A stretch of 64,000 nucleotides of DNA from positions 62,001-126,000 of the forward strand of contig JADFDM010000003.1 of assembly GCA_018262795.1 (NCBI GenBank). The letters run 5' to 3'. Under the pieces are notes generated by a model that ran no database searches, was not told the origin of the DNA, and was given only the letters and a program-made list of their open reading frames with translations. Of this stretch, positions 1-64,000 are shown one piece after another (position 1 is the first letter of the stretch; each line of letters begins with the position of its first letter). This DNA comes from Sphingobacteriales bacterium (GTDB taxonomy: Bacteria > Bacteroidota > Bacteroidia > Chitinophagales > LD1). The position numbers and the translations under genes were made by a program.

Positions 1-410
1 GCTGCAATTTCGCGGTTCTCGCTCAACACATTTCCGCGCTTGGCAATACTTTGTCGCTCTTCTTCCATCAGCCGCATCGCCTCGTTGGCCTCTTTAAATT
101 TCTTGTATTCCATCAGGCGGCTCACCAACTCGTCACGCGGGTCTATTTCCTGACCGGTTTCGGGATTGATGTCTCTGCGGGGCAGCAACATTTTCGACTT
201 GATGCGCATGAGGGTGGCAGCCACCAAAATAAACTCGCTGGCCACCTCAATGTTCAGCGATTCCATGCTCTGTATGTAGGTCAGAAAGTTGTTGGCAATT
301 TTTGAAATCGGTATATCGTAAATATCCAACTCATCTCTTTCAATAAAAAAGAGCAGAAGGTCAAATGGCCCCTCAAACTGGGGTAGTCTTATTTCGTAAG
401 TGTCCTGCAT
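1..410 (-). CDS. scpA: Segregation and condensation protein A (N-terminal part, cut by window edge)
   Basis: Reading leftwards from an ATG at 410, an open frame of 136 codons runs off the window edge. It begins MQDTYEIRLPQFEGPFDLLL, the typical start of kleisin ScpA, followed by a helical segment with LDIYDIPI and a stretch (AATLMRIKSKMLLPR) characteristic of the family. ScpA bridges the SMC heads together with ScpB in chromosome condensation and segregation. The rest lies outside the window. The identification rests on the N-terminal third only, but the motif order is clear. The gene is 41 nt downstream of recQ on the same strand. Confidence 0.9.
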   Translation of the reverse strand, partial: MQDTYEIRLPQFEGPFDLLLFFIERDELDIYDIPISKIANNFLTYIQSMESLNIEVASEFILVAATLMRIKSKMLLPRRDINPETGQEIDPRDELVSRLMEYKKFKEANEAMRLMEEERQSIAKRGNVLSENREIA

Positions 411-451
411 AATAGGGAGCGCAAAAATAAAATTCTTTTGAGTGGAAAGGC

Positions 452-2653
452 TTAGTTGGCCATGTCGCTCATAAATTTTATCCGCATTAAGCGGAGGTCA
501 TCAATATCTATGTCATCGCCTTTGAACTCCTCATAGGCCGCATCTATAGAGTCGGAATTGCTACTGCGAAAGTAATCGTAGATATAGCCCTGTAGTTCTT
601 CATCAATAACTTCATCCAGATAGTAATCAATGTTCACTTTGGTTCCCGAATTCACAATAGACTCTAGTTCGTCAATCAACTGACTGCGCTTCATGCCCAT
701 GGTGCTGGCTATTTCATCTACCGGAATCCGCTTATCAATGGCTACAATGATTTTGATTTTATCCGTCCCTTTGTTGGCAACACTCTTCACCTTAAAATCA
801 GAAGGGCGGTCAATCTCATTTTCGTCCACATATTTTTTAATCAATTCGATAAAGGGCTTTCCGTAGCGCTCGGCTTTTCCCTTGCTCACCCCGTTTATTT
901 CGGTCAGTTCAAATAGAGTGATCGGATACTTTGCGGCCATCTCTTCGAGCGAGAACTCCTGAAAAATAACATAAGGCGGCAGTCCGTGCTGCTTTCCGGT
1001 TTTTACCTGAAGGTCTTTCAACATTTTATACATATCGGGATCCAGCACAGCTTTTGCCCCTCCGGTTTCGACCACCATATCGCCTCCCTCATCTTCAAAG
1101 TTGTGGTTCACGGCCACTTTCACGGCAAAGGGTTTCTTGAGATAGCTTTTCCCAGTAGCGGTCAATTTCAACACCCCATATTGTTCAATGTCCTTGCTGA
1201 TAAGCCCCAACATCATAGCATTGCGAATAGCGGAATTCCAGTAATGCTCATCCTGCCCGCTACCTTTGCCAAACAGCTCGTGCTTGTCGTATTTAAAGTC
1301 GGTGAGTTCTTTGTTTTTCTTCCCCATCAGAAACTTAACCGTGTAGGGTAAGTCGTGATTTTCTTTCATGGCTTTAATGGCCTGTATGGCTAATTTGGTA
1401 TCGGCCATCACATCTATCTTCTCTTTCGGATTTTTGCAGTTGTCGCACATGCAATTGCAATCCTTGGCATCAAACTCCTCTCCAAAATAGTGTAGAAGGA
1501 ATTTCCTGCGACATTCAGCCGACTCGATGTAAGCCACGGTTTCGTTTATCAACTGAATGTTTCGCTCGCGCTCTGCCACCGACTTATCGCGAAGTAGTTT
1601 TTCCAACTTTGAAATGTCTTTATAAGAGAAGTACACCACACATTCCCCCTCCATGCCATCGCGACCACTACGACCGGTTTCCTGGTAATAGTTTTCCAAT
1701 GACTTGGGAATGTCGAAATGTATCACAAAGCGAATATCCGGCTTATCAATCCCCATTCCGAAGGCGATGGTGGCTACAATCACATCCATTTCTTCCATCA
1801 AAAAAGCATCCTGAGTTTGAGTTCTCAGTTTCCCGTCTAAGCCGGCATGGTAAGCCGCAGCCTTAATACCGTTTGCCCGCAATACTTCCGACAAATCATC
1901 GGCTGTTTTGCGGTTAATCACATACACAATTCCGCTTTTGCCGTGATGGTGCTTAATAAACTGCACCATGTTTTTGATAGCTAATTGCGGAGTTTTCTTG
2001 GGGCGGATTTCATAAAACAGGTTCGGCCGGTTAAAGGACGAAATGAAGATTTCGGGTTTGCGCAATTCCAGCGTTTTCACAATATCGCTTTGCACCTTTG
2101 GGGTAGCGGTGGCCGTTAAGGCAATAATTGGAAACTCCTGCGGAATCTCTTCAATGATCTCCCTAATTCTGCGATACTCGGGGCGAAAGTCGTGCCCCCA
2201 TTCCGAAATACAGTGTGCTTCGTCCACGGCAATAAAACTCACTTTTACCTCTTTAAACAGGTCAATGGTATCTTGCTTGGTGAGAGTTTCGGGGGCTACA
2301 TACAGCAGTTTGGTATCTCCGCTGCGGATGTCTTTAATCACCGCTGCTCGTTCTGTACGGTTCAGCGAGGAATTGAGAAAGTGCGCAATATTATCCTTGG
2401 AGGAATAATTGCGAACCAGATCTACCTGATTTTTCATTAAGGCAATGAGTGGGGAAATAATAATGGCTACCCCTTCACTCAAAATAGCGGGCAATTGGTA
2501 GCAAAGTGATTTTCCGCCACCCGTAGGCATTATCACAAAGGTATCCTTGCCGTTGAGCAGGGCTTTAATAATCTTTTCCTGATTACCTTTAAAGGCATTG
2601 AAGCCAAAATATTTCTGCAACGCTTCCTTCAGCGTAAGTTCAGCAGTAGTCAT
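452..2653 (-). CDS. recQ: ATP-dependent DNA helicase RecQ
   Basis: A 733-residue superfamily 2 3'-5' DNA helicase acting in recombination and fork repair. Visible in order are the Q motif (FGFNAF, about 16-21), Walker A PTGGGKS (43-49), the DEAH box (144-147) followed by the RecQ aromatic-rich loop (HCISEWGHDFRPEY), and the motif VI QETGRSGRDG. A zinc-binding cysteine group (CNCMCDNC, about residue 410), an RQC winged helix and an HRDC domain (about 560-640) follow. A C-terminal tail of about 90 residues with helix-turn-helix character is longer than in E. coli RecQ but usual in Bacteroidota. The ATG at 2653 is the only start that keeps the Q motif. Confidence 0.96.
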   Translation of the reverse strand: MTTAELTLKEALQKYFGFNAFKGNQEKIIKALLNGKDTFVIMPTGGGKSLCYQLPAILSEGVAIIISPLIALMKNQVDLVRNYSSKDNIAHFLNSSLNRTERAAVIKDIRSGDTKLLYVAPETLTKQDTIDLFKEVKVSFIAVDEAHCISEWGHDFRPEYRRIREIIEEIPQEFPIIALTATATPKVQSDIVKTLELRKPEIFISSFNRPNLFYEIRPKKTPQLAIKNMVQFIKHHHGKSGIVYVINRKTADDLSEVLRANGIKAAAYHAGLDGKLRTQTQDAFLMEEMDVIVATIAFGMGIDKPDIRFVIHFDIPKSLENYYQETGRSGRDGMEGECVVYFSYKDISKLEKLLRDKSVAERERNIQLINETVAYIESAECRRKFLLHYFGEEFDAKDCNCMCDNCKNPKEKIDVMADTKLAIQAIKAMKENHDLPYTVKFLMGKKNKELTDFKYDKHELFGKGSGQDEHYWNSAIRNAMMLGLISKDIEQYGVLKLTATGKSYLKKPFAVKVAVNHNFEDEGGDMVVETGGAKAVLDPDMYKMLKDLQVKTGKQHGLPPYVIFQEFSLEEMAAKYPITLFELTEINGVSKGKAERYGKPFIELIKKYVDENEIDRPSDFKVKSVANKGTDKIKIIVAIDKRIPVDEIASTMGMKRSQLIDELESIVNSGTKVNIDYYLDEVIDEELQGYIYDYFRSSNSDSIDAAYEEFKGDDIDIDDLRLMRIKFMSDMAN

Positions 2654-2883
2654 AAGCGAGATTTAGTTAAAAGCAAAGCGTAAATCTTCTTCCAATAGTT
2701 TGTGTCGTTTAAAGTTGCTTCAATTTACTAAACATTTCCCTACTTAAAAATCATATTTTACACAGGCACTCCTCCGCTCACCGAAATTTAATAGGGCTGT
2801 AAAGGCTAACGAGTAAATCCGAGCCGGTTTTGCGAAGGGGTCGCGAATGTATAAAACAAGTTTCAGAAGGAGGAGCGAATAAT

Positions 2884-2891
2884 TATTTTTG
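2884..2891 (+). promoter_or_regulatory. Putative -7 element for the guanylyltransferase gene
   Basis: TATTTTTG fits the Bacteroidota -7 consensus TAnnTTTG. It lies 31 nt before the ATG at 2923 and inside the extended reading frame that begins at 2830, which argues for the downstream start. No good TTG -33 element was found at the expected distance, so the call is tentative. The rest of the 2654-2922 intergenic stretch shows no gene. Confidence 0.4.
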
Positions 2892-2922
2892 CGGGCTTTT
2901 CCTTAACAAAATTTTCCTGTTG

Positions 2923-4002
2923 ATGAGCAATGTGTATGTGGCAATTATGGCCGGGGGGATCGGAAGCCGGTTTTGGCCCAAAAGCCGCACGGCAAAACCC
3001 AAGCAGTTTCTCGATATACTTGATACGGGTAAAACACTTATTCAACTGACCTACGAGCGGTTTTTAAAAGTGGTTCCGAAAGAGAATATTTATGTGGTTA
3101 CCAACACACAATACGCCTCCTTAGTAAAAGAGCAACTGCCCGATTTAACCGATTCGCAGATATTAAAAGAGCCGGTTCGCAGAAATACGGCCCCCTGCAT
3201 CACCTATGCCTGCGATAAGATTTACGCAAAAGACAAATCGGCAACGGTGATTGTGACCCCTTCTGATCAGTTGATTCTTCAGGAGGATAAGTTTACAGAT
3301 GTTCTTTCCCGATGTATTCAATTTGTAAGCAACAGCAACTATTTGGTCACCATCGGTATTAAGCCTACCAAGCCCGCTACGGGTTATGGGTATATTCAAT
3401 TTGTTGATGACCCTACGCCCGATGGTTTCCAGCGGGTAAAAACCTTTACCGAGAAACCCACCGCAGAAATTGCGCGCACCTTTATAAAGAGCGGAGACTT
3501 TCTTTGGAACTCCGGCATGTTTGTGTGGAAAGCTAAAACTTTGTTGCAGGCTATCGTTAAAAATTTACCGGAAGTGGCCGAAGCCTTTCGCGAAGGCAAT
3601 AAACATTACGACACCCCCGGTGAAGCGCGTTTTGTGCAGGAAGCCTACAGCCAATGCACAAATATTTCGATTGATTATGGCGTGATGGAAAAAGCTGATA
3701 ATGTTTACACGGTTCCGGCTCAGTTTGGCTGGAGCGACATCGGTTCGTGGGATTCTCTTTACGAGGTATATGAACACGACTATCTCGGCAATGCCGTGGC
3801 CGGAAAGAATGTGAAGATTTACGACTCGGCACATAATATGGTCATGGTACCGGACGATAAGTTGGTGGTGCTACAAGGGCTGGACGGCTATTGTGTGATT
3901 GACACCGGAGATGTGTTGCTGATATGCACGAAAGAAAAAGAACAGGAAATTAAGGAGATCACCGTAGATCTGAAAGTGGCAGACTTAGACGAGTTTCTAT
4001 AG
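2923..4002 (+). CDS. manC: Mannose-1-phosphate guanylyltransferase
   Basis: This 359-residue nucleotidyltransferase makes GDP-mannose from mannose-1-phosphate and GTP, the donor for mannose, fucose and rhamnose-type glycans. The N-terminal nucleotide-binding motif GGIGSRFWPKS (about 11-21) is intact, and the typical FTEKP and FGWSDIGSW motifs follow. The length matches the single-domain Bacteroidota form, which lacks the fused phosphomannose isomerase. An in-frame start at 2830 exists, but homology begins at the ATG at 2923 (MSNVYVAIMAGG), and a putative -7 element lies between the two. It may supply the polysaccharide genes elsewhere in the window. Confidence 0.92.
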   Translation: MSNVYVAIMAGGIGSRFWPKSRTAKPKQFLDILDTGKTLIQLTYERFLKVVPKENIYVVTNTQYASLVKEQLPDLTDSQILKEPVRRNTAPCITYACDKIYAKDKSATVIVTPSDQLILQEDKFTDVLSRCIQFVSNSNYLVTIGIKPTKPATGYGYIQFVDDPTPDGFQRVKTFTEKPTAEIARTFIKSGDFLWNSGMFVWKAKTLLQAIVKNLPEVAEAFREGNKHYDTPGEARFVQEAYSQCTNISIDYGVMEKADNVYTVPAQFGWSDIGSWDSLYEVYEHDYLGNAVAGKNVKIYDSAHNMVMVPDDKLVVLQGLDGYCVIDTGDVLLICTKEKEQEIKEITVDLKVADLDEFL

Positions 4003-4052
4003 AGGAATAACGGGATCATAAGTATTTTGATTAAACTTGATTCACGGACGCT

Positions 4053-5207
4053 ATGAACTTCCCTTCTTCCATCAACTCTAAACTGCCCGGCATGGGCAAC
4101 AGTATTTTTACTGTCATGAGTGCTTTGGCAAGAGAGCACAATGCAGTCAATCTTTCACAGGGCTTTCCTGACTTTGATTTAAATCCGCTGTTAGTGGAAG
4201 AAATGCAAAAAGCCATGCGCGGAAATTTTAATCAGTATGCTCACATGGCGGGCTACCTGCCGCTTAGAGAAAGAATAGCCGAAAAAACGGCTGCTCTTTA
4301 CACCGCGCAAATAAACCCCGAAACAGAAATCACGATTACAGCCGGAGCTACACAGGCTATTTTCACCGCTATACTTACTGTCATTCGCGAAGATGATGAG
4401 GTAATTCTATTTGCCCCTGCTTACGATTCATATTCCCCAGCCGTAGAGATGGCCGGAGGTAAGTCCATCTACTATGATTTAGAAGCGCCCGAATACAAAG
4501 TAAACTGGCAAAATGTAAAGCGACTGATTAACCAACGCACGCGGATGATAATCATCAACACACCGCATAATCCATCCGGCACTACGCTGAATGCTTTTGA
4601 TATGCAGCAGTTGGAGAAGTTGACGAAAGGGAGCGACATCATTCTATTAAGTGACGAGGTGTATGAGCATGTTATTTATGACGGATTAAGCCACCAAAGC
4701 GTTTTGCGCTATCCCAAGTTGGCAGAGCGGGCGTTTGTAGTGTCAAGTTTTGGGAAGACGTATCACTGCACCGGTTGGAAAGTGGGGTACTGTATAGCCC
4801 CTGAAAACCTGATGAGTGAATTCAGAAAGGTGCATCAGTTCAATGTGTTCAGTGTAAACTCTGTAGCCCAAGCCGCCTTTGCCGAGGTAATGAAACGGAC
4901 AGATTTATATGAGGAGTTGGGAGCTTTCTATCAAAAGAAACGAGATTTTTTTCGCAGTGCTATTCAATCCTCGCGATTTAAGTTGTTACCCTGCGAAGGC
5001 ACTTATTTTCAATTAGCTGCCTACAACCGAATCAGCGAAGAGCGCGATATTGAGTTTGTGAAACGAATGACTCGCGACAAAGGAGTGGCCGCCATTCCGG
5101 TTTCTGTTTTCTACCGCCACCATATTGATAACAGTGTGATTCGGTTTTGCTTTGCCAAAGAAGAGGAAACCTTAAAACGCGCTGCCGAACTTCTCTGCAA
5201 GATTTAA
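4053..5207 (+). CDS. Methionine aminotransferase (class I PLP enzyme, YbdL-like)
   Basis: This 384-residue fold-type I pyridoxal-phosphate aminotransferase resembles E. coli YbdL and kynurenine/glutamine transaminase K. Visible are the N-terminal NLSQGFPDF motif, NTPHNPSGT, the YDG/DEVYEH strand, and the Schiff-base lysine in SSFGKTYHCTGWK. It probably transaminates methionine or its keto acid, using glutamine as donor. The next gene is an omega-amidase that removes the keto acid left when glutamine is used, so the pair forms the glutamine transaminase-omega-amidase route. The gene follows manC by 50 nt. Confidence 0.9.
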   Translation: MNFPSSINSKLPGMGNSIFTVMSALAREHNAVNLSQGFPDFDLNPLLVEEMQKAMRGNFNQYAHMAGYLPLRERIAEKTAALYTAQINPETEITITAGATQAIFTAILTVIREDDEVILFAPAYDSYSPAVEMAGGKSIYYDLEAPEYKVNWQNVKRLINQRTRMIIINTPHNPSGTTLNAFDMQQLEKLTKGSDIILLSDEVYEHVIYDGLSHQSVLRYPKLAERAFVVSSFGKTYHCTGWKVGYCIAPENLMSEFRKVHQFNVFSVNSVAQAAFAEVMKRTDLYEELGAFYQKKRDFFRSAIQSSRFKLLPCEGTYFQLAAYNRISEERDIEFVKRMTRDKGVAAIPVSVFYRHHIDNSVIRFCFAKEEETLKRAAELLCKI

Positions 5208-5243
5208 TTCTTCGGTTCGCATGAATTTTTCAATTTCGTGCCG

Positions 5244-6038
5244 ATGAAAGATCTCCGCATCACGCTTCTTCAATCAGCACTTCACTGGGAAGATATTCCG
5301 GCCAACCTCGAAATGTTTTCAGCTAAAATATCCGGGATTGCTGAAACTGATTTAATAGTGCTGCCCGAAACTTTCACTACGGGCTTTAGCATGAACCCTG
5401 CGTTTGCAGAAGAACCGAATGGCTTGGGGGTGCAATGGATGAAGAAAACAGCAGCCGAGAAAAACTGTGTGATCACCGGCAGCCTGATGATTAGCGAAGG
5501 GGTGCAATTTTACAATCGGCTCTATTGGGTAAGACCCGATGGAACTATCTCTACTTACGATAAACGGCATTTATTTTCGCTCAGCGAGGAGCCTGCGTTT
5601 TTTACCCATGGAGAAAAAAGATTAATTGTGGAACTGAATGGATGGAAAGTCTGTCCGCTCGTATGCTATGATTTGCGCTTTCCGGTTTGGTCCCGAAATT
5701 TGAATGCTGAATATGATGTACTGATTTATGTGGCCAACTGGCCGGAGCGCAGAGCACAGGCATGGAAGTATTTACTAATAGCGCGCGCCATCGAAAACCA
5801 GTGTTATACAATTGGTGTAAACCGCGTAGGGAATGATGGAAACGATGTGTATCACTCCGGAGATTCTATGGCGCTGGACCCCTTAGGCAATGTGCTTTAC
5901 CATCAACAGCATGAAGAGGATATTTTCACGGTATCGCTCCAATATGAAGAACTAAAAAATTGGAGAGAACAACTTCCATTTCTCGCTGATGCGGATGATT
6001 TTGAATTGAACCCAATAAGAAAAATTAAAGGACACTGA
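5244..6038 (+). CDS. Omega-amidase, nitrilase superfamily (YafV-like)
   Basis: A 264-residue carbon-nitrogen hydrolase. The catalytic triad is visible: Glu in VLPETFTTGFSM, Lys in YDKRHLFS, Cys in LVCYDLRFP. This form hydrolyses 2-oxoglutaramate or 2-oxosuccinamate to the 2-oxo acid and ammonia, pulling the upstream transaminase reaction forward. The start is ambiguous between GTG at 5238 and ATG at 5244. The ATG was chosen because the family's first beta strand (LRITLLQ) follows directly. Its TGA stop overlaps the ATG of the next gene by one base, so the two are translationally coupled. Confidence 0.92.
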   Translation: MKDLRITLLQSALHWEDIPANLEMFSAKISGIAETDLIVLPETFTTGFSMNPAFAEEPNGLGVQWMKKTAAEKNCVITGSLMISEGVQFYNRLYWVRPDGTISTYDKRHLFSLSEEPAFFTHGEKRLIVELNGWKVCPLVCYDLRFPVWSRNLNAEYDVLIYVANWPERRAQAWKYLLIARAIENQCYTIGVNRVGNDGNDVYHSGDSMALDPLGNVLYHQQHEEDIFTVSLQYEELKNWREQLPFLADADDFELNPIRKIKGH

Positions 6039-6400
6039 TGCCACTATTAAACGATAATAAAAGTGAGGAAGAAAAAAGTTTTTCCCTGCGCTGGTACGAA
6101 GTGCGCAACCGCGTAAAACAACAGTTTGGCCAACGACCCGACATTAATGCAATGCTCTTTTTGATAGGTATCAATGAAGTAGGCATGGTGAAAGAAAAAT
6201 GGGAGAAAGAAGAGAAACAAGATTTGATGCACGTAGCAGTTTGCACCTTGCTTTCCTCAGAGGGCTATTTCACTTTTAAAGAAATAGACCAAGACGGCTG
6301 GCCGCATTATGAGCGAAATTCAAACCTACCCGCATTTAACCTCAAAGAACAGGAAGAACTGTTGAAGCGGAAAATCGTGGAGTATTTTGAGGCCTTATAA
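6038..6400 (+). CDS. Conserved hypothetical protein, 120 aa
   Basis: No function recognised. This small, soluble, acidic/basic mixed protein starts on the last base of the omega-amidase stop codon (TGATG), which supports it as real and cotranscribed. It is rich in Lys and Glu, contains a helical segment (NAMLFLIGINEVGM) and a Trp/Tyr-containing C-terminal half, and has no signal peptide or membrane segment. Similar short proteins occur in Bacteroidota next to housekeeping genes. It could be an accessory of the methionine-salvage pair, but only position suggests that. Confidence 0.75.
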   Translation: MPLLNDNKSEEEKSFSLRWYEVRNRVKQQFGQRPDINAMLFLIGINEVGMVKEKWEKEEKQDLMHVAVCTLLSSEGYFTFKEIDQDGWPHYERNSNLPAFNLKEQEELLKRKIVEYFEAL

Positions 6401-6403
6401 AGC

Positions 6404-6790
6404 CTACCGCCACGTTTTCGCGAAGTACGGTTTGTAGTCATCACTCACCTGATCAATTTGTTTCCAGTATTTCATGGTTACTACATGGCCGGTCTTTGTG
6501 TGCAACAATCTTCCATAAATGGCATTTATAACGTTAAATTCTGTTTGTGTAACTGCTACGGTAAAGGTAGCAGGCGGAGGAGGTGGCGGTGGCGGAGCAG
6601 TTTCTCCTTCGGCCAATGGCTTTGCCGGGGACACTTTGGGCGGTGGCGAAGGAATAACCACTACATTGTAGCCATTGAATTCGAGCAGTGACCGGATAAA
6701 TGTGACACGCTCAGAACTACAATTTTTCTCCACGATGGCACAGCGCACTCCGTCAATTTCTTCAAACAAATGATTTTGATTAATAGCCAT
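6404..6790 (-). CDS. Conserved hypothetical protein with proline-rich linker, 128 aa
   Basis: Function unknown. The N-terminal half (about 1-50) looks like a small alpha/beta domain, followed by a Pro/Ala linker with a run of eight prolines near residues 66-73. The C-terminal half is a second small domain ending in YKPYFAKTWR. No signal peptide is present. Two small domains joined by a stiff polyproline linker suggest an adaptor or binding protein, which is inference. It is convergent with the preceding gene (stops 4 nt apart). The polyproline run would be expected to need EF-P for translation. Confidence 0.7.
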   Translation of the reverse strand: MAINQNHLFEEIDGVRCAIVEKNCSSERVTFIRSLLEFNGYNVVVIPSPPPKVSPAKPLAEGETAPPPPPPPPATFTVAVTQTEFNVINAIYGRLLHTKTGHVVTMKYWKQIDQVSDDYKPYFAKTWR

Positions 6791-6792
6791 AA

Positions 6793-6819
6793 AAAGTTTT
6801 CAGTTTATAGTTTTCAGTT
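6793..6819. repeat. Short AT-rich repeat (AACTGAAAAC type)
   Basis: The unit GTTTTCAGTTTATAGTTTTC contains two near-identical GTTTTCAGTT/AGTTTTCAGTT pieces in tandem. It sits in the 77-nt gap between nuoN and the 128-residue gene. It resembles the short intergenic repeats at other nuo junctions in style but not in sequence. Confidence 0.5.
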
Positions 6820-6867
6820 CATGCGAGCCAACCTATACTCCTTTTTGTTTCCACTTTGATTAGGTGG

Positions 6868-8280
6868 CTAAAGTTTCGCTGCATATTGAAGAATGACATC
6901 GAATGTTCTGCCTGCAAATCCAAGAATTAAAATGCCTGCTACACAAAGACACAAGGACGCAAAGACCGTTGATGTGAGCTTTATCTTCTCTAAAGGCTCG
7001 CTGTTTCTATCAGCAAACATCACAATTACAATGCGCAAATAATAGTAAAGCGAAATCACCAAGTTCAAGGAGGCTATAATGATTAACCACCAACTACCGG
7101 TTTGCGCTCCGCTGGTAAGCAAAAATAATTTTCCGAAAAAACCTGCCATAGGCGGAATACCCGCCAAGGAGAAAAGCGCCAAGGCCATCACCAAAGCAAG
7201 CCCCGGATTAGAGGCATATAAGCCTTTGTAATCATTCACCGTTTCTTTCCCGGTTTGCGAAGAGATCACGGAGATAATAGCAAAGGCCGCTAAGTTGGTA
7301 AACACATAAATCAGGATAAAATAAACCACGCTGGCCACTCCGATTTGGGTAGCCGATGAAATGGCGATAAGTATATACCCCACCTGCGCAATGGATGAAA
7401 AGGCAAAGAAACGTTTCAGGTTTTGCTGACGAATCGCAAATAAATTTCCAATAGTAATGGTGATGGCTGCGGATATAGTGAGCATGTAAAACCAAGTGAT
7501 GGCTAACTTGCCAAACACCGCGTATAATACCGTAATAAAAACAAATGCCATTGCCCCTTTTGAAACCACCGAGAGATAAGCAGTGATAGCCACCGGAGCG
7601 CCTTCATACACATCGGCCGCCCATAAGTGAAACGGCACTATGGAAAGTTTAAAGGCAAAGCCGGTGAAGAAAAGCACAAAGCCCAGCACTTCTAATTGAC
7701 TACTGCTTAGGGAAGCAGCAATTTCTGAAAACCCGATAGTTCCGGTGGCCCCGTAAATAAGCGAAATGCCAAACAGCAAAATGGCCGATGAAAAAGCGCT
7801 GCTCATAATCAGTTTAAAAGCTGATTCGCTGGATGCTTTTTTCTCTAAATCGAAATTGCAAAGTGCAGTGAGTGGAATGGTAGAAAGCTCTAAGCCCAAA
7901 TAAAACATCAGCAGGTTGCCGCTGCTGAGCATAAAGAAGAAGCCGAGCAAACTCGAAAACAACAAGATGAAAAATTCCGACAGATGCCGGTGTTTCTTCA
8001 GCCAGTCGTAACTGAAAAGTGAAATCAAAAGCACCGCAAGATTCAACACACTCTTTTCAATAGCGAGCAAAGGTGAAGTGCGAAACATTCCTCCGAAAAT
8101 ATCTTGTGTTTCGTTTCCGAAAAAGCCGAGAGCAAGGTTCAGCACCAACAGCAGATTGGTGAGGCGGATAAGGAAAACGTTGTTGGCTCTTCCGTCAATT
8201 TTCAGAAAGAGCAAAATGAAAATGAGTAGCGTGAGCGCTATCTCGAATTTCATGGCTAATATCATGTTCAGTGCTTCCAT
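6868..8280 (-). CDS. nuoN: NADH-quinone oxidoreductase subunit N
   Basis: A 470-residue polytopic membrane subunit of complex I, one of three antiporter-like proton-pumping modules. The hallmark glutamate of TM5 (LGLELSTIPL) is present, as are the following lysine-bearing helices (FAFKLSIVPFHLWAADVYEGAP) and a late lysine helix (FFGKLFLL). It is the last gene of the nuo operon, and its start is one base from the nuoM stop. Near the C-terminus the peptide VFASLCLCV is encoded by a copy of the dispersed CACGAAGGCACAAAG-type repeat (6941-6965), where family members usually have an unrelated loop or helix start. Confidence 0.97.
   Translation of the reverse strand: MEALNMILAMKFEIALTLLIFILLFLKIDGRANNVFLIRLTNLLLVLNLALGFFGNETQDIFGGMFRTSPLLAIEKSVLNLAVLLISLFSYDWLKKHRHLSEFFILLFSSLLGFFFMLSSGNLLMFYLGLELSTIPLTALCNFDLEKKASSESAFKLIMSSAFSSAILLFGISLIYGATGTIGFSEIAASLSSSQLEVLGFVLFFTGFAFKLSIVPFHLWAADVYEGAPVAITAYLSVVSKGAMAFVFITVLYAVFGKLAITWFYMLTISAAITITIGNLFAIRQQNLKRFFAFSSIAQVGYILIAISSATQIGVASVVYFILIYVFTNLAAFAIISVISSQTGKETVNDYKGLYASNPGLALVMALALFSLAGIPPMAGFFGKLFLLTSGAQTGSWWLIIIASLNLVISLYYYLRIVIVMFADRNSEPLEKIKLTSTVFASLCLCVAGILILGFAGRTFDVILQYAAKL
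6941..6965 (-). repeat. CACGAAG/CACAAAG repeat copy inside nuoN
   Basis: These 25 bases match 22 of 25 with the copy at 16487-16511 beside the GxxExxY gene. The copy is read in frame as part of nuoN (TVFASLCLCV), so the repeat has been absorbed into the coding sequence near the protein's C-terminus. Confidence 0.7.
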
Positions 8281-8281
8281 A

Positions 8282-9796
8282 TTAAAATGCCATTCTAGTT
8301 AACTGTTGCGCAATCTCCTGCACGCCCCCATCTACTAACTTCTGCAATAAGAACGGAGCAACCCCTATCAGCACAATTCCGGCTATCAAAATCACAGCCG
8401 CTAACTTTTCATTCCACTCCGCATCACCAAACGAAACCTCATTTGCATTTTCATTCCGCAATCCCAAATCCGCAATCCGCAATTCTCCCCACATAACAGC
8501 GCCTAATGCCCTAAGAATATAAACTGCCGTCACCACTATGCTCGCACAAGCGGCAATGGTAGCCAGCCGATACCACCTATCAGGGTTTTGCCAGCTTCCC
8601 ATAAACACCGTCATCTCTGCCGGAAAAGCACTTAAACCCGGCAAACCCAGCGAACATAAGCCGGCAATAAAAAACACGGTGCCGATAAACGGAGTGATTT
8701 TGAGCAGACCGCCCATTTGCGCTACTATGCGCGTGTGTGTTCGCTCATACAACATACCAATAGCAGCGAAAAAAAGAGCGGTCATTAAACCGTGGCTCAC
8801 CATCTGCATCACGGCTCCGGTGATGGCGGTTTTGCTGAGCATACCAATCCCCAACAACACAAAGCCACAGTGACTCACCGATGAATAGGCGTTGATGTAT
8901 TTTAAATCGGTTTGCATCATAGTGGCAAAGGCACCATATAAAATAGCAATGGCACTCAGCAGAATAATGATCCACTGATATTCATGTGCCGCTTCGGGCA
9001 TCAGGTAAGTAGCCACGCGCAGACAACCGTAGCCGCCCAGCTTCATAGAAATGCCCGCTAAGAACATCGAAGCCGCAGTAGGTGCGCTGCTGTGTCCATC
9101 GGGCACCCAGGTGTGAAACGGAAACAGCGCTCCGAATACTCCGAAACCGAGAAACAGCAAGGGGAAAAATTTGTGTTGCACAGCTAAAGGAATATGCGAT
9201 TGCGATAGAGCTACTAAATCGAAAGTGGGAGAGCTGTTGTAGAAGAAGATGGCGAGCAAGCCCACAAATACCAGCGCACTACCGCCCATCAGCATCAGAG
9301 CTAATTTGTTGGCGCTATATTCCTTGCGGCCGCTGCCCCAAATCGCTATCAGCAAAAACTTTGGAATCACCGCTACCTCCAGAAAGAAGAACATCACAAA
9401 CAAATCGAGCGACATAAAAAATCCATAAGCGCCTGCGGCAAGAAACAACAGCAGAAAGAAATACTCCTTCGTCATCTTCTCTACCTTCCAACTCACCAGC
9501 ACGCCAGCCAGCACTACTAATGCTGTCAGCCCAATCATCGCCACCGAAATACCATCCACCCCCACGTAGTATTGAATATTAAAAGCCGAAAACCACACCG
9601 TGCGCTGCTCAAACAAAAACTGTGCGGCCGCTCCTGCGTTGCGCGCGTTCACATACGCCAGCGTCAGCCACCCCACCAGCGCCAACTGCAACAGCGAGCC
9701 CAGCAACGCCACCACGCGCACCTGCTTGGCATCTCGAACCACAAGAATTGCCAGCGATGTTAGCACCGGAAGAAGGATTAGGAGAGATAGATTCAT
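8282..9796 (-). CDS. nuoM: NADH-quinone oxidoreductase subunit M
   Basis: A 504-residue antiporter-like proton-pumping subunit of complex I with about 14 membrane helices. The conserved TM5 glutamate (FFLEVAVIPKFLLI) and the FPFHTWVPDGHSSAPT motif with the discontinuous helix are clear. At about residues 437-449 (RIADLGLRNENAN), just before the last helices, an in-frame copy of the GCGGATT-type dispersed repeat encodes the loop. It starts 189 nt after the DUF2326 gene of the inserted conflict cassette, so its normal neighbour nuoL is 3.2 kb away. The gap 9797-9985 contains no gene. Confidence 0.97.
   Translation of the reverse strand: MNLSLLILLPVLTSLAILVVRDAKQVRVVALLGSLLQLALVGWLTLAYVNARNAGAAAQFLFEQRTVWFSAFNIQYYVGVDGISVAMIGLTALVVLAGVLVSWKVEKMTKEYFFLLLFLAAGAYGFFMSLDLFVMFFFLEVAVIPKFLLIAIWGSGRKEYSANKLALMLMGGSALVFVGLLAIFFYNSSPTFDLVALSQSHIPLAVQHKFFPLLFLGFGVFGALFPFHTWVPDGHSSAPTAASMFLAGISMKLGGYGCLRVATYLMPEAAHEYQWIIILLSAIAILYGAFATMMQTDLKYINAYSSVSHCGFVLLGIGMLSKTAITGAVMQMVSHGLMTALFFAAIGMLYERTHTRIVAQMGGLLKITPFIGTVFFIAGLCSLGLPGLSAFPAEMTVFMGSWQNPDRWYRLATIAACASIVVTAVYILRALGAVMWGELRIADLGLRNENANEVSFGDAEWNEKLAAVILIAGIVLIGVAPFLLQKLVDGGVQEIAQQLTRMAF
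8453..8488 (-). repeat. GCGGATT repeat copy inside nuoM
   Basis: Positions 8463-8488 match 18541-18566, between nuoD and the first four-helix-bundle gene, at 24 of 26 bases. The repeat is read in frame and gives the loop peptide LRIADLGLRNEN of NuoM. Confidence 0.75.
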
Positions 9797-9985
9797 TTCA
9801 ATTTATTTTTATGATGATGGGGGTTGCTGAAATTTTTACTCTGTATATTTTTAATCGAAAAAATTTCATCACCGCGCTTTCCGTTCCAATTCCCGCACCT
9901 GCCTCGCACATATCAACGCGAGGTGCGTGAGATTTCCACTACAATCGCTACCCCGAACAGCCGCCTTTCATTTCCACATTCGTCT

Positions 9986-11737
9986 TTAAAATCTGAATCC
10001 AAATAAGCCCCCGGCTTCACTAGAATCATCCAATCTGAGTCGGATTGCTTTTTCAAATTTTTCAGTAAACCCTGCGGAAAATTCTTTATAAGGAATAATG
10101 TCAGAATTTAATGTGCAGATATATTGAAAGCCGAATTTCTCGGAAAGTTCATATGCTCTTTCCAAACCTTTTGCGATTTGTCGCTCATCTACTCCATCAA
10201 ACATTGCGCTATCGTGAACAAGAAAGCCTGGTTTGTCAACTTGTTTCGCACGTAATTGCGCTAATGTCAAATCGTAGCAAAGCACTTTCATAGCATCAAT
10301 TCCCGTGCTTCCAGAACGCTTGATTTCAACTTTAAATTTGTATCCTGTATTTGCAACATCTATAGAGAGATTACCAGGTTCGTTATAAAGTGATTCGGAA
10401 TTTTGATTAAACAAAATAATTGCCTCATCAATTATTTCTTTACGTTCGTTATAATCACTTCGCATTTTTTTTAGCAGATCTTCTTTCTCAATTTTCAAAT
10501 CGCTCTTGCCTTCTTGAAATTTTCTGAGGTTCGAAATTTTTGTTACTACTGCGTTATACACTTCTTGTTTTTCTAAAAGACGCTGTTGAAGTTTAAAGTG
10601 CTCTTCAAGTGCCCCATGCGTTTTAAGAATTTGTAGAAGTTCTTTCCGCTTATCTGAAAGCTGCGCTATTGATATATCATGCACTGTAATTTGGCGGGTA
10701 AGTTTTTTTACTTCCGCCTCCAGATAATCCTTTCTGTTTTTAATAACTGTTAAATGAAAGCCTTTTATCTCTTCTAATGACCTAACAAGCGCATCGGGAA
10801 AAACAACACCTGCCTCTTTGTAAATTTTCTCCACTGATTCAACATCGGCTTCAGATTCTGCGTCAAGACTATGACTGTATCTACTTAGCAACTGCTCACA
10901 AAGATTTCGTTCATTTAATTCATCCTGTATTTTTTTTGTAATCGCGTTTGCTTCTTTTTGAATTTCCTTGTATTCGGGGTGGACATTAAAATCATTCAGT
11001 TCTTCTTCAAACTTTTTTATGTCATCGAATAGTCGAACCCTATCTGCCTCCAAATCACCAATTGTTCCGCTAAACTCTCCTAACAACCCCTGTTCAGCGG
11101 CAGTCTTTAGTTGCTGTAATATTTCTTCTTTATCTTTTATAATTTGAAGTGCAATTGCATATTCATAGTTAAGTCTTAATAAATAAGCATTTTGAACTTG
11201 CTTATCCCATTCAAGTTGTTTGCCCATATGCTGAAATGGGTCGTGGTATGCGTCTTTACCTTCGCGAATAAAAAAGGAAATCAACCCGCGATATTTTGGG
11301 AAATATTTTTGTTCGGCTTCTATAGACAGCTCAAAAAATTTATGCCCAAGCATCTTTGTCCATTCTGCATTTTTAAGCAAATAAGTTTTCTTAACTGCGT
11401 CATACTCTGGTTGTATTTCCCATCCTGTAAAATCTCCTTGAAGAAATACCTCAGCAAATCTTTCTGGATTTCTCTTGATGATATATTCTTTGCCTTCAAG
11501 CGTAAGTGTCATTTTATAGTCCGACTTAGACAGTTCCTTTCGTCTAAGTCCCTCATCCTTTTTTGGACTACTACCAAGCAAAAAATGCATTACGTTTATT
11601 AAAGAAGATTTCCCAAGTCCATTTCTAGAATCCTTTTCTGTAGCAGTATTGCTCCTATCAGCAAGAATCACATTGAACCCCTTTTGAAACTCAACAGATT
11701 TAAACCGTATGTCGCTACTAGATATTTGCTTAATCAT
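9986..11737 (-). CDS. DUF2326 ATPase of an ABC-three-component (ABC-3C) system
   Basis: A 583-residue SMC/RecN-like ABC ATPase. The N-terminal half-domain carries a P-loop (SRNGLGKSS, about 37-45), a long coiled coil spans roughly 190-430, and the C-terminal half-domain has a Walker-B-like strand (FLVHDS, about 495-500) followed by the DUF2326 signature YICTLNSD. In ABC-3C systems this subunit pairs with a middle component and a C-terminal-domain protein. A role in defence against mobile DNA is predicted from comparative genomics but not shown for this protein. It overlaps the MC6 gene by 8 nt. Its DNA looks more A+T-rich than the neighbouring nuo genes, which suggests acquisition. Confidence 0.85.
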   Translation of the reverse strand: MIKQISSSDIRFKSVEFQKGFNVILADRSNTATEKDSRNGLGKSSLINVMHFLLGSSPKKDEGLRRKELSKSDYKMTLTLEGKEYIIKRNPERFAEVFLQGDFTGWEIQPEYDAVKKTYLLKNAEWTKMLGHKFFELSIEAEQKYFPKYRGLISFFIREGKDAYHDPFQHMGKQLEWDKQVQNAYLLRLNYEYAIALQIIKDKEEILQQLKTAAEQGLLGEFSGTIGDLEADRVRLFDDIKKFEEELNDFNVHPEYKEIQKEANAITKKIQDELNERNLCEQLLSRYSHSLDAESEADVESVEKIYKEAGVVFPDALVRSLEEIKGFHLTVIKNRKDYLEAEVKKLTRQITVHDISIAQLSDKRKELLQILKTHGALEEHFKLQQRLLEKQEVYNAVVTKISNLRKFQEGKSDLKIEKEDLLKKMRSDYNERKEIIDEAIILFNQNSESLYNEPGNLSIDVANTGYKFKVEIKRSGSTGIDAMKVLCYDLTLAQLRAKQVDKPGFLVHDSAMFDGVDERQIAKGLERAYELSEKFGFQYICTLNSDIIPYKEFSAGFTEKFEKAIRLRLDDSSEAGGLFGFRF

Positions 11738-11966
11738 TTTTAGTGGACTTTATTTTTAATAGCCCCTCATTAATTTCTATCGAGTTAATTGAATACAAGA
11801 AATCTAGAGTAAGAACGAACTTTTCAAAGGACTGGATTTCTTGCTTATTCTTTAACTTTTCCCAAAGCGAAGATACCGTTTCTGGCTTTCGGAGTTCTTT
11901 TAAAACAACGCCTCCAGCCCCTAGAATAGAGAACTGTAAGAATATATTTTTGTCAGGTAGAATCAT
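11730..11966 (-). CDS. ABC-3C middle component, MC6-like, 78 aa
   Basis: This 78-residue protein begins MILPDKNIFLQFSILGAGG, has a helical middle (TVSSLWEKLK) and a Phe/Leu-rich end (FVLTLDFLYSI). This arrangement of start, LW helix and YxI region is what I know of the MC6 family, a small winged-helix-like adaptor between the ATPase and the effector-bearing protein. Its ATG overlaps the HNH gene's stop (ATGA) and its end overlaps the DUF2326 start, the tight coupling expected of one complex. Assignment to MC6 rather than another middle component is from memory of the family. Confidence 0.75.
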   Translation of the reverse strand: MILPDKNIFLQFSILGAGGVVLKELRKPETVSSLWEKLKNKQEIQSFEKFVLTLDFLYSINSIEINEGLLKIKSTKND

Positions 11967-12697
11967 GATTCGAATACGTCACAAATTTGAAAGAAATAGA
12001 CTAAGACAGTAAGCGATGCTGCTTGAATTGAAAAATCATTTGACCCTCCCGAAGTAAACCTCAATAATTCAAAAAATAAATCATCTCCATCATGTGCCTT
12101 TTTCAACTCTTCATATTTTTCAATAAACCTGTCGCGTAATCTGGTCGAAAAATTTACATCTGGGTTTCTATTTAGATAGTCCCCGATTAAGTCAGACCTT
12201 ATCATTCCCATTGTGATATAATCAGTAACCTTATCAGAAAGATTGTTTTTTAAAATTTTGTCTTTGGGTGGTATAACTTTATAGGTTGTTTGGCTAGGAG
12301 CTGCAGCAGTTCCTGTCAAATATTTTAGCGCAACTTCTAATTCAGCAAAAACAAGATTGAAGGTTGCCGTCTGTAATGTGCTATAAACCCATTTTTCATG
12401 ACTTTGCTTTATGCCTATTAGCATAGGAACAGGATATTTCTTTTCATCAGTATCAATTTCAGTATGGTCGTTGGGGCATAGCAACATAAGATTTTCAAAT
12501 CCATTTCTTTTGTCATCATTCTGTTTTTGATTGTATCTTTTCGAATCCCTATTTTCTCCCTCAATGTGAGCAACCTCGCCAATTGATTCATCTCTTATTT
12601 TTCCTTGGTCATCTTGATGTAAAGGCTTTTTGCAAATGCAGCATCGTCCACCCGCGGCAGCCCACACTAAAATTTTTGTTGGATAAGAAACAGGCAT
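11963..12697 (-). CDS. HNH-domain protein with ABC-3C C-terminal region
   Basis: This 244-residue protein has an N-terminal HNH nuclease-like domain (about 1-110). It shows a CxxC zinc knuckle (CCICKK), the first His in GEVAHIEG, then RNGFENLMLLCPNDHTEID with the Asn and last His. The C-terminal half (about 120-244) is helical, as in ABC-3C CTD proteins, and ends ICDVFES. In this class of system the CTD protein carries the effector domain, so a DNA-cutting HNH effector controlled by the ATPase is the likely role (inference). It is the first gene of the tightly overlapping trio and lies 18 nt behind the 86-residue gene. Confidence 0.82.
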   Translation of the reverse strand: MPVSYPTKILVWAAAGGRCCICKKPLHQDDQGKIRDESIGEVAHIEGENRDSKRYNQKQNDDKRNGFENLMLLCPNDHTEIDTDEKKYPVPMLIGIKQSHEKWVYSTLQTATFNLVFAELEVALKYLTGTAAAPSQTTYKVIPPKDKILKNNLSDKVTDYITMGMIRSDLIGDYLNRNPDVNFSTRLRDRFIEKYEELKKAHDGDDLFFELLRFTSGGSNDFSIQAASLTVLVYFFQICDVFES

Positions 12698-12715
12698 ATT
12701 TTTATCAATTATATT

Positions 12716-12976
12716 TTACGAGGTGGTCACAATTTGTGACCTCAAGATTTTTTTTGTAAAATTTCTTTCTCGTCCAATTAAACCAACCACTTTCTTAGCC
12801 TTTACACTTTTGCTTTTCTTATGTGGTCCTCTCCATTCCTCTTCGTAGGCATTTAATCGAACAGAAATCACTTTCACTTCCTTTACATCATCATAACCTT
12901 CTTCATATCCTTCCACCACCACTCTGCTTTCCGGTGGAAAGTTTTTTAATTTTTCTATCAGTTCAGCAACATTCAT
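12716..12976 (-). CDS. Conserved hypothetical protein, 86 aa
   Basis: This small basic/acidic protein starts MNVAELIEKLKNFPPESRVV, followed by VEGYEEGYDDV and a Lys-rich end. Proteins with this LIEKL...P...VVVEGYExGYDD start are widespread in bacteria, are often found next to HNH or toxin genes, and have no assigned function as far as I know. It is 18 nt upstream of the HNH gene in the same direction, so it may be a fourth member of the ABC-3C unit or cargo acquired with it. There is no signal peptide. Confidence 0.75.
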   Translation of the reverse strand: MNVAELIEKLKNFPPESRVVVEGYEEGYDDVKEVKVISVRLNAYEEEWRGPHKKSKSVKAKKVVGLIGRERNFTKKILRSQIVTTS

Positions 12977-12990
12977 TTTTCAAATCATTT

Positions 12991-13065
12991 TAATCCGCTC
13001 AATCCGCTTCATCAGCGTTCCATTGCATTTGCCTTCGTTCCCCCTTTAGGGGGCTAGGGGGTTAA
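12991..13065. repeat. AATCCGCT tandem and CCCCCTTTAGGGGG repeat at the nuoL 3' end
   Basis: Two AATCCGCT units lie at 12992-13009. A G/C-rich palindrome-like element (CCCCCTTTAGGGGG then CTAGGGGGTTA) spans 13040-13065. The nuoL stop codon (13054-13056) falls inside the second element, so the repeat defines the protein's last codons. A related CCCCCTTCGGGGG element lies between nuoA and nuoB. Confidence 0.6.
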
Positions 13066-15006
13066 AAACACAAACACCACCACCATTGCAATTACCCCTA
13101 TCAAAAACCAAATACCATACGCCTGTACCTTACCGCTTTGCCACACACTCAACTCCTCGCTGCCGTCTTGCGCAAATAGGCCGCTTGCATCTACTAAACC
13201 GTTCACCACATTCTTATCCACCCAAGCAGCAGGTCTTCCAATCAGGTTAAAGATGATGCGCTTGGTCACAAACAAATAGAGTTCATCAAAATAAAACTTG
13301 TGGTAAGCGCTTTGATAAAATCCTCTGAAAGAACCAGCAACACGCGCAGGCAAAGTGCTCTCGCTTTTATACATCCGCAGCGCAATAAAAATTCCAACCA
13401 AGCCAAATGCAATAGGCGCAATGGCCAAGCTCAAATGAAATTCGCTGTGCAATGCCGCGCCATTACTGCTCACAAATTCTCCAAAGGGAATAAAGCCTGT
13501 TACAATCGCCAACACACCTAAAATCATCAGCGGCAGTTTCATCGTAAACGGTGCTTCACCATGATGATGTTCACTTTGTGTCTTCGTGTCTTCGTGTAAA
13601 TCTTTGTATTCTTTCTTCCAGAAAATTGAAAAGTAAAGCCGAAACATATAGAAGGCTGTCAGCCCCGCAGTGAACAATGCAACACCATAAATCAATTTGT
13701 TGGAATGAAAAGCAGCGGTGAGAATTTCTTCTTTGCTAAAGAAACCGCTCAGCGGTGGCACACCCGCAATGGCGAGGCAAGCAATCAAAAATGTAAGGTG
13801 TGTCACCGGCATTTTCTTTCGCAGTCCGCCCATATCGCCCATCTCATTCGAATGCACATAATGAATCACCGCACCAGCACCGAGGAACAACAGTGCCTTA
13901 AACATGGCATGCGTAAACAGGTGAAACATCGAAGCCGTAAAACCAAGTCCGTGTTCGCCACCGTAACCGCTCACCCCCAGCGCAAACATCATGTAACCGA
14001 TTTGGCTCATGGTGCTATACGCCAACACGCGCTTAATATCGGTTTGCGTGCAGGCAATTACCGCGGCAAACAGCGAAGACACCGCGCCTACATAAGCCAC
14101 CACCTCCAGCGCAGCGGGGCACGAAATAGCAAACACCGGAAACAAACGCGCCACCAAATAAACGCCTGCCACCACCATCGTTGCCGCATGTATCAATGCT
14201 GAAACCGGAGTAGGGCCTTCCATCGCATCGGGCAGCCAGATGTGCAAGGGAAACATCGCACTCTTTCCCGCACCGCCCATAAACACAAGAAGCAAGCCCC
14301 ATGTTAAGGCGGACAAACCAAGAAAAGAGGCCGCAGTGGCTGAATGCAATTGCGGGCTTGCGGTTGTTAATCTTTCAATCAGTGTTTTAAAATCAAGTGT
14401 CTCGGCATGAAAAGAAAGAATGAGAATGCCGATGAGAAAACCCAAATCAGCGAAGCGCGTAACAATGAAAGCTTTTTTAGCAGCCGCTAATGCCGATGGC
14501 CGATCGAAATGAAATCCGATAAGCATAAAGGAGGATATCCCCACTAGTTCCCAGAAAAAATAGATCTGGAAAATATTGGTGGAGATGACCAAACTCAACA
14601 TCGAAAAAGTGAATAGCGAGAGAAAAGCATAATAAGTGGTGAATCGCTCTTCGCCTTTCATGTAGCCAAGCGAGTAAACGTGCACCATCAGTGAAACAAT
14701 AGTTACCACCACCAACATCAATACCGAAATAGGGTCGAGCAGCAAGCCCATATCAACAGAAACTCCCGGACTAAACTCCAACCACGTAAATTTCAATACT
14801 TCAATTTTTTGATAAACACCATCTACTTTCCCCGAAACAAAAAAGTAATTGTAAGCAGTAAGCAACGAAAGCGTTGTTGACATCAACAAAGAAAGCGTTC
14901 CGATAATTCCACCGCTTTTCGAAAAGAATCTTTTGCCAAATAAACCGAGCAATAAAAAACTTGCCAGTGGCAGAAGAGGAATAAGGGCTATGCTGATTGG
15001 GCTCAT
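13054..15006 (-). CDS. nuoL: NADH-quinone oxidoreductase subunit L
   Basis: A 650-residue antiporter-like subunit of complex I with about 16 helices and the long lateral helix at the C-terminus. Visible are the TM5 glutamate region (FFFWELVGISSFMLIG), KSAMFPLHIWLPDAMEGPTPVSALIHAATMV-type motif residues, and the late SKEEIL lysine helix. An upstream in-frame ATG at 15033 lies in repeat DNA, so the ATG at 15006 (MSPISIALIPLLP) is preferred. A hydrophilic loop (KDLHEDTKTQ) is encoded by a dispersed repeat. The gene is separated from nuoM by the inserted ABC-3C block. Confidence 0.97.
   Translation of the reverse strand: MSPISIALIPLLPLASFLLLGLFGKRFFSKSGGIIGTLSLLMSTTLSLLTAYNYFFVSGKVDGVYQKIEVLKFTWLEFSPGVSVDMGLLLDPISVLMLVVVTIVSLMVHVYSLGYMKGEERFTTYYAFLSLFTFSMLSLVISTNIFQIYFFWELVGISSFMLIGFHFDRPSALAAAKKAFIVTRFADLGFLIGILILSFHAETLDFKTLIERLTTASPQLHSATAASFLGLSALTWGLLLVFMGGAGKSAMFPLHIWLPDAMEGPTPVSALIHAATMVVAGVYLVARLFPVFAISCPAALEVVAYVGAVSSLFAAVIACTQTDIKRVLAYSTMSQIGYMMFALGVSGYGGEHGLGFTASMFHLFTHAMFKALLFLGAGAVIHYVHSNEMGDMGGLRKKMPVTHLTFLIACLAIAGVPPLSGFFSKEEILTAAFHSNKLIYGVALFTAGLTAFYMFRLYFSIFWKKEYKDLHEDTKTQSEHHHGEAPFTMKLPLMILGVLAIVTGFIPFGEFVSSNGAALHSEFHLSLAIAPIAFGLVGIFIALRMYKSESTLPARVAGSFRGFYQSAYHKFYFDELYLFVTKRIIFNLIGRPAAWVDKNVVNGLVDASGLFAQDGSEELSVWQSGKVQAYGIWFLIGVIAMVVVFVFLTP
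13574..13603 (-). repeat. CACGAAG/CACAAAG repeat copy inside nuoL
   Basis: Read on the minus strand, these 30 bases match 16481-16510 (upstream of nuoI) at 27 of 30 positions. The copy is in frame and encodes KDLHEDTKTQ in a loop before the GEAPFTMKLP helix of NuoL. The same peptide sense (QDLHEGTKTQ) appears when the intergenic copy is read. Confidence 0.78.
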
Positions 15007-15021
15007 TTGATACAATTTGAA

Positions 15022-15086
15022 ACACGAAGGCACAAAGGCGCAAAGTTGATTTGCGTTTCCTCTTCGTGTCTTTGTGCCTTTGTGTT
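15022..15086. repeat. Inverted CACGAAGGCACAAAG repeat pair, nuoK-nuoL junction
   Basis: 15022-15045 (ACACGAAGGCACAAAGGCGC then AAAG) matches 16487-16510 at 23 of 24 bases. An inverted partner follows at 15062-15086. The two arms can fold into an imperfect hairpin with a loop of about 16 nt. The element fills the whole 87-nt gap between nuoK and nuoL. Confidence 0.75.
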
Positions 15087-15093
15087 CATGATT

Positions 15094-15405
15094 TTAGAAT
15101 TTGAGTGAGTCCGCATCTTCCACATCAATGTTCGAATGGTCGCGGTAAATGTGAATGATAATCGCAATCGCCACCGCGGTTTCAGCAGCGGCAATGGCAA
15201 TAATGAAAATGGTGAAAAACACTCCGTCTAACTTTCCGCCCCACAAATATTTGTTGAACGCCACGAAGTTGATGTTTACGGCATTCAACATTAACTCCAC
15301 CGCCATCAGCATCGTAATCATATTTCTGCGCGTGAGAAAACCATACGCTCCTATAAAAAAGAGCGCAGTGCTTACAAACAATAAATGTGGTAATCCTATT
15401 TCCAT
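15094..15405 (-). CDS. nuoK: NADH-quinone oxidoreductase subunit K
   Basis: A 103-residue subunit with three membrane helices, homologous to MrpC. The conserved carboxylates within helices are present: MAVELMLNAVNINF (E of TM2) and AAAETAVAIAI (E of TM3). Both lie on the proton path linking the quinone site to the antiporter modules. Its ATG directly abuts the nuoJ stop codon with no gap, the compact arrangement expected of an undisturbed nuo operon, in contrast to the other junctions here. Confidence 0.97.
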   Translation of the reverse strand: MEIGLPHLLFVSTALFFIGAYGFLTRRNMITMLMAVELMLNAVNINFVAFNKYLWGGKLDGVFFTIFIIAIAAAETAVAIAIIIHIYRDHSNIDVEDADSLKF

Positions 15406-15921
15406 TTAGTTTTTCACGGGGTTTGTTTTCATCGCAATTACAATACAACCAATCATGGCCGCCAACAATAAAATGGAGACCACTTCAAACGGCAGCACAA
15501 AGCCTCCCTGATTATAGTTCAGCATTTCTTCACCAATTCGGTGCACACTCAATTCACCTATTGGTTGATCACCGTAGAATTCATTGCGCTTAATTACGCT
15601 CCAGAATAAAAGAAATGCAAACAAACTCGCGAGCCCCGCAAACAAACTTCGCTTGTATGTTGGTTCGGGTAAATCACTTCCCACCCGGTGCGTGAGAAAA
15701 ATGGAGAAGATAATCAGCACGACAATGCCACCTACATAAACTACAATCTGCACCGCAGCAATAAATTCAAACTGCAGCCAGAAATACAAAGCTGCCACTC
15801 CCATCATGCTGAACAACAAATAAATCGCAGAGCGGAATATTTGGCGGGAAGTAACGGCAAGTAAACCGCTAACTAAAATCAGTGAGGCGATTAAGTAAAA
15901 TATGATGTCTTTAAATTCCAT
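15406..15921 (-). CDS. nuoJ: NADH-quinone oxidoreductase subunit J
   Basis: A 171-residue subunit with five membrane helices. The characteristic start with the YLIASL helix, the AALYFWLQFEFIAAVQIVVY helix with its glycine-containing pi-bulge successor (VGGIVVLIIF), and a final helix (LLLAAMIGCIVIAM) are clear. NuoJ is part of the E-channel connecting to the quinone site. It is directly joined to nuoK and separated from nuoI by 81 nt that consist of repeat DNA. Confidence 0.96.
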   Translation of the reverse strand: MEFKDIIFYLIASLILVSGLLAVTSRQIFRSAIYLLFSMMGVAALYFWLQFEFIAAVQIVVYVGGIVVLIIFSIFLTHRVGSDLPEPTYKRSLFAGLASLFAFLLFWSVIKRNEFYGDQPIGELSVHRIGEEMLNYNQGGFVLPFEVVSILLLAAMIGCIVIAMKTNPVKN

Positions 15922-15933
15922 TCAAAATTATAT

Positions 15934-16008
15934 TTCGGATTGCGAATTTTCGATTTTGAATGGAATACCCAATCTGCAATCGTCAATTGTAAATTCGCAA
16001 TTCTATTC
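15934..16008. repeat. GCGGATT-type inverted repeat, nuoI-nuoJ junction
   Basis: TTCGGATTGCGAATTTTCGA (15935-15954) faces CAATCTGCAATCG...AAATTCGCAATTCTATTCC, giving an imperfect hairpin that fills the gap and reaches the last codons of nuoI. It uses the same vocabulary as the copies beside the first four-helix-bundle gene and inside nuoM. Confidence 0.65.
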
Positions 16009-16473
16009 CACTCCTTCCATCAGTTTACTTCCCGGTGCGTTCAACTTCTTCGTCAATTGATTTCTATCGAACACGCTATGCTCAAAACTCTGCGCCATTT
16101 TAATCGCATCAGTCGGGCAAGCGACAATACATAAGTTACACATGGTGCAAAGCTCCAAATGATAAACAAAAGTGTCGAGCGCCTTTTTCTTTTTGCCATC
16201 GGGCTGCACTTCCATCTTCGTTACAATTTTTATAGTGGCATTGGGGCAAGCCAATTCGCAAGCAGTACAACCTGTACAACGATGTTCATTTTTCTCATCG
16301 TGAATCAATATCACTTCCCCGCGAAACCGTTCGGGCAACTCCTGTTTCACATCCGGATATTGCTGTGTGATTATCTCCTTATGATTAAAGAAATAATAAC
16401 CGGTCATGCGCATGCCTTTCAGTAGTGAAGCGCAGGTGTTGTAAATGGTCTTTATGTATCCGATTAAAAACAT
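16003..16473 (-). CDS. nuoI: NADH-quinone oxidoreductase subunit I
   Basis: A 156-residue peripheral subunit carrying two [4Fe-4S] clusters (N6a, N6b) that pass electrons to NuoB. Both ferredoxin motifs are complete: CTGCTACELACP and CTMCNLCIVACP. An amphipathic N-terminal helix (FLIGYIKTIYNT) is typical. The ATG at 16473 was chosen because the frame upstream to 16500 lies in repeat DNA. With no NuoG present, these clusters are the likely entry point for electrons from ferredoxin in an 11-subunit complex (inference). Confidence 0.96.
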   Translation of the reverse strand: MFLIGYIKTIYNTCASLLKGMRMTGYYFFNHKEIITQQYPDVKQELPERFRGEVILIHDEKNEHRCTGCTACELACPNATIKIVTKMEVQPDGKKKKALDTFVYHLELCTMCNLCIVACPTDAIKMAQSFEHSVFDRNQLTKKLNAPGSKLMEGVE

Positions 16474-16480
16474 TAATACA

Positions 16481-16538
16481 AGATTTACACGAAGGCACAA
16501 AGACGCAAAGAATCCTTTGTGCCTTCGTGTCTTTGTGT
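16481..16538. repeat. CACGAAGGCACAAAG hairpin repeat, nuoI-GxxExxY junction
   Basis: A perfect 15-bp inverted repeat: CACGAAGGCACAAAG at 16488-16502 and CTTTGTGCCTTCGTG at 16515-16529, with a 12-nt loop and an extension on both sides. The GxxExxY stop codon (16538-16540) lies at its edge. This is the best-formed member of the family in the window and the reference for comparison. Confidence 0.85.
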
Positions 16539-16963
16539 TATGATTTACTCAATAGAACATCTTTATTTATCAATCTCCTAATTCCATTCTTTATTAAAGG
16601 AACATGAAAGTTGATGACAAAACCTAAATGCATTCCGGTCATCTTCAAATAACTTATCACTTGCGCCTCCCAAACCGGATTTACTACGTCAACTGCTTTC
16701 ACTTCAACAATTACTTTTCCTCCTGCCACTAAATCTATTCTCAATCCTTCTTCGAAAATCAATCCATCAAAAACAATCGGCACATCTACTTGTCTTGTAA
16801 CACTTACGCCATCCTTCTTTATTTGATGGGCAAGACATATTTCATAAACTTTCTCCAACAATCCCGGGCCGAGTTCTGTATGAACTTTGAAGGCTGCATT
16901 CACCACAACTTTTCCTATCGCTTCAATCTCCGGTGACAATTCTATTTTATTTCCCTCTTGCAT
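16538..16963 (-). CDS. GxxExxY family protein
   Basis: This 141-residue protein carries the family signature GPGLLEKVYE (about 32-41). A nuclease-fold-like core follows: a D in GLRIDLVAGG, then VIVEVKAVD, the D...ExK pattern of PD-(D/E)XK enzymes, and the C-terminal VINFHVPLIKNGIRRLIN. Biochemical function is not established. Homologues are orphan genes scattered through environmental genomes, typically bounded by CACGAAG/CACAAAG repeats. That is exactly the case here on both sides (16481-16538 and 16966-16991). The gene interrupts nuo between H and I without its own obvious promoter. Confidence 0.9.
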   Translation of the reverse strand: MQEGNKIELSPEIEAIGKVVVNAAFKVHTELGPGLLEKVYEICLAHQIKKDGVSVTRQVDVPIVFDGLIFEEGLRIDLVAGGKVIVEVKAVDVVNPVWEAQVISYLKMTGMHLGFVINFHVPLIKNGIRRLINKDVLLSKS

Positions 16964-16965
16964 TT

Positions 16966-16991
16966 CTTTGTGTCTTCGCGCCTTTGTGTTA
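16966..16991. repeat. CTTTGTGTCTTCGCGCC repeat, upstream flank of GxxExxY
   Basis: CTTTGTGTCTTCGCGCCTTT followed by GTGTTA is the same family and orientation as 16515-16538 on the other side of the gene. The GxxExxY gene is therefore bracketed by direct copies of this arm. Confidence 0.75.
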
Positions 16992-16997
16992 GAAATT

Positions 16998-18077
16998 CTA
17001 TTTAAAATAAAATCCGGTTATCGCCATCAAGGTCGTCAGCAGCAAATTAAACATCGCAATCGGCAACAAATACTTCCACTCTAAATTCAATAATTGGTCA
17101 ATGCGCAAACGCGGGAAAGTCCAGCGAAACCACATGATTAAAAATATCAGAAAAAATACTTTACCAAAGAACCACACAATGCCCGGAATAAAATCCATGA
17201 TGCGGTTGAACCCTTCCCAACTGCCAATGTGAAACGGCATCCAGCCCCCTAAAAACAGGGTAGCTCCAATAGCACATACCACAAAAATATTCACATATTC
17301 CGCCAAAAAGAACAAGGCGAATTTCATTCCTGAATACTCGGTGTGAAAGCCGGCAGTGAGTTCGCTTTCTGCTTCTGCCATATCGAATGGCGCACGGTTA
17401 GTTTCGGCTGTAACGGCAATAATGAATATGACAAATGAAATGATCACAGGAATGTGTCCTTTAAATATCCACCAACCGTTTTGCTGCGAAGCGATGATGT
17501 CGTTAATGCTCAAACTGCCCACCAAAATTACAATCGTAATAATCGAAAGCCCCGCGCTCAATTCATAACTCACAATCTGCGCACCGCTGCGCATGGCACC
17601 GAGCAGAGAGTATTTATTGTTGCTCGCCCAGCCCGCCATCAAAATTCCAATCACACTCACGCTGCTTACCGCGCTTACATACAACACACCAATGTTAATG
17701 TCCCACAACTGAAAACCTTTGGTGAATGCAATGGGTGCCATAATGAGCATAGCAACAATTATCACCAGAAGAGGAGCAAAGTTGAATAGAAACTTATCGG
17801 CACCATCCGGTGTCAACCCTTCTTTAATTAAGAGCTTCAAAGTATCGGCAGCGGTTTGCGCAAAACCTTTATAGCCCACTCGGTTCGGGCCTAAACGAAT
17901 CTGCATGTAAGCAGAAACTTTTCTTTCCATAAACACCAACACTAAGCCCAACACCGCAAACAAACTAATCACCAATACCCCGGCAATTGCCATCTCAATC
18001 AACATGGTTAGCGTTGGATTGAGTGAAACAGCAAGTGCTTCGTGAATGGATTGTGATATGTGTTCGAGTGAAATCAT
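16998..18077 (-). CDS. nuoH: NADH-quinone oxidoreductase subunit H
   Basis: A 359-residue membrane subunit forming the quinone chamber with NuoB and NuoD. Conserved features are visible: ERKVSAYMQIRLGPNRVGYKG-type residues after TM1, the charged loop with RAPFDMAEAESELTAGFHTEYSG that couples quinone chemistry to proton transfer, and RWTFPRLRIDQLL near the end. The length is slightly over the family average. In 14-subunit operons nuoE, nuoF and nuoG lie between D and H. Here only a four-helix-bundle gene occupies that gap. Confidence 0.97.
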   Translation of the reverse strand: MISLEHISQSIHEALAVSLNPTLTMLIEMAIAGVLVISLFAVLGLVLVFMERKVSAYMQIRLGPNRVGYKGFAQTAADTLKLLIKEGLTPDGADKFLFNFAPLLVIIVAMLIMAPIAFTKGFQLWDINIGVLYVSAVSSVSVIGILMAGWASNNKYSLLGAMRSGAQIVSYELSAGLSIITIVILVGSLSINDIIASQQNGWWIFKGHIPVIISFVIFIIAVTAETNRAPFDMAEAESELTAGFHTEYSGMKFALFFLAEYVNIFVVCAIGATLFLGGWMPFHIGSWEGFNRIMDFIPGIVWFFGKVFFLIFLIMWFRWTFPRLRIDQLLNLEWKYLLPIAMFNLLLTTLMAITGFYFK

Positions 18078-18082
18078 TTTTG

Positions 18083-18481
18083 TTATTGCGAATTGCGGAT
18101 TTTCGATTGCGGATTGTTTTTGTTCACTCTTGCTGTTTTTCCTGATGCCGTAAAAATTGCAGTCAGTTCATTTGCCTCCTTTAATAAATCTTCGACCAAA
18201 CTCTTTTTTAAAATTTCTGCATCAATAATTAACTCCATCCAAAATGCTGACTCATCACATTCTTCTTCAACAATTGTCACCTTCGAAATAAAATCCGCTT
18301 GCGACCTCGCCCTACACGCTGCTCTATAATTTGCCGCCACCGAAGTCCCACATCTCAACAACTGTTTCCCAATCACATCTGCCTCTCTCGACTTCGGTAA
18401 ACTTCTTACCATCCTAATTATCCTCAGCGCAAACTTTTTCGTTCTACTCTTTAATTCTTCTGCCTGCATTTCTATTTGCAT
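18083..18481 (-). CDS. Four-helix-bundle protein (S23/23S rRNA intervening-sequence family), copy 1
   Basis: A 132-residue all-helical protein with the family pattern FALRIIRMVRSLPKS, IGKQLLRCGTSVAANYRAACRARS, DFISKVTIVEEECDESAFWMEL split over consecutive helices. Family members include proteins encoded in 23S rRNA intervening sequences and the Avd accessory protein of diversity-generating retroelements, but this copy has no reverse transcriptase nearby. A TTG start at 18493 is possible, but the ATG at 18481 was chosen because upstream bases belong to the GCGGATT repeat. The last residues (NPQSKIRNSQ) are also encoded by the repeat. It interrupts nuo between D and H. Confidence 0.88.
   Translation of the reverse strand: MQIEMQAEELKSRTKKFALRIIRMVRSLPKSREADVIGKQLLRCGTSVAANYRAACRARSQADFISKVTIVEEECDESAFWMELIIDAEILKKSLVEDLLKEANELTAIFTASGKTARVNKNNPQSKIRNSQ
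18084..18118. repeat. GCGGATT repeat at the 3' end of four-helix-bundle gene 1
   Basis: The unit ATTGCGAATTGCGGATTTTC followed by GATTGCGGATTG overlaps the last ten codons and stop of the gene, extending the protein with repeat-encoded residues. Confidence 0.8.
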
Positions 18482-18609
18482 TTTAATCCGCAATCAAAAG
18501 TCCGCATTCCGCAATCTCCTCAGTATTTCTAATTCGCAATCTCAAATCCGCAATCCGCAATTCTCTTTCTTTTCAATCCGCAATCCAAAATCCACAATCC
18601 GCAATTCTA
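18482..18609. repeat. GCGGATT repeat array upstream of four-helix-bundle gene 1
   Basis: About 128 nt made almost wholly of ATCCGCAAT, AATCCGCAATTCTC and variants in at least six imperfect units. It fills the gap between the nuoD stop and the gene. Its unit at 18541-18566 matches the copy inside nuoM at 24 of 26 bases. Confidence 0.85.
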
Positions 18610-18611
18610 TC

Positions 18612-19730
18612 TCACCGGTCTATATCCGGAATCACCAAATCCAACGTTCCCATTATCGCCACTAGGTCGCCAATCTTTTGTCCGCGTGCCATGTGATCGA
18701 GTGCAGCAAGATTATTAAATCCCGGTGAACGGAAATGTATTCTATAAGGAGTCAAACCTCCTTCACTAATAATGTAAACGCCAAACTCACCACGTGCCGT
18801 TTCCACACGACTGTAAAATTCTCCCTTCGGTAATTTCAACACCGCTTTTGTTTTCGCTTGAAATTCTCCCTCCGGAATATTATCAATCAACTGATCAATG
18901 ATTGAAAGCGACTCGCGCAACTCGCACATACGCACCAAATAACGCGCATAACTATCGCCAGCAGTTTCCAGCGGCTCTTCAAACTTCAGATTTTCGTAAC
19001 CATCATAAGGGGACAATTTTCGGATGTCACATTTCACTCCACAAGCGCGCAACACCGGGCCGGTGCAACCATACGAAATCGCATCGGCAGCAGAAATCAC
19101 CCCCACGCCTTTCGTCCGTCCCTGAAAAATAACATTGTCCGTTACCAGCGTATCATACTCATCCATCTTCGTTCTGAAAAACGCTACAAACTCCTTCACC
19201 TTCCTCACAAAATTCGGATGCAAATCTGCCATCACACCGCCCGGCACCATGTAATTCATCGTCAGCCGCGCCCCGCAGGTCTCCTCCATAATATCGTTAA
19301 TCAACTCGCGCTCACGAAACGCATGAAAAAACGGAGTGAGCGCCCCTACATCCATTCCCATAGCACCCCACCACAACACGTGACTCGCTACCCGCGTCAA
19401 CTCATCCATCAAAATCCGAATCACCTTCGCGCGCTCTGGCACTTCAATCTGCAAACCCTTCTCCACCGCCAACACACAAGCGTGATTATTAATGTGGCTA
19501 CTCAAATAATCCATCCGGCTGGTGCTATAAATAAACTGCCGGTAACTCAAACTCTCACACATCTTCTCAATGCTCCGGTGTATATAACCCAGATGCGGCT
19601 CCACCTTCAAAATTGTCTCGCCATTCAGCGTAATTACCAAATGCATCACCCCGTGCGTAGCCGGATGCTGCGGCCCCACATTAATCACCAGATTCCCGTC
19701 TTGCGTTGTTGCTACTTCTTCGTATTGCAC
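18612..19730 (-). CDS. nuoD: NADH-quinone oxidoreductase subunit D
   Basis: A 372-residue peripheral subunit related to [NiFe]-hydrogenase large subunits. It forms the quinone site with NuoB. Visible are NVGPQHPATHGV with the quinone-binding His, EPHLGYIHRSIEKM, the SRMDYLSSH region, and the C-terminal IMGTLDLVIPDIDR. The length is at the short end of the family, as usual for unfused NuoD. The start codon is GTG at 19730 (MQYEEVATTQDG). It lies between two four-helix-bundle genes, with a short repeat on each side. Confidence 0.97.
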   Translation of the reverse strand: MQYEEVATTQDGNLVINVGPQHPATHGVMHLVITLNGETILKVEPHLGYIHRSIEKMCESLSYRQFIYSTSRMDYLSSHINNHACVLAVEKGLQIEVPERAKVIRILMDELTRVASHVLWWGAMGMDVGALTPFFHAFRERELINDIMEETCGARLTMNYMVPGGVMADLHPNFVRKVKEFVAFFRTKMDEYDTLVTDNVIFQGRTKGVGVISAADAISYGCTGPVLRACGVKCDIRKLSPYDGYENLKFEEPLETAGDSYARYLVRMCELRESLSIIDQLIDNIPEGEFQAKTKAVLKLPKGEFYSRVETARGEFGVYIISEGGLTPYRIHFRSPGFNNLAALDHMARGQKIGDLVAIMGTLDLVIPDIDR

Positions 19731-19740
19731 TTTTTAGTTA

Positions 19741-19770
19741 CAGATTTCAAATCTCCTGTTTCAAGTTGAG
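19741..19770. repeat. TTTCAAATCTC...TTTCAAGTTGA repeat, left arm
   Basis: CAGATTTCAAATCTCCTGTT then TCAAGTTGAG. Its reverse complement recurs on the other side of four-helix-bundle gene 2 at 20181-20207, with 22 of 27 matching bases. The blocks TTTCAAATCTC and TTTCAAGTTGA are identical. Confidence 0.75.
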
Positions 19771-19775
19771 AACCA

Positions 19776-20174
19776 CTAAACTCTATCTTTGAATTTTGTT
19801 CCTTTTATTTCTGACATCTTCAAATAATCCATAAAGCCTTTTATCATTTTACTTACTTCAATAGTTTTAGCAAGTAAGTCATTAAACATTTCTTGCGAAA
19901 TAGGTTTCCAGTCTAATGACCTATAAAGTTGCGAGCGTAATTCACCGGCTGACCCTTCGGAATAAGAGAGAAAATTAATGAACTCTGCTTTTCCATCTCT
20001 TTCAAATCCTTCGGTAATGTTGTCCATTATTGAGCCACTTGAGCCATTCATCTGATCTCGCAAACGATAATCTGTTGCAAGCGTTCCGGATATGAGGATT
20101 GCATGAATATCATTTGTCAGCACCCTTGCTTTCTTCCAAACTTCTAAATCTTCAAACCGGTTTATAGTTGGCAT
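19776..20174 (-). CDS. Four-helix-bundle protein, copy 2
   Basis: A 132-residue all-helical protein of the S23/four-helix-bundle family. It starts with the common FEDLEVWKKARVL motif, followed by RLRDQMNGSSGSIMDNITEG, a hallmark of the subgroup, then FINFLSYSEGSAGELRSQL. It is only distantly related to copy 1, which belongs to a different subgroup, so the pair did not arise by local duplication. No function is known for free-standing members. The gene sits between nuoC and nuoD inside an inverted repeat of about 27 bp (19743-19770 and 20181-20207), which looks like a cassette boundary. Confidence 0.9.
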   Translation of the reverse strand: MPTINRFEDLEVWKKARVLTNDIHAILISGTLATDYRLRDQMNGSSGSIMDNITEGFERDGKAEFINFLSYSEGSAGELRSQLYRSLDWKPISQEMFNDLLAKTIEVSKMIKGFMDYLKMSEIKGTKFKDRV

Positions 20175-20180
20175 TCTTTA

Positions 20181-20207
20181 TTCAACTTGAAATCTGAGAT
20201 TTGAAAC
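20181..20207. repeat. TTTCAAATCTC...TTTCAAGTTGA repeat, right arm (inverted)
   Basis: TTCAACTTGAAATCTGAGAT then TTGAAAC is the inverted partner of 19743-19770. It ends at the nuoC stop codon (TAG, 20207-20209), so nuoC translation ends where the cassette begins. Confidence 0.75.
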
Positions 20208-20662
20208 TACAACTTTATCATATTCACTTCATCCACATAATCTTTTCGCAACGGCCACCCCTCCCAATCATCCGTCAAAAACAATCTTCTCAAATCAGGA
20301 TGATTTAAAAACACCACACCCATCAAATCATAAGCCTCGCGTTCATTCAGTTCAGCCGTCTTCCATATTTTGTAAACACTCTCAATCTCTGGCATAGTGC
20401 GGTCGCACTTGGCCTTTACTACTACAATTTGCTCGTGCTTCAATGAGCGCAGATGATACACCATCGAGATATGGGTTTTCCAATCTACCGCTGTTACGCT
20501 AAAAAGAAAATCAAAATCAAGTTCTGTATTTGTGCAGATTTGCTGCGCAAGCGACAACCAATCCACCGCTTCAATAGAAACAGTCAGCCATTCGCCTGTT
20601 TCATCAAAAACAGCAGTGGGAATTATTTCGGTAATTTTAGCTTTCAGTTCTTCGTTACTCAT
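20207..20662 (-). CDS. nuoC: NADH-quinone oxidoreductase subunit C
   Basis: A 151-residue peripheral subunit, unfused to NuoD. The family signature NEREAYDLMGVVFLNHPDLRR is complete, followed by LTDDWEGWPLRKDY. NuoC packs against NuoD in the connecting module. The N-terminus has the usual mixed alpha/beta domain with FDFLFSVTAVDW. The length is typical for the stand-alone form. Confidence 0.96.
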   Translation of the reverse strand: MSNEELKAKITEIIPTAVFDETGEWLTVSIEAVDWLSLAQQICTNTELDFDFLFSVTAVDWKTHISMVYHLRSLKHEQIVVVKAKCDRTMPEIESVYKIWKTAELNEREAYDLMGVVFLNHPDLRRLFLTDDWEGWPLRKDYVDEVNMIKL

Positions 20663-20663
20663 T

Positions 20664-20748
20664 TCTGTTTTTTGTTTCCTGTTTTCTGTTTCGCGAACCT
20701 CGGTTGTTCATCTCGAAACTTTAAACTCCAAACCGGAAACTATTTTTT
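20664..20748. repeat. Low-complexity repeat (CTGTTTCCTGTTTTCTG type), nuoB-nuoC junction
   Basis: A pyrimidine-rich stretch TTTCCTGTTTTCTGTTTCG is followed by CGAAACTTTAAACTCCAAAC and CGGAAAC on the same strand. The two halves are roughly inverted relative to one another. The downstream end runs into the last codons of nuoB. Confidence 0.5.
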
Positions 20749-21312
20749 CACTTCTTCTAAATAAATTTTCTCTCTTGTTCCACCAGCTTTTATTTTTTCC
20801 TGCAAAGTCAACAGGGCATGTATCAATGCTTCGGGGCGTGGAGGGCAACCGGCCACATACACATCCACCGGTATCACATGGTCAGCTCCTTTTACTACGC
20901 TGTAAGTATTGTAGAAGAAAGGCCCTCCGCTGGTGGCGCAGGCTCCCATAGCAATCACATATTTCGGGTCGGGCATTTGGTCGTAAAGGCGCTTGAGCAC
21001 CGGAGCCATTTTGTTCACAATAGTTCCGGCAATGATAATCACATCTGCTTGCCGGGGAGTAGCACGGGCCACTTCAAAACCAAAGCGACTCCAATCGTAT
21101 TTTGCCGAAGCCGCACTCATCATTTCAATAGCACAGCAACTGGTTCCAAATACCAATGGCCACAAAGAGTTAGAACGCGCCCAATTCAACACATCGTCCA
21201 TCTTCGAAACCAAAATTCCCCCACCAGGGGAAACATGTACCGTTCCCGGAAATGAAGACTCCACATCCCCGATGGGGGCTTTAGAACTACCGCTATTTAT
21301 TTCGTCAGCCAT
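20740..21312 (-). CDS. nuoB: NADH-quinone oxidoreductase subunit B
   Basis: A 190-residue subunit holding the terminal [4Fe-4S] cluster N2. The four ligands are visible: tandem cysteines in [11 protein letters not shown] (59, 60), one in MGACATSGG and one in [12 protein letters not shown]2 hands electrons to quinone at the NuoB/NuoD/NuoH interface. The N-terminal 30 residues are a non-conserved extension containing a Gly/Pro-rich stretch. The gene follows nuoA with a 46-nt gap occupied by a G/C-rich palindrome. Confidence 0.97.
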
Positions 21313-21326
21313 TGTATTTCTTTTTG

Positions 21327-21360
21327 CCTCTAAGCCCCCTTCGGGGGTTTGGAGGTTTTT
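21327..21360. repeat. CCCCCTTCGGGGG palindrome, nuoA-nuoB junction
   Basis: AAGCCCCCTTCGGGGGTTTG then GAGGTTTTTA forms a compact hairpin with a TTCG-type loop. It overlaps the last codon of nuoA. It is related in style to the element at 13040-13065. The order nuoA to nuoB requires transcription through it. Confidence 0.7.
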
Positions 21361-21709
21361 ATTGCCATTTCAAAGCGCCTTTCTTATGTGCGTATAAAAA
21401 CCCTAAAAACAGAATGAACAGAAAAATTATGATCTCTACCAGTGCAATCATCCCCACCTGTTTTACCACTACTGCCCAGGGATAAAGAAAAATCAATTCC
21501 ACATCAAAGATGAGGAAGATGAGAGCGAACAGATAATACCCTACATTGAACTGAATCCAACTTTGGCCAATCGTCTCCACTCCGCATTCGTAGGCTTCGC
21601 CTTTTTGAGAGTTTTTAGAACCGGGATTAATCACTTTGGAAAGCAAAAGAGCTCCGCCACCGAAAGCCAAGCCACAAAAAATAAGAAGTAAAAGACTTAA
21701 AGATCCCAT
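21359..21709 (-). CDS. nuoA: NADH-quinone oxidoreductase subunit A
   Basis: A 116-residue subunit with three membrane helices, the first gene of the operon. The signature [16 protein letters not shown] with the redox-sensitive loop cysteine, followed by the [16 protein letters not shown] helix carrying Asp and Glu, is complete. NuoA lines the entrance of the quinone site. The upstream 200-nt region is shared with the divergent ferredoxin gene and probably contains both promoters. Confidence 0.97.
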
Positions 21710-21789
21710 TTTGAAAAGTGCTTAATCTTAGTTGAATGAATCCAATCAATCTATGACAAGTATCATAAAATAAACTGAGGGTACCGCCA

Positions 21790-21830
21790 TTGTAACTTAA
21801 TTTTTTTCATAAATTTTGCCGCTAATTTTG
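21790..21830 (+). promoter_or_regulatory. Putative promoter region for ferredoxin-korAB
   Basis: TAATTTTG at 21823-21830 fits the Bacteroidota -7 consensus exactly, and a second near match (TAAATTTTG) lies at 21810-21818 with a TTG at 21790-21792. The region is the 200-nt divergent gap between nuoA and the ferredoxin gene. No clear -33 partner exists for the better -7 element. No comparably good match was found on the nuoA side. Confidence 0.4.
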
Positions 21831-21909
21831 AAAGATAAACATTAAGTCCTTACTTCGGAATTCATTTACTTTTTTGAACTTAATATTATCTAAACCCAAA
21901 ACAAAGATC

Positions 21910-22257
21910 ATGGCAATTAAAATCACAGAAGCATGTATTAACTGCGGAGCTTGCGAACCGGAGTGTCCGAACGGAGCTATTTACGCGAATGGTGATTCAT
22001 GGAGACTTTCCGACAAAACTACTGTTACCGGGCAATACAACTTATTGAACGGAACGGTTATTGATGCGGATGCCGGACAGCCGGCCATCTCGGATGACGT
22101 TTACTTTATCGTAACGGATAAGTGTACTGAATGCAAAGGCTTTCATGATGAGCCTCAATGTGCTTCCGTTTGTCCGGTGGACTGCTGCCTTCCGGATGAA
22201 TTATTTGTAGAAACAGAAGAGCAACTCCTCGCGAGAAAGGACAGGCTCCACGCATAA
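21910..22257 (+). CDS. Ferredoxin, 2[4Fe-4S] Alvin/YfhL type
   Basis: A 115-residue low-potential electron carrier. The first cluster motif is CINCGACEPECPNG (from about residue 9). The second has the long Alvin-type insertion, CTECKGFHDEPQCASVCPVDCC, and an acidic helical tail follows. The ATG at 21910 is chosen over the upstream frame at 21874 because homology begins MAIKITEACINC. It lies 28 nt before korA on the same strand and divergent from the nuo operon. It probably accepts electrons from KorAB and may deliver them to complex I. Confidence 0.93.
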   Translation: MAIKITEACINCGACEPECPNGAIYANGDSWRLSDKTTVTGQYNLLNGTVIDADAGQPAISDDVYFIVTDKCTECKGFHDEPQCASVCPVDCCLPDELFVETEEQLLARKDRLHA

Positions 22258-22285
22258 ATATTTGCAATTAAGCTCTCAACAAAAA

Positions 22286-24166
22286 ATGGATACAACAACA
22301 GAATCTAAGTCCACCCGCCAAACCGAAATAAAGGAAGCGGAAAGTGTGGTCGTGCGCTTTAGTGGCGACTCCGGTGACGGTATGCAGTTAACCGGAATGC
22401 AGTTTACCGATACTTCGGCTCTCTTGGGAAAAGACCTTTCGACCTTTCCGGAGTACCCTGCTGAAATTCGCGCTCCGGCAGGAACTGTAGCCGGGGTTTC
22501 CGGGTTTCAACTCCATTTCGGTAGTAAAGAAATCTACACTCCGGGCGATCAGTTCGATGTGTTGGTAGCCATGAATTCTGCCGCGCTTAAAACAGACTTG
22601 CCCAGAGTTAAAAAGGGAGGTGCCATTATTGTGAATACTGCCGGCTTTGACTCTAAGAATCTCAAATTAGCGCATTATCCCGAAGGAGCTAATCCGTTAG
22701 AGGATGGAACGTTGGAAGGATACACGGTTTACAGAATAGATGTAACGCGGCTTACGAAAGATGCCTTGAAAGATTCCGGTTTGGGTATGAAGGAAGTGGA
22801 GCGTTGCAAAAACATGTTTGTATTGGGCATGCTCTTTTGGATGTTCGATAAGAGTATGGAGTTTACCATTACTTCTTTAACTGAGAAATTTGGGAAGAAG
22901 CCGGATATCTTGAATGCTAACATCACAGCTTTAAAAACCGGTTGGAATTATGGCGATACCACAGAGATATTCACCACTCGCTATAAGGTTTCAAAAGCCA
23001 AACTTCCGGCAGGTGTTTATCGAAATATTTCAGGAAATCAGGCCATCGCTATCGGGGCAGTAGTCGCTGCCGAAAAAGCCGGACTGCCTTTGTTTTTAGG
23101 CTCCTATCCCATCACCCCGGCTTCCGATATCTTACATGAATTATCGAAGTATAAAGCCAACGGAGTTAAAACTTTTCAGGCAGAAGATGAGATTGCTGCC
23201 ATCTGTTCCGCAATTGGTGCTTCCTATAGCGGGTCTTTGGGAATGACGACTACTTCAGGCCCCGGCATGGCTTTGAAAACTGAAGCGATGGGGCTGGCTC
23301 TGATTTTTGAAATTCCTTTATTGATAATAGATATTCAAAGAGGAGGGCCTTCTACCGGCTTGCCTACTAAAACAGAACAAGCCGATTTACTGATGGCTAT
23401 GTACGGACGGCATGGAGAAGCTCCACTTCCAATCATTTCTGCTTCTACACCGGCTGATTGTTTTGATGCCGCGTACGAGGCAGTGCGGATTTCGGTAGAA
23501 CACATGGTACCGGTTATTCTTTTGAGCGATGGTTACATAGCTAACGGCTCTGAACCATGGCGCTTCCCCACTGAAGATCAATTACAAGAGATCAAGGCTC
23601 ATTTCCTGACGGAGAACAACAACCCCGGAGGTAATTTGCTCCCTTATAAGAGAAATGCGCAAGGAGTTCGCCCGTGGGTAAAGCCGGGTACTAAGGGATT
23701 AGAACATCGCATCGGTGGTTTAGAAAAGCAGAACGAAACCGGAAATGTTTCGTACGATTCAAAGAACCATGAGCTGATGGTGAAACTTCGCGCAGAGAAA
23801 GTGGAGAAGATCGCAGACTCTATTCCATTTTTGAAGCCCGATAGCGGAAACGAAAAAGGGAAAATGTGTGTGTTGGGCTGGGGTTCTTCCTATGGAGCAA
23901 TTAAAACAGCTTTGATAGACCTTCATAAAGAAAATTATGACGTAGCGCACCTTCACTTGCGCCACTTAAATCCTTTCCCTAAAAACTTGGGAGAATTGTT
24001 GCACAGTTATGATAAAGTATTGATTCCCGAAATAAATGGAGGTCAATTACTGCAATTAATTCGCGCAAAATATTTAGTGCCGGCAGTTGGCTTCAACAAA
24101 ATTCAGGGACTACCGTTTACTACCGAAGAAGTAAAGGAAAAAATTAAAGAATTCTACAACTCGTAA
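22286..24166 (+). CDS. korA: 2-oxoglutarate:ferredoxin oxidoreductase, alpha subunit (fused gamma-alpha)
   Basis: A 626-residue subunit of the thiamine-diphosphate enzyme that oxidises 2-oxoglutarate to succinyl-CoA and reduces ferredoxin in the TCA cycle. The N-terminal gamma domain (about 18-210) starts VVRFSGDSGDGMQLTG. The alpha pyrimidine-binding domain begins near 245 with GNQAIAIGAVVAAEKAG and LGSYPITPASDIL, and contains TTTSGPGMALKTEA and QRGGPSTGLPTKTEQADL split over neighbouring strands. A TTG start at 22262 exists, but the ATG at 22286 is the likely start. It is followed 2 nt later by korB. Confidence 0.94.
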   Translation: MDTTTESKSTRQTEIKEAESVVVRFSGDSGDGMQLTGMQFTDTSALLGKDLSTFPEYPAEIRAPAGTVAGVSGFQLHFGSKEIYTPGDQFDVLVAMNSAALKTDLPRVKKGGAIIVNTAGFDSKNLKLAHYPEGANPLEDGTLEGYTVYRIDVTRLTKDALKDSGLGMKEVERCKNMFVLGMLFWMFDKSMEFTITSLTEKFGKKPDILNANITALKTGWNYGDTTEIFTTRYKVSKAKLPAGVYRNISGNQAIAIGAVVAAEKAGLPLFLGSYPITPASDILHELSKYKANGVKTFQAEDEIAAICSAIGASYSGSLGMTTTSGPGMALKTEAMGLALIFEIPLLIIDIQRGGPSTGLPTKTEQADLLMAMYGRHGEAPLPIISASTPADCFDAAYEAVRISVEHMVPVILLSDGYIANGSEPWRFPTEDQLQEIKAHFLTENNNPGGNLLPYKRNAQGVRPWVKPGTKGLEHRIGGLEKQNETGNVSYDSKNHELMVKLRAEKVEKIADSIPFLKPDSGNEKGKMCVLGWGSSYGAIKTALIDLHKENYDVAHLHLRHLNPFPKNLGELLHSYDKVLIPEINGGQLLQLIRAKYLVPAVGFNKIQGLPFTTEEVKEKIKEFYNS

Positions 24167-24168
24167 TC

Positions 24169-25206
24169 ATGGAAACAGAAACCTTAGAGAAAAATGCACC
24201 CGTGAAGTTGGTGCCGAAAGATTTTGCCAGCGATCAAGAAGTGAAATGGTGCCCCGGCTGTGGTGATTATTCTATTCTGAAGCAAATACAAACCGTACTG
24301 CCTGAATTTGTTACCGAGAAAGAAAAAGTGGTATTTATTTCGGGAATTGGATGTTCCTCTCGTTTTCCGTATTATATGGACACTTACGGCATGCACAGTA
24401 TTCACGGACGCGCTACTGCCATTGCTACCGGGGTAAAGGTAGCTAACCCAGATTTGAACGTTTGGGTGATAGGTGGTGATGGCGACTTAATGAGTATCGG
24501 AGGCAATCACTTCATCCACATGTTGCGTAGAAATCCGGATCTAAAGCTTATCATGTTCAACAACCAAATTTATGGTTTAACGAAAGGACAATATTCGCCT
24601 ACTTCCGAAAAGGGAAAAGTGACAAAGTCAACTCCTTTTGGTTCGGTAGATGAGCCGTTCAACCCGGCTGAACTTGCCTTGGGTGCGAAGGCTTCTTTCT
24701 TTGCCAGAACTCTTGACCGCGACCCAAAGCACCAGCAGGAAATATTCAGAAAAGCGAATCAACACAGAGGGACTTCCTTTATAGAGGTTTATCAAAACTG
24801 CCCGGTATTTAATGATGGAGCTTTTGCTCTTTACACTGAAAAGACCAGTAAAAAAGAAGAATCTTTATTTATTGAACACGGCCAACCTTTAGTTTTTGGC
24901 CCTACCGAAAACTTGGGAATTAAACTGGACGGATTCAATCCTGTAATTGTTGACCTGGCAGAAGGAGTTTCAAAAGATGACCTTTGGGTACACGATGAAA
25001 ATGACAAAAACAAAGCTTTTATTCTGGCGCGTTTTGCCGATATGAAACGCGATCATTTCCCTCGTCCCTTTGGAGTGTTTTACAGAGAAGAAAGAGCCTG
25101 CTTTGACGCAGACGTACAGCAACAAATAGACGAAGCGAAGAATAAAAAAGGACGAATGCCACTGAATCAAATATTAAGTGGCAATAAGACCTGGACGATC
25201 GCTTAA
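24169..25206 (+). CDS. korB: 2-oxoglutarate:ferredoxin oxidoreductase, beta subunit
   Basis: This 345-residue subunit binds thiamine diphosphate and the [4Fe-4S] cluster. Visible are WCPGCGDYSIL with two cluster cysteines, ISGIGCSSRFPYYMDTYG with a third, and the TPP/Mg motif GGDGDLMSIGGNHF...NNQIYGLTKGQYSPTS. It forms a heterodimer or higher oligomer with KorA. A strong intrinsic terminator follows 22 nt later, which closes the fdx-korAB operon. Confidence 0.95.
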   Translation: METETLEKNAPVKLVPKDFASDQEVKWCPGCGDYSILKQIQTVLPEFVTEKEKVVFISGIGCSSRFPYYMDTYGMHSIHGRATAIATGVKVANPDLNVWVIGGDGDLMSIGGNHFIHMLRRNPDLKLIMFNNQIYGLTKGQYSPTSEKGKVTKSTPFGSVDEPFNPAELALGAKASFFARTLDRDPKHQQEIFRKANQHRGTSFIEVYQNCPVFNDGAFALYTEKTSKKEESLFIEHGQPLVFGPTENLGIKLDGFNPVIVDLAEGVSKDDLWVHDENDKNKAFILARFADMKRDHFPRPFGVFYREERACFDADVQQQIDEAKNKKGRMPLNQILSGNKTWTIA

Positions 25207-25227
25207 CAGCAGAATTTAAGAAAATAA

Positions 25228-25256
25228 AAGGCTGTCTCATAAGTGGGCAGCCTTTT
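25228..25256 (+). terminator. Intrinsic terminator after korB
   Basis: Stem AAAGGCTG / CAGCCTTT with a 13-nt loop followed by a T run (CTTTTTC). It lies 22 nt past the korB stop. Confidence 0.85.
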
Positions 25257-25568
25257 TCATTTGTAGTGTATTCCTGAAATATTGAAAACCATTCTACGAG
25301 TAGATTTGCAGTCGAAAGGGGAAAGAACGTAAGCATCCGGTAAACCCCCTATTGCATATCATAGCAATTCTCGGATCACATTTGCGCGATAAACAAATCA
25401 TTATCCGCGACCTTACCTTCTATTTATTCTTTGTGTTTAGTAGGATACCCTCTACAAGAAGTGAGGAGTATAACTACAGTAAGAATAGGATTGAAACGAA
25501 GGGCTGTAAACATGATGATTTATTTACTGCGAAAATGGAATAGGTGCGACTTCTTTCGGGCAACGCCC
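25257..25568. other. Gene-free stretch with a CRISPR-repeat-like 37-mer
   Basis: About 310 nt between the korB terminator and the lipoprotein terminator. No supported coding region: the only open frame on the plus strand (25352-25543) has no recognisable features. The stretch 25461-25497 begins GTGAGGAG, passes ACTACAGTAAG and ends GGATTGAAAC, which resembles the 3' end of many type I/III CRISPR repeats. It occurs once, without spacers or cas genes in the window. Confidence 0.5.
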
Positions 25569-25608
25569 AAAAAAACAAGCCGGAACTTTTTAAAAAGCTC
25601 TGGCTTGT
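25569..25608 (-). terminator. Intrinsic terminator after the small lipoprotein gene
   Basis: On the minus strand ACAAGCC and GGCTTGT form the base of a long stem whose centre is the self-complementary CTTTTTAAAAAG. A run of seven T follows. It lies about 20 nt past the stop of the gene ending at 25629. Confidence 0.8.
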
Positions 25609-25628
25609 ATACAGGCAATGGGGACTCG

Positions 25629-26057
25629 TTACTTTAATCCAATTTTGATGATGTTGCCGGCTTTATATTCCAACTTGGTAGTTTGAGTTTTATATCCTTT
25701 AGCCGATACCGAAACGGAATATGTTTTACCTGATTCCAAGTCGGCTGCAAAGTCCCCTTTATCGGAGGTGCGGCCTTCACTCACTACTTTGCCATCATTG
25801 CTGATAGAATAGTTTGCGCCACCGACTCCGCTACCGGTAGTTTCAATAAAAACAAATCCATTGTTCTGAATACTGGTGCTATCGGGGTCTTTTTCTACAG
25901 GGTCCTCGTACCCATTTCCATCGGCCATCGGATTTTCCGCAGTAGTATCCACGGTAACAGCCTCCGATTCGGGTTTAGGTTGATTATTACAATTAGTTAG
26001 TCCGGCCGCAAAAAGGGAACAAAGAATGAGCGAGTAAAAGGTAATTTTATTTTTCAT
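25629..26057 (-). CDS. Putative lipoprotein with carboxypeptidase-regulatory-like domain, 142 aa
   Basis: An N-terminal signal (KITFYSLILCSLFAAGLTNC) ends at a lipidation-type cysteine at about residue 23. The residue before the Cys is Asn, which is not the usual Gly/Ala/Ser. A low-complexity acidic linker (about 24-68) leads to a small beta-sandwich at about 70-140 (FVFIETTGSGVGGANYSI...GYKTQTTKLEY), which looks like a PEGA or carboxypeptidase-regulatory-like domain that binds surface glycans or partners. Function is unknown. It is transcribed away from the adenylate cyclase gene and has its own terminator. Confidence 0.75.
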   Translation of the reverse strand: MKNKITFYSLILCSLFAAGLTNCNNQPKPESEAVTVDTTAENPMADGNGYEDPVEKDPDSTSIQNNGFVFIETTGSGVGGANYSISNDGKVVSEGRTSDKGDFAADLESGKTYSVSVSAKGYKTQTTKLEYKAGNIIKIGLK

Positions 26058-26142
26058 ACTATTAAATTTGTTGTAAGTTAAACTATTTTCTCAAAATAGC
26101 GACTTCCCCAGTTAAAAAATTACCTGTTAGATTTACCATCAC

Positions 26143-27861
26143 ATGGATGCACCTACTGCGGCAACACTCAGTAAAGAAGCGAAAGCACTAATGTCGAAGG
26201 ACCCGGAGGGGTCGCTTCATTTAGCGACAGAAGCTATGCGGCTGGCCGAACTGGCCGGAGATATAGAGTCTCTTTCCGAAGCGCTATTTGTGATGGGGGT
26301 GTGCAATCACCGCATGGGGAAAAGCACGGAGGCGATTAGCTGTTTTACCAAACGCATGGAGTTGGTTCGTCAAATTGGCGACCCGGCTAAAATTGCTGCG
26401 GCCCACAATAACCTGGGTAACGTGTTGTGCAGTATTAGTGATTATGGAAATGCCATTGAACATTTTTTTGTTGCCCTAAAGTTTTTTGAGGAAGCTGCCG
26501 ATGAGCAGCACATTACTTCTACAAAAATAAACCTCGGTATTGCCTTTCAGAATTTAAACCGACTTGAAGAAGCCTTGCAGATGTATGAAGATGCCCTGGC
26601 CTATGCACTTAAAACGAACGACCGACTTTTAGAAGCTGATAGTTATCAGAATATGGGAGTGGTGCTGAATCAGCAGCAGAAATTTGAGGAAGCCCATGCT
26701 GCCAACAAAAAGGCTTACGAATTAAGTGTGGAGTTGGATGAAAAATTTAAGCAGGTAGAAATTCTAAATAACATTGGCGCTAATGAAGAGGCAAGAGGAA
26801 TGTATCCGGCCGCACAGGCTACCTTCGAAAAGTGTCTGATTCTTTGCAAGGAACAGTGCCTTTCGGTGTATGAACTACGCTGTATGCTGAACCTCGGCTC
26901 GGTGCAATTAAAAGTGAGCAACTATGATAAATCGGAAAAATTTTTGAAAGAAGCATTGCAACTGGCCGAAGTAAAAAATGACAAACATGCTATTAGAGTC
27001 GCTTGCGAACATTTGTCAGAGCTATACGAAAATCAGGGGAAACTGCGCGAGGCCTTTGACTATTTTAAGCGATATGTGGAAATAAAGAACGAGGTGCTCA
27101 ATCTACAAAACCTGCAACAGTTAGGGCAGTTGCAAATGCGTTATAATATGGACAAGAAAGCCCGGGAAGCAGAAATTAACCGATTGCGTCATGTGGAGTT
27201 AAAATTAGCTTTCGAAAATCTGCAAAAAGAAAAGAAGAAATCAGAGGAATTGCTCTTGAATATTCTACCTGAAGAAGTGGCTGAGGAGCTAAAAGAAAAT
27301 GGCCATGCTAAGGCGCGCCTTTTTGAAAATGTGACTGTACTATTTACAGACTTTGTCAACTTTACCCGAATCAGCGAAAGGCTGTCTCCCGAAGAGTTAG
27401 TGGGCGAGTTGCATGCCTGCTTTTCGGCATTTGATGAGATTATTAACCGGTATGGTATTGAAAAAATAAAGACGGTAGGCGATGCTTATTTAGCGGTTTC
27501 GGGGCTGCCCCTTTCCAATCCGGATCATGCTAACGATATGATGAATGCCGCTTTTGAAATTCGTGATTTTATACAACAGCGCAGAATCATAAAAGGCGAT
27601 AAGACTTTTGACCTCCGCATCGGTATCAATAGCGGAAGTGTGGTAGCGGGGATAGTGGGAACCCGAAAATTTGCTTATGATGTTTGGGGCGATACCGTGA
27701 ATGTCGCTGCCCGTATGGAGCAGAATGGACAAGCCGGAAAGGTGAATATCAGTGAAGCAACTTATCAATTAGTAAATCCTTTTTTCAATTGCTATTACCG
27801 AGGCGAGATAGCCGCCAAAAACAAAGGGGAAATGAAGATGTACTTTGTAGAAAAGACATAG
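26143..27861 (+). CDS. TPR-containing class III adenylate cyclase
   Basis: A 572-residue soluble protein. About residues 1-330 form a tetratricopeptide array with several A/LG-Y repeats (AAHNNLGNVL, ALQMYEDALAYAL, SYQNMGVVL). Then comes a coiled coil (about 335-385) and a class III cyclase domain to the end. Metal-binding Asp residues are seen in LFTDFVNFT and VGDAYLAV, adenine-selecting Lys in KTVGDAYL and Asp in AYDVWGD, and transition-state Asn and Arg in NVAARM. All catalytic positions are present, so an active cAMP-forming enzyme is predicted. The TPR part presumably senses a partner protein. No signal peptide or transmembrane segment is seen. Confidence 0.92.
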   Translation: MDAPTAATLSKEAKALMSKDPEGSLHLATEAMRLAELAGDIESLSEALFVMGVCNHRMGKSTEAISCFTKRMELVRQIGDPAKIAAAHNNLGNVLCSISDYGNAIEHFFVALKFFEEAADEQHITSTKINLGIAFQNLNRLEEALQMYEDALAYALKTNDRLLEADSYQNMGVVLNQQQKFEEAHAANKKAYELSVELDEKFKQVEILNNIGANEEARGMYPAAQATFEKCLILCKEQCLSVYELRCMLNLGSVQLKVSNYDKSEKFLKEALQLAEVKNDKHAIRVACEHLSELYENQGKLREAFDYFKRYVEIKNEVLNLQNLQQLGQLQMRYNMDKKAREAEINRLRHVELKLAFENLQKEKKKSEELLLNILPEEVAEELKENGHAKARLFENVTVLFTDFVNFTRISERLSPEELVGELHACFSAFDEIINRYGIEKIKTVGDAYLAVSGLPLSNPDHANDMMNAAFEIRDFIQQRRIIKGDKTFDLRIGINSGSVVAGIVGTRKFAYDVWGDTVNVAARMEQNGQAGKVNISEATYQLVNPFFNCYYRGEIAAKNKGEMKMYFVEKT

Positions 27862-27870
27862 TGCATGCTA

Positions 27871-29046
27871 CTAATTTGCTTTAGTATATACTTTCCCTAA
27901 ACCGTTTATCTGTACTCTTCTTTTCGAATCGGACACTAAAGTGCCGTAAGCATCGGGATGGTCTTTCCGGTAATTTTCAACCGCCAGCTCGCAGTTAAAC
28001 TGCGAGAAAAAAGGACCGATGTACACCGTAAAAAGGCGCGCCTTGCTCAGCGATGGATAATCCGGTATCCACAGGTATCCGGCTTTATATCCTTTGGCTA
28101 CCAACTTTTCTTTTTCGTTTCGCGCAGCTTGTTCTGTGTTTACAGCCATTGTATTGATAATGTAAAAATCTTTGATGGAGGCCGAAGCAGAAGGAACATT
28201 TTCTCCTGCATTTGGAGGGGGTGCTTCTCCTTCATTGCTGCCCTTAGTCGGCTCCTTGTTATCCATTGGAGAGTGCCCGCTTTTCGTCTCGTCCATATCG
28301 AGAGAGGGCTTGCCTTGTGGTACAGGTTTCGGGGCAGTATGTTGCCTTTCTCTTCGGGCCGCAATTTCTTGTTCCTTGTAATCCGCTTCTTCCCATCCCG
28401 CCAATATCGCAGCTTCGCGAGAATATTTGTCGGGGTGAGTAGCACTGGCTCTTTTGCTGCCCAATTTTTCCATGGCAGAAATGGCATCGTGTTCCGAGGC
28501 TCCCATTCTGCGAAGTATAAAGCCTGAAAATTTATCGGCTTCTAATTCCATCTCGGGGCGCTTTGCGGTGGTTAAAGTGTGCCCTGCCAAATGATGTCCA
28601 ATTTCGTGGCACAGAATGCTGATTTTAGCCCAATCGGTGTGCGTAGAGTCCTGCACATCCAGAAAAAATTTGGGATTGTAAAAGATGTATCGCTTTCCCG
28701 CTTTATCACCTTTGGAATACATATAGGCCATAGCATTGGGAACGTTTGAAGCCAACACCGTAAAGTTGGAGGGAAGCCCAATGTCACCAAGTATATCTTT
28801 GGTAATATCCACAGCTTCGGTCTGCACCGGAAAGGTGTATAGTTTAGCCTCTTCTTTTTCCCCGGCATAGTTGCAATAATAGCTGCTGTCGTTCACGACA
28901 AAGGCATTTACTCCCTGGGTCAAATTTCCAGAGATCATCGCTGTTGCCGGAGCAGCCTCCGGGTTTTCTTTAGCCTCCGATGCAGAATGATGACTACAGT
29001 TAACCAGACAAAATGAAATGACAACAATGGCCAGTAATCGCTTCAT
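27871..29046 (-). CDS. M48-like metalloprotease lipoprotein with C-terminal SPOR domain
   Basis: A 391-residue protein with a lipoprotein signal (VISFCLVNC, Cys 17). The protease-like domain (about 45-185) has HEIGHHLAGH (147-156) and a downstream ELEADKFSG (third ligand Glu 169, then Asp), the gluzincin pattern of M48 enzymes. A low-complexity linker (about 215-300) is followed by a SPOR domain (about 305-385, FYIINTMAVN...FTVYIGPF) that binds denuded peptidoglycan. The combination suggests a periplasmic protease targeted to septal wall. It is convergent with the cyclase (stops 10 nt apart). Confidence 0.85.
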   Translation of the reverse strand: MKRLLAIVVISFCLVNCSHHSASEAKENPEAAPATAMISGNLTQGVNAFVVNDSSYYCNYAGEKEEAKLYTFPVQTEAVDITKDILGDIGLPSNFTVLASNVPNAMAYMYSKGDKAGKRYIFYNPKFFLDVQDSTHTDWAKISILCHEIGHHLAGHTLTTAKRPEMELEADKFSGFILRRMGASEHDAISAMEKLGSKRASATHPDKYSREAAILAGWEEADYKEQEIAARRERQHTAPKPVPQGKPSLDMDETKSGHSPMDNKEPTKGSNEGEAPPPNAGENVPSASASIKDFYIINTMAVNTEQAARNEKEKLVAKGYKAGYLWIPDYPSLSKARLFTVYIGPFFSQFNCELAVENYRKDHPDAYGTLVSDSKRRVQINGLGKVYTKAN

Positions 29047-29251
29047 AAGAATTTGTAAGTTATGAAATTCAAATTAAAAGAGGGCGCACCCGCTTTTAGA
29101 TCTAAATCATCCATGTTGAGAAATTCCTTTGGGTACGTTTATCACCGTTTGCTTCATTTCACCAAGCGGATAATGCAATAGCTATTAAAGTTCCATTTAT
29201 GCGAAAAAGATCACTACTCCCTTCTCAACCTCACAAAGTTTATGTGCCATA

Positions 29252-30535
29252 TTAGTCGGTGATGATGATACGCTTTGCGGCTATTTTCTGATTGCTCTCC
29301 GTTAAGTGAAGAAAGTAAAGCCCCGGCAAGAGATTGTCGCGCTCTAAAGTGATGGTTTGCCCCGAAAGGTGCGGTAGTTGTTTCGCTACTTGCCCTAAAC
29401 AATTGTAGAGGATTAAGGAGGCATCTCTCAAAAAATGATCGGCATATATTGCGGTTTCCCGAGAAAATGGATTGGGATAAATGCGGGCTGTATTTTCCTC
29501 CTCTACATGGTTTGTAGAGTTTACACGCGCGGAACAATCAGCCGGAATGCTGTCGGTAGTGTAAAAGGAAGTGCAGGTATGGCAGAATAAACTTTTGAAA
29601 AAGCAGGAAGCCTTTTGAATGCGAAACAAGTCCTGCTCGTGAGTGTCTTTATATACTCCATGCCCGCCACCGAGCACCACCGTAAGATTGGCACAAGCCC
29701 CCAGCGAAACCAATTTATTGTAAATAGACCTTGACCCCCATAAATACGGATAGTTGAGACAGTCGGCATAATGACCCGAATCGGTTTGTGATATGTTGTC
29801 TAATTCACCGGTAAAGGAAATCATAGGAATAGCATCGGCTGCTTTTAGAAAGTCAATATCAATAATGGCTCCCCAATTATGAAACAAGCCTTTTATTGTA
29901 AAAGAGGTAGTCAAGCTATTTCCCGATGTATCTAGGTTGCCTAATGTTTGTTGGCAGAAGGGAGCCCGCGCATTAAACTCTGCTTGATTTACAAAGGCGA
30001 GATTGGCGGTGGTAAACGCACCGGCACTGTTTCCTCCGGCAAACATCCAAGCGGTATCAATTCCGTATTGCGCGGCATTCGCCACTGCAAAGCGCAAGGC
30101 AGCATGGGCATCTTGTATAGAACGATAAATAGCCAACGACATAGAGGTAGTATCGCCATTGCAATTAGCCGCAGCCGCCCAACCTAAACGATAATTTAAT
30201 GTAGCCGCCACAAAACCTCGTTTGGCAAACTCCATGCAATCAAAGTTCAAGCCCTTTGCTGTGCCGCCTAAAAAACTGCCACCATGCACGAGCATAATAA
30301 ACGGTCGGGCAGCCATTGAGTCAACACTTAATTTTGGGAAGTAAAAGTTAGCCGTTAAACTTTCCGGCTGCCCTTGCCAATTTAAAGCGGTGCCGTACAC
30401 CACATCCATGGCAGAATCAATTTCACTCGCAACAAAAAATGGAGTTTCGGTAAACCGATTTCCCACCGTACAATATTGTGCCCTTGAAGCCTGAAACAAA
30501 GTGATGCAGTAAAGAGAAAGTAAAATGTTCTTCAT
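29252..30535 (-). CDS. Secreted alpha/beta hydrolase with T9SS sorting domain
   Basis: A 427-residue protein with a signal peptide (ILLSLYCITLFQASRAQ). The esterase/lipase core has an oxyanion motif HGGS (84-87), nucleophile elbow GGNSAG (Ser 170), and a C-terminal His candidate in LGGGHGVYKDTHE. The last ~80 residues are a type IX secretion C-terminal domain (IYPNPFSRET, LPGLYFLHLT, KRIIITD). It is therefore probably exported across the outer membrane and attached or released. A close paralogue lies at 36716-37978. Substrate is unknown, with carboxylesterase activity likely. Confidence 0.88.
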   Translation of the reverse strand: MKNILLSLYCITLFQASRAQYCTVGNRFTETPFFVASEIDSAMDVVYGTALNWQGQPESLTANFYFPKLSVDSMAARPFIMLVHGGSFLGGTAKGLNFDCMEFAKRGFVAATLNYRLGWAAAANCNGDTTSMSLAIYRSIQDAHAALRFAVANAAQYGIDTAWMFAGGNSAGAFTTANLAFVNQAEFNARAPFCQQTLGNLDTSGNSLTTSFTIKGLFHNWGAIIDIDFLKAADAIPMISFTGELDNISQTDSGHYADCLNYPYLWGSRSIYNKLVSLGACANLTVVLGGGHGVYKDTHEQDLFRIQKASCFFKSLFCHTCTSFYTTDSIPADCSARVNSTNHVEEENTARIYPNPFSRETAIYADHFLRDASLILYNCLGQVAKQLPHLSGQTITLERDNLLPGLYFLHLTESNQKIAAKRIIITD

Positions 30536-30702
30536 TTCGTTTTCATTTTAACCAATGAATATTGGAGGGCAAACAAAAGTAGATTCAATATCGGTAATTC
30601 TCTTTTGGTGTGAGTGATTTTCTGTTTAAAACTTTATAGGTTTTAAATGCTGTGAGGTTTGTTCACTAACGGAACTTTTTGAGAAGTTGGGAGTAATAAA
30701 AA

Positions 30703-32529
30703 TTATTGTTTGGCAACAACCTCTTGTACATTGAGATTTCTTACATACAGCTTTACATCTCCTCGCGGATTATAAATTCCGAATTTCAGGTACTTCCCTT
30801 TTGAACCCTCTGGAATAAAAATATCAATTGAAAGAGTGTCCCACCTTTGGAAAGCAATTACTCGCTGTAGATGGTAGTTGTTTTTCTTAATTTCTCCGGA
30901 ATCTCCGGTGAGCCAGGCATATAATAATGGTTGGTGGTTGTAGTCATCCTCGCTTTGACCTAAATACAACTCAAAGTTGCCTCGTAACCAACTTCCCGCT
31001 TTCCCATTAATGTCTATTCTCGTTTCAGGAATAAATTCTTTGTTTTTAGTGAGAGAGAACACTCTCGCTCCGCCAATAACGTCATAATTATCTTCACTCA
31101 TAGAGCTGTCTGTTTCGAAATTTTTATTCGTCAGCAGCGTCAACTTGGGAACAAGTGAGATGGGCACTTCTTCCTCACATTCTATCAGTTTCTTAGCATC
31201 CTTATCTACCGTCAACTGTCCGAATATTTTCCAGTAATATGCTTTTGTCATATTATCGGATTCCATGGTACCCGATTTATTTGCCTGATAGGTCATAATA
31301 AGATTTATCCAAATGCAAAAAGCAAGAAATAATATTGTCGGAAGAGTAGTGTACCATTTTTTTAGCGCCCAAGAAATAAGCGCTGTAAGTGGAAACAGTA
31401 GCAGTGCATAATATTGAACCACCGCTCTCTGAGAAAAGGAGCCGCCATAGGTCCACTCTTTCCACGAAAATGTGATATACAATGCAACGAAAGAAAATAG
31501 AAAAGTGCCGATGAACAATTTTCGATTGTAAAGGAACAGCGGAATAAATCCTATCAATGATAAAATCATCCAAGGGGTATAAGCAAACCACCCTTTTTTA
31601 TAACTAAACAGAACATTCCACACAGGAACCTTCAGGAAATTAAATCCTTCCTCTTGCCCATAGCTCCAATAAATCCAATGTCCTGAATATAACTTCCAAT
31701 AGATCAGTTGAACAGACCCAACCAGAATTGCACAAAGCAAAAAGGTCAGGATCATCCGGTACTTGTCTAAAATAAGAAGCAACCGTTCTTTGAGGTGCGC
31801 AAGACTACCCAATCCCCAAAATACGGGTACCATTACAGAAATCACTTCAGTCGGTCGGGTCAGGGTCGCCAGCCCACATAAAAGACCAAGTACACACGAT
31901 TTGCCATAACCTGGATTAGCATACCATGACTCAGTGAAATAAATTATTGCGGCATAGATAGTAAAGAGATAATTGTGTGAAAACATATTACCTATAGCAG
32001 CGTAATTCAAATAATTTGTTGCCAAACAAAGTGAGAGCAAAACAATCGTTACCGCTTTATCCTTAAAATGTCGTAGTAATACTTTTCGGATTAACCATAA
32101 ACCAATAAAAGAAATCAGCAAGCTGTACATTGCCATGCTGAATTGATAAGGATAGGAGAATCCATCAACCGGATAGTGACCTATCTTTGCCCAAATGTGT
32201 CCCACTACAAAGCCGGGCACATATAATATTGCCATACCGCTCGAATACTTGATGATATATTTACCGGTAGGACATTTATAAGCGTAAATATCATCCCCCG
32301 AACAAGGATGATAGGTGTCAATAATGTACTGCCTTTGGGGTAAGTCGCCCAAGTTAGAATAGAAAAACCCCGGCAGGTACAGGTAGTACCCCGATATGTC
32401 CCAGGAAATAAGTTTTTGAGAACCCCATGCATCCCACTTCTGAACATAAAAAGCTGTGGCTGTTAAAAATAAGTAGCTAAAAATAAGAGCGTAAGCAGAA
32501 AGAGATGTGCGTTGTTTTACGGTAGTCAC
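30703..32529 (-). CDS. Polytopic membrane glycosyltransferase-like protein
   Basis: A 608-residue protein with about 11 membrane helices in the first ~430 residues, then a ~170-residue soluble beta-rich domain. The first periplasmic loop has WDISGYYLYLPG with an acidic residue at the position used by GT-C enzymes of the GT39/PMT type. It lies 3 nt behind a polyprenyl-phosphate GT2 gene, so it probably transfers a lipid-linked sugar in the periplasm (inference). The start codon is GTG at 32529. The C-terminal domain resembles carbohydrate-binding beta-sandwiches but was not assigned. Confidence 0.72.
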   Translation of the reverse strand: MTTVKQRTSLSAYALIFSYLFLTATAFYVQKWDAWGSQKLISWDISGYYLYLPGFFYSNLGDLPQRQYIIDTYHPCSGDDIYAYKCPTGKYIIKYSSGMAILYVPGFVVGHIWAKIGHYPVDGFSYPYQFSMAMYSLLISFIGLWLIRKVLLRHFKDKAVTIVLLSLCLATNYLNYAAIGNMFSHNYLFTIYAAIIYFTESWYANPGYGKSCVLGLLCGLATLTRPTEVISVMVPVFWGLGSLAHLKERLLLILDKYRMILTFLLCAILVGSVQLIYWKLYSGHWIYWSYGQEEGFNFLKVPVWNVLFSYKKGWFAYTPWMILSLIGFIPLFLYNRKLFIGTFLFSFVALYITFSWKEWTYGGSFSQRAVVQYYALLLFPLTALISWALKKWYTTLPTILFLAFCIWINLIMTYQANKSGTMESDNMTKAYYWKIFGQLTVDKDAKKLIECEEEVPISLVPKLTLLTNKNFETDSSMSEDNYDVIGGARVFSLTKNKEFIPETRIDINGKAGSWLRGNFELYLGQSEDDYNHQPLLYAWLTGDSGEIKKNNYHLQRVIAFQRWDTLSIDIFIPEGSKGKYLKFGIYNPRGDVKLYVRNLNVQEVVAKQ

Positions 32530-32532
32530 AGG

Positions 32533-33243
32533 TTACAAATTATACTTAAGAATACACCATATAGCCCTGAAGCCATCTTTCCACCCAATCTTCTTCCCTT
32601 CTTCATAAGTGCGACCATAGTAACTAATACCTACCTCGTAAATTCTAACTTTTGGGTAGCGACATATCTTAGCGGTTATCTCCGGTTCAAAACCAAACCG
32701 ATTTTCTTTTAGGTTTAAAGATTTGATTATATCTGCCCGAACCATTTTGTAGCAGGTTTCCATGTCGGTCAGGTTCAGGTTGGTAAACATATTGGATAGG
32801 AAGGTGAGAAAGCGATTTCCGATAGTGTGCCAAAAGAATAAAACCCGATGGGGCTTGCCACCCATAAAACGCGAGCCGTACACCACATCGGCAAAGCCGT
32901 CCAATATAGGTTTAAGCAGAATGTTGAATTCATTGGGGTCGTACTCCAGGTCGGCATCTTGAATAACGAGGAGGTCTCCGCTTGCTATTTTAATTCCGGT
33001 ATGTAAGGCAGCGCCTTTCCCTTTATTTATTTCATGCTTCTTGTAAGTGATGTGTAGCTCTGGATTGTTTTTCTGATACTGAAGCACCACCTGCTCAGTA
33101 TCGTCTGTTGAACAATCGTCCACAATCACCACTTCCTTCTCTAAGTTTCCGATCAACTGAACATTTCTCACTTTATCTAATATTAAGTGTATCGTCCTAC
33201 CTTCATTATAAGCAGGGATAATTATGGAGAGTTTACTAAACAT
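32533..33243 (-). CDS. Glycosyltransferase family 2 (polyprenyl-phosphate mannose/glucose synthase-like)
   Basis: A 236-residue soluble GT-A enzyme. Visible are the [11 protein letters not shown] start, [14 protein letters not shown] nucleotide-binding acidic pair, the DXD-like [18 protein letters not shown], and the [10 protein letters not shown] motif of the DPM1-like group. Such enzymes load a sugar from UDP or GDP onto a polyprenyl phosphate. It is cotranscribed with the membrane protein that follows 3 nt downstream. There are no membrane helices, so it is a soluble or peripheral enzyme. Confidence 0.9.
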
Positions 33244-33283
33244 AAGGGCGACAATATACCAATTCCCTTATTTTAGCACCCCG

Positions 33284-33910
33284 ATGAAATACTCTTCCAA
33301 ATTGATTACCGATGCAGTAGCCGAGTTTGCCAAACTTCCGGGTATAGGAGAAAAAACAGCGCTCCGCTTAGTGCTTCATTTACTGAAACAAGACACCGAG
33401 AAAGTGAATGGCTTTGGGGAGGCCGTGACCCGAATGAGGAGCGAAGTGAAATTCTGTAATACCTGCCACAATGTGTCAGATAATGAAACCTGCGAGATAT
33501 GTGCGAACATTCATCGCGATCATTCCACCGTTTGTCTCGTTGAATCTATCCGCGATGTGATTGCCATTGAGAACACGCAGGTGTACCGAGGGGTGTATCA
33601 TGTGTTGGGGGGAGTGATCTCTCCGATAGACGGCATTGGCCCCGAAAAACTAAGCATTGACTCTCTGCTTCAGCGAGTGGCACACGGAGAAATCAAAGAA
33701 ATTATTATGGCACTGAGCCCCACGATTGAAGGCGATACCACCATTTTCTATATCAGTAAGAAGTTGAAGGATACCGGAGTAAACATCACGACCATTGCCC
33801 GTGGTATTTCATTTGGAGGGGAGTTAGAATACACCGATGAGATGACGCTGGCTCGTTCTATCGCCACCCGGCTTCCGTACGAAAATGTGCTGGTAAAGGC
33901 TTCCAATTAA
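33284..33910 (+). CDS. recR: Recombination protein RecR
   Basis: This 208-residue protein acts with RecF/RecO in loading RecA at gaps. In order: helix-hairpin-helix ([15 protein letters not shown]), C4 zinc finger ([16 protein letters not shown]), and Toprim domain ([30 protein letters not shown]), with a C-terminal Walker-B-like part ([16 protein letters not shown]). The ATG at 33284 was chosen because the longer frame from 33224 begins inside the divergent GT2 gene. Only about 40 nt separates it from that gene, so both promoters are compact. Confidence 0.96.
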
Positions 33911-33949
33911 AATAACATTTCATCGTTTCGTCTATCTTTCGCTCACTGA

Positions 33950-35863
33950 ATGAAGCTGTCGGTAATCATAGTCAATTATAATGTGCGCTATTTCTTAGAG
34001 CAGTGTCTGCTCTCTGTGAAGCGTGCTTGTTTGAATATAGAGGCCGAAGTAATAGTGGTGGATAATGCCTCTGCGGATGATTCGGCTCAAATGGTTTCTG
34101 AAAAATTTCCCGCAGTAAAACTGATAGTCAATAAAGAAAATGTCGGCTTTTCCAGAGCTAATAATCAGGCAATAAAGGAAGCCTCGGGAGAATATGTGTT
34201 GCTGTTGAACCCCGATACGATTGTAGCGGAGAACACTTTTGAAAAGTGCATCACATTTATGGATGGCCATGCTGAAGCGGGAGCGCTGGGGGTGCAGATG
34301 GTAGATGGGAAAGGGAATTTTCTTCCGGAGTCGAAACGAGGGCTGCCTACTCCGGCTGTGGCTTTTTATAAAACCTTCGGGCTGGCAGCCTTATTTCCAA
34401 AATCGAAAACCTTTGGCCGCTATCATTTGGGATTTCTAAACGAAAATGAAACTCATGAGGTGGATATACTTTCAGGAGCTTTTATGTTTATGCGCAAAAG
34501 TGCCTTGGATAAAACGGGCCTGTTAGACGAGGCTTTCTTTATGTATGGAGAAGATGTGGATTTGAGCTATCGCATCCTGAAAGCCGGCTATAAAAATTAT
34601 TATTTCCCCGACACCACTATCATTCATTACAAGGGCGAGAGCACAAAGAAAGGTTCGCTAAACTATGTTCGGGTGTTTTATAATGCGATGATCATTTTTG
34701 CGCGGAAACATTTCAGCGGCAATCAGTCGAGCTTGTTCTCTTTGCTCATTCACTTGGCTATTGTTTTTCGCGGAGGATTGACACTTCTTTCTTCCCTATT
34801 CGCTTCTTCCTATCTTTTTATAGTAGATGCGGCTTTGAGTTTTGGAGGTATTTTTTTCATCAAAGCGTACTGGGAAAATTCAATCAAGTATGCTGAACAT
34901 TATTACCCCAATCAGTTTCTGTTTGCCGTAGTGCCATTGTATATTTTGATTTGGATATTGGCGACCTTTTTCAGCGGGGGGTACGACAAGCCTTTTCGCA
35001 TTTCAAAGATCCTTCGCGGCATTGCTTTAGGCACTATTGCTATTGCGGTGCTGTACGCTTTTCTCCCAAACGAGTGGCGATTTTCAAGAGCGATGATACT
35101 GTTGGGAGCAGCATGGACGGGCTTAGAAATGATACTTACCCGCATGGTGTATCATCTTATCCGCTATCAATCCTTTTCGGTAGAAAACTTTGAAGAGGAG
35201 CGCAGCTTGATTATTGGTAAACAGGAAGAAGCAGAGCGAGCCGAAAAAATTCTGCGAACCCTGGGGCGCACCGGAGAAATTAATCAGAGCAACGACCTGA
35301 ACAACTGCAAGAAAGCCGCTGCCATTTTTGAAATTAATGAACTGATTTTTTGTTCTTCGGGGATGGCGTTCAGCGATATTATTCAACAAATAAAAAGTGG
35401 CGGAGCGGGGATTGATTATAAGATACTGAACGAGGGAAGCGATGCGCTTATTGGAAGTAATTCAAAAGAAGGGGCCGGTGATTTGTATGTGGCAGAGAAA
35501 AGCTATGCGCTGTTTCGGCCGGAGAATAGAAGACGGAAAAGATGGTTTGATGTGTTGTTCTGCCTTGCTCTCCTTCCGCTGTTGCCGATCAATATTTTTT
35601 TGGTGAAGAATTTTGGACAGCATATTGCTAACTGGAGGCAAGTGTTGAAGGGGACGAAGTCGTGGGTGGGGTTTTCTACTCCCGAAAACTCCTTAAAATT
35701 TCCTCCAGCCAGTCGCGGCATATTGCATCCCGCAGATAGAATGAAATCTTTTCAGTTGAGCCGAGAGGAGTTGGTCGCTGTTGAGTTGACTTACGCACGG
35801 CATTATTCTGTTCGCAACGATTTGTTTTTGCTGCTAAAAAACTATCGCGAGTTAGGGCAATGA
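33950..35863 (+). CDS. GT2 glycosyltransferase fused to CoA-binding-like and sugar-transferase-like domains
   Basis: A 637-residue protein. Residues 1-250 are a rhamnosyl/galactosyl-type GT2 domain (VIIVNYNVRYFLEQ, VVDNASADDS, LLNPDTIV, FMYGEDVDLSYR). About 260-410 hold several membrane helices. About 415-530 are a Rossmann-like domain (RSLIIGKQEEAERAEKI, LIFCSSGMAFSDI) as in CoA-binding_3 of initiating sugar transferases. The end (RRRKRWFDVLFCLALLPLLP...) resembles a bacterial sugar-transferase membrane anchor, but it is short and lacks a recognisable catalytic region, so it may be degenerate. It begins 39 nt after recR. Confidence 0.8.
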   Translation: MKLSVIIVNYNVRYFLEQCLLSVKRACLNIEAEVIVVDNASADDSAQMVSEKFPAVKLIVNKENVGFSRANNQAIKEASGEYVLLLNPDTIVAENTFEKCITFMDGHAEAGALGVQMVDGKGNFLPESKRGLPTPAVAFYKTFGLAALFPKSKTFGRYHLGFLNENETHEVDILSGAFMFMRKSALDKTGLLDEAFFMYGEDVDLSYRILKAGYKNYYFPDTTIIHYKGESTKKGSLNYVRVFYNAMIIFARKHFSGNQSSLFSLLIHLAIVFRGGLTLLSSLFASSYLFIVDAALSFGGIFFIKAYWENSIKYAEHYYPNQFLFAVVPLYILIWILATFFSGGYDKPFRISKILRGIALGTIAIAVLYAFLPNEWRFSRAMILLGAAWTGLEMILTRMVYHLIRYQSFSVENFEEERSLIIGKQEEAERAEKILRTLGRTGEINQSNDLNNCKKAAAIFEINELIFCSSGMAFSDIIQQIKSGGAGIDYKILNEGSDALIGSNSKEGAGDLYVAEKSYALFRPENRRRKRWFDVLFCLALLPLLPINIFLVKNFGQHIANWRQVLKGTKSWVGFSTPENSLKFPPASRGILHPADRMKSFQLSREELVAVELTYARHYSVRNDLFLLLKNYRELGQ

Positions 35864-36105
35864 AATCGGCAATTACTATACTTCTGCTTTTCAGCATTTC
35901 CGCAGTCTTTGCCGGAAATCCGTATCGCACTTTTCTGCTTACGCGAGTATCGGCTCCTTCTAAAAGCAATGCCGTTATCACCAGTACTCAAAAGCCTATC
36001 TGCATTATTCCGCATTATCAAATACCCCAATGCTCCATTTTTTGCCGAATGGAGGACAAACTGACCAAAGCCACCGGCATTTGGATAAAGATTGGAGTGA
36101 AGTAA
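35860..36105 (+). CDS. Small secreted hypothetical protein, 81 aa
   Basis: Its ATG overlaps the TGA of the preceding glycosyltransferase (ATGA), strong evidence for a real, coupled gene. It has a signal peptide (SAITILLLFSISAVFAG) and a compact C-terminal part with three Cys and the motif FCRMEDKLTKATGIWIKIG. Short Bacteroidota proteins with an FCRMED...W.K ending are known to me only as hypotheticals. No function is proposed. The coupling suggests a link to the polysaccharide made by the upstream enzyme or simply to the cell envelope. Confidence 0.75.
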   Translation: MKSAITILLLFSISAVFAGNPYRTFLLTRVSAPSKSNAVITSTQKPICIIPHYQIPQCSIFCRMEDKLTKATGIWIKIGVK

Positions 36106-36476
36106 TTGTGAATCGCTTCTCAGAAGCAGAGGTGAGATTCTCTTGCTATAAATTATGCTGTATTGAACAGTTGGATTGTGTTTTAATCAATCATGAGACG
36201 AAAGCACGAGGTTGGGGGGCAATTATATGAGGACAAGAGGCGATAACATACAGTTGGAAGACGATTATATACGATTGGGTAGCCTCCTCACGCAATTTCC
36301 CAAAAAATGAGCTACAGTTTGACCGAAAATGATGAGAGTGTAAGCCATGAGGAGCCGCTTGTGTAGTTGCAACGCAGGTTCCCGAAATGGAGAACCTGCG
36401 GAGGCACAAAGGGTCATTATGTGGTAACATACACCACATAATTGAGTGAACCTCTTCAAAAAAAAGTCCCATAATT
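36106..36476. other. Gene-free stretch with two palindromes upstream of an HTH pseudogene
   Basis: No supported gene in 371 nt: the minus-strand frames are shadows of the pseudogene. Two palindromes are visible: GCAGGTTC / GAACCTGC at 36374-36399 (10-nt loop) and ATTATGTGGT / ACCACATAAT at 36416-36442 (7-nt loop). The second is 34 nt before the pseudogene ATG and could be its former operator. Confidence 0.6.
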
Positions 36477-36701
36477 ATGGCAGATAAACTCAACATAGGT
36501 GCATTATTGAATGCCCACGTAAAGAAATACCGGCTGAGGCGAGCGGGCTGAGCCAAGCAAGAACATTTGAGCCGCTATACAGTTCGCACTTATCTGAAGC
36601 AAAAAGAGATGCTGGTAGGCACTTTGCTATCTATCTGCCGCGCACTCAACTATAATTTCTTGCTTCCTCCTTGTTGTGTGTTATTACCAACCACTCTTTA
36701 A
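36477..36701 (+). pseudogene. Decayed XRE/HTH small DNA-binding protein gene
   Basis: The frame starts MADKLNIGALLNAHVKKYRL, is interrupted by an in-frame TGA at 36549-36551, and continues HLSRYTVRTYLKQKEMLVGT then LLSICRALNYNF to a TAA at 36699. The pattern of an N-terminal LNIGxLLxxHVKKxR helix, a Y..TVxxYLK recognition region and TLxxICxALNYNFL matches a common Bacteroidota HTH protein group. In that group the interrupted codon is normally Trp, so TGG to TGA is the simplest reading. The end is also shorter than the usual 110-140 residues. Other genes here use TGA as a stop, so recoding is unlikely. Confidence 0.75.
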
Positions 36702-36715
36702 ACAGCCATGCAACC

Positions 36716-37978
36716 TCAATAAAACACCACCCTGCTACTACTGTGTATTTCGGGGTGGCCGGGCTGCCGGAGGTGCAATAGAAAAATACCCTTCCCGAAC
36801 TTTTCTTTCTGCAAGTTCAAAGTGGAATAGGCCGGTAGGCTTTGCTGCAAAATCAATCGGCCATCTATGGCATATAAGGTTGCCGTCAGGTCTTCATCAT
36901 ATCTCGAAACTATTTTCATAATATCCTCAGATGGGTTGGGCAGAATGCTTACGGGCAGTTCATACTTGAGCACTTCGGTTCCGGAGATGGTGGCCGAATC
37001 GCAAACCGTATTGGGCGCTAAAAAGTCACGAATGATTCTGACCGTAGAATCCATGTAGGTAGAAGCCGGTGGAATGAGCGGAATAGGCAGAATGTAAGGC
37101 ACGTGGTCGGCTCCCTGAAATAGATAGAAGGAATGGTTGAGGTTGATGTGGTCGAGCCGGTTCTTAATGTCGCCTCCGCCAAACAACAAACTTTCGGGGT
37201 GAGTAGAGGCATACACGCTATCGTAATAACAGGATACGGTGGCATCGGCCGTGCCGTGAACGCCTACGATGATGGGGTCGGTGGGCATCATCCAAACGGT
37301 GTCGGCAATACCTCCGCACAAATCAATCACTCCTTTCACTGCTGAAGAATAACCCGGGTTGCCGCTATTGCCCTCCGGACCTCCGAGCGAATCGAGGGCA
37401 GGGCGCGCCCAAGCGGGGTCGGTGCGAGAGAGGGTGTCGAGTTTCCCGTAAGCGTAATTGAGGGCAATAAATGCACCAGCTGAACTTCCGCCAATAAAAA
37501 TCTGGTTTGTGTCAATACGGAAAGTGTTGGTGGTTTGCGCATCTTTATAAAAATAGCGCACCGCAGCTTTCATATCCTGCACTCCGCGCATGAGTGCTTT
37601 AAACTGGTTGGTATCGCAATCGCTGCCGCCTTCAAAACCCAGTCGGTAGTCAATCGAAGCGCATACATAGCCTCTTTTGGTAAACTCATCGCACAGTTGC
37701 ACAATATCGGGGCTTTGACGGATGCCTGCCGTAAAGCTTCCAGGAAAAGCCAATAGGATCAGTGGGCGATGGGCAAAGTTATCGCCTGTAGGCTGGTATA
37801 TATCCATTTGCAGATCAACGAAGGTGCTGTCAAACTTCATCGCATTGCCAAAGGTAACGGTGGAAGAGGACTGCGGAAAAATCTTGTCGTAGTAGCGTCC
37901 ATTCGGGCATTGAGCAACAACAGATTGCTGCAATACCGTAAGCAGTGGCAACAGCAGAAGAGGTAAATAGTTCTTCAT
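36716..37978 (-). CDS. Secreted alpha/beta hydrolase with T9SS sorting domain (paralogue)
   Basis: A 420-residue protein from the ATG at 37978. The frame continues upstream to 38092, but the signal peptide (YLPLLLLPLLTVLQQSVVAQ) begins here. Core motifs are FPGSF in place of HGGS at the oxyanion position, CASIDYRLGFEGGSDC, nucleophile elbow GGSSAG (Ser 166), and GADHVPYILP with a His candidate. The C-terminal T9SS domain is present (ILPNPSEDIMKIV, FGKGIFLLHL). It shares domain layout and many motifs with the gene at 29252-30535. The change from HGGS to FPGS may alter activity. Confidence 0.85.
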   Translation of the reverse strand: MKNYLPLLLLPLLTVLQQSVVAQCPNGRYYDKIFPQSSSTVTFGNAMKFDSTFVDLQMDIYQPTGDNFAHRPLILLAFPGSFTAGIRQSPDIVQLCDEFTKRGYVCASIDYRLGFEGGSDCDTNQFKALMRGVQDMKAAVRYFYKDAQTTNTFRIDTNQIFIGGSSAGAFIALNYAYGKLDTLSRTDPAWARPALDSLGGPEGNSGNPGYSSAVKGVIDLCGGIADTVWMMPTDPIIVGVHGTADATVSCYYDSVYASTHPESLLFGGGDIKNRLDHINLNHSFYLFQGADHVPYILPIPLIPPASTYMDSTVRIIRDFLAPNTVCDSATISGTEVLKYELPVSILPNPSEDIMKIVSRYDEDLTATLYAIDGRLILQQSLPAYSTLNLQKEKFGKGIFLLHLRQPGHPEIHSSSRVVFY

Positions 37979-38113
37979 GGTAGGCTTGTTTAAGGTGATT
38001 TGAAAGTAGGAAAAAAAGTTAAGGCATAACAATAGCGTTAAAAAAAGCGTAAAGTGCAATGAAGGGGTTCGCTTAGACGAAATTCTTTGCAACAGTCGTT
38101 TATATTTACAGTT

Positions 38114-38314
38114 ATGCTTAGAAAGGTTCTGATATTTTTTTTCTCCGCCTCGGTAATCGGTTTGGTGCCTTCGTGCAACAACAACAAAATAGCCTGCCCT
38201 ACCTACGCAGATAGTTTTCCGGATAAGAAGAAAAAGAAAAAGCCGGAACCGCAGATCCCCAAAGCCACTAAACCCAAAAGTGGATTACTCCCTCCGAATG
38301 CCAAGCACAAATAA
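38114..38314 (+). CDS. Small lysine-rich putative lipoprotein, 66 aa
   Basis: A short signal (MLRKVLIFFFSASVIGLVPSC) ends in a lipobox-like VPSC. The remainder is Lys/Pro-rich (DKKKKKKPEPQ, ATKPKSGLLPP). The ATG at 38114 fits the signal peptide better than the frame start at 38087. Similar tiny Lys-rich lipoproteins are common in Bacteroidota, with no known role. It is divergent from the hydrolase, with 135 nt between starts. Confidence 0.6.
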   Translation: MLRKVLIFFFSASVIGLVPSCNNNKIACPTYADSFPDKKKKKKPEPQIPKATKPKSGLLPPNAKHK

Positions 38315-38486
38315 GTGGGCGGCTGTTTTATTATTGCCTGCATTCGTGGTCATTCAACTTCTCCTTTACTAACTGCGTATCAAAACTTGTGAGTGCTACT
38401 GGTGTACTGAATTAAGTGTAGTGACCGATAATTTGTATGAATCAGAAGAATACATTACGGCATTTCTGTTATTTTGGTAGCTATTA

Positions 38487-39335
38487 ATGGATAAGATTCT
38501 CGATCACACACTTTTTAGTTGGGGTAAATTGACTCTCCATTTTAGTGATATAATTCTCATAGGGGGGAGCATTCTTTCTATCCTCATCATACTTCGTATT
38601 ACCCATTTTCTGCTGAAAAGGATAGAGGAACGAGGGCGAATAGATTCGGGCAGGCGAAATTCTATTTACCTCATCATTAAATATCTGCTTATCATTTTTG
38701 TCTTTGCTTTTACTCTGGAAGGGCTGGGGGTAAAACTCTCCATTTTTTTGGCTGGTTCTGCAGCTTTGTTAGTGGGTTTAGGGCTGGGGCTTAAGGAAAC
38801 CTTCAATGATTTTGTGTCGGGGATATTGTTGCTGGTAGAAGGAACCATACAGATAGGAGATGTGCTGGAAGTGGAAGGAATTGTGGGGCGGGTAACTATC
38901 ATTCATTTGCGCACCTCTGAGATTGTAACGCGCGATGGCATCAATATAATTGTTCCGAATCACAAGTTTGTGACGGAGAATGTGATTAACTGGAGTCACA
39001 ATAAAAAGCCGACAAGATTTAAAGTGGCGGTGGGAGTATCGTACCAATGTGATGTGAACCAAGTGAAAGAAATATTGCTTAAGAGTATTGAAGAATTACC
39101 GGGGGCTATTACCGGGTTAAAAGAATACAATCCGGTGATTCGATTATCTGATTTTGCAGAAAGTTCGGTCAATTTTGATATTCTGTTTTGGTCGTACGAC
39201 TACTTCCGCTTCGAGACTATCAAAAGTGACCTTCGGTTTATTATTTCCCGAAGATTCAAAGAGAACAATATTGAAATTCCATTTCCTCAGCGCGATGTTC
39301 ATATCAGAAACGGAAGTCTAAAAGAAGGGCTATAA
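38487..39335 (+). CDS. Small-conductance mechanosensitive channel (MscS family)
   Basis: A 282-residue membrane protein. Three N-terminal helices include the pore-lining TM3 with its Gly/Ala pattern (LAGSAALLVGLGLGLKETFNDFVSGILLL), followed by the beta domain (GDVLEVEGIVGRVTIIHLRTSEIVTRDG and IIVPNHKFV) and the alpha/beta C-terminal domain. It opens under membrane tension to release solutes. The length matches the minimal MscS form. It is followed by a bidirectional terminator shared with infB. Confidence 0.93.
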   Translation: MDKILDHTLFSWGKLTLHFSDIILIGGSILSILIILRITHFLLKRIEERGRIDSGRRNSIYLIIKYLLIIFVFAFTLEGLGVKLSIFLAGSAALLVGLGLGLKETFNDFVSGILLLVEGTIQIGDVLEVEGIVGRVTIIHLRTSEIVTRDGINIIVPNHKFVTENVINWSHNKKPTRFKVAVGVSYQCDVNQVKEILLKSIEELPGAITGLKEYNPVIRLSDFAESSVNFDILFWSYDYFRFETIKSDLRFIISRRFKENNIEIPFPQRDVHIRNGSLKEGL

Positions 39336-39337
39336 AA

Positions 39338-39363
39338 AAAGCCGGAGCAATGTTCCGGCTTTT
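39338..39363. terminator. Bidirectional intrinsic terminator between mscS-like gene and infB
   Basis: AAAGCCGGA / TCCGGCTTT with a 7-nt loop. A-rich on the left and T-rich on the right, so it can serve both convergent genes. Confidence 0.88.
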
Positions 39364-39383
39364 GGTTTTGTTATTGGTGGATG

Positions 39384-42080
39384 TTATAGTTTGCGCAACA
39401 CTTCTATTTCCTCATACACCTCAATTGTATCGCCCGCTTTCACGTCCTGGAAATCTTTGATTTGCACCCCGCAATCTAAGCCGCTTACGACCTCTTTTGC
39501 ATCATCTTTAAATCGCTTGAGCGAGGCCAGCACACCGGTGTGAACTACTATGCCATCTCGGATGATCCGTATTTTTGAATTGCGCAGAATTTTCCCTTCG
39601 CGAACAAAGCAGCCGGCAATGGTTCCCACTTTCGAAACGTGGAAGGCTTCTTTTACATCCACATTGCCGATAATTTTTTCTTCGATTTTAGGTTCCATCA
39701 ATCCTTCCATGGCGCTCTTAATATCGGCAATGGCGTTGTAGATAATGGAGTAGAGTTTAATTTCTAAGTTCTCTGTTTCGGCAATCTTCTTCGCATTCGC
39801 TGAAGGCCGAACGTTGAATCCAATCACAATGGCATCGGAGGCAGTAGCGAGCAACACATCCGCTTCAGAAATTTGTCCCACAGCTTTGTGAATTACTTTC
39901 ACCTGTACCTCTTCGGTAGAAAGTTTGAGTAAGGAATCGGTGAGGGCTTCTACCGACCCGTCCACGTCACCTTTAATAATCAGGTTCAGTTCTTTAAAGT
40001 TACCCAATGCCAAACGTCTTCCGATTTCATCGAGGGTAATATGTTTTTTGGTTCTGATTCCGGTTTCTCGCTCTAACTGCGCTCGCTTGGTGGCGAGTTC
40101 TTTCGCATCTTGTTCATTTTCAAACACCTTGAACTTTTCACCGGCTTGTGGCGCTCCGCTGAGCCCGAGAATTTGTACTGGACTGGAAGGGCCTGCTGCT
40201 TCAATTCTAGAGCCGGTATGATCGAACATTGCTTTTACTTTTCCATAATAAGGACCGCAAACGAGAATGTCGCCTTTGTGTATTGTTCCGGTTTGCACCA
40301 ATAGCGTAGCGGTGTAGCCGCGGCCTTTATCGAGGGTAGCTTCTATCACCGAACCAATGGAAGCTCTATTGGGATTTGCTTTTAAGTCGAGCACATCCGC
40401 TTCCACCAGAATTTTATCAAGCAGCAAATCAATATTCAATCCTTTCTTAGCCGAAATTTCTTGGCTTTGATATTTCCCTCCCCAATCTTCAACCAATAAA
40501 TTCATGCCTGCGAGTTGCTCGCGAATTTTATCGGCATTGGCTCCGTCTTTATCAATCTTGTTGAAAGCAAAAATCATTGGCACACCGGCAGACTGTGCGT
40601 GGTTGATGGCCTCTTTGGTCTGCGGCATCACGGCATCATCGGCAGCAATTACAATCACCGCAATATCGGTCACTTTAGCTCCCCGTGCCCGCATGGCGGT
40701 GAAGGCTTCGTGACCGGGAGTATCTAAGAAAGTAATCACCCTACCGCTGGCGGTGGTTACCTCATAAGCACCAATGTGCTGGGTAATACCTCCTGACTCT
40801 TTAGACACCACGTTGGATTTGCGGATGTAGTCCAGCAAGGAGGTTTTTCCGTGATCTACGTGACCCATGATAGTGACAATAGGTGCGCGCGGAAGCAGCT
40901 GCTCCGGGGTATCTACTTCTTCTTCTACAAAAGCGGTCGTTGCTTCAGCCGATTGAAACTCTACTTCAAAGCCGTGTTCTCCGGCTACCAGTTCTAACAA
41001 TTCAGCATCGAGGCGTTGATTAATGGAAACCATTACCCCTAATTGCATACAGGTTTGAATCACCTGAACCGGTGACACATTCATCAAGCTGGCCAGTTCG
41101 CTCACGGTCATAAACTCGGTGACGATGAGCTTATTGCCCTGATCTTGCTGTTGCTCGGCAGCTAATTTTTCATGTGCCGTTTCGCGTTTCTCTCTTCTTA
41201 ATTTTGAGCGGTCACTCTTGGAGGTTTGCGCTTGAATCTTGGCCATAGTGGCCTTGATCTTATCTTCAATTTCCTTCTCGCTAATCTCTGTTGAAACGGG
41301 CTCCTGCTTTTTATTTTCATTCCGCTTGCGCTGAAACTCTGCCACTTTGCGGTCGGCCGGTAGTGGAGTGGCTCTTTCTTTCCTCTTTACGAGTTTTCTT
41401 TCTCTCTTTTTCTTTTCACCGGCATCCTCTTTAGCCGCTCTCGTATCTTCCTTCTTTTTAGGCGGATCTTTCTTCAACTCCATGGTGCCGACCACCTTAG
41501 GCCCATCTAATTTCTGATACTTTGTTTCTATTTTTTGCTCCGGTTCTGGTTCCGGTTCTGTGGGTTTCTTTTTTGCAGGCACGTCTGCTTCTTTGATCGG
41601 TTCCTCTTGCTTTTCTACCGGTATTTCTGCCGGTTTCTCTTCTTCTACCGGAACCTCCTCTTTTTTCTTACGTCCTTTCTTTCCCTTTTCCAGATCTATT
41701 ACCCCAACTACTTTCGGCCCTTCTAATGTTATTTTTTCGGGGGCAACTATTTCTTCTTCTTGTCCTTTGTGGGCGAGGTTGCTGGTAATAAGAATTTCCT
41801 GTTCTTCTTCTTCCTTTTTAGGAGGGGTTATAACATCCTCCTGCATGGTCACCGTTTCCGGTTTCGTTTTATCAATATTGGTGTTGTCGGCCTGCTGCTT
41901 AATACTCTTATCTGCACCAAATTCTTTATCCAGCACCGCAATCATCTCGGGGGTCAACTTCTCGTTCGGATTTCCGGAAAGGGAAAACTTCGCCAATTTC
42001 AACGCCTCCAAGATGTGCTCCTGAGAAACGTTGTAAGTAGAACCTGCTTTCGCTAAACGTAATGCTTTTACCTCTGCCAT
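39384..42080 (-). CDS. infB: Translation initiation factor IF-2
   Basis: A 898-residue GTPase that places initiator tRNA on the 30S subunit. A long charged N-terminal region (about 1-300, Lys/Glu-rich) precedes an IF2-N domain ([19 protein letters not shown]). Next is the G domain with G1 [10 protein letters not shown]3 [15 protein letters not shown] and G4 NKIDKDG, then domains II-IV. The ATG at 42080 ([11 protein letters not shown]) was chosen over the frame start at 42086. It is the last gene of the rimP-nusA-infB operon. Confidence 0.96.
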
Positions 42081-42104
42081 TTGCAATTTTTTGATTAAGT
42101 AAAC

Positions 42105-42139
42105 GTGGCCAGTGATCCGTGCTTTTTATCACCGGCCAC
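42105..42139 (-). promoter_or_regulatory. Stem-loop in the nusA-infB gap
   Basis: GTGGCCAGTGAT and ATCACCGGCCAC (plus-strand reading) pair over 12 bp with one wobble position and an 11-nt loop. It lies 24 nt upstream of the infB ATG. There is no T run in the direction of transcription, so a processing or translational role, or a dispersed CAGTGGCC-type repeat, is likelier than a terminator. Confidence 0.5.
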
Positions 42140-42190
42140 TGACTACCTATCAGTTATTTTTTTGCGTTTCATGATTTTAATGCTTCCACA

Positions 42191-43441
42191 TTATTCATCC
42201 TGAAACTCACTTTCAAGTATCTTTCTGATGTCTTTGATAGATTCCTCTTCCAGATCAGTTCTGCGCACCAATTCATCATCGCTCAGCGCCAATACACTCT
42301 TGGCTGAATCGCAACCGATTTTCTTTAACTCATCTATCATCCAGCCTTCAATTTCATCTGCAAATTCATCGAGTTCAATATCGTATTCCTCTTCTTCTCC
42401 CTCTTCGTTTTCGCGATATACATCAATTTCAAATCCTACTAAACGGCTGGCCAGTTTAATGTTTACTCCGCGCTTGCCGATGGCGAGTGATACTTGATCA
42501 GGCTCTAAGTACACTGATATGCGTTTCTTTTCCTGATTAATGTCAATAGAGTTGATTTTTGCCGGAGCGAGTGCTCGCTGCACCATTAACGAAAGGTTAT
42601 TGGTATGGTTGATAATGTCAATATTCTCATTTTTCAACTCGCGCACAATGCCGTGAATCCGAGAACCTTTTACTCCTACGCAAGCACCTACCGGATCAAT
42701 TCTGTCATCAAACGACTCTACCACTACTTTGGCTTTTTCACCCGGTTCACGCACAATATTTTTAATCACAATCAAGCCGTCAAAAACCTCCGGCACTTCC
42801 TGTTCCATCAGTTTTGCCAAGAAAGCGTTATCGGTTCTGGAAAGAATAATGTAGGGGGTGCCATTCTTCATCTCCACTTTCTTAATGACCGTGCGAACCG
42901 TTTCTCCTTTTTTAAAGAAATCGGTTTTAATCTGCTCTGACTTCGGCAACAGCAATTCATTTCCTTCTTCGTCCAGCAGTAGAATTTCCTTCTTCCACAC
43001 CTGATAAACTTCGGCTGCTACAATTTCACCTACTCTGTCCTTATACTTTTTAAACACCTCATCTTTTTCGAGGTCGCCCACGCGCGAAGCGAGGGTTTGG
43101 CGGGCGGCAAGAATGGCTCTGCGACCAAAACTTTCCAGCTCAATTTTCTCGTAAGTTTCTTCCCCTACTTCAAAGTCTTCTTCGATTTGTTGTGCATCGC
43201 TGATACCGATTTGTATAATGGGATCTTCGACCTTATCGTCCTCTACAATTTCCCGCCTGTGCCATATTTCAAGGTCTCCTTTATCGGTATTGACCACAAT
43301 GTCAAAATTGTCCACTTCACCGTATTTTTTGCGAAGCAGAGTTCTAAAAACATCTTCGAGCACCTTCATCATAGTAGGGCGGTCAATGTTTTTCATTTGT
43401 TTGAACTCGCTAAAGGAGTCTATCAGATCTAAACTGTTCAT
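42191..43441 (-). CDS. nusA: Transcription termination/antitermination protein NusA
   Basis: A 416-residue RNA-polymerase-associated factor. The N-terminal domain (about 1-125) is followed by the S1 domain (DRVGEIVAAEVYQV) and two KH domains (GACVGVKGSRIHGIVRELKNE and LAIGKRGVNIKLASRL patterns). An acidic C-terminal stretch (EEGEEEEYDIELDE) and a final helix-hairpin-like segment follow. The C-terminal AR repeats of E. coli are absent, as usual outside Proteobacteria. It is 53 nt downstream of rimP and 110 nt upstream of infB. Confidence 0.96.
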   Translation of the reverse strand: MNSLDLIDSFSEFKQMKNIDRPTMMKVLEDVFRTLLRKKYGEVDNFDIVVNTDKGDLEIWHRREIVEDDKVEDPIIQIGISDAQQIEEDFEVGEETYEKIELESFGRRAILAARQTLASRVGDLEKDEVFKKYKDRVGEIVAAEVYQVWKKEILLLDEEGNELLLPKSEQIKTDFFKKGETVRTVIKKVEMKNGTPYIILSRTDNAFLAKLMEQEVPEVFDGLIVIKNIVREPGEKAKVVVESFDDRIDPVGACVGVKGSRIHGIVRELKNENIDIINHTNNLSLMVQRALAPAKINSIDINQEKKRISVYLEPDQVSLAIGKRGVNIKLASRLVGFEIDVYRENEEGEEEEYDIELDEFADEIEGWMIDELKKIGCDSAKSVLALSDDELVRRTDLEEESIKDIRKILESEFQDE

Positions 43442-43494
43442 AGTGTTTAGTTTTTCGTTTTGATTTGTATGAATTTTATGGACGAATGATTCTT

Positions 43495-43986
43495 TTAAAA
43501 TTTAAAAACTAACAGCGCCTTTTTGATGTCCGCATATTTTATCTCGATTTCGCGCGGCTCGGCCTCGGCCTCCTGCTCTTTCTTTTTACTTTTCTTTTTA
43601 ACCTGCACCACTTCGCGCAGTTTTATTTTCTCCTGATCGGCTGCCATTAATTCGGCTTCTATTTTCTCTCCATCCTTCTTTACTACATCCAGCACTCGAC
43701 CGATTCGCTTTTTAAATTGACGAGGCACTTTTAACGGATTGGTCATGCCCGGTGAGGATACCTCCAAGATATAATTGTCGGGTACCAGCCCGCTACCATC
43801 GAGGTTTTTTTCGAGGAGGCGCGAAATAAGCGCGCACTCATCAATGTGAATTCCTTCATCACTATCTACGAACACTTCGATTTTCTTTCCTGCCGAAACA
43901 TTTACGTCCACCAGAAATAAATTCTTTTCGTTTAACAGTGGGCTTAACCACTTTTCAATATTGCTCTTAATTGCCTCCGTGTTCAT
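43495..43986 (-). CDS. rimP: Ribosome maturation factor RimP
   Basis: This 163-residue protein from the ATG at 43986 acts in 30S subunit assembly. The conserved strand LVDVNVSAGKKIEVFVDSDEG, HIDECALISRLLE and the EVSSPGMTNPLK motif are clear. The C-terminal SH3-like domain contains a Lys/Glu-rich insertion (KKKSKKKEQEAEAE). The open frame extends to 44190, but the leader hairpin and promoter lie in that extension, so the downstream ATG is the start. Confidence 0.93.
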   Translation of the reverse strand: MNTEAIKSNIEKWLSPLLNEKNLFLVDVNVSAGKKIEVFVDSDEGIHIDECALISRLLEKNLDGSGLVPDNYILEVSSPGMTNPLKVPRQFKKRIGRVLDVVKKDGEKIEAELMAADQEKIKLREVVQVKKKSKKKEQEAEAEPREIEIKYADIKKALLVFKF

Positions 43987-44000
43987 ATCCGAAAAAAACG

Positions 44001-44022
44001 AGAGGGGACTCTCGTCCCCTCT
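44001..44022 (-). terminator. Attenuator-like hairpin in the rimP-nusA-infB leader
   Basis: On the minus strand AGAGGGGAC / GTCCCCTCT forms a perfect 9-bp stem with a 4-nt loop, followed by CG and seven T. It lies 14 nt upstream of the rimP ATG and downstream of the putative promoter, so it is in the mRNA leader. This has the form of an intrinsic terminator whose read-through could be tuned, for instance by NusA encoded in the operon (inference). Confidence 0.72.
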
Positions 44023-44042
44023 ACCAATCATAAATTCGGCTG

Positions 44043-44073
44043 CAAATATGAGTTTAATTATTGAGAAAGTCAA
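44043..44073 (-). promoter_or_regulatory. Putative promoter of the rimP-nusA-infB operon
   Basis: Minus strand: TTG (44071-44073), 20-nt spacer, CATATTTG (44043-44050), one mismatch to TAnnTTTG. The leader would be about 50 nt and contain the hairpin at 44001-44022. The 379-nt gap 43987-44365 holds this promoter and, on the plus strand, the FKBP promoter candidate. No other gene was seen in it. Confidence 0.6.
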
Positions 44074-44277
44074 ATGGAGAAACAAAACGAGACGAATAGC
44101 TCCCCTTACTGCCTCCCCACCGGCCGTGGCAGAAAAGAGCCGTCCGCTGTGCTGCAGGTAATCGAATACATTCAAACCTACAAGAAGCATTTGTGTATTT
44201 GTAAATTAACACTATAGCTAATTTAGCGAGAGAATTCCTATGACACCTGTTCTCATTTTTCATTTCATCAATCCTAT

Positions 44278-44285
44278 TAATTTTG
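44278..44285 (+). promoter_or_regulatory. Putative -7 element for the SlyD-like gene
   Basis: TAATTTTG matches TAnnTTTG exactly. It lies about 80 nt before the ATG. No TTG -33 element is at the expected distance. Confidence 0.4.
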
Positions 44286-44365
44286 CCCGACAAGCTTCGG
44301 TTTTCTTCTCGCCCGTCAGCAAAAGTTCCCGTCCCTTGATTTTTATCATTCTTTAAAAAACAATA

Positions 44366-44872
44366 ATGAAAGCATCACCAGACAAAGTAGTAAAGATTAC
44401 TTATCAGTTACGCACTGAACCGGAAGGACAAATTGTTGACGCAGCGGAAAAAGATAGTCCGTTTGCATTTTTATTCGGACACAACAATGTGTTAGAGCAA
44501 TTTGAAAAGAACTTAGAAGGCCTGACTGCCGGGAATGACTTCTCTTTCACACTAACCGCTGAAGACGGATATGGGGAATATGATGATCAGGCAGTAATCG
44601 AATTAGACAAAAGCGTATTTTCTCACGAGGGGAACATTATGGAAGACATGCTTTTTGAAGGCAATATTGTGCCGCTTCAGGATCAGCACGGCAATCCGTT
44701 TCAGGGTCGTATTGTTAGTATTGCAGGGGATAAAGTAACGGTGGACATGAACCACCCTTTTGCCGGCAAAACACTTTACTTCAATGGCGCAGTGGTCGAA
44801 GTACGCGAGGCTAACCAAACAGAACTGGAGCATGGTCACGTGCATGAGCATGGCGATCATGGCCACCATTAA
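44366..44872 (+). CDS. FKBP-type peptidyl-prolyl isomerase, SlyD-like
   Basis: A 168-residue cis-trans prolyl isomerase and chaperone. The split FKBP domain (YQLRTEPEGQIVDAAEKDSPFAFLFGH, LEQFEKNLEGL, DGYGEYDDQAVIEL over neighbouring strands) surrounds the insert-in-flap domain (about 70-130, FEGNIVPLQDQHG, DMNHPFAGKTLYF). The C-terminus is His-rich (HGHVHEHGDHGHH), suited to Ni or other metal binding as in SlyD. It ends with a terminator shared with the neighbouring cluster. Confidence 0.94.
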   Translation: MKASPDKVVKITYQLRTEPEGQIVDAAEKDSPFAFLFGHNNVLEQFEKNLEGLTAGNDFSFTLTAEDGYGEYDDQAVIELDKSVFSHEGNIMEDMLFEGNIVPLQDQHGNPFQGRIVSIAGDKVTVDMNHPFAGKTLYFNGAVVEVREANQTELEHGHVHEHGDHGHH

Positions 44873-44924
44873 AGAATAGGTTACGTTTCTTTCAGCAGAG
44901 AATTAAAAGATTGTGATAAATTGA

Positions 44925-44949
44925 AACGGCTACAAAAAATGTAGCTGTT
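44925..44949. terminator. Bidirectional intrinsic terminator
   Basis: ACGGCTACA / TGTAGCTGT with an AAAAA-type loop and T7 on the right. It separates the SlyD-like gene from the convergent polysaccharide cluster, whose last stop is at 44953. Confidence 0.82.
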
Positions 44950-44952
44950 TTT

Positions 44953-46215
44953 TTATTCGGAAACCGGTGAGGTTGTTGGCAGTACTTTTTGATAAACTGA
45001 AATATACTTTTCAATTCCATTTTTTAATGAGTAATATTTGAAAGCTCCTTCGCGAATACCGCCTATCTCCCGTTTCTGGCTTAGCATTTCATCAATTGCT
45101 GAATTATACGATTGGGCGGTAAAGTCTTCAATCACAATCCCTGAATTGGTGTCTTCTACAATCATGTCCACATCTCCAACACCGCTATTACATACAATCG
45201 GAATTTGCATCCCCATTATTTCGCCTTGCTTAGTAGGGGAGGAGCCGGCTTTTGAAAATAGGGGCTGTATAAAAAATATAGCGTAGTTGGATAGCGCCAA
45301 ATAAGCAGCAACTTCTTGCCGTTTTGCCGAATAAAAAATAAAAGCAGTTTCTTCGATTCCTTTGGCAGCCGCTTTTTTAAGGATGGGCGCTGTGGAGTCA
45401 TTTGTAATAAATAGGAACTTTGCAGCAGGAGATTTTTTGAGCAAGCAGTTGAAAAAATCAAGCATTTCATCGAGCATATACCAAGTGCCAATACTTCCCA
45501 AATAGGATAGCACAAACTCCTTCCCCGTTAAACCAAATTTTCTCTGAAGTTCTTGTTGCTTGTTGCTATTGATACGCGCTGGCGAAAAAAGTTCGAGATC
45601 TGCACAACAGGGAATCACCTCAATAGGGATAGGTTGATTTTCGATTTCTTTCCAGGAATGAATAATATCCTTTCCCTTGTGAGTGAGGGATATTACACCA
45701 TCTGCTCCCGATAAAAATTGCTGTTCCTTTTTCTTGAAGTAACCGAAAATAAATTTGAATAAAGGGTTACTCAGGTTCCATATTTTCCCATCCACTCTTT
45801 CATCTGCATAGAAGCCTCGCATGTCAAATATGAACTTTAATCCTTGATTGCGTTTTAATGCTAAACCAACAAACGAAGAGATGTAACTTCGGCAATGGAC
45901 TATTCCAAATCCTTTTTTCCGATGTAGCGCAAAAGCTTTACGCTTCATTTTATAAAGATCCCACAGAGTAGAAAGAATTGGCGGTCTTTTCGTGTAGGAA
46001 AGCGGCACCCATTCTATGCCGGAAGATTTAAGTTGTGCCGCTATTTCGTGTGATAATGTTTCGTATCGTTCCGGTTTTTCAAAACTCAATAACGTGAACT
46101 GGTATCCGGCTTTACTCAACCCCTCGAGATATGGGATTACCTGGCTTTGTCCAAGCGGGTCAGTCATCCCATCATAGCTGATATAGAGGACGTTTATCTT
46201 CCCTTTAGTCGCCAT
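44953..46215 (-). CDS. Glycosyltransferase family 4
   Basis: A 420-residue GT-B enzyme. Features include the N-terminal LYISYDGMTDPLGQSQVIPYLEGL-type acceptor loop, FDMRGFYADERVDG, and the C-terminal nucleotide-sugar domain with LSYLGSIGTWYMLDEM and a (K/S)xxxP-E-like region GSSPTKQGEIMG. The acceptor and sugar are unknown. It overlaps asnB by 11 nt and is the last gene of the minus-strand polysaccharide cluster. Confidence 0.88.
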   Translation of the reverse strand: MATKGKINVLYISYDGMTDPLGQSQVIPYLEGLSKAGYQFTLLSFEKPERYETLSHEIAAQLKSSGIEWVPLSYTKRPPILSTLWDLYKMKRKAFALHRKKGFGIVHCRSYISSFVGLALKRNQGLKFIFDMRGFYADERVDGKIWNLSNPLFKFIFGYFKKKEQQFLSGADGVISLTHKGKDIIHSWKEIENQPIPIEVIPCCADLELFSPARINSNKQQELQRKFGLTGKEFVLSYLGSIGTWYMLDEMLDFFNCLLKKSPAAKFLFITNDSTAPILKKAAAKGIEETAFIFYSAKRQEVAAYLALSNYAIFFIQPLFSKAGSSPTKQGEIMGMQIPIVCNSGVGDVDMIVEDTNSGIVIEDFTAQSYNSAIDEMLSQKREIGGIREGAFKYYSLKNGIEKYISVYQKVLPTTSPVSE

Positions 46216-48058
46216 GGTCTTCTACCCATTTGTGAATCAAAATGAGAAGCCAAAGCCTATTGTACAGGTGGTCCTCTCCACGCATAAATCTTTGTACCAA
46301 TTCAGAACTTTTAGTAGGATTCACAATGCCTGCCTTAGCGATTAAATCCTCGTTCAGATATTTTGTAATTAAGTAGTTAAGATCCGTTTTAAGCCATTGG
46401 GATAAGGGGATTGAAAACCCCCATTTGGGACGTTCAAATAATTTTTTCGGCACATAATCGTACAGCACTTCCTTCAACAAATATTTTGCGATGTTCCCAT
46501 TTCGTTTAAGACGTTCATCGAGATTAAGCGCAAACTCAACTATTCTATAATCCAGAAATGGCGTTCGGGTTTCCAGCGAAAATTGCATACTTGCAATATC
46601 CACTTTTACCAGTAAATCATCTTTTAGATAATAGTTGATGTCAAACAAAGCTTGTTGTTCGGATGCAGAAAGAATGCGATTCAGATTTGAAAAATCTTCT
46701 GTGAACAACAACTCACTTTTGTACTCCGGTTGCACCAGATGAGCTAATTCTTCCTTGCTAAAGAAATATTGTTCTTGCGAAAAGATGTGACTTTTGATTC
46801 GTTTTTTGTCGGAATAGTTAAATATCTCAGCGGCTCGTTTATACTTATTTGAACACTTCGACAGATACAACCGGATGGGTTTCCGCAAATGGTGAAACCA
46901 AGGATTATTCAGGCGCTTTGCCCAATTGTAAGCGCCATAGCCCATGAATAGTTCATCCCCTCCATCGCCACTGAGGGTGACAGTAACATATTGCCGAGCA
47001 AGTTTAGATACCAGCATAGTAGGGATGGCAGATGAATCAGCATAAGGTTCATCATAGGCATTTATCATCTGATCAATAAGTGCTAAGGCATCATCTTGGG
47101 TGACGGTAAACTCGTGATGGTTCGTTCCCAAATGAGTCGCTACCTGACGCGCATACTTACTTTCATCAAATTTTGAATGGTTGAATCCGATAGAAAAAGT
47201 GTTGATAGGTTTTGAAGAAAGCCGTTGCGCCATAGCGGTTACTACACTGGAATCTATGCCACCACTCAGAAAAGTCCCCATGGGAACATCGCTGATCATA
47301 CGGTATTGAACAGATGACTGCAGAAGTACATCTAATTGTTTTTTTGCTGAGTTAAAATCAGACTGTATGCCGGCACTTATTTTCTCCTCTGCTTTCCAAT
47401 ACGAAGTAATCTCAATTTCTCCGTGATTGATAACTGCAAAACATCCGCTTGGAAGTTTTTTAATTTCATGGTATATAGTAGAGGGTCCGGGGATGTAGCC
47501 GCTATGGAGAAAACTAAAGATGGCTGGTTTAAATATGGACACTTTATCTTTAATGAAGCGAGGCTTTAGCAACCCCTTTATTTCGGAGCAGAATGCAAAA
47601 TTACCCTCCTGTTGAAAATAGTACAATGGCTTTACCCCTAAGCGATCTCTAAAAAGGTACAGGGTACCTTTCTCCATATCATAAATTAAAAAGGCAAACA
47701 TACCGTTGAACATCTGTACACATTGGGGGCCTATGCGCGCAAAGGCTTCTAAAATAATTTCTGTATCAGAAGAGGTTTTGGGTTGTATTTTTAACTCTCT
47801 TTCAATGTCTTTATAGTTATAGATTTCTCCATTAAAGACAATGACATATCGCCCATCGCTGGAAAACATGGGTTGATTAGCCGCAGTGCTTAAATCTATA
47901 ATGCTAAGTCGCCTATGTCCTAATCCGACTGTTTTATCTGCACTCAAAAAAAAACCATCCGCGTCTGGCCCTCTATGAGAAATAGAACTCGTCATTTCAT
48001 TCAGGTCACTTTCGCTGAATTGTAATTTGGGAGAAGAAAAGCCAACAATTCCACACAT
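46205..48058 (-). CDS. asnB: Asparagine synthase (glutamine-hydrolysing)
   Basis: A 617-residue enzyme. Cys2 (MCGIVGF) is the glutaminase nucleophile. The N-terminal class II amidotransferase domain has HRRLSIIDLS and FNGEIYNY. The ATP-pyrophosphatase domain has the P-loop SGGIDSS (265-271) and SGDGGDELFMGYGAY. In polysaccharide clusters AsnB-type enzymes often amidate uronic acids in glycans rather than making free asparagine. The adjacent WbpB-like dehydrogenase of a uronic acid pathway supports this reading (inference). Confidence 0.92.
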   Translation of the reverse strand: MCGIVGFSSPKLQFSESDLNEMTSSISHRGPDADGFFLSADKTVGLGHRRLSIIDLSTAANQPMFSSDGRYVIVFNGEIYNYKDIERELKIQPKTSSDTEIILEAFARIGPQCVQMFNGMFAFLIYDMEKGTLYLFRDRLGVKPLYYFQQEGNFAFCSEIKGLLKPRFIKDKVSIFKPAIFSFLHSGYIPGPSTIYHEIKKLPSGCFAVINHGEIEITSYWKAEEKISAGIQSDFNSAKKQLDVLLQSSVQYRMISDVPMGTFLSGGIDSSVVTAMAQRLSSKPINTFSIGFNHSKFDESKYARQVATHLGTNHHEFTVTQDDALALIDQMINAYDEPYADSSAIPTMLVSKLARQYVTVTLSGDGGDELFMGYGAYNWAKRLNNPWFHHLRKPIRLYLSKCSNKYKRAAEIFNYSDKKRIKSHIFSQEQYFFSKEELAHLVQPEYKSELLFTEDFSNLNRILSASEQQALFDINYYLKDDLLVKVDIASMQFSLETRTPFLDYRIVEFALNLDERLKRNGNIAKYLLKEVLYDYVPKKLFERPKWGFSIPLSQWLKTDLNYLITKYLNEDLIAKAGIVNPTKSSELVQRFMRGEDHLYNRLWLLILIHKWVEDHGD

Positions 48059-48071
48059 GATGCTGATAGTA

Positions 48072-49037
48072 TTATTCTGACAAAAAAGGATGGCGTGTAA
48101 GAGGGAGCTTACAAAAAGGGTGATACTCCCCCTTTAATCCAATAGGCTGAGAATGCCGGATGTTCTGTGCGATATGGATGCTTGGCAGCGCATCTTTCAC
48201 ACTGAATCCCTCCCCTTCCAATATCTTCTCATAACTTCTTGTGTGCAAATCTGTAAAGCCGTCACTAAATTCAATTTCCTCTCCTTCGAGAGTCATACTT
48301 CTATAAGTTCGCATCCCTTTCTTCACAACTGACTCCGGCAACGTATCTGAATTTATACTTAAAAACCATCTGACGCGCGCCTTTTCAAATTCCAGAAACC
48401 CTGCGGCTCTGTCGTGAGTGTGTAAGTGAACCACATTTGCTTTTACCTTGCCAAAAAGATAGGTAAGCATATCGAAGAAGTGAATACCAATATTCGTAGC
48501 AATGCCACCACTTTTGTTGGTATCGCCTTTCCAACTGGTATAGTACCAATTGCCCCGCGAAGTAATGTAGGTAAGGTCAAAATCATATACCTTATCGGGA
48601 TTTGAGTCAATCGTTTTCTTTAGTGCTACGATATTTGGGTGCAATCTCAATTGAAGGATGGTGTTTATTTTTTTTCCTGCTTCACCTTCCATTTCTATTA
48701 ATGATTCCGCATTTCTTGAGTTCAGCACTAAAGGTTTTTCACAGATTACATTCGCTCCCGTTCTAAGACCAAAACGGATATGAGAGTCGTGTAAATAATT
48801 GGGGGAGCAAATAGTCACATAATCCACCGAAATTCCTTTTCGCAACAATTTAGAAACGTGACGATCAAAGCGTTCAAACTCTACAAAAAAATCGGCTTTT
48901 GGGAAATAAGAGTCAATAATCCCAACGCTGTCAAAGGGGTCGTAAGCTGCAACCAGATCATTGCCGGTATCTTTGATGGCTTTGTAGTGGCGAGGAGCTA
49001 TGTAACCCGCAGCTCCTATTAGAGCAAAATTATTCAT
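48072..49037 (-). CDS. wbpB: UDP-N-acetylglucosaminuronate 3-dehydrogenase (WbpB/WlbA type)
   Basis: A 321-residue Gfo/Idh/MocA-family enzyme. The N-terminus FALIGAAGYIAPRHYKAIKD, then CSPNYLHD, CEKPL (99-103), YITSRGNWYYTSWKGD, GGIATNIGIHFFD and FSDGFTDLHTRSYE match WlbA/WbpB closely over the length. This enzyme oxidises C3 of UDP-GlcNAcA using NAD, the first step towards di-N-acetylated uronic acids. The usual partners (aminotransferase WbpE and acetyltransferase WbpD) are not in this window. It overlaps the next gene by 8 nt. Confidence 0.9.
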   Translation of the reverse strand: MNNFALIGAAGYIAPRHYKAIKDTGNDLVAAYDPFDSVGIIDSYFPKADFFVEFERFDRHVSKLLRKGISVDYVTICSPNYLHDSHIRFGLRTGANVICEKPLVLNSRNAESLIEMEGEAGKKINTILQLRLHPNIVALKKTIDSNPDKVYDFDLTYITSRGNWYYTSWKGDTNKSGGIATNIGIHFFDMLTYLFGKVKANVVHLHTHDRAAGFLEFEKARVRWFLSINSDTLPESVVKKGMRTYRSMTLEGEEIEFSDGFTDLHTRSYEKILEGEGFSVKDALPSIHIAQNIRHSQPIGLKGEYHPFCKLPLTRHPFLSE

Positions 49038-50337
49038 GAGATATAGTGTTGTTTATCAGGTGAGCCAAAATTTTAGTTTGTTCTCTTCTCGAATAGCATT
49101 TCCTATCGGGAATTGCTTCCACTGGCGGTTGAGTTTTATTTAGAAACCGCGAGTACTGTGTTTCAATAAATGAAGCCACCTGTTCAGCAGTTTCCACAGC
49201 TTTTCCCGCATCATTTATTTTGATTAAATTTTCCATAACACCGTGATCATTTTCCACTAATAATATAGGGCGATTGACCGCAAGGTAATCAAACAGTTTA
49301 GCGTTCAACCATTTTGCATTATTCGCGGATAAAAGCAAAAGCAAATGAGATTGCTTTAACTCTTTCAGCAACTCAGGATATGGTATTTTAGGTAAAATTT
49401 TAATGAACGGTGAAAGCTTGGAAAACATTTTAACTCGGCTGATGGCTTCTTGTTGTGTTAGAAGGCCGTAAAATCGTATTTCAAACTTAGATGCGTCTTC
49501 CAAATTTCTGTTCTTCAGTACCCGATCAATGCCTTGAAGAAATATCTCTAACTTTTGATGTGGGTAAATGGTTCCAACATAGGAGATGATAAATGTAGTT
49601 TCTCCAGGCTTTAAGTTTTCTGTTCCAAACAATGCCTCTTCGTCAAATCCATTATAAACCACCTCAATGCATTTACTGCTGTGAATCTTATTTAAAGCAG
49701 TTGCATAATCGGGCGATGCGGTAGTTATAAGTGAACAGTTGCTGATGTAAGCATTTTCTTTTCTCCGGAAATAGAAATGTTGGAATTTTGCTAATACCCC
49801 CTGCTGATAATTGCCTTGGTTAGTCGTCCATCCATCTCGATAATCGGCTATCCAAGGGATTTGAAATTTGTGCGACAGCAAGTGGGCATACTTGAAAAGG
49901 ATAAAAGGTTCTCCTGTAGCAATAATTAAATCATAATTGGACTGGCTTACTATTTTTTGCGCTTGAAAATAAATTTGCGCTTTGTTATCAAATTGGAAAG
50001 AAATATGCTCTCCAATAGAATATATAAATGAAAGCACTTTTCTAATGAATTTAAATTTTTGTTCTCCAAATTTTAATAACAAGCGATCTCTCCAGTTAGG
50101 AACAAAAGGCGAGCGTACGACTTCTCTAAGTGGTAAAATACTTGCTTCAACATTTTGTTTTGTTGCACGGATATAATCTGGTGACGTATTAATATGCGCC
50201 TCCCAGTGCCTGGTAACTACTGTAACGGAATAACCCAACTCGGGAAGGTATTTATACCAACTATAAGGCCTTTGTGCTCCGATGGAAATTAATGGAGGGA
50301 AATCATAAGCTAGAATTAAAATCTTCTTCAAGCGCAA
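49030..50337 (-). CDS. Glycosyltransferase (GT-B, GT4-like)
   Basis: A 435-residue protein with a GT-B start (ILILAYDFPPLISIGAQRPYSW), a middle with WIADYRDGW, and a C-terminal domain with ISYVGTIYPHQKLEIFLQGI, LLLLSANNAKWLNAKLFDYLAVNRPILLV. The start codon appears to be TTG at 50337 or 50331, since no ATG precedes the first strand. The last residues overlap wbpB. The donor and acceptor are unknown, with WbpB-made uronic sugars a candidate donor (inference). Confidence 0.82.
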   Translation of the reverse strand: MRLKKILILAYDFPPLISIGAQRPYSWYKYLPELGYSVTVVTRHWEAHINTSPDYIRATKQNVEASILPLREVVRSPFVPNWRDRLLLKFGEQKFKFIRKVLSFIYSIGEHISFQFDNKAQIYFQAQKIVSQSNYDLIIATGEPFILFKYAHLLSHKFQIPWIADYRDGWTTNQGNYQQGVLAKFQHFYFRRKENAYISNCSLITTASPDYATALNKIHSSKCIEVVYNGFDEEALFGTENLKPGETTFIISYVGTIYPHQKLEIFLQGIDRVLKNRNLEDASKFEIRFYGLLTQQEAISRVKMFSKLSPFIKILPKIPYPELLKELKQSHLLLLLSANNAKWLNAKLFDYLAVNRPILLVENDHGVMENLIKINDAGKAVETAEQVASFIETQYSRFLNKTQPPVEAIPDRKCYSRREQTKILAHLINNTISHE

Positions 50338-50379
50338 CGAATTGAAATTTCGCGTGAATATACATTGCCGTATTTCAAT

Positions 50380-51576
50380 CTAACTAAGATTCTGATCTTG
50401 AGTTTGTGATGCTTTGTGGCTAAAAGTCAGTTGCTTGTATAAAACTTCCAGGTTTCTCATTTCTATCTGCCTATTTCCCAACTCATTCACGCGCAAATAA
50501 GCTAAATCGAGCATCTCGGTTGGATATTCTGACAGTGCTTTTTCTATCAGTTGAGCGAGTTGATGAGGGTCATTGTGTTTCAATACTAAAGTAGCGTTTT
50601 GAAAAATATCTGAATCATAAGGCAAGTTGGGAAGTATTACCGGACACCTCCCCGCCATAGCTTCTAAAGCAGAATTTGGAGTGCCATCACTCAGCGGAGT
50701 CATAATGGTAAGTGAAGCTTGTTTGTAGTACATCCAAATGGATTCCTGATCTAAGTAATCTTCCACTATAAATTTTAGCCCTATAGTATATTTTAGCTGA
50801 GTAAGATTTAAGAGGAGAGTTGCCGAGTAATTTTCATCATAGTGTTTTCCGCGAATGAATACGAAGGTGTAATTGCGGATGATGTGTTGTGGCAAGTACT
50901 CCAACGCTTGTATTTGCAAAGCAATATTGTAAATCGGAGAAAAAAAACGAGGGGAGAAAACAAACTTTTGATTCTGCAAAAGCCGATTCAGTAGTTGGGG
51001 TTTTTTGATTTCTGAAATAAGGTGTACGTCAACCCCTGTTCTAATAATTTTTGTTGATTTTATCTGAAATAGCTCTGTTACTTTTTTTAATTGAGCCAAA
51101 GAGGTACAGGTAACTAAACTTGCTTTTTCGAAAGCAGATTTGAAGAATCTATAGAGGAGTCTAAAATACAAACCCTTCAGATTTGTTGTCTTTTTTAGTT
51201 GAGGTATAACGAGCAATATGTCTGACCCGCGAGTAGTGATAATATAAGGCGTATTCACCATTAAGCCCCATAACGCATGAGGAGTGGCAAAAAGGATATG
51301 GACAAGATCAATATGGTGTTTCTGTAATTGCTGCCGAAGCCAAATGGCCGACTTGATAAAGGAAAAAATCTTTCTGATGGAAAAGGAGTTCAAATACCCG
51401 ATGTAGGTAATCCCATGCTTCTCATATTCTGCTTGTATCTCTGAAGTTAATAATTGCGTGGGCAGATGTTGCCTCTCCGAAACAAAGAACACCTTAAAAT
51501 CTTCCCGATTAGCGAAGTATTTCATCCATTTAAGGTCGTGGATAGAATTGTGTGTGCCAATGTATAAGATATTCAC
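50380..51576 (-). CDS. Glycosyltransferase (GT-B, GT4-like)
   Basis: A 398-residue protein starting with ILYIGTHNSIHDLKWMKYFAN. The C-terminal half has the typical SLTIMTPLSDGTPNSALEAMAGRCPVILPNL motif, where the Glu before AMAG is the conserved donor-site residue. The likely start is GTG at 51576. It lies 11 nt after the methyltransferase and 42 nt before the next glycosyltransferase. No membrane segments. Confidence 0.85.
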   Translation of the reverse strand: MNILYIGTHNSIHDLKWMKYFANREDFKVFFVSERQHLPTQLLTSEIQAEYEKHGITYIGYLNSFSIRKIFSFIKSAIWLRQQLQKHHIDLVHILFATPHALWGLMVNTPYIITTRGSDILLVIPQLKKTTNLKGLYFRLLYRFFKSAFEKASLVTCTSLAQLKKVTELFQIKSTKIIRTGVDVHLISEIKKPQLLNRLLQNQKFVFSPRFFSPIYNIALQIQALEYLPQHIIRNYTFVFIRGKHYDENYSATLLLNLTQLKYTIGLKFIVEDYLDQESIWMYYKQASLTIMTPLSDGTPNSALEAMAGRCPVILPNLPYDSDIFQNATLVLKHNDPHQLAQLIEKALSEYPTEMLDLAYLRVNELGNRQIEMRNLEVLYKQLTFSHKASQTQDQNLS

Positions 51577-51587
51577 ACCCGTATCAA

Positions 51588-52301
51588 TTAGTCTATTCGA
51601 TCAAAGTTTTTGAAATAAACCCGATTGTCATCAATTTCAGCTCCCTTTTGTAGAAAGTATTCTAAGAGTTCGGGAGTGTAGCAAGAGTTGGTATCGTGTT
51701 CTTTATTTATTATAAATAAGGCTTCAGCTCCTTCATTACAAAGATTTTGTTTCAAGTTGCGCAAGAAAAAATTCCACTCTTTTGACCCCCAAAGTTCTTT
51801 CGTTCGGTGGCCGTTGAAATAGGTGTGAAATCCGGTGATTACATCAAACTTCACATCAAATTCCGGAATCTCTTCAAAGGCTTTCACTGCATATTCTCTT
51901 CGGGGAATCTTTAAATAGGTTACCAATGCGTTGAAGATGGGATTAAAACCCACATCTATTGTTCGAACCTGATGCCCATAGTACATACAGACATAAGGGA
52001 AATAGCCATTGCCTGTACCTATGTCTAAAATGTTTTTTGCTGGTTTTCTCTTATTCAATCCTAGCATGTACACTCTCCAAATATTATCCAGCAGCCAGGG
52101 TTTTACATTCAAATACTTGCTATAGCCCGGATAGGGATCGTAGTCTTTATATTCATCTACTATCGCTGCAAATTTTGATGTTCGGATGCTGTTCAGAAGA
52201 GAAAATAGATCTATAGTCACTTTTAGTTTTTCAATGGCTTTAAGGGCAATGTTACCCTCTATAGATTTCTTGTATTTAGTGATGCTCTCGTACCTGTTCA
52301 T
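51588..52301 (-). CDS. SAM-dependent methyltransferase, class I
   Basis: A 237-residue protein with the Rossmann-type motif I NILDIGTGNGYFPYVCMYYGHQVRTIDVG-type strand: DIGTGNG (about 92-98) and VRTIDVG. Motif III-like VITGFHTYF follows. It probably methylates a sugar or the glycan end. The ATG overlaps the upstream GT4 stop (ATGA), so the two are coupled. The substrate is not evident. Confidence 0.85.
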   Translation of the reverse strand: MNRYESITKYKKSIEGNIALKAIEKLKVTIDLFSLLNSIRTSKFAAIVDEYKDYDPYPGYSKYLNVKPWLLDNIWRVYMLGLNKRKPAKNILDIGTGNGYFPYVCMYYGHQVRTIDVGFNPIFNALVTYLKIPRREYAVKAFEEIPEFDVKFDVITGFHTYFNGHRTKELWGSKEWNFFLRNLKQNLCNEGAEALFIINKEHDTNSCYTPELLEYFLQKGAEIDDNRVYFKNFDRID

Positions 52302-53434
52302 GGTTTAATTTGATATAATTTAAGCAGTTCATCCACATACGGTGCGATGTCATATTTTTTCACGCTTTCGATGGCATAATTACTAGCGTAGGTATAAAGT
52401 TCGGGTGTTTGGCTAAGTTCAATTATTCTATCGGCAAATGTTTGGGAATCGAACTCTTGGATGAGATACCCATTCTTTCCGTTTTCAATTAACTCTTTAT
52501 TCCCTCCACCATTAAAACAGATTACCGGTAAGCCTGCTGCCATTGCTTCCACAATTACTAAGCCGAAAGGCTCATACTTGGCGGTATGCAAAAAAATATC
52601 CGCATTTTGATATAATGCTTCTACCGCATCAGAAATGCCGGTTAATGTTACATATTCAGCCAAGTTTAATTCCTCAATTCTTTGCTTTATTGCAGCATAC
52701 ATTTTGCCTTGACCTACGATGTTCAAATGAAAGTTTAACCCCCTACTTCTAAGTATTTCAGCAATTTCAATTTGAAACAATTGATTTTTTCTTTCAATCA
52801 GGCTGCCCACAGAAATAATTTTCACCGATTCCTTCTTGCTAATTTCTCTTGGTTTTAAAGGTGCAAAAAGTTTAGTGTCTATTCCGTTCGGTAAATAATG
52901 TATCCGCTCAATGAAATCAGGAAGGTTTTCCTTGTAAAAATTTGTGGTATTTCCCGAAATGGTAATAAACCGATTTAGGCATGCTTTGTATGCCTTTAGC
53001 ATATTACGGTAAACAAACCAATCTATGATTCCTCGTTTTGAAAATAAGCTTTTGATCTTGGGCTTTTGCAGTTCAATGGTATTCCAATGTGCATGTGAAA
53101 AATAGGTAGTACCGCTTTTTATATTCCACCGACTCACCAGCTCTGCCTCGAAAAGATGTGTGTGAATAATATCGGGGTTAAAACTGGCAATGGCAGCATT
53201 CAGTTTTTCTACGTTAGCAACACTTTTTCGCAGCACAGAAAGGTGTACAGCAGCAGGTACATATTCTATTTGCACTCCTTCCGAAAGTTTTTCATATTGA
53301 TTCACCGGATGTAGGTAGATTAACTTTACCTCAATACCCTGCCTACTGGAAAGTTCCTTACAGATGTCCAAAGCTAATCTTTCAGCACCTCCTTTGGCCA
53401 AGGAGGGAATAATATGTAAGACTTTTAGTGCCAT
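52298..53434 (-). CDS. Glycosyltransferase family 4
   Basis: A 378-residue GT-B enzyme, first gene of the seven-gene cluster. It has HIIPSLAKGGAERLALDICKEL, HTHLFEAELVS, the SVGSLIERKNQLFQIEIAEIL phosphate-binding part, and the donor-site EPFGLVIVEAMAAGLPVI. All hallmark residues of active GT4 enzymes are present. The upstream 160 nt to the RND gene contain no gene. Confidence 0.9.
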   Translation of the reverse strand: MALKVLHIIPSLAKGGAERLALDICKELSSRQGIEVKLIYLHPVNQYEKLSEGVQIEYVPAAVHLSVLRKSVANVEKLNAAIASFNPDIIHTHLFEAELVSRWNIKSGTTYFSHAHWNTIELQKPKIKSLFSKRGIIDWFVYRNMLKAYKACLNRFITISGNTTNFYKENLPDFIERIHYLPNGIDTKLFAPLKPREISKKESVKIISVGSLIERKNQLFQIEIAEILRSRGLNFHLNIVGQGKMYAAIKQRIEELNLAEYVTLTGISDAVEALYQNADIFLHTAKYEPFGLVIVEAMAAGLPVICFNGGGNKELIENGKNGYLIQEFDSQTFADRIIELSQTPELYTYASNYAIESVKKYDIAPYVDELLKLYQIKP

Positions 53435-53596
53435 TTAAATATTTGCGGTAGTATATCTAAGAGTTCGCTCTAAGTTTTAAAATTGAGATGCAACCTAATA
53501 TTCTCTAAGTAGGGTTCAAACTTCTGTACCACAAATAGCCATACAGTACGGGCAACCCCGAGAATTAGTCAGCGAAATTTTGAGTAAAAAATGTCC

Positions 53597-56500
53597 TTAC
53601 TCATTTAGGGTGTTCTTAATCTTTACAAACTTCTTGCTAAACCATTCTCTGACTCTATATCCTAAAATATACATACTGGGCACTACCAGCAAGGTTAAGA
53701 AGGTAGCAGTGATGAGTCCGAAAATCATCGTCCATGCGAGGGGCCCCCAGAACTTTACGTTATCGCCACCTAAGTAGAAGTGCGCATTAAACTCACTGAA
53801 CAACGTTGCAAAATCTAAGTTTAACCCAATGGCTAATGGAATCATCCCCAAAATAGCAGCCGATGCGGTAAGGATCACCGGAGTCATACGAGTAGCGCCT
53901 CCCTCTACCACGGCCTCATCTACCTCTAAACCGCGCTCGCGTAATTCATCAATAAACTCAATGAGCAGAATACCATTTCTAATCACGATGCCGGCCAAAG
54001 CAAAGATTCCCACTCCGCTCATCACCACTGAAAATTTCATGTGTGTAAAAGCAAAGCCCAAGGCCACTCCTATCAGCGAGAAAAGCACCGTGGTGGCAAT
54101 TATTAAAGGTTTGACGACTGAGTTAAACTGAGTCACCAAAATCAGGAACATTAAAGCGAAAGCACCTATAAATGCTACCCCCAAAAAGCTAGAAGTTTCT
54201 TGTTGTTGTTCTTGCTCACCTGTCATTTTTATTTCATACCCTTCGGGTAAATCCATATTAGCGATTAACTGTTCTATCTGCGGAATTATCTCATTGGCGC
54301 TGTGCCCTTCGGTTAAGTCACTGGCTAAGGTGACCACCCGCTTTTGATTTTTGCGATTGATCACGCTGATAGAATTATCATAGCGCATTGTTGCAATGGA
54401 GGAAATAGGAACCTGACGAAATTGACCAATGCTCATATCCATAAACGATACGTTTACATTCATCAGTTGCTCTACCTTTTGCCGATCTTCTGCCCGTAAC
54501 CTCAATTGAATTGGTGCATCATCATTTGCATCGCGGAATTTTGAAATTTCTTTTCCGAAGAGAGCTGTTCTTAATTCAGAAGCAACCTGACCCAGCGAAA
54601 TTCCTTCCCGCTGCATTTTCTCCTTGTCTAACTCAATAATAATTTCAGGTTTGCTGATTTGAAGATCACTTTTCAATTCTTCAATTCCCGTAATTCCGGC
54701 TTTAGCAATCCCGGATTTTAATTGTTGTGAAAGCTTTTCTAAAACGTCAAAATCATCTCCACTGATTTCAATGTTGATGGGTTTCCCAACCGGAGGACCG
54801 TTCTTTTCTTTTTCTACAGATATTTCAGCTCCGGCAACTCCCGATTTGAATTCTTCTCTTATTTTATTCAGCCATACCGTTGTGTTAGGTTTTTGGCGAT
54901 CGGCATATTTCTTAAAGGCAACCGTCACTTTGCTTTTATTAGGGGTCGCTACCTTATCGGGGTTTTGCGGATCTCCGGCTCCTAACCCAACATTTGTAAT
55001 TACTGACGTAACATCCGGGTTGTTGTTCCCAATCACTTTATACACTCTTTTTTCAATCCCTCTGGTAACGGAATCGGTAACAATCGCATCGGTGCCCATT
55101 GGCAGTTTACAATACACATACACGAAATTCGGGTCCCCATCGGGGAATAACTCTATCTGAGGTTTGCTAAAAAAGAAAATGACCCAGCTAACAATTAGCA
55201 GCACCAACGCTCCGAGTGGCACTATTAAAGGCTTATACCCTTTAATAAAGGATCGAAGAATTTTTCTGTAGGTATTCATTACTGCCGGCCATATCCGAGT
55301 TTGCCAAGCTATGATACCCGGGTGGAAAAGGAAATGATACATCAACAGAAGAAGTATGGCAAATAAGAACAAGTTGCCTAAACCATAATGACCGGTGAGA
55401 TAAGCCAAAGCCGCAAGAATTCCGAAGATGATAAAGCCTTTGTAATAATCCTTCAGTTTTGAAGTTTTCTCGTGATCTTCCTTTTGCATAAAGGTAACCG
55501 CGAATACAGGGTTCATCACAAACGCTACAAAAAGCGATGCCCCCAGTGTAAGAATAAGCGTTACCGGAAGGTTTCGCATAAACTTCCCGATAATGCCCGG
55601 CCAGAAAAGCAAAGGGAAAAAAGGAGCTAACGTGGTCAGTGTGCCGGCTAATACCGGGATAAATACTTCCCCTGCCGCGTACTTGGCTGCTTGTTGAATG
55701 CCATAGTCGTACTTGTTATAAATACGGTGTGTATTCTCAATCACTACAATCGCATCATCCACCACAATGCCGAGCGCCAGCAGAAGTGAAAAGAGCACAA
55801 TCACATTCATCGTCATCCCCAAACCCGGCATAAAGATAAACGCCACCAACGTGGCCAACGGAACGGACAAGCCCACAAAAAAGGCATTGGTGAAGCCCAT
55901 AAAGAACATGAGAATGAACACTACAAAAATGAATCCTAGAATCACTGTGTTCAGCAAGTCGTGTAACTGCACGCGCGTATTCTCTGAGGTATCTCCGGTT
56001 ACTTTTATCTGAAGCCCTTGAGGGAATCGGTTCGCTTTATAGTCATCTAGAATCGAGTAAATCTGGTCTGTAGCTTCTATTAGATTCTCTCCGCTTCGTT
56101 TCACTACGTTGAGTGTAACCACCGATTTGTTATCGAGGTGAGCAAAATCTTGCTTCTCTTTAAATCCATCTACTACTGAAGCGATGTCTTTGAGGAACAC
56201 GGTAGTTCCTGTAAACGAACGGATAATCACGTTGCCGATTTCCTTCGGGTCTTTAAACTCGCCCGTTACTCGCAAATTTCTTCTAAACTGATCCACCCGC
56301 ACTTCCCCCCCGGATATATTCAGGTTTTCGCGCTGGATGGCATTTTCAATATCCATGAAAGAAATTCCGGCAGCCGTCATTTTATACAAATCCACATTAA
56401 TCTGTATTTCCCGATCCATCCCTCCGATAATATCTACCCGAGTGATCTCTTTCATGCTCTCAATGCGATCCTGCAAATCTTCGGCATATTGCTTGATCTG

Positions 56501-56977
56501 ATCTAACGGAATATCGCCCGCCAGATTGATATTCATTATCGGCAGTTCATTAATGTCAAATTCCTGCACCTGAGGGTCGTCTTTCAAATCGTTGGGCAAA
56601 TCTTTTTTCCCTTTTGCTACGGCATCGGTTACTCTTTGCTTGCATAGTGCCGGATCCAGGCCGGTGCCGAATTCAACCGTCATAATAGAAACATCAGAAA
56701 GCGAATTGCTGGTTACTTTTTTTACTCCCTTCAACCCCTTTACTTGTTTCTCGATGGGTTTTGTAATAAGGTTCTCAATATCTCCGGGGGTAGCTCCCGG
56801 GTAAATGGTAACAATAGAAATAGTGGGCACCACTACATCCGGGAATAATTCCTTCGGCAGATCTCTGTAGATCATCAGACCTGCCAGAAAAATCAGTATG
56901 GTGAAAACGTAAATGCTGGTGGCGTTATCAATACACCAACTTGTAAATTTTAATTCTTTTAAGCGTTCGGTTTTCAT
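53597..56977 (-). CDS. RND efflux transporter, inner-membrane permease (HAE-1 family)
   Basis: A 1126-residue protein with the two-fold repeat of RND pumps. Two groups of membrane helices flank two large periplasmic loops (LFPDVVVPTISIVTIYPGATPGD after TM1, LFPDGDPNFVYV after TM7). TM4 carries the proton-relay pair in LLALGIVVDDAIVVIENTHR, where Asp-Asp is intact. It exports drugs, bile acids or lipids from the periplasm through the outer-membrane partner, driven by proton entry. Last gene of the tetR-tolC-MFP-RND operon. Confidence 0.95.
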   Translation of the reverse strand: MKTERLKELKFTSWCIDNATSIYVFTILIFLAGLMIYRDLPKELFPDVVVPTISIVTIYPGATPGDIENLITKPIEKQVKGLKGVKKVTSNSLSDVSIMTVEFGTGLDPALCKQRVTDAVAKGKKDLPNDLKDDPQVQEFDINELPIMNINLAGDIPLDQIKQYAEDLQDRIESMKEITRVDIIGGMDREIQINVDLYKMTAAGISFMDIENAIQRENLNISGGEVRVDQFRRNLRVTGEFKDPKEIGNVIIRSFTGTTVFLKDIASVVDGFKEKQDFAHLDNKSVVTLNVVKRSGENLIEATDQIYSILDDYKANRFPQGLQIKVTGDTSENTRVQLHDLLNTVILGFIFVVFILMFFMGFTNAFFVGLSVPLATLVAFIFMPGLGMTMNVIVLFSLLLALGIVVDDAIVVIENTHRIYNKYDYGIQQAAKYAAGEVFIPVLAGTLTTLAPFFPLLFWPGIIGKFMRNLPVTLILTLGASLFVAFVMNPVFAVTFMQKEDHEKTSKLKDYYKGFIIFGILAALAYLTGHYGLGNLFLFAILLLLMYHFLFHPGIIAWQTRIWPAVMNTYRKILRSFIKGYKPLIVPLGALVLLIVSWVIFFFSKPQIELFPDGDPNFVYVYCKLPMGTDAIVTDSVTRGIEKRVYKVIGNNNPDVTSVITNVGLGAGDPQNPDKVATPNKSKVTVAFKKYADRQKPNTTVWLNKIREEFKSGVAGAEISVEKEKNGPPVGKPINIEISGDDFDVLEKLSQQLKSGIAKAGITGIEELKSDLQISKPEIIIELDKEKMQREGISLGQVASELRTALFGKEISKFRDANDDAPIQLRLRAEDRQKVEQLMNVNVSFMDMSIGQFRQVPISSIATMRYDNSISVINRKNQKRVVTLASDLTEGHSANEIIPQIEQLIANMDLPEGYEIKMTGEQEQQQETSSFLGVAFIGAFALMFLILVTQFNSVVKPLIIATTVLFSLIGVALGFAFTHMKFSVVMSGVGIFALAGIVIRNGILLIEFIDELRERGLEVDEAVVEGGATRMTPVILTASAAILGMIPLAIGLNLDFATLFSEFNAHFYLGGDNVKFWGPLAWTMIFGLITATFLTLLVVPSMYILGYRVREWFSKKFVKIKNTLNE

Positions 56978-57017
56978 CCCTTATGTCTTTATCCTCTATT
57001 TATCGAAAACAGAGTTT

Positions 57018-58166
57018 TTAAAATGTAATTCTTTGCCCGTCCACCACTTCGCTAAAACCAAAGGTGATGATTTGATCCCCTTCATTTAGGCCTTCTGTAA
57101 TGACGGTTCTTCCATTGTATTCCGGCCCGGTTTTTACCATGTGCTTCTGTGCTATTTCTACTCCGTTCTTATCAGCGGCTACTAACACATACAAGCCATC
57201 CAGTGATTTCTGTATCACATTGGTAGGAACGGTTAAGGCATCTTTTACTGTTGCATCATTAATTTTCATCTTGGCAATCATATTAGCCGCATAGCTACTG
57301 TTCCCATTATTCAGCTTTGCTTCAACCGTAAAAGTTCTGGAACGGGCATCAATGGTTTTAGAAACGTAGCTCACGATCGCTGTAATTGTTTTATTGATAT
57401 CCGGAAACTCAATTTCAACTTTATCATTCTCTCTCACTTTGCCGAAATCGCTGTCGGCCAATTTTGCCTTTACGGAAAGTTTATCACTGTTGATGATTCG
57501 GATGCCCGGCATCAACTGGCTGGGAGCCGCCATATCGCCTATTTTCAATCGCACCTCATCTACCACCCCATTGATAGGGGCTTTTATTTTTGTCATCTCT
57601 AACTGTGTTTTTTGTGCCTGCATTTGCTTTTCAAGCGCTTCCTTTTGTGTTTTAGCTTGCAGGTATTGTATTTCACTTCCAATATTCTGATCCCAAAGTC
57701 GCTTTTGCTTTTCGTAGGCAGTGGTGGCGAGATCTAACTGAGTTTGTAATATTTGAATGGCATTTTCCATTGCCGTGGTAGTTTCGGTAACTGCGAGTAA
57801 TTGCCCTTTAGTAACTCGATCGCCTTCGGTCACATAAATAGCGGTAACAATGCCGGGCTGCTGGCAAAGTGCAATAATATCTTCCGATGCATCCACGGTA
57901 CCTTGCACTTCAATATAATGCTTGAAATCTTCTTTTTGTAGAGGGCTTACTTGAACTAACTTAGCTTTCTTCTCTACTGTAAAGGAAGTGTCAATTGCAG
58001 CTATTTCTCTTTCGAGAAGGGCAATCTTAGAGGTCACCTCTTTCAATTGTGTTTTGTATTCCGCTAAGTTTTTCTTTTTCGCTGCCAGGTCTTTATCCTT
58101 CCCTCCTTTGCAGGCTGCCATAGAGAGAGTAATAATTAAAAAGAAACAGATTTTCTGAAATCTCAT
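57018..58166 (-). CDS. RND efflux periplasmic adaptor (membrane fusion protein)
   Basis: A 382-residue lipoprotein with signal IITLSMAAC. It has an N-terminal coiled coil (AAKKKNLAEYKTQLKEV), then the lipoyl-like and barrel domains in the usual order (EGDRVTKGQLLAV, GVVDEVRLKIGDMAAPS, VSYVSKTIDARSRTF, VPTNVIQKSLDGLYVLV). It links the RND pump to TolC. Spacing to the pump gene is 40 nt. Confidence 0.94.
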   Translation of the reverse strand: MRFQKICFFLIITLSMAACKGGKDKDLAAKKKNLAEYKTQLKEVTSKIALLEREIAAIDTSFTVEKKAKLVQVSPLQKEDFKHYIEVQGTVDASEDIIALCQQPGIVTAIYVTEGDRVTKGQLLAVTETTTAMENAIQILQTQLDLATTAYEKQKRLWDQNIGSEIQYLQAKTQKEALEKQMQAQKTQLEMTKIKAPINGVVDEVRLKIGDMAAPSQLMPGIRIINSDKLSVKAKLADSDFGKVRENDKVEIEFPDINKTITAIVSYVSKTIDARSRTFTVEAKLNNGNSSYAANMIAKMKINDATVKDALTVPTNVIQKSLDGLYVLVAADKNGVEIAQKHMVKTGPEYNGRTVITEGLNEGDQIITFGFSEVVDGQRITF

Positions 58167-58187
58167 GGTACGTGTTTTTTTGAGTGG

Positions 58188-59642
58188 TTATTTTATTCCC
58201 ATTGCCTTGTCTAAATCTGCTTTTGCATTTAGCAGGTTAACGGTACTTTGTATTTTTTTAAGCTGATTGGTCACAAAGTCTTGTTCACTCTGTACCAGTT
58301 CAAAACTGGAGCCTACTCCTTCCTTAAACTTGATTTGATTTTTATTGAAAATTTTCTCACTCAGCGCTACGCTTTTCTGAGTATTTGCCTCATCGGCAAT
58401 TGCTGAATTAAGGGAGGATTGAGCAACTCTAAACTGCAAGTCGGCTCCTTCCTTAAAATGTTCAAAATCGTTTTTGCTTTTCTGCTGCTCAATCTTTGCT
58501 TGCCGCACTTGTGCCAACTTTTGTCCGGAGTCGAAAATTGGAATCTTCAAGCTGAATCCGACCATTCCCTGATCAAACCACGGGCTTCTTTTTCGGGTAT
58601 CTCCATCGGGATAATAATCAGTTGTAGTTTTAAAAATGTCTGCAAATTTTTCTGTTTGAGCAGCCCATCCGTAACTTAAAAAGCCGACTAATGAGGGGTA
58701 GTAATAACTTTTCTTCTGCGCAATATCATAGCCTTTTAATCGAATAGCCACATCTAACAAACTGTATTCTACCCTTTGAGTGACATCAAATTTATTGTCA
58801 GCTACCAAATTCAACGAACTGCGCAATTCATCCATATTATCCTTTAAAATGATGGTATTGGTCAGAGGCATTCCCATTTGAAATTTGAGGTTACTCAAAG
58901 CCACCTCAGCCAGTTGGTTATGTAGGTTAATTTGGCTCTGAAGGTTCGACTCAATCAGTTCCAAGCGGTTCACATCTAATTCCTCAATTAACCCTTCTTC
59001 GTAAATTTTCCGGGTTTCAAAAAGTAATTTTTGAATCAGCTTAAGATTTTCTGACAACAGCCCTTTCGATGATTGGGCGGCCTGCGCCTGATAGTACGCT
59101 TTAGTGACTGAATAGCGAACCTCTTGATCGCTCATTTCTTTTGAAAGGCGGCTGGTTTTAAGTAGATCTTTGGTGGCTTTAATGCCAAATAAATACCGGG
59201 CATCAAAAATTAGTTGCGATACCTGAAGTCCGGCCGACAGGCTATGAGGAAGTACAAAAGAAATCTTTTGATCTTTCCCTTCTACCGAGCTCTGATAGAG
59301 TAAATTTCTAACATTTGTATCGGTTTGTGCCATATAGCTAAACACCTTTGAAGTAGCACTGGAGGTATCTGAAAAAATTTTAGAAAGGCTGGGTATCAAT
59401 GGGGTTTTGAAGTTGTAGTTATAGTCTAAACTGGCGCTTATTTGCGGCAACCCTGTGCTGACTATCTCTAGATTCCTGGCTTTTGCCTCATCAATACCCA
59501 AGGCAGCATTCTTTGCATCGTTATTATTTTTTAAAGCAAAATCTACCGCTTCTTTCAGACTAAAAGCCTGTACGGAGTTGTCCTGAGCTTTTGTGGAAGC
59601 GGCTACAAAAAGCAATAGAACTAGATAGAGGACAGATTTCAT
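58188..59642 (-). CDS. Outer-membrane efflux protein, TolC family
   Basis: A 484-residue protein with a signal peptide (VLYLVLLLFVAASTKAQ) and the two internal halves of TolC channels. Each half has long helices (LIQKLLFETRKIYEEGLIEELDVNRLEL with the conserved Gly/Asp-Asn turn, and RQAKIEQQKSKNDFEHFKEG). It forms the exit duct for the RND system. It overlaps tetR by 4 nt (ATGA), so the regulator and the pump are on one mRNA. Confidence 0.94.
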   Translation of the reverse strand: MKSVLYLVLLLFVAASTKAQDNSVQAFSLKEAVDFALKNNNDAKNAALGIDEAKARNLEIVSTGLPQISASLDYNYNFKTPLIPSLSKIFSDTSSATSKVFSYMAQTDTNVRNLLYQSSVEGKDQKISFVLPHSLSAGLQVSQLIFDARYLFGIKATKDLLKTSRLSKEMSDQEVRYSVTKAYYQAQAAQSSKGLLSENLKLIQKLLFETRKIYEEGLIEELDVNRLELIESNLQSQINLHNQLAEVALSNLKFQMGMPLTNTIILKDNMDELRSSLNLVADNKFDVTQRVEYSLLDVAIRLKGYDIAQKKSYYYPSLVGFLSYGWAAQTEKFADIFKTTTDYYPDGDTRKRSPWFDQGMVGFSLKIPIFDSGQKLAQVRQAKIEQQKSKNDFEHFKEGADLQFRVAQSSLNSAIADEANTQKSVALSEKIFNKNQIKFKEGVGSSFELVQSEQDFVTNQLKKIQSTVNLLNAKADLDKAMGIK

Positions 59643-60262
59643 TTGCTCACTTTTTTAAAAATGTTTTGCTGCTCTAACAGCTTCACCCCTTTAGAGGAAA
59701 CGATGCCATGCAGATAGTAATTCAGATACTCTTTATACAAATTGATGAAGGCGTAATTTTTTACCGGAAATAATTCTTGATTAAACAATACATCAATCCC
59801 ACCGATGTATATTTTGGAGATAATGTCTGCATCCACCTCTGTTCTATATAATCCTTGTGCCTTTCCATGGAGTATGTTTTCATATACCCGTTTCAAAACG
59901 AAATCAAATTGATAATGGTTATAGATATTCCAACTTTCGGGGTAGTAGCGTTTCAGATCGTGCAAAACATGCGCATTAAACTCCTGCATCTGATTCATAA
60001 AGTAATCGGCAATCTTTATCAACTCTTCTACCGAATTCTCTGAACCTTCAATTATTTGTTCTACCTGTTCTTTTTCGGTTTGCAGATAATATTGCATCAC
60101 CATTTTTACCAAATCTGCTTTATTCTTTACAAAACGGTAAATAGTTTTTTTACTCATGCCTAACTCCTTGGCAATCTCATCCATGGTCAACGACTTAATA
60201 CCGTACTTTTTGAATAGTTCGGTGGCCTTGAGAATCAACTGTTTGAGTTGTGGGTTTTCCAT
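59639..60262 (-). CDS. TetR/AcrR family transcriptional regulator
   Basis: A 207-residue repressor, first gene of the efflux operon. The HTH (SLTMDEIAKELGMSKKTIYRFVKNKADLV, split around the turn) is at about 22-50, and the rest is a helical ligand domain. The start is the ATG at 60262 (MENPQLKQLILKATELF). A promoter with only 8 nt between the -7 element and the ATG supports this and indicates a near-leaderless mRNA. It probably represses its own operon. Confidence 0.92.
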   Translation of the reverse strand: MENPQLKQLILKATELFKKYGIKSLTMDEIAKELGMSKKTIYRFVKNKADLVKMVMQYYLQTEKEQVEQIIEGSENSVEELIKIADYFMNQMQEFNAHVLHDLKRYYPESWNIYNHYQFDFVLKRVYENILHGKAQGLYRTEVDADIISKIYIGGIDVLFNQELFPVKNYAFINLYKEYLNYYLHGIVSSKGVKLLEQQNIFKKVSK

Positions 60263-60270
60263 GAGCGCGG

Positions 60271-60301
60271 CAAATGTATATGAACTAAACTTTGGAAACA
60301 A
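60271..60301 (-). promoter_or_regulatory. Promoter of the tetR-tolC-MFP-RND operon
   Basis: Minus strand: TTG (60299-60301), 20-nt spacer, TACATTTG (60271-60278), a full match to the Bacteroidota consensus. GGAAAC / GTTTCC arms (60294-60321) overlap the -33 side and could bind TetR (inference). The 305-nt divergent gap 60263-60567 contains this promoter and the marR promoter and no gene. Confidence 0.75.
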
Positions 60302-60527
60302 AAAAAAGTTACAAAGTTTCCGAACCATCCTCTCCCGCTGCTTTTTTACAGCTCGGAAATTGAATTTTTGAGCGACCGGAATTCAATTCTTGCCAGCTTG
60401 CAGCTTTAAATCCGGGTTTTGACTTTCAAAATTTGAGCAGGATATACCGGAAGAAAATCGCTTGCTTCTTGCTTCCGTACGAAATGAGGTGCCGCAGGCT
60501 TTTAAATATGTTAATTGTCGCCACAAA

Positions 60528-60543
60528 ATTTGTAGATACAAAT
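60528..60543. promoter_or_regulatory. Candidate MarR operator upstream of marR
   Basis: ATTTGTAGATACAAAT: two 7-nt arms around a 2-nt centre. It overlaps the -33 element of the marR promoter. The core TTGTANNTACAA is shared with the site upstream of yceI. Confidence 0.7.
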
Positions 60544-60559
60544 ATTACACTTACATTTG
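60530..60559 (+). promoter_or_regulatory. Promoter of marR
   Basis: TTG (60530-60532), 19-nt spacer, TACATTTG (60552-60559), a full match to the consensus. The ATG at 60568 is 8 nt past the -7 element, so the transcript would be nearly leaderless. Confidence 0.78.
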
Positions 60560-60567
60560 CCCTCGTT

Positions 60568-61023
60568 ATGGCAAGTATTGAGGAAGAAATTAAACAGCAA
60601 AAGAAATTCGCTAACGAATATGAAAAGGCGATTGTCAATATTCTTTTTACCAGCGGCTGGCTCTACAATGCAAATGCAACGCTCTTAAAAAGGTATGACA
60701 TCACTCCGGAGCAGTATAATGTATTGCGCATACTTCGCGGAGCGTCTCCATCCCCCTTGATGTTAGGGGACATCAGTTCTCGGATGTTGGACAAAGCCAG
60801 CAACGCTACCCGTTTGGTAGAAAAATTGCGTCTAAAAACGCTTGTAGAGCGAGAGTTGTGCCCTAACAATAGGAGACAAGTGGATATTGTGATAACCAAG
60901 AAAGGACTTTCTCTTTTAGCTAAAATTGATAAAGAGGAGAATCTCCGAAATAACTTATTGAAAAACATTACTAAAGCCGAAGCCGCTGAACTAAACCGAC
61001 TGTTAGATAAAGCAAGAGGCTAA
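60568..61023 (+). CDS. MarR family transcriptional regulator
   Basis: A 151-residue winged-helix regulator. Helices FLFTSGWL-like dimerisation segment, ITPEQYNVLRIL, LMLGDISSRMLDKASNATRLVEKL recognition part, and the wing LVERELCPNNRRQVDIVITKKG are all visible. The ATG at 60568 (MASIEEEIKQQ) is favoured over the upstream frame start by the promoter position. It stands directly upstream of yceI, pirin and an FMN reductase, a grouping often MarR-controlled in Bacteroidota. It likely senses a quinone or oxidant (inference). Confidence 0.9.
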   Translation: MASIEEEIKQQKKFANEYEKAIVNILFTSGWLYNANATLLKRYDITPEQYNVLRILRGASPSPLMLGDISSRMLDKASNATRLVEKLRLKTLVERELCPNNRRQVDIVITKKGLSLLAKIDKEENLRNNLLKNITKAEAAELNRLLDKARG

Positions 61024-61039
61024 ATTTTTTACTTAAACT

Positions 61040-61053
61040 ATTGTATATACAAT
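61040..61053. promoter_or_regulatory. Candidate MarR operator upstream of yceI
   Basis: ATTGTATATACAAT is a perfect 14-bp palindrome 50 nt before the yceI ATG. It contains the same TTGTANNTACAA core as the site at 60528-60543. Confidence 0.72.
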
Positions 61054-61103
61054 TATCTTTTAAACAGGAATCTGATTTTTTTTAAAAACTAAACATTCAA
61101 ACC

Positions 61104-61646
61104 ATGAGTACTGAAACAAATTACCGTTGGACAATTGATCCGGCACACAGCGAAATTCAATTTAAAGTAAAACACTTAATGATAACTACCGTAACCGGTA
61201 GCTTTAAAAAATTTGAGGGTGTTGTGCAAGCAGTTAAGGACACTTTTGAGAATGCGCAAATTGCATTTACTGCAGAGGTCGCCTCTATTGATACAGGCGT
61301 GGAAAAACGCAACGCTCATCTAAGGAGTAATGACTTTTTTAATGCGGAACAATATCCGCAGTTGAAGTTCACCTCCACTTCGTTTACAAAAATGAAAGAC
61401 AACCACTATTTGCTGAAAGGCAATATCACTATCCGCGAAACTACCCAACCCATAGAATTGACAGTAGTTTACGGTGGCCGAGCAACCGATTCCAACGGAA
61501 ACGAGATAGCCGGATTTGAAATAGCCGGACAATTAAGCAGGAAAGAATTTGGTCTCAATTGGAATGGGGTTACTGAAGTAGGAGGTGTGGTAGTAGCGGA
61601 TGAAGTGAAGTTAGAAATGAATGTAGAACTGCACTTAAGCAAATAA
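61104..61646 (+). CDS. yceI: YceI family protein
   Basis: This 180-residue lipocalin-like protein binds isoprenoid chains. Visible are TIDPAHSEIQFKVKHLMI, VEKRNAHLRSNDFFNAEQYPQLKF with the family's HLRS-DFF pattern, and EFGLNWN. It has no signal peptide, so a cytoplasmic form is likely. It may carry polyprenyl-quinone-like molecules in a stress response. It is the first target gene of the MarR group. Confidence 0.93.
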   Translation: MSTETNYRWTIDPAHSEIQFKVKHLMITTVTGSFKKFEGVVQAVKDTFENAQIAFTAEVASIDTGVEKRNAHLRSNDFFNAEQYPQLKFTSTSFTKMKDNHYLLKGNITIRETTQPIELTVVYGGRATDSNGNEIAGFEIAGQLSRKEFGLNWNGVTEVGGVVVADEVKLEMNVELHLSK

Positions 61647-61706
61647 ATTTCCGTACCAGTAATACAGTTTAACTGTGTTTTATTTTTTGTTGAATAAATC
61701 TCTTGT

Positions 61707-62579
61707 ATGAAAAAGCAAATTGAAAAAGTGCTAACACCACCCGCACCGCACATGGTGGGAGATGGTTTTCGAGTACATAATTTTTTCCCTGGCGGATATG
61801 GCTTAGGACTCAAACGCATGAGCCCATTTTTTTTGCTGGACTATAATGCAAAAATCGAATTCCCTCCTTCTACCCATCAACGGGGAGTAGGCGTACATCC
61901 GCATCGGGGATTTGAAACCGTCACGATTGCCTATCATGGTAAAGTAGCTCACCACGATAGTGCCGGCCATAGTGGAGTGATTGGCGAAGGAGAGGTGCAG
62001 TGGATGACAGCCGCCTCGGGGGTGTTGCATAAAGAGTATCATGAAAAGGAATTCAGCCAAGCAGGCGGACTATTTCAAATGGTGCAGTTATGGATAAACC
62101 TACCTGCTCGATATAAGATGAGTGCCCCGAAATACAATTCCATTACACCAGCCAATATGGGGCTCTATGAATTGCCGGAAAGCAAAGGAGAAATTCGCGT
62201 GATAACTGGTGAAATCAAGGGAGTGCGCGGCCCCGTATCTCCATTCAGTCCAATAACAATGGCAAATTTTTATTTGAAAGCCGGAGCCACTATTGAATTT
62301 GAGCTTCCTGAAAATTACAATACGGGTTTGTTAGTAGTAGAAGGGTCAATAATAGTAAACGGAGAGAGTGCAGAAGCCGACAACTTTGTGTTATTCAAAA
62401 ATACAGGTACAACCATTGCACTGCAAACCGATTCGGGCGCAGTGGTACTTTTGCTGAGTGGCGAGCCAATTAACGAGCCGATTGCCGCCTACGGCCCTTT
62501 TTTAATGAACACACAAGAGGAAATAATACAGGCCTATGACGATTTCAACCACGGCAGGTTCGGGCATTTAGAAGATTAA
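61707..62579 (+). CDS. Pirin family protein
   Basis: A 290-residue bicupin. The N-terminal cupin contains the metal-binding HPHRGFETVTI and HHDSAGHSG motifs with HPH, and a Glu follows in GEGEVQWMTAASGVLHKE. The C-terminal cupin is shorter. Some pirins have quercetin dioxygenase activity, others are redox sensors. It starts 61 nt after yceI and 18 nt before the FMN reductase gene, same operon. Confidence 0.93.
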   Translation: MKKQIEKVLTPPAPHMVGDGFRVHNFFPGGYGLGLKRMSPFFLLDYNAKIEFPPSTHQRGVGVHPHRGFETVTIAYHGKVAHHDSAGHSGVIGEGEVQWMTAASGVLHKEYHEKEFSQAGGLFQMVQLWINLPARYKMSAPKYNSITPANMGLYELPESKGEIRVITGEIKGVRGPVSPFSPITMANFYLKAGATIEFELPENYNTGLLVVEGSIIVNGESAEADNFVLFKNTGTTIALQTDSGAVVLLLSGEPINEPIAAYGPFLMNTQEEIIQAYDDFNHGRFGHLED

Positions 62580-62596
62580 CCTTATTATTATTCTCG

Positions 62597-63157
62597 ATGA
62601 AAATCACTATTGTATCAGGCAGTCCAAGGCAGGAGAGTGTTACTATCCGCATCGCCCGATTTCTTGAAAAGTATTTGCAAGAGAAATATCCGACTCATAT
62701 CTATTCGTTGCTCAGCCTGAACCACCATCCGCTACCGTTTGCAGAAAAGGTGTGGTCCACGGCTAATGATTTACCTGAAAATCGGAAAGAATTAGGCGAG
62801 CTCATTTTTGAAGCAGATGCTTTTGTGTTAGTATCGCCTGAATACAATGGAAGCTATTCCGTGGCTATGAAAAATCTGTTTGATCACTTTCCCAAACAGA
62901 CTAAAAAAGTTTTCGGCTTAGTCACCGCCTCCGATGGCACTTTAGGAGGTATGCGCGCGGCACATCAGATGCAAAACATGATTTGCGGGTTATTCGGAGT
63001 TCCATGCCCAAACATGTTGATAGTACCGCAAATGACTAAGAAATTTGACACAAGCGGTACGCTGTTGGACGAGCGCTTTTCCTATAACATTCACACTTTT
63101 GCCAATGAGTTTGTTTGGCTGGCTGAGGCCGTTTACTTTCAAAAAACAAGGCACTGA
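62597..63157 (+). CDS. NADPH-dependent FMN reductase
   Basis: A 186-residue flavodoxin-like reductase. The phosphate-binding loop VSGSPRQESVTIRIA (about 5-19) and the SPEYNGSYSVAMKNLFDHF segment (flavin contact) are typical of the azoreductase/chromate-reductase group. It probably reduces quinones or oxidants with NAD(P)H. It closes the yceI-pirin group, and a 14-bp hairpin follows. Confidence 0.92.
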   Translation: MKITIVSGSPRQESVTIRIARFLEKYLQEKYPTHIYSLLSLNHHPLPFAEKVWSTANDLPENRKELGELIFEADAFVLVSPEYNGSYSVAMKNLFDHFPKQTKKVFGLVTASDGTLGGMRAAHQMQNMICGLFGVPCPNMLIVPQMTKKFDTSGTLLDERFSYNIHTFANEFVWLAEAVYFQKTRH

Positions 63158-63165
63158 TTATAAAA

Positions 63166-63203
63166 GCATAACAACATTACGCTATCTGCTAATGTTGTTA
63201 TGC
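63166..63203. repeat. Perfect 14-bp hairpin
   Basis: GCATAACAACATTA / TAATGTTGTTATGC with a 10-nt loop lies in the 71-nt gap between the FMN reductase and the haem-binding gene. No T run follows, so a processing site or protein-binding palindrome fits as well as a terminator. Confidence 0.7.
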
Positions 63204-63228
63204 TGAATATTTTGAGTAAACTTTTAGC

Positions 63229-63723
63229 ATGAAAAGATTCCTAAAATTTCTCTGGATTATACCGATAGCTTTCGTACTTATTCAATTTATACATCCCGAA
63301 AAAAACATAGCGACAAGCCCTTCTGAAAACCGAATAGAAAAGGTTCGACCTGTGCCCAAAGAGTTGCAAACCATCTTTGCTACCAGTTGTTACGACTGCC
63401 ACGGCAACAACACGGTTTACCCTTGGTATAATAACATACAGCCGGTGGCCTGGTGGTTAAGCAGCCATATCAACGATGGCAAAAGGCATTTGAATTTTGA
63501 TGAATTTGCTACCTATTCCCCCAGAAGAAAGTATAGTAAATTGAAGGAAATAGAGGAGTTAGTGAATAACGGGGAAATGCCATCGCCCTCCTACACTTTG
63601 GCGCATCGCGATGCTATTTTAGATGCTCATCAAAAGGAAGTAGTAGCCAATTGGTGTCAGGATTTTCGGAAATCTTTAGAAGCACAATATCCGATGGATA
63701 GTTTAACCAAAGAGAAAAAGTAA
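63229..63723 (+). CDS. Haem-binding domain protein (CxxCH)
   Basis: A 164-residue membrane-anchored protein. An N-terminal helix (FLWIIPIAFVLIQFI) is followed by the haem-binding-domain signature CYDCHGNNTVYPWYNNIQPVAW with a CxxCH haem attachment site, then a segment HLNFDEFATY and MPSPSYTLAH. The CxxCH and the N-terminal anchor place it on the periplasmic side. The domain is common in Bacteroidota, with an electron-transfer or sensing role assumed rather than shown. Confidence 0.9.
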   Translation: MKRFLKFLWIIPIAFVLIQFIHPEKNIATSPSENRIEKVRPVPKELQTIFATSCYDCHGNNTVYPWYNNIQPVAWWLSSHINDGKRHLNFDEFATYSPRRKYSKLKEIEELVNNGEMPSPSYTLAHRDAILDAHQKEVVANWCQDFRKSLEAQYPMDSLTKEKK

Positions 63724-63895
63724 GAAGTGCTCGCCTTTGTTTTTCTTCAGTGCAGAATTTTTTAAAGACAATATCTCTAATGTAATTTGCAACTGATTTT
63801 TCGATAGCCATCTCGAAGTATCGGTGACGAATAACGATGCTCGAAAGCATTTCTTGATGAAATGGCTTATTTTGCTTCAACCATTACAGCACCAT

Positions 63896-64000
63896 ATGAA
63901 AAATTACACGTTTACTTTCCTGTTTATTTTGAGTACTCTTTTTTCCTCGGCTTCGCAAAACCGAAAGGTTCTCATCATTGGAATAGATGGCACCAGAAGT
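63896..64000 (+). CDS. Secreted phosphodiesterase/alkaline-phosphatase-like protein (cut by window edge)
   Basis: The first 35 codons read a signal peptide (YTFTFLFILSTLFSSASQ) followed by RKVLIIGIDGTRS. The VLIIGIDGxR start is characteristic of the alkaline phosphatase superfamily, type I phosphodiesterase group, where the Asp is a metal ligand. The remainder lies beyond the window. The open frame is short, so confidence rests on this motif. Confidence 0.65.
   Translation, partial: MKNYTFTFLFILSTLFSSASQNRKVLIIGIDGTRS

Follow-up and report, generated by a model that had tools for sequence, protein, structure and literature searches.

Small orphan genes between inverted tandem-word arms in a Bacteroidota nuo operon: candidate mobile elements related in layout to rRNA intervening sequences

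Background

REP/RAYT and REPIN systems combine dispersed palindromes with a dedicated protein gene that is flanked by them, while Rickettsia palindromic elements are repeats inserted in frame in tolerant protein loops. In the 23S rRNA intervening sequence (IVS) of Coxiella burnetii, according to the available excerpts of its description, an S23p ORF lies between complementary ends that form a 28 bp stem, with tandem heptamers ahead of its start codon; the sequence is called selfish, a mobile origin is discussed, and the ORF is described as undergoing decay and as probably unexpressed (PMC4990558). Intergenic 7-nt tandem words are also described as the TAACTGA heptamers of Beggiatoaceae, cyanobacteria and some Bacteroidetes, many of them right before start codons, for which the accessible part of the source suspects horizontal spread by a mechanism that is not evident (PMC4679880); the terms S23, four helix and 23S occur 0 times in its main text, as far as accessible. 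The Avd protein of diversity-generating retroelements resembles PF05635 in the portion of the source at hand (PMC10053308). The arm-gene-arm layout described below was not found in literature on GxxExxY, mobile or intergenic S23, nuo-operon insertions and REP-like or palindromic repeats, a weak search confined to open-access text.

Results

The window, that is, the whole stretch of 64,000 nucleotides analysed here (Sphingobacteriales bacterium, assembly GCA_018262795.1, contig JADFDM010000003.1, positions 62,001 to 126,000), carries a nuo operon with small genes at the junctions nuoC/nuoD (C/D), nuoD/nuoH (D/H) and nuoH/nuoI (H/I) (Table 1). Coordinates and profile scores bear out the preliminary description of such genes in nuo orientation: all three lie on the nuo strand and exceed the curated cut-offs of their families (PF05635 33.8, TIGR02436 24, PF13366 22 and TIGR04256 35 bits). 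The nuo frames are open, as had been described, and the junctions are filled at stop-start gaps. The two four-helix genes had been taken for unrelated families, a view that we reject because both match PF05635 and TIGR02436, though the proteins are barely alike pairwise (19% identity over 68 residues, E 0.13). All three genes are located between protein genes and not, as in an IVS, in 23S rRNA; the complementary ends or stem that an IVS has around its S23p ORF were found in most copies, not all.

An Rfam scan of the window gave 0 matches, which rejects a known structured RNA there, and on 20 of the loci it gave no rRNA family. An rRNA motif scan of 335 loci and the window returned scattered near-matches only, as judged by eye. 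Among the 20 loci scanned, Rfam placed two Flavo-1 RNA matches in one locus of a relative (L046, G014), one of them within the C/D insert of that genome.

Table 1. Positions in the window of the nuo genes, the inserted genes and their arms, gene-less hairpins and half-arms
Feature	Positions	Strand	Remarks
nuoA	21359-21709	-	
nuoB	20740-21312	-	
nuoC	20207-20662	-	
C/D element 5' arm, heptad words	20182-20206	-	25 nt, 88% complementary to 19745-19769
IVP gene (S23/four-helix bundle, PF05635), junction nuoC/nuoD	19776-20174	-	PF05635 104 bits, TIGR02436 94 bits
C/D element 3' arm	19745-19769	-	inverted-repeat pairing; ends paired in RNA fold
nuoD	18612-19730	-	
D/H element 5' arm region	18485-18605	-	three ATTGCGG heptad arrays: 18485-18515, 18531-18561, 18574-18605
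IVP gene (PF05635), junction nuoD/nuoH	18083-18493	-	PF05635 65 bits, TIGR02436 90 bits
D/H element 3' arm, overlaps end of own ORF	18085-18116	-	32 nt, 91% complementary to 18574-18605
nuoH	16998-18077	-	
H/I element 5' arm, CACAAAGGC-type words	16966-16989	-	inverted-repeat and word search
GxxExxY gene (predicted PD-(D/E)XK, PF13366), junction nuoH/nuoI	16538-16963	-	PF13366 124 bits, TIGR04256 128 bits
H/I element 3' arm, itself a small hairpin (16487-16510 + 16515-16537)	16487-16537	-	
nuoI	16003-16473	-	start placed at in-frame ATG
Gene-less inverted repeat, IVP-type words, junction nuoI/nuoJ	15932-16001		
nuoJ	15406-15921	-	
nuoK	15094-15405	-	
Gene-less hairpin, GxxExxY-type words, junction nuoK/nuoL	15022-15085		extends into longest nuoL ORF
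nuoL	13054-15033	-	
In-frame half-arm within nuoL, GxxExxY-type words	13574-13604	-	31 nt, 90% match to H/I 3' arm
nuoM	8282-9796	-	named from sequence
In-frame half-arm within nuoM, IVP heptad words	8453-8483	-	codes about LRIADLGLRN
nuoN	6868-8280	-	named from sequence

The arms are inverted repeats of roughly 20-60 nt made of tandem words, 7 nt long in IVP elements and about 9 nt long in GxxExxY elements, and most copies have arms that match one another but not those found in other copies. Chance does not account for the abundance of these words in the window: with 1 mismatch allowed, the GxxExxY arm word is found 14 times where 0.08 copies are expected, and with 3 mismatches the heptad word is found 16 times where 0.34 are expected. 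Computed RNA folds pair the element ends with the ORF in the loop, with z -5.4 for the D/H insert and, for the C/D insert, 2 of 100 shuffles folding equally well. The half-arm in nuoL codes for about YKDLHEDTKT at a variable hydrophilic loop; at the other half-arm, nuoM is 7 alignment columns longer than its nearest relative (G016). The preliminary description had noticed the orphan genes and had not picked up their arms, the hairpins without genes or the half-arms lying in frame.

Comparison with the nuo loci of relatives, which had been proposed as a check, showed the same junctions empty or holding other genes. Among close relatives, a site exists as empty, hairpin-only or gene-filled alleles, and the occurrence of both empty and filled versions at a single site is a trait of transposons with terminal inverted repeats; in G004 and G016, for example, the D/H junction is 0 nt long (TAAATG). 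With junctions empty or differently filled, the pattern that had been named as speaking for ancient fixed genes, identical inserts with no empty alleles, was not found. Other inserts include nucleotidyltransferase/HepT, HicA, PIN, ORF6N and AbiU2-HEPN genes, and recognisable inserted ORFs in relatives all run in the nuo direction, in agreement with the co-orientation claimed earlier. No transposition event was observed, and inspection of filled and empty junctions by eye revealed no target-site duplication.

The D/H IVP gene has a relative at the same junction in G014 (pair dN/dS 0.10), and the H/I GxxExxY gene has one in G015 (0.08). These two shared elements show 86% and 82% nucleotide identity, a divergence close to that of nuo itself, and are therefore not recent arrivals. 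Carriers are separated in the nuo tree, which is weak evidence because the rows vary in length between 597 and 1823 residues, start-finding having cut several genes, and because the supports in that part are 0.86-0.99. The D/H IVP gene (G000, G014) and the H/I GxxExxY gene (G000, G015) may each reflect independent gain, or ancestral presence with repeated clean loss. Arm pairing between orthologs is not strictly compensatory.

Of 80 nuo junctions across the genus, 13 are longer than 250 nt, and a recount gives 67 as unfilled where a Fisher test had used 68; of 51 junctions in two control blocks, 0 are that long. The blocks are rpsC to rplX (38 junctions, 4 of the 18 genomes having no ribosomal S3 match) and atp (13 junctions, 9 of them atpG to the next gene). 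The ribosomal control was limited to rpsC-rplX because the operon is rearranged past rplX in several genomes; 3' of rplX, the distance to the next ribosomal gene found is 5646 nt in G010 and 2811 nt in G006. In these two genomes, 5 of 8 further ribosomal junctions exceed 250 nt, namely S8/L6 twice (inflated gaps, the search having relied on a short S8 query alone), L24/S14 twice (the same 5646 and 2811 nt, rplE left out) and L6/S5 (278 nt).

We placed 82 IVP and 51 GxxExxY ORFs across the genus, mostly between co-oriented genes, 11 of these 133 being fragments of fewer than 95 residues. Neither family is found in two of the 18 genomes (G002, G012), and the exact GxxExxY word is missing from 11. 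Co-orientation is seen in 86 of 98 cases against a background of 241 of 317 (p 0.016), a moderate excess with neighbour orientation taken from a greedy longest-ORF caller. The idea of the nuo operon as a landing pad holds insofar as inserts are co-oriented and lie at stop-start gaps; as the only landing pad it is rejected, given family ORFs at many sites and the long stretches after rplX in G010 and G006.

For 120 genus elements, own-flank complementarity lies above the 99th percentile of cross-pairings in 76 and above the 95th in 95, with 64 ranking first of 120; pairing is weaker in the others (44 not above the 99th, 25 not above the 95th percentile). When one element per site cluster is taken, 36 of 59 exceed the 99th percentile, and the summed score is 1248.5, whereas the highest of 2000 random pairings gives 663.5. 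The same arm score is exceeded by 1 of 325 control genes not adjoining a family gene and by 5 of 150 that do adjoin one, the latter as expected from shared arms. Identity at lag 7 in IVP arms is 0.524 versus 0.306 in shuffled sequence, and GxxExxY arms have their period at lag 9 (z 7.7). Moreover, arm similarity tracks protein similarity at non-orthologous sites (Mantel r 0.24 and 0.49, with 0 of 2000 permutations reaching either). Arms lie near the start and stop codons of their genes, and solo, gene-less hairpins of arm words are present in other junctions.

In a phylum sample of 148 genomes, S23/IVP genes were found in 116 and GxxExxY genes in 75. Lag-7 identity of IVP arms is 0.584 versus 0.314, with lag 7 the best in 92 of 106 arms, while among 30 GxxExxY arms no one period prevails (the best lag is 9 in 10 arms, 10 in 8 and 8 in 6). 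Arm pairing exceeds the 99th percentile in 35 of 153 and the 95th in 101, so that fewer pass the strict threshold than in the genus, in a set that is partly dependent (L254 and L061 are one locus, and the 80 named loci come from one IVP subgroup).

Both proteins are under purifying selection, with a median dN/dS of 0.09 for 21 IVP pairs and 0.08 for 13 GxxExxY pairs, one of which comprises two genes of one locus. The predicted nuclease-site residues are conserved in the genus GxxExxY set (D in 45, E in 46 and K in 44 of 46), the gene in the window having D77, E87 and K89. With an AF2 model of the GxxExxY protein (pLDDT 92.8), the best Foldseek match was a lambda-exonuclease-like protein at E 2.6e-3, none reaching E <= 0.001. 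Structure matches of middling Z include Cas4-like, restriction-like and Hjc proteins (4ic1: VIA Z 9.2, rmsd 3.7, 101 aligned; Hjc 1gef: VIA Z 7.2, rmsd 3.3, 87 aligned), and a sequence search in the PDB gave a best E of 0.85. Each of the solved IVP relatives, 2gsc and 2rld, contains 5 chains.

Discussion

We propose, with a probability of about 0.7, that each orphan gene is the coding portion of a minimal arm-gene-arm element, mobile or selfish, which has the architecture of a 23S rRNA intervening sequence and resides in a protein operon. Such an element would persist if it landed in a transcribed operon after one stop codon and before the start codon that follows, where read-through would express its gene while host frames stay intact. 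By analogy with rRNA intervening sequences, the long stem could insulate the element in the mRNA, perhaps via RNase III. The protein, whether IVP (a pentamer in a solved relative) or GxxExxY (a predicted PD-(D/E)XK nuclease), would recognise its own tandem words and thereby help arms to spread, a process that would explain solo hairpins and half-arms. Both transposition and protein-arm binding are inferred. The divergence of the shared elements fits old insertions followed by repeated losses or allele replacement.

Several observations would also suit an immobile regulatory cassette, in which the genes are ordinary operon members, the words are autoregulatory binding sites or stems tuning translation or decay, and presence or absence arises by loss and homologous replacement of nuo segments: dN/dS is low, the shared elements have diverged like nuo, the arms are close to start and stop codons, and the RNA folds enclose the ORF. 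We consider this unlikely, as similar proteins have similar arms at unrelated sites, one family occupies many different junctions, and gene-less hairpins and in-frame half-arms occur without any such gene to regulate. It is possible, with the odds against it, that junctions are tolerant in general, their gaps accepting small genes (toxin-antitoxin, HEPN, IVP) by illegitimate recombination, with selection keeping co-oriented in-gap inserts and the arms being passive repeats. The nucleotidyltransferase/HepT, HicA, PIN, ORF6N and AbiU2 genes in other nuo junctions, all in nuo orientation, favour such tolerance, which is compatible with arm-gene-arm elements and may explain those other inserts, whose arms were looked for only by eye; the rarity of arms around genes not adjoining a family gene (1 of 325), and the way that arms track the protein, argue against it as an account of the arms.

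Mobilisation by a reverse transcriptase acting in trans on structured RNA, as in diversity-generating retroelements, would make IVP a relative of Avd. PF05635 does resemble Avd in the part of the source available (PMC10053308), and the sites are transcribed and mostly co-oriented, yet RVT_1 is unmatched in 11 of 18 genomes, including G000 and G014 with 10 and 12 PF05635 matches. We therefore regard this mechanism as not supported and very improbable, although a reverse transcriptase may have existed in the past or may be encoded in sequence that a draft genome lacks.

Returning to arm-gene-arm elements, a wider picture can be offered tentatively: IVP and GxxExxY would be phylum-wide, operon-dwelling mobile elements with a private arm code per lineage, whose arms spread locally as solo hairpins and as in-frame half-arms that rewrite host-protein loops, those of NuoL and NuoM among them; S23p rRNA intervening sequences would be members that landed in rRNA, and unexplained heptamer repeats their relics. 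Equally speculative within this picture, one subunit might bind each 7-nt or about 9-nt word, a pentamer thus covering about five heptads, with protein and words diversifying together.

The arms and the empty and filled junctions point to a little-known kind of mobile element inside operons. S23/IVP and GxxExxY genes are common in the phylum and have no clear function outside rRNA in the open-access literature searched; their shared arm-gene-arm layout with family-specific word periods suggests a testable role for both families. It also connects rRNA intervening sequences with protein operons and suggests where intergenic hairpins and heptamer repeats, so far unexplained, may come from. More generally, gaps within an essential operon would give small genes, possibly selfish ones, a way in during evolution.

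Among known systems, those with Avd differ in their reverse transcriptase, RVT_1 not having been found in 11 of the 18 genomes here. Rickettsia palindromic elements also insert in frame, whereas nuoL and nuoM, both in one operon, carry half-arms that belong to a gene-bearing element. Unlike REP/RAYT, PF05635 or PF13366 and not a Y1 (HUH) transposase stands between the arms, the words differ per element and form tandem arrays, and a genome has several gene copies. The TAACTGA repeats, as far as their description was available, share the intergenic 7-nt tandem words but consist of one word in direct repeats, whereas here the arms are inverted, and the words vary by element and are tied to protein families. 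The Coxiella burnetii IVS, in the excerpts available, likewise has a PF05635/S23p gene between complementary ends and tandem heptamers. In contrast to that sequence, the elements described here reside in protein operons, each of the two arms is an array of heptads, the protein is under strong constraint, an unrelated second family (GxxExxY) shares the layout, and gene-less copies exist.

Co-oriented genes at successive nuo junctions

The genome of the window (G000; 3.48 Mb in 19 contigs) carries its nuo operon on the minus strand, with extra genes at the junctions C/D, D/H and H/I between consecutive nuo genes. Two of them encode 23S rRNA-intervening-sequence proteins, which are four-helix bundles (IVP), and the third encodes a GxxExxY protein. 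The preliminary description held that the nuo reading frames are undisturbed and the three inserted genes co-oriented with them, as is indeed the case in the window; its view of the two four-helix-bundle genes as unrelated has to be given up, since both belong to one family, albeit very divergent (19% identity over 68 residues).

Features of the nuo operon and its insertions in G000
Feature	Position	Location	Strand	Assignment
IVP gene	19776-20174	C/D junction	- (nuo orientation)	PF05635/TIGR02436
IVP gene	18083-18493	D/H junction	- (nuo orientation)	PF05635/TIGR02436
GxxExxY gene	16538-16963	H/I junction	- (nuo orientation)	PF13366/TIGR04256, PD-(D/E)XK
Half-arm	13574-13604	in frame in nuoL, variable loop		GxxExxY type
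Half-arm	8453-8483	in frame in nuoM, variable loop		IVP type

The operon has no nuoE, nuoF or nuoG between nuoD and nuoH, and 2-oxoacid:ferredoxin-oxidoreductase-type genes adjoin it (22262-25206). Two more co-oriented genes lie 3' of nuoL (11963-12976): one has weak HNH and ABC-3C C-terminal-domain matches below the cut-off, and the small ORF there has no Pfam match and by eye resembles an ORF of the C/D insert in a relative, G015. A-rich tandem words fill the B/C gap (20663-20739) and a palindrome, CCCCCGAAGGGGG, the A/B gap (21313-21358), with similar palindromes filling gaps in the relatives G015, G008 and G009.

Inverted arms of tandem words

Within the genus, PF05635 gave 86 rows (84 over the cut-off) and PF13366 gave 53, each in 16 of 18 genomes. 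Among the 133 ORFs placed with their neighbours (82 IVP, 51 GxxExxY), 11 were shorter than 95 residues, some being copies cut at locus edges. Leaving out such fragments and genes with short flanks, we aligned the 110 nt 5' of each of 120 genes to the reverse complement of the 110 nt 3' of it. Inverted repeats (arms) enclose most of the genes: the median pairing score was 20.5 for a gene's own flanks against 9 for cross-pairs (n=120), own flanks scored above the 95th percentile of cross-pairs in 95/120 genes and above the 99th in 76/120, and they ranked first of 120 in 64 genes, while 25/120 did not exceed the 95th percentile. The same score was passed by 1/325 control genes of these loci that do not adjoin a family gene, and by 5/150 that do, because the arm region is common to both neighbours. 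With one gene per insertion-site cluster (n=59), 36 lay above the 99th percentile; own scores added up to 1248.5 over the 59 genes, against a maximum of 663.5 in 2000 random pairings. In a further set of 153 genes from the phylum and named records, which holds at least one duplicate of a genus locus (L254 = L061 of G011), 101/153 were above the 95th percentile and 35/153 above the 99th. We refer to the proposed arm-gene-arm unit as an element.

The arms consist of tandem words that differ from element to element. When arms were picked by a pairing score of at least 18, those of IVP (n=84) had a 7-nt period (lag-7 identity 0.524 against 0.306 shuffled, z 24; lag 14, z 16) and those of GxxExxY (n=68) a 9-nt period (z 7.7; best lag 9 in 31/68). 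Both periods remained visible without selection by pairing: lag-7 identity was 0.387 upstream of IVP against 0.302 upstream of control genes, and lag-9 identity was 0.348 for GxxExxY against 0.289. In the further set of 153 genes, the best lag was 7 in 92/106 IVP arms and 8-10 in 24/30 GxxExxY arms. Most 5' arms are purine-rich (35/42 and 28/34).

At unrelated sites, the more alike two proteins are, the more alike are their arm words (Mantel r 0.24 for IVP and 0.49 for GxxExxY, reached by 0/2000 permutations in either family). Pairs at common sites had a median dN/dS of 0.09 for IVP (21 pairs with overlapping members) and 0.08 for GxxExxY (13 pairs, likewise overlapping, one being two genes of one locus), and the D, E and K of GxxExxY were kept in 45/46, 46/46 and 44/46 proteins.

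Empty and filled junctions

NuoH was searched for in 60 relatives, 17 of which supplied nuo regions for comparison. Junctions longer than 250 nt, taken as filled and counted from a table, numbered 13/80 in the 12 genus genomes with a measurable junction and 0/44 in six genomes outside the genus; a further IVP gene lies after nuoH where a G011 contig ends. At D/H, the stop and start codons abut (TAAATG, 0 nt) in G004 and G016. This junction houses IVP in both G000 and G014, a gene-less hairpin (paired arms alone) of 99 nt in G015, HicA and a small partner gene in G008, and a gene pair in G011 that resembles the nucleotidyltransferase/HepT pair of G014. GxxExxY occupies H/I in G000 and G015; in G004, G009, G014 and G016 this junction measures 67-68 nt by the scripted nuoI start, or 1-2 nt to an upstream ATG. 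At C/D we found NTP_transf_2 and HepT in G014, DUF2281 and PIN together with an ORF6N gene in G015, and HEPN_AbiU2 in G013, while B/C of G014 holds a pair of small ORFs with no Pfam match. Identical insertions everywhere without empty alleles, which would have spoken against repeated insertion, were thus not found; junctions are instead empty or differently filled. The elements that G000 has in common with G014 or G015 match at 86% and 82% DNA identity, like the flanking nuo genes, and are therefore judged to be old, reflecting either two gains or several losses. Locus L046 of G014 also has two Flavo-1 RNA (RF01705) matches (5353-5443 and 15681-15774), one within its C/D insert.

Filled junctions were absent from the control rpsC-rplX block (0/38) and atp neighbourhood (0/13; p 0.0017 for nuo against controls, run with 68 unfilled nuo junctions instead of 67). 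The distance from rplX to rpsN is 5646 nt in G010, with many small ORFs, and 2811 nt in G006. The suggestion that nuo acts as a landing pad therefore stands insofar as the operon is permissive for insertion; it is not a unique site. In the G010 locus (L322), the ribosomal protein operon is split after rplX by 5.6 kb of small ORFs, most of them co-oriented; several resemble toxin-antitoxin genes by eye. A second operon of complex I type also has IVP genes, next to its nuoH paralog (L155 of G004, L116 of G014 and L129 of G011).

Gene-less hairpins and half-arms

Exact matches to the GxxExxY word pattern number 6 in G000, none of them farther than 3.4 kb from nuo, 16 in G014, 18 in G015 and 28 in G007, and are absent from 11/18 genomes; the reversed pattern has 0 in all 18. 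By hand count from the list, close plus/minus pairs make up 8/16 copies in G014 and 10/18 in G015. In 20 stretches hand-picked from word copies in G014, G015 and G007, 26/34 word matches lay outside called ORFs of at least 80 residues and 8/34 inside, several of these at the very end of the ORF. One hairpin junction is 3 nt in G016 and 5 nt in G004, and carries a GxxExxY-type hairpin in G014; a different AT-rich inverted repeat, judged by eye, occupies it in G015.

Arm words of neighbouring elements also occur as half-arms, or single arm-like stretches, within two essential operon genes, nuoL and nuoM. The nuoM half-arm makes its loop 7 columns longer than in the nearest of 10 relatives with alignable NuoM. 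The following concerns the nuoL half-arm. In G008 and G014, too, this NuoL loop has word-like stretches, for which convergence is possible because the loop is histidine-rich.

Proposed mechanism and known systems

These data establish the architecture of the elements, its specificity, the co-variation of arms and protein, the variability of junctions and selection on the protein. In predicted RNA folds, the two ends of each insert pair around the ORF (z -5.4 at D/H, -2.3 at C/D and -2.9 at H/I; 2/100 shuffles were as good for C/D). We hypothesize that the element is expressed by read-through, that the stem may insulate it within the mRNA, that a multimeric protein might recognise the tandem words, and that GxxExxY could act as a nuclease. 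Each of the solved IVP relatives, 2gsc and 2rld, contains 5 chains, and Xanthomonas S23p is reported as a homopentamer (PMC4990558). The GxxExxY structure model is confident, and its PD-(D/E)XK-like neighbours have middling scores. RVT_1 occurs in 7/18 genomes, with no match in either G000 or G014, and the elements seem able to do without a resident reverse transcriptase.

A search of the open-access literature, mostly titles and summaries, turned up no account of such arms at PF05635 or GxxExxY genes outside rRNA. Closest is a paper on TAACTGA heptamer repeats, which have no evident mechanism there (PMC4679880). The elements have the same layout as S23p-coding rRNA intervening sequences, for which tandem heptamers 5' of the S23p gene and a 28-bp stem are described (PMC4990558), but they lie within protein operons. 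A position of the same kind is reported in Flavobacterium columnare, where a four-helix-bundle gene is placed between guanylate kinase and nucleotidyltransferase genes (PMC5524665).
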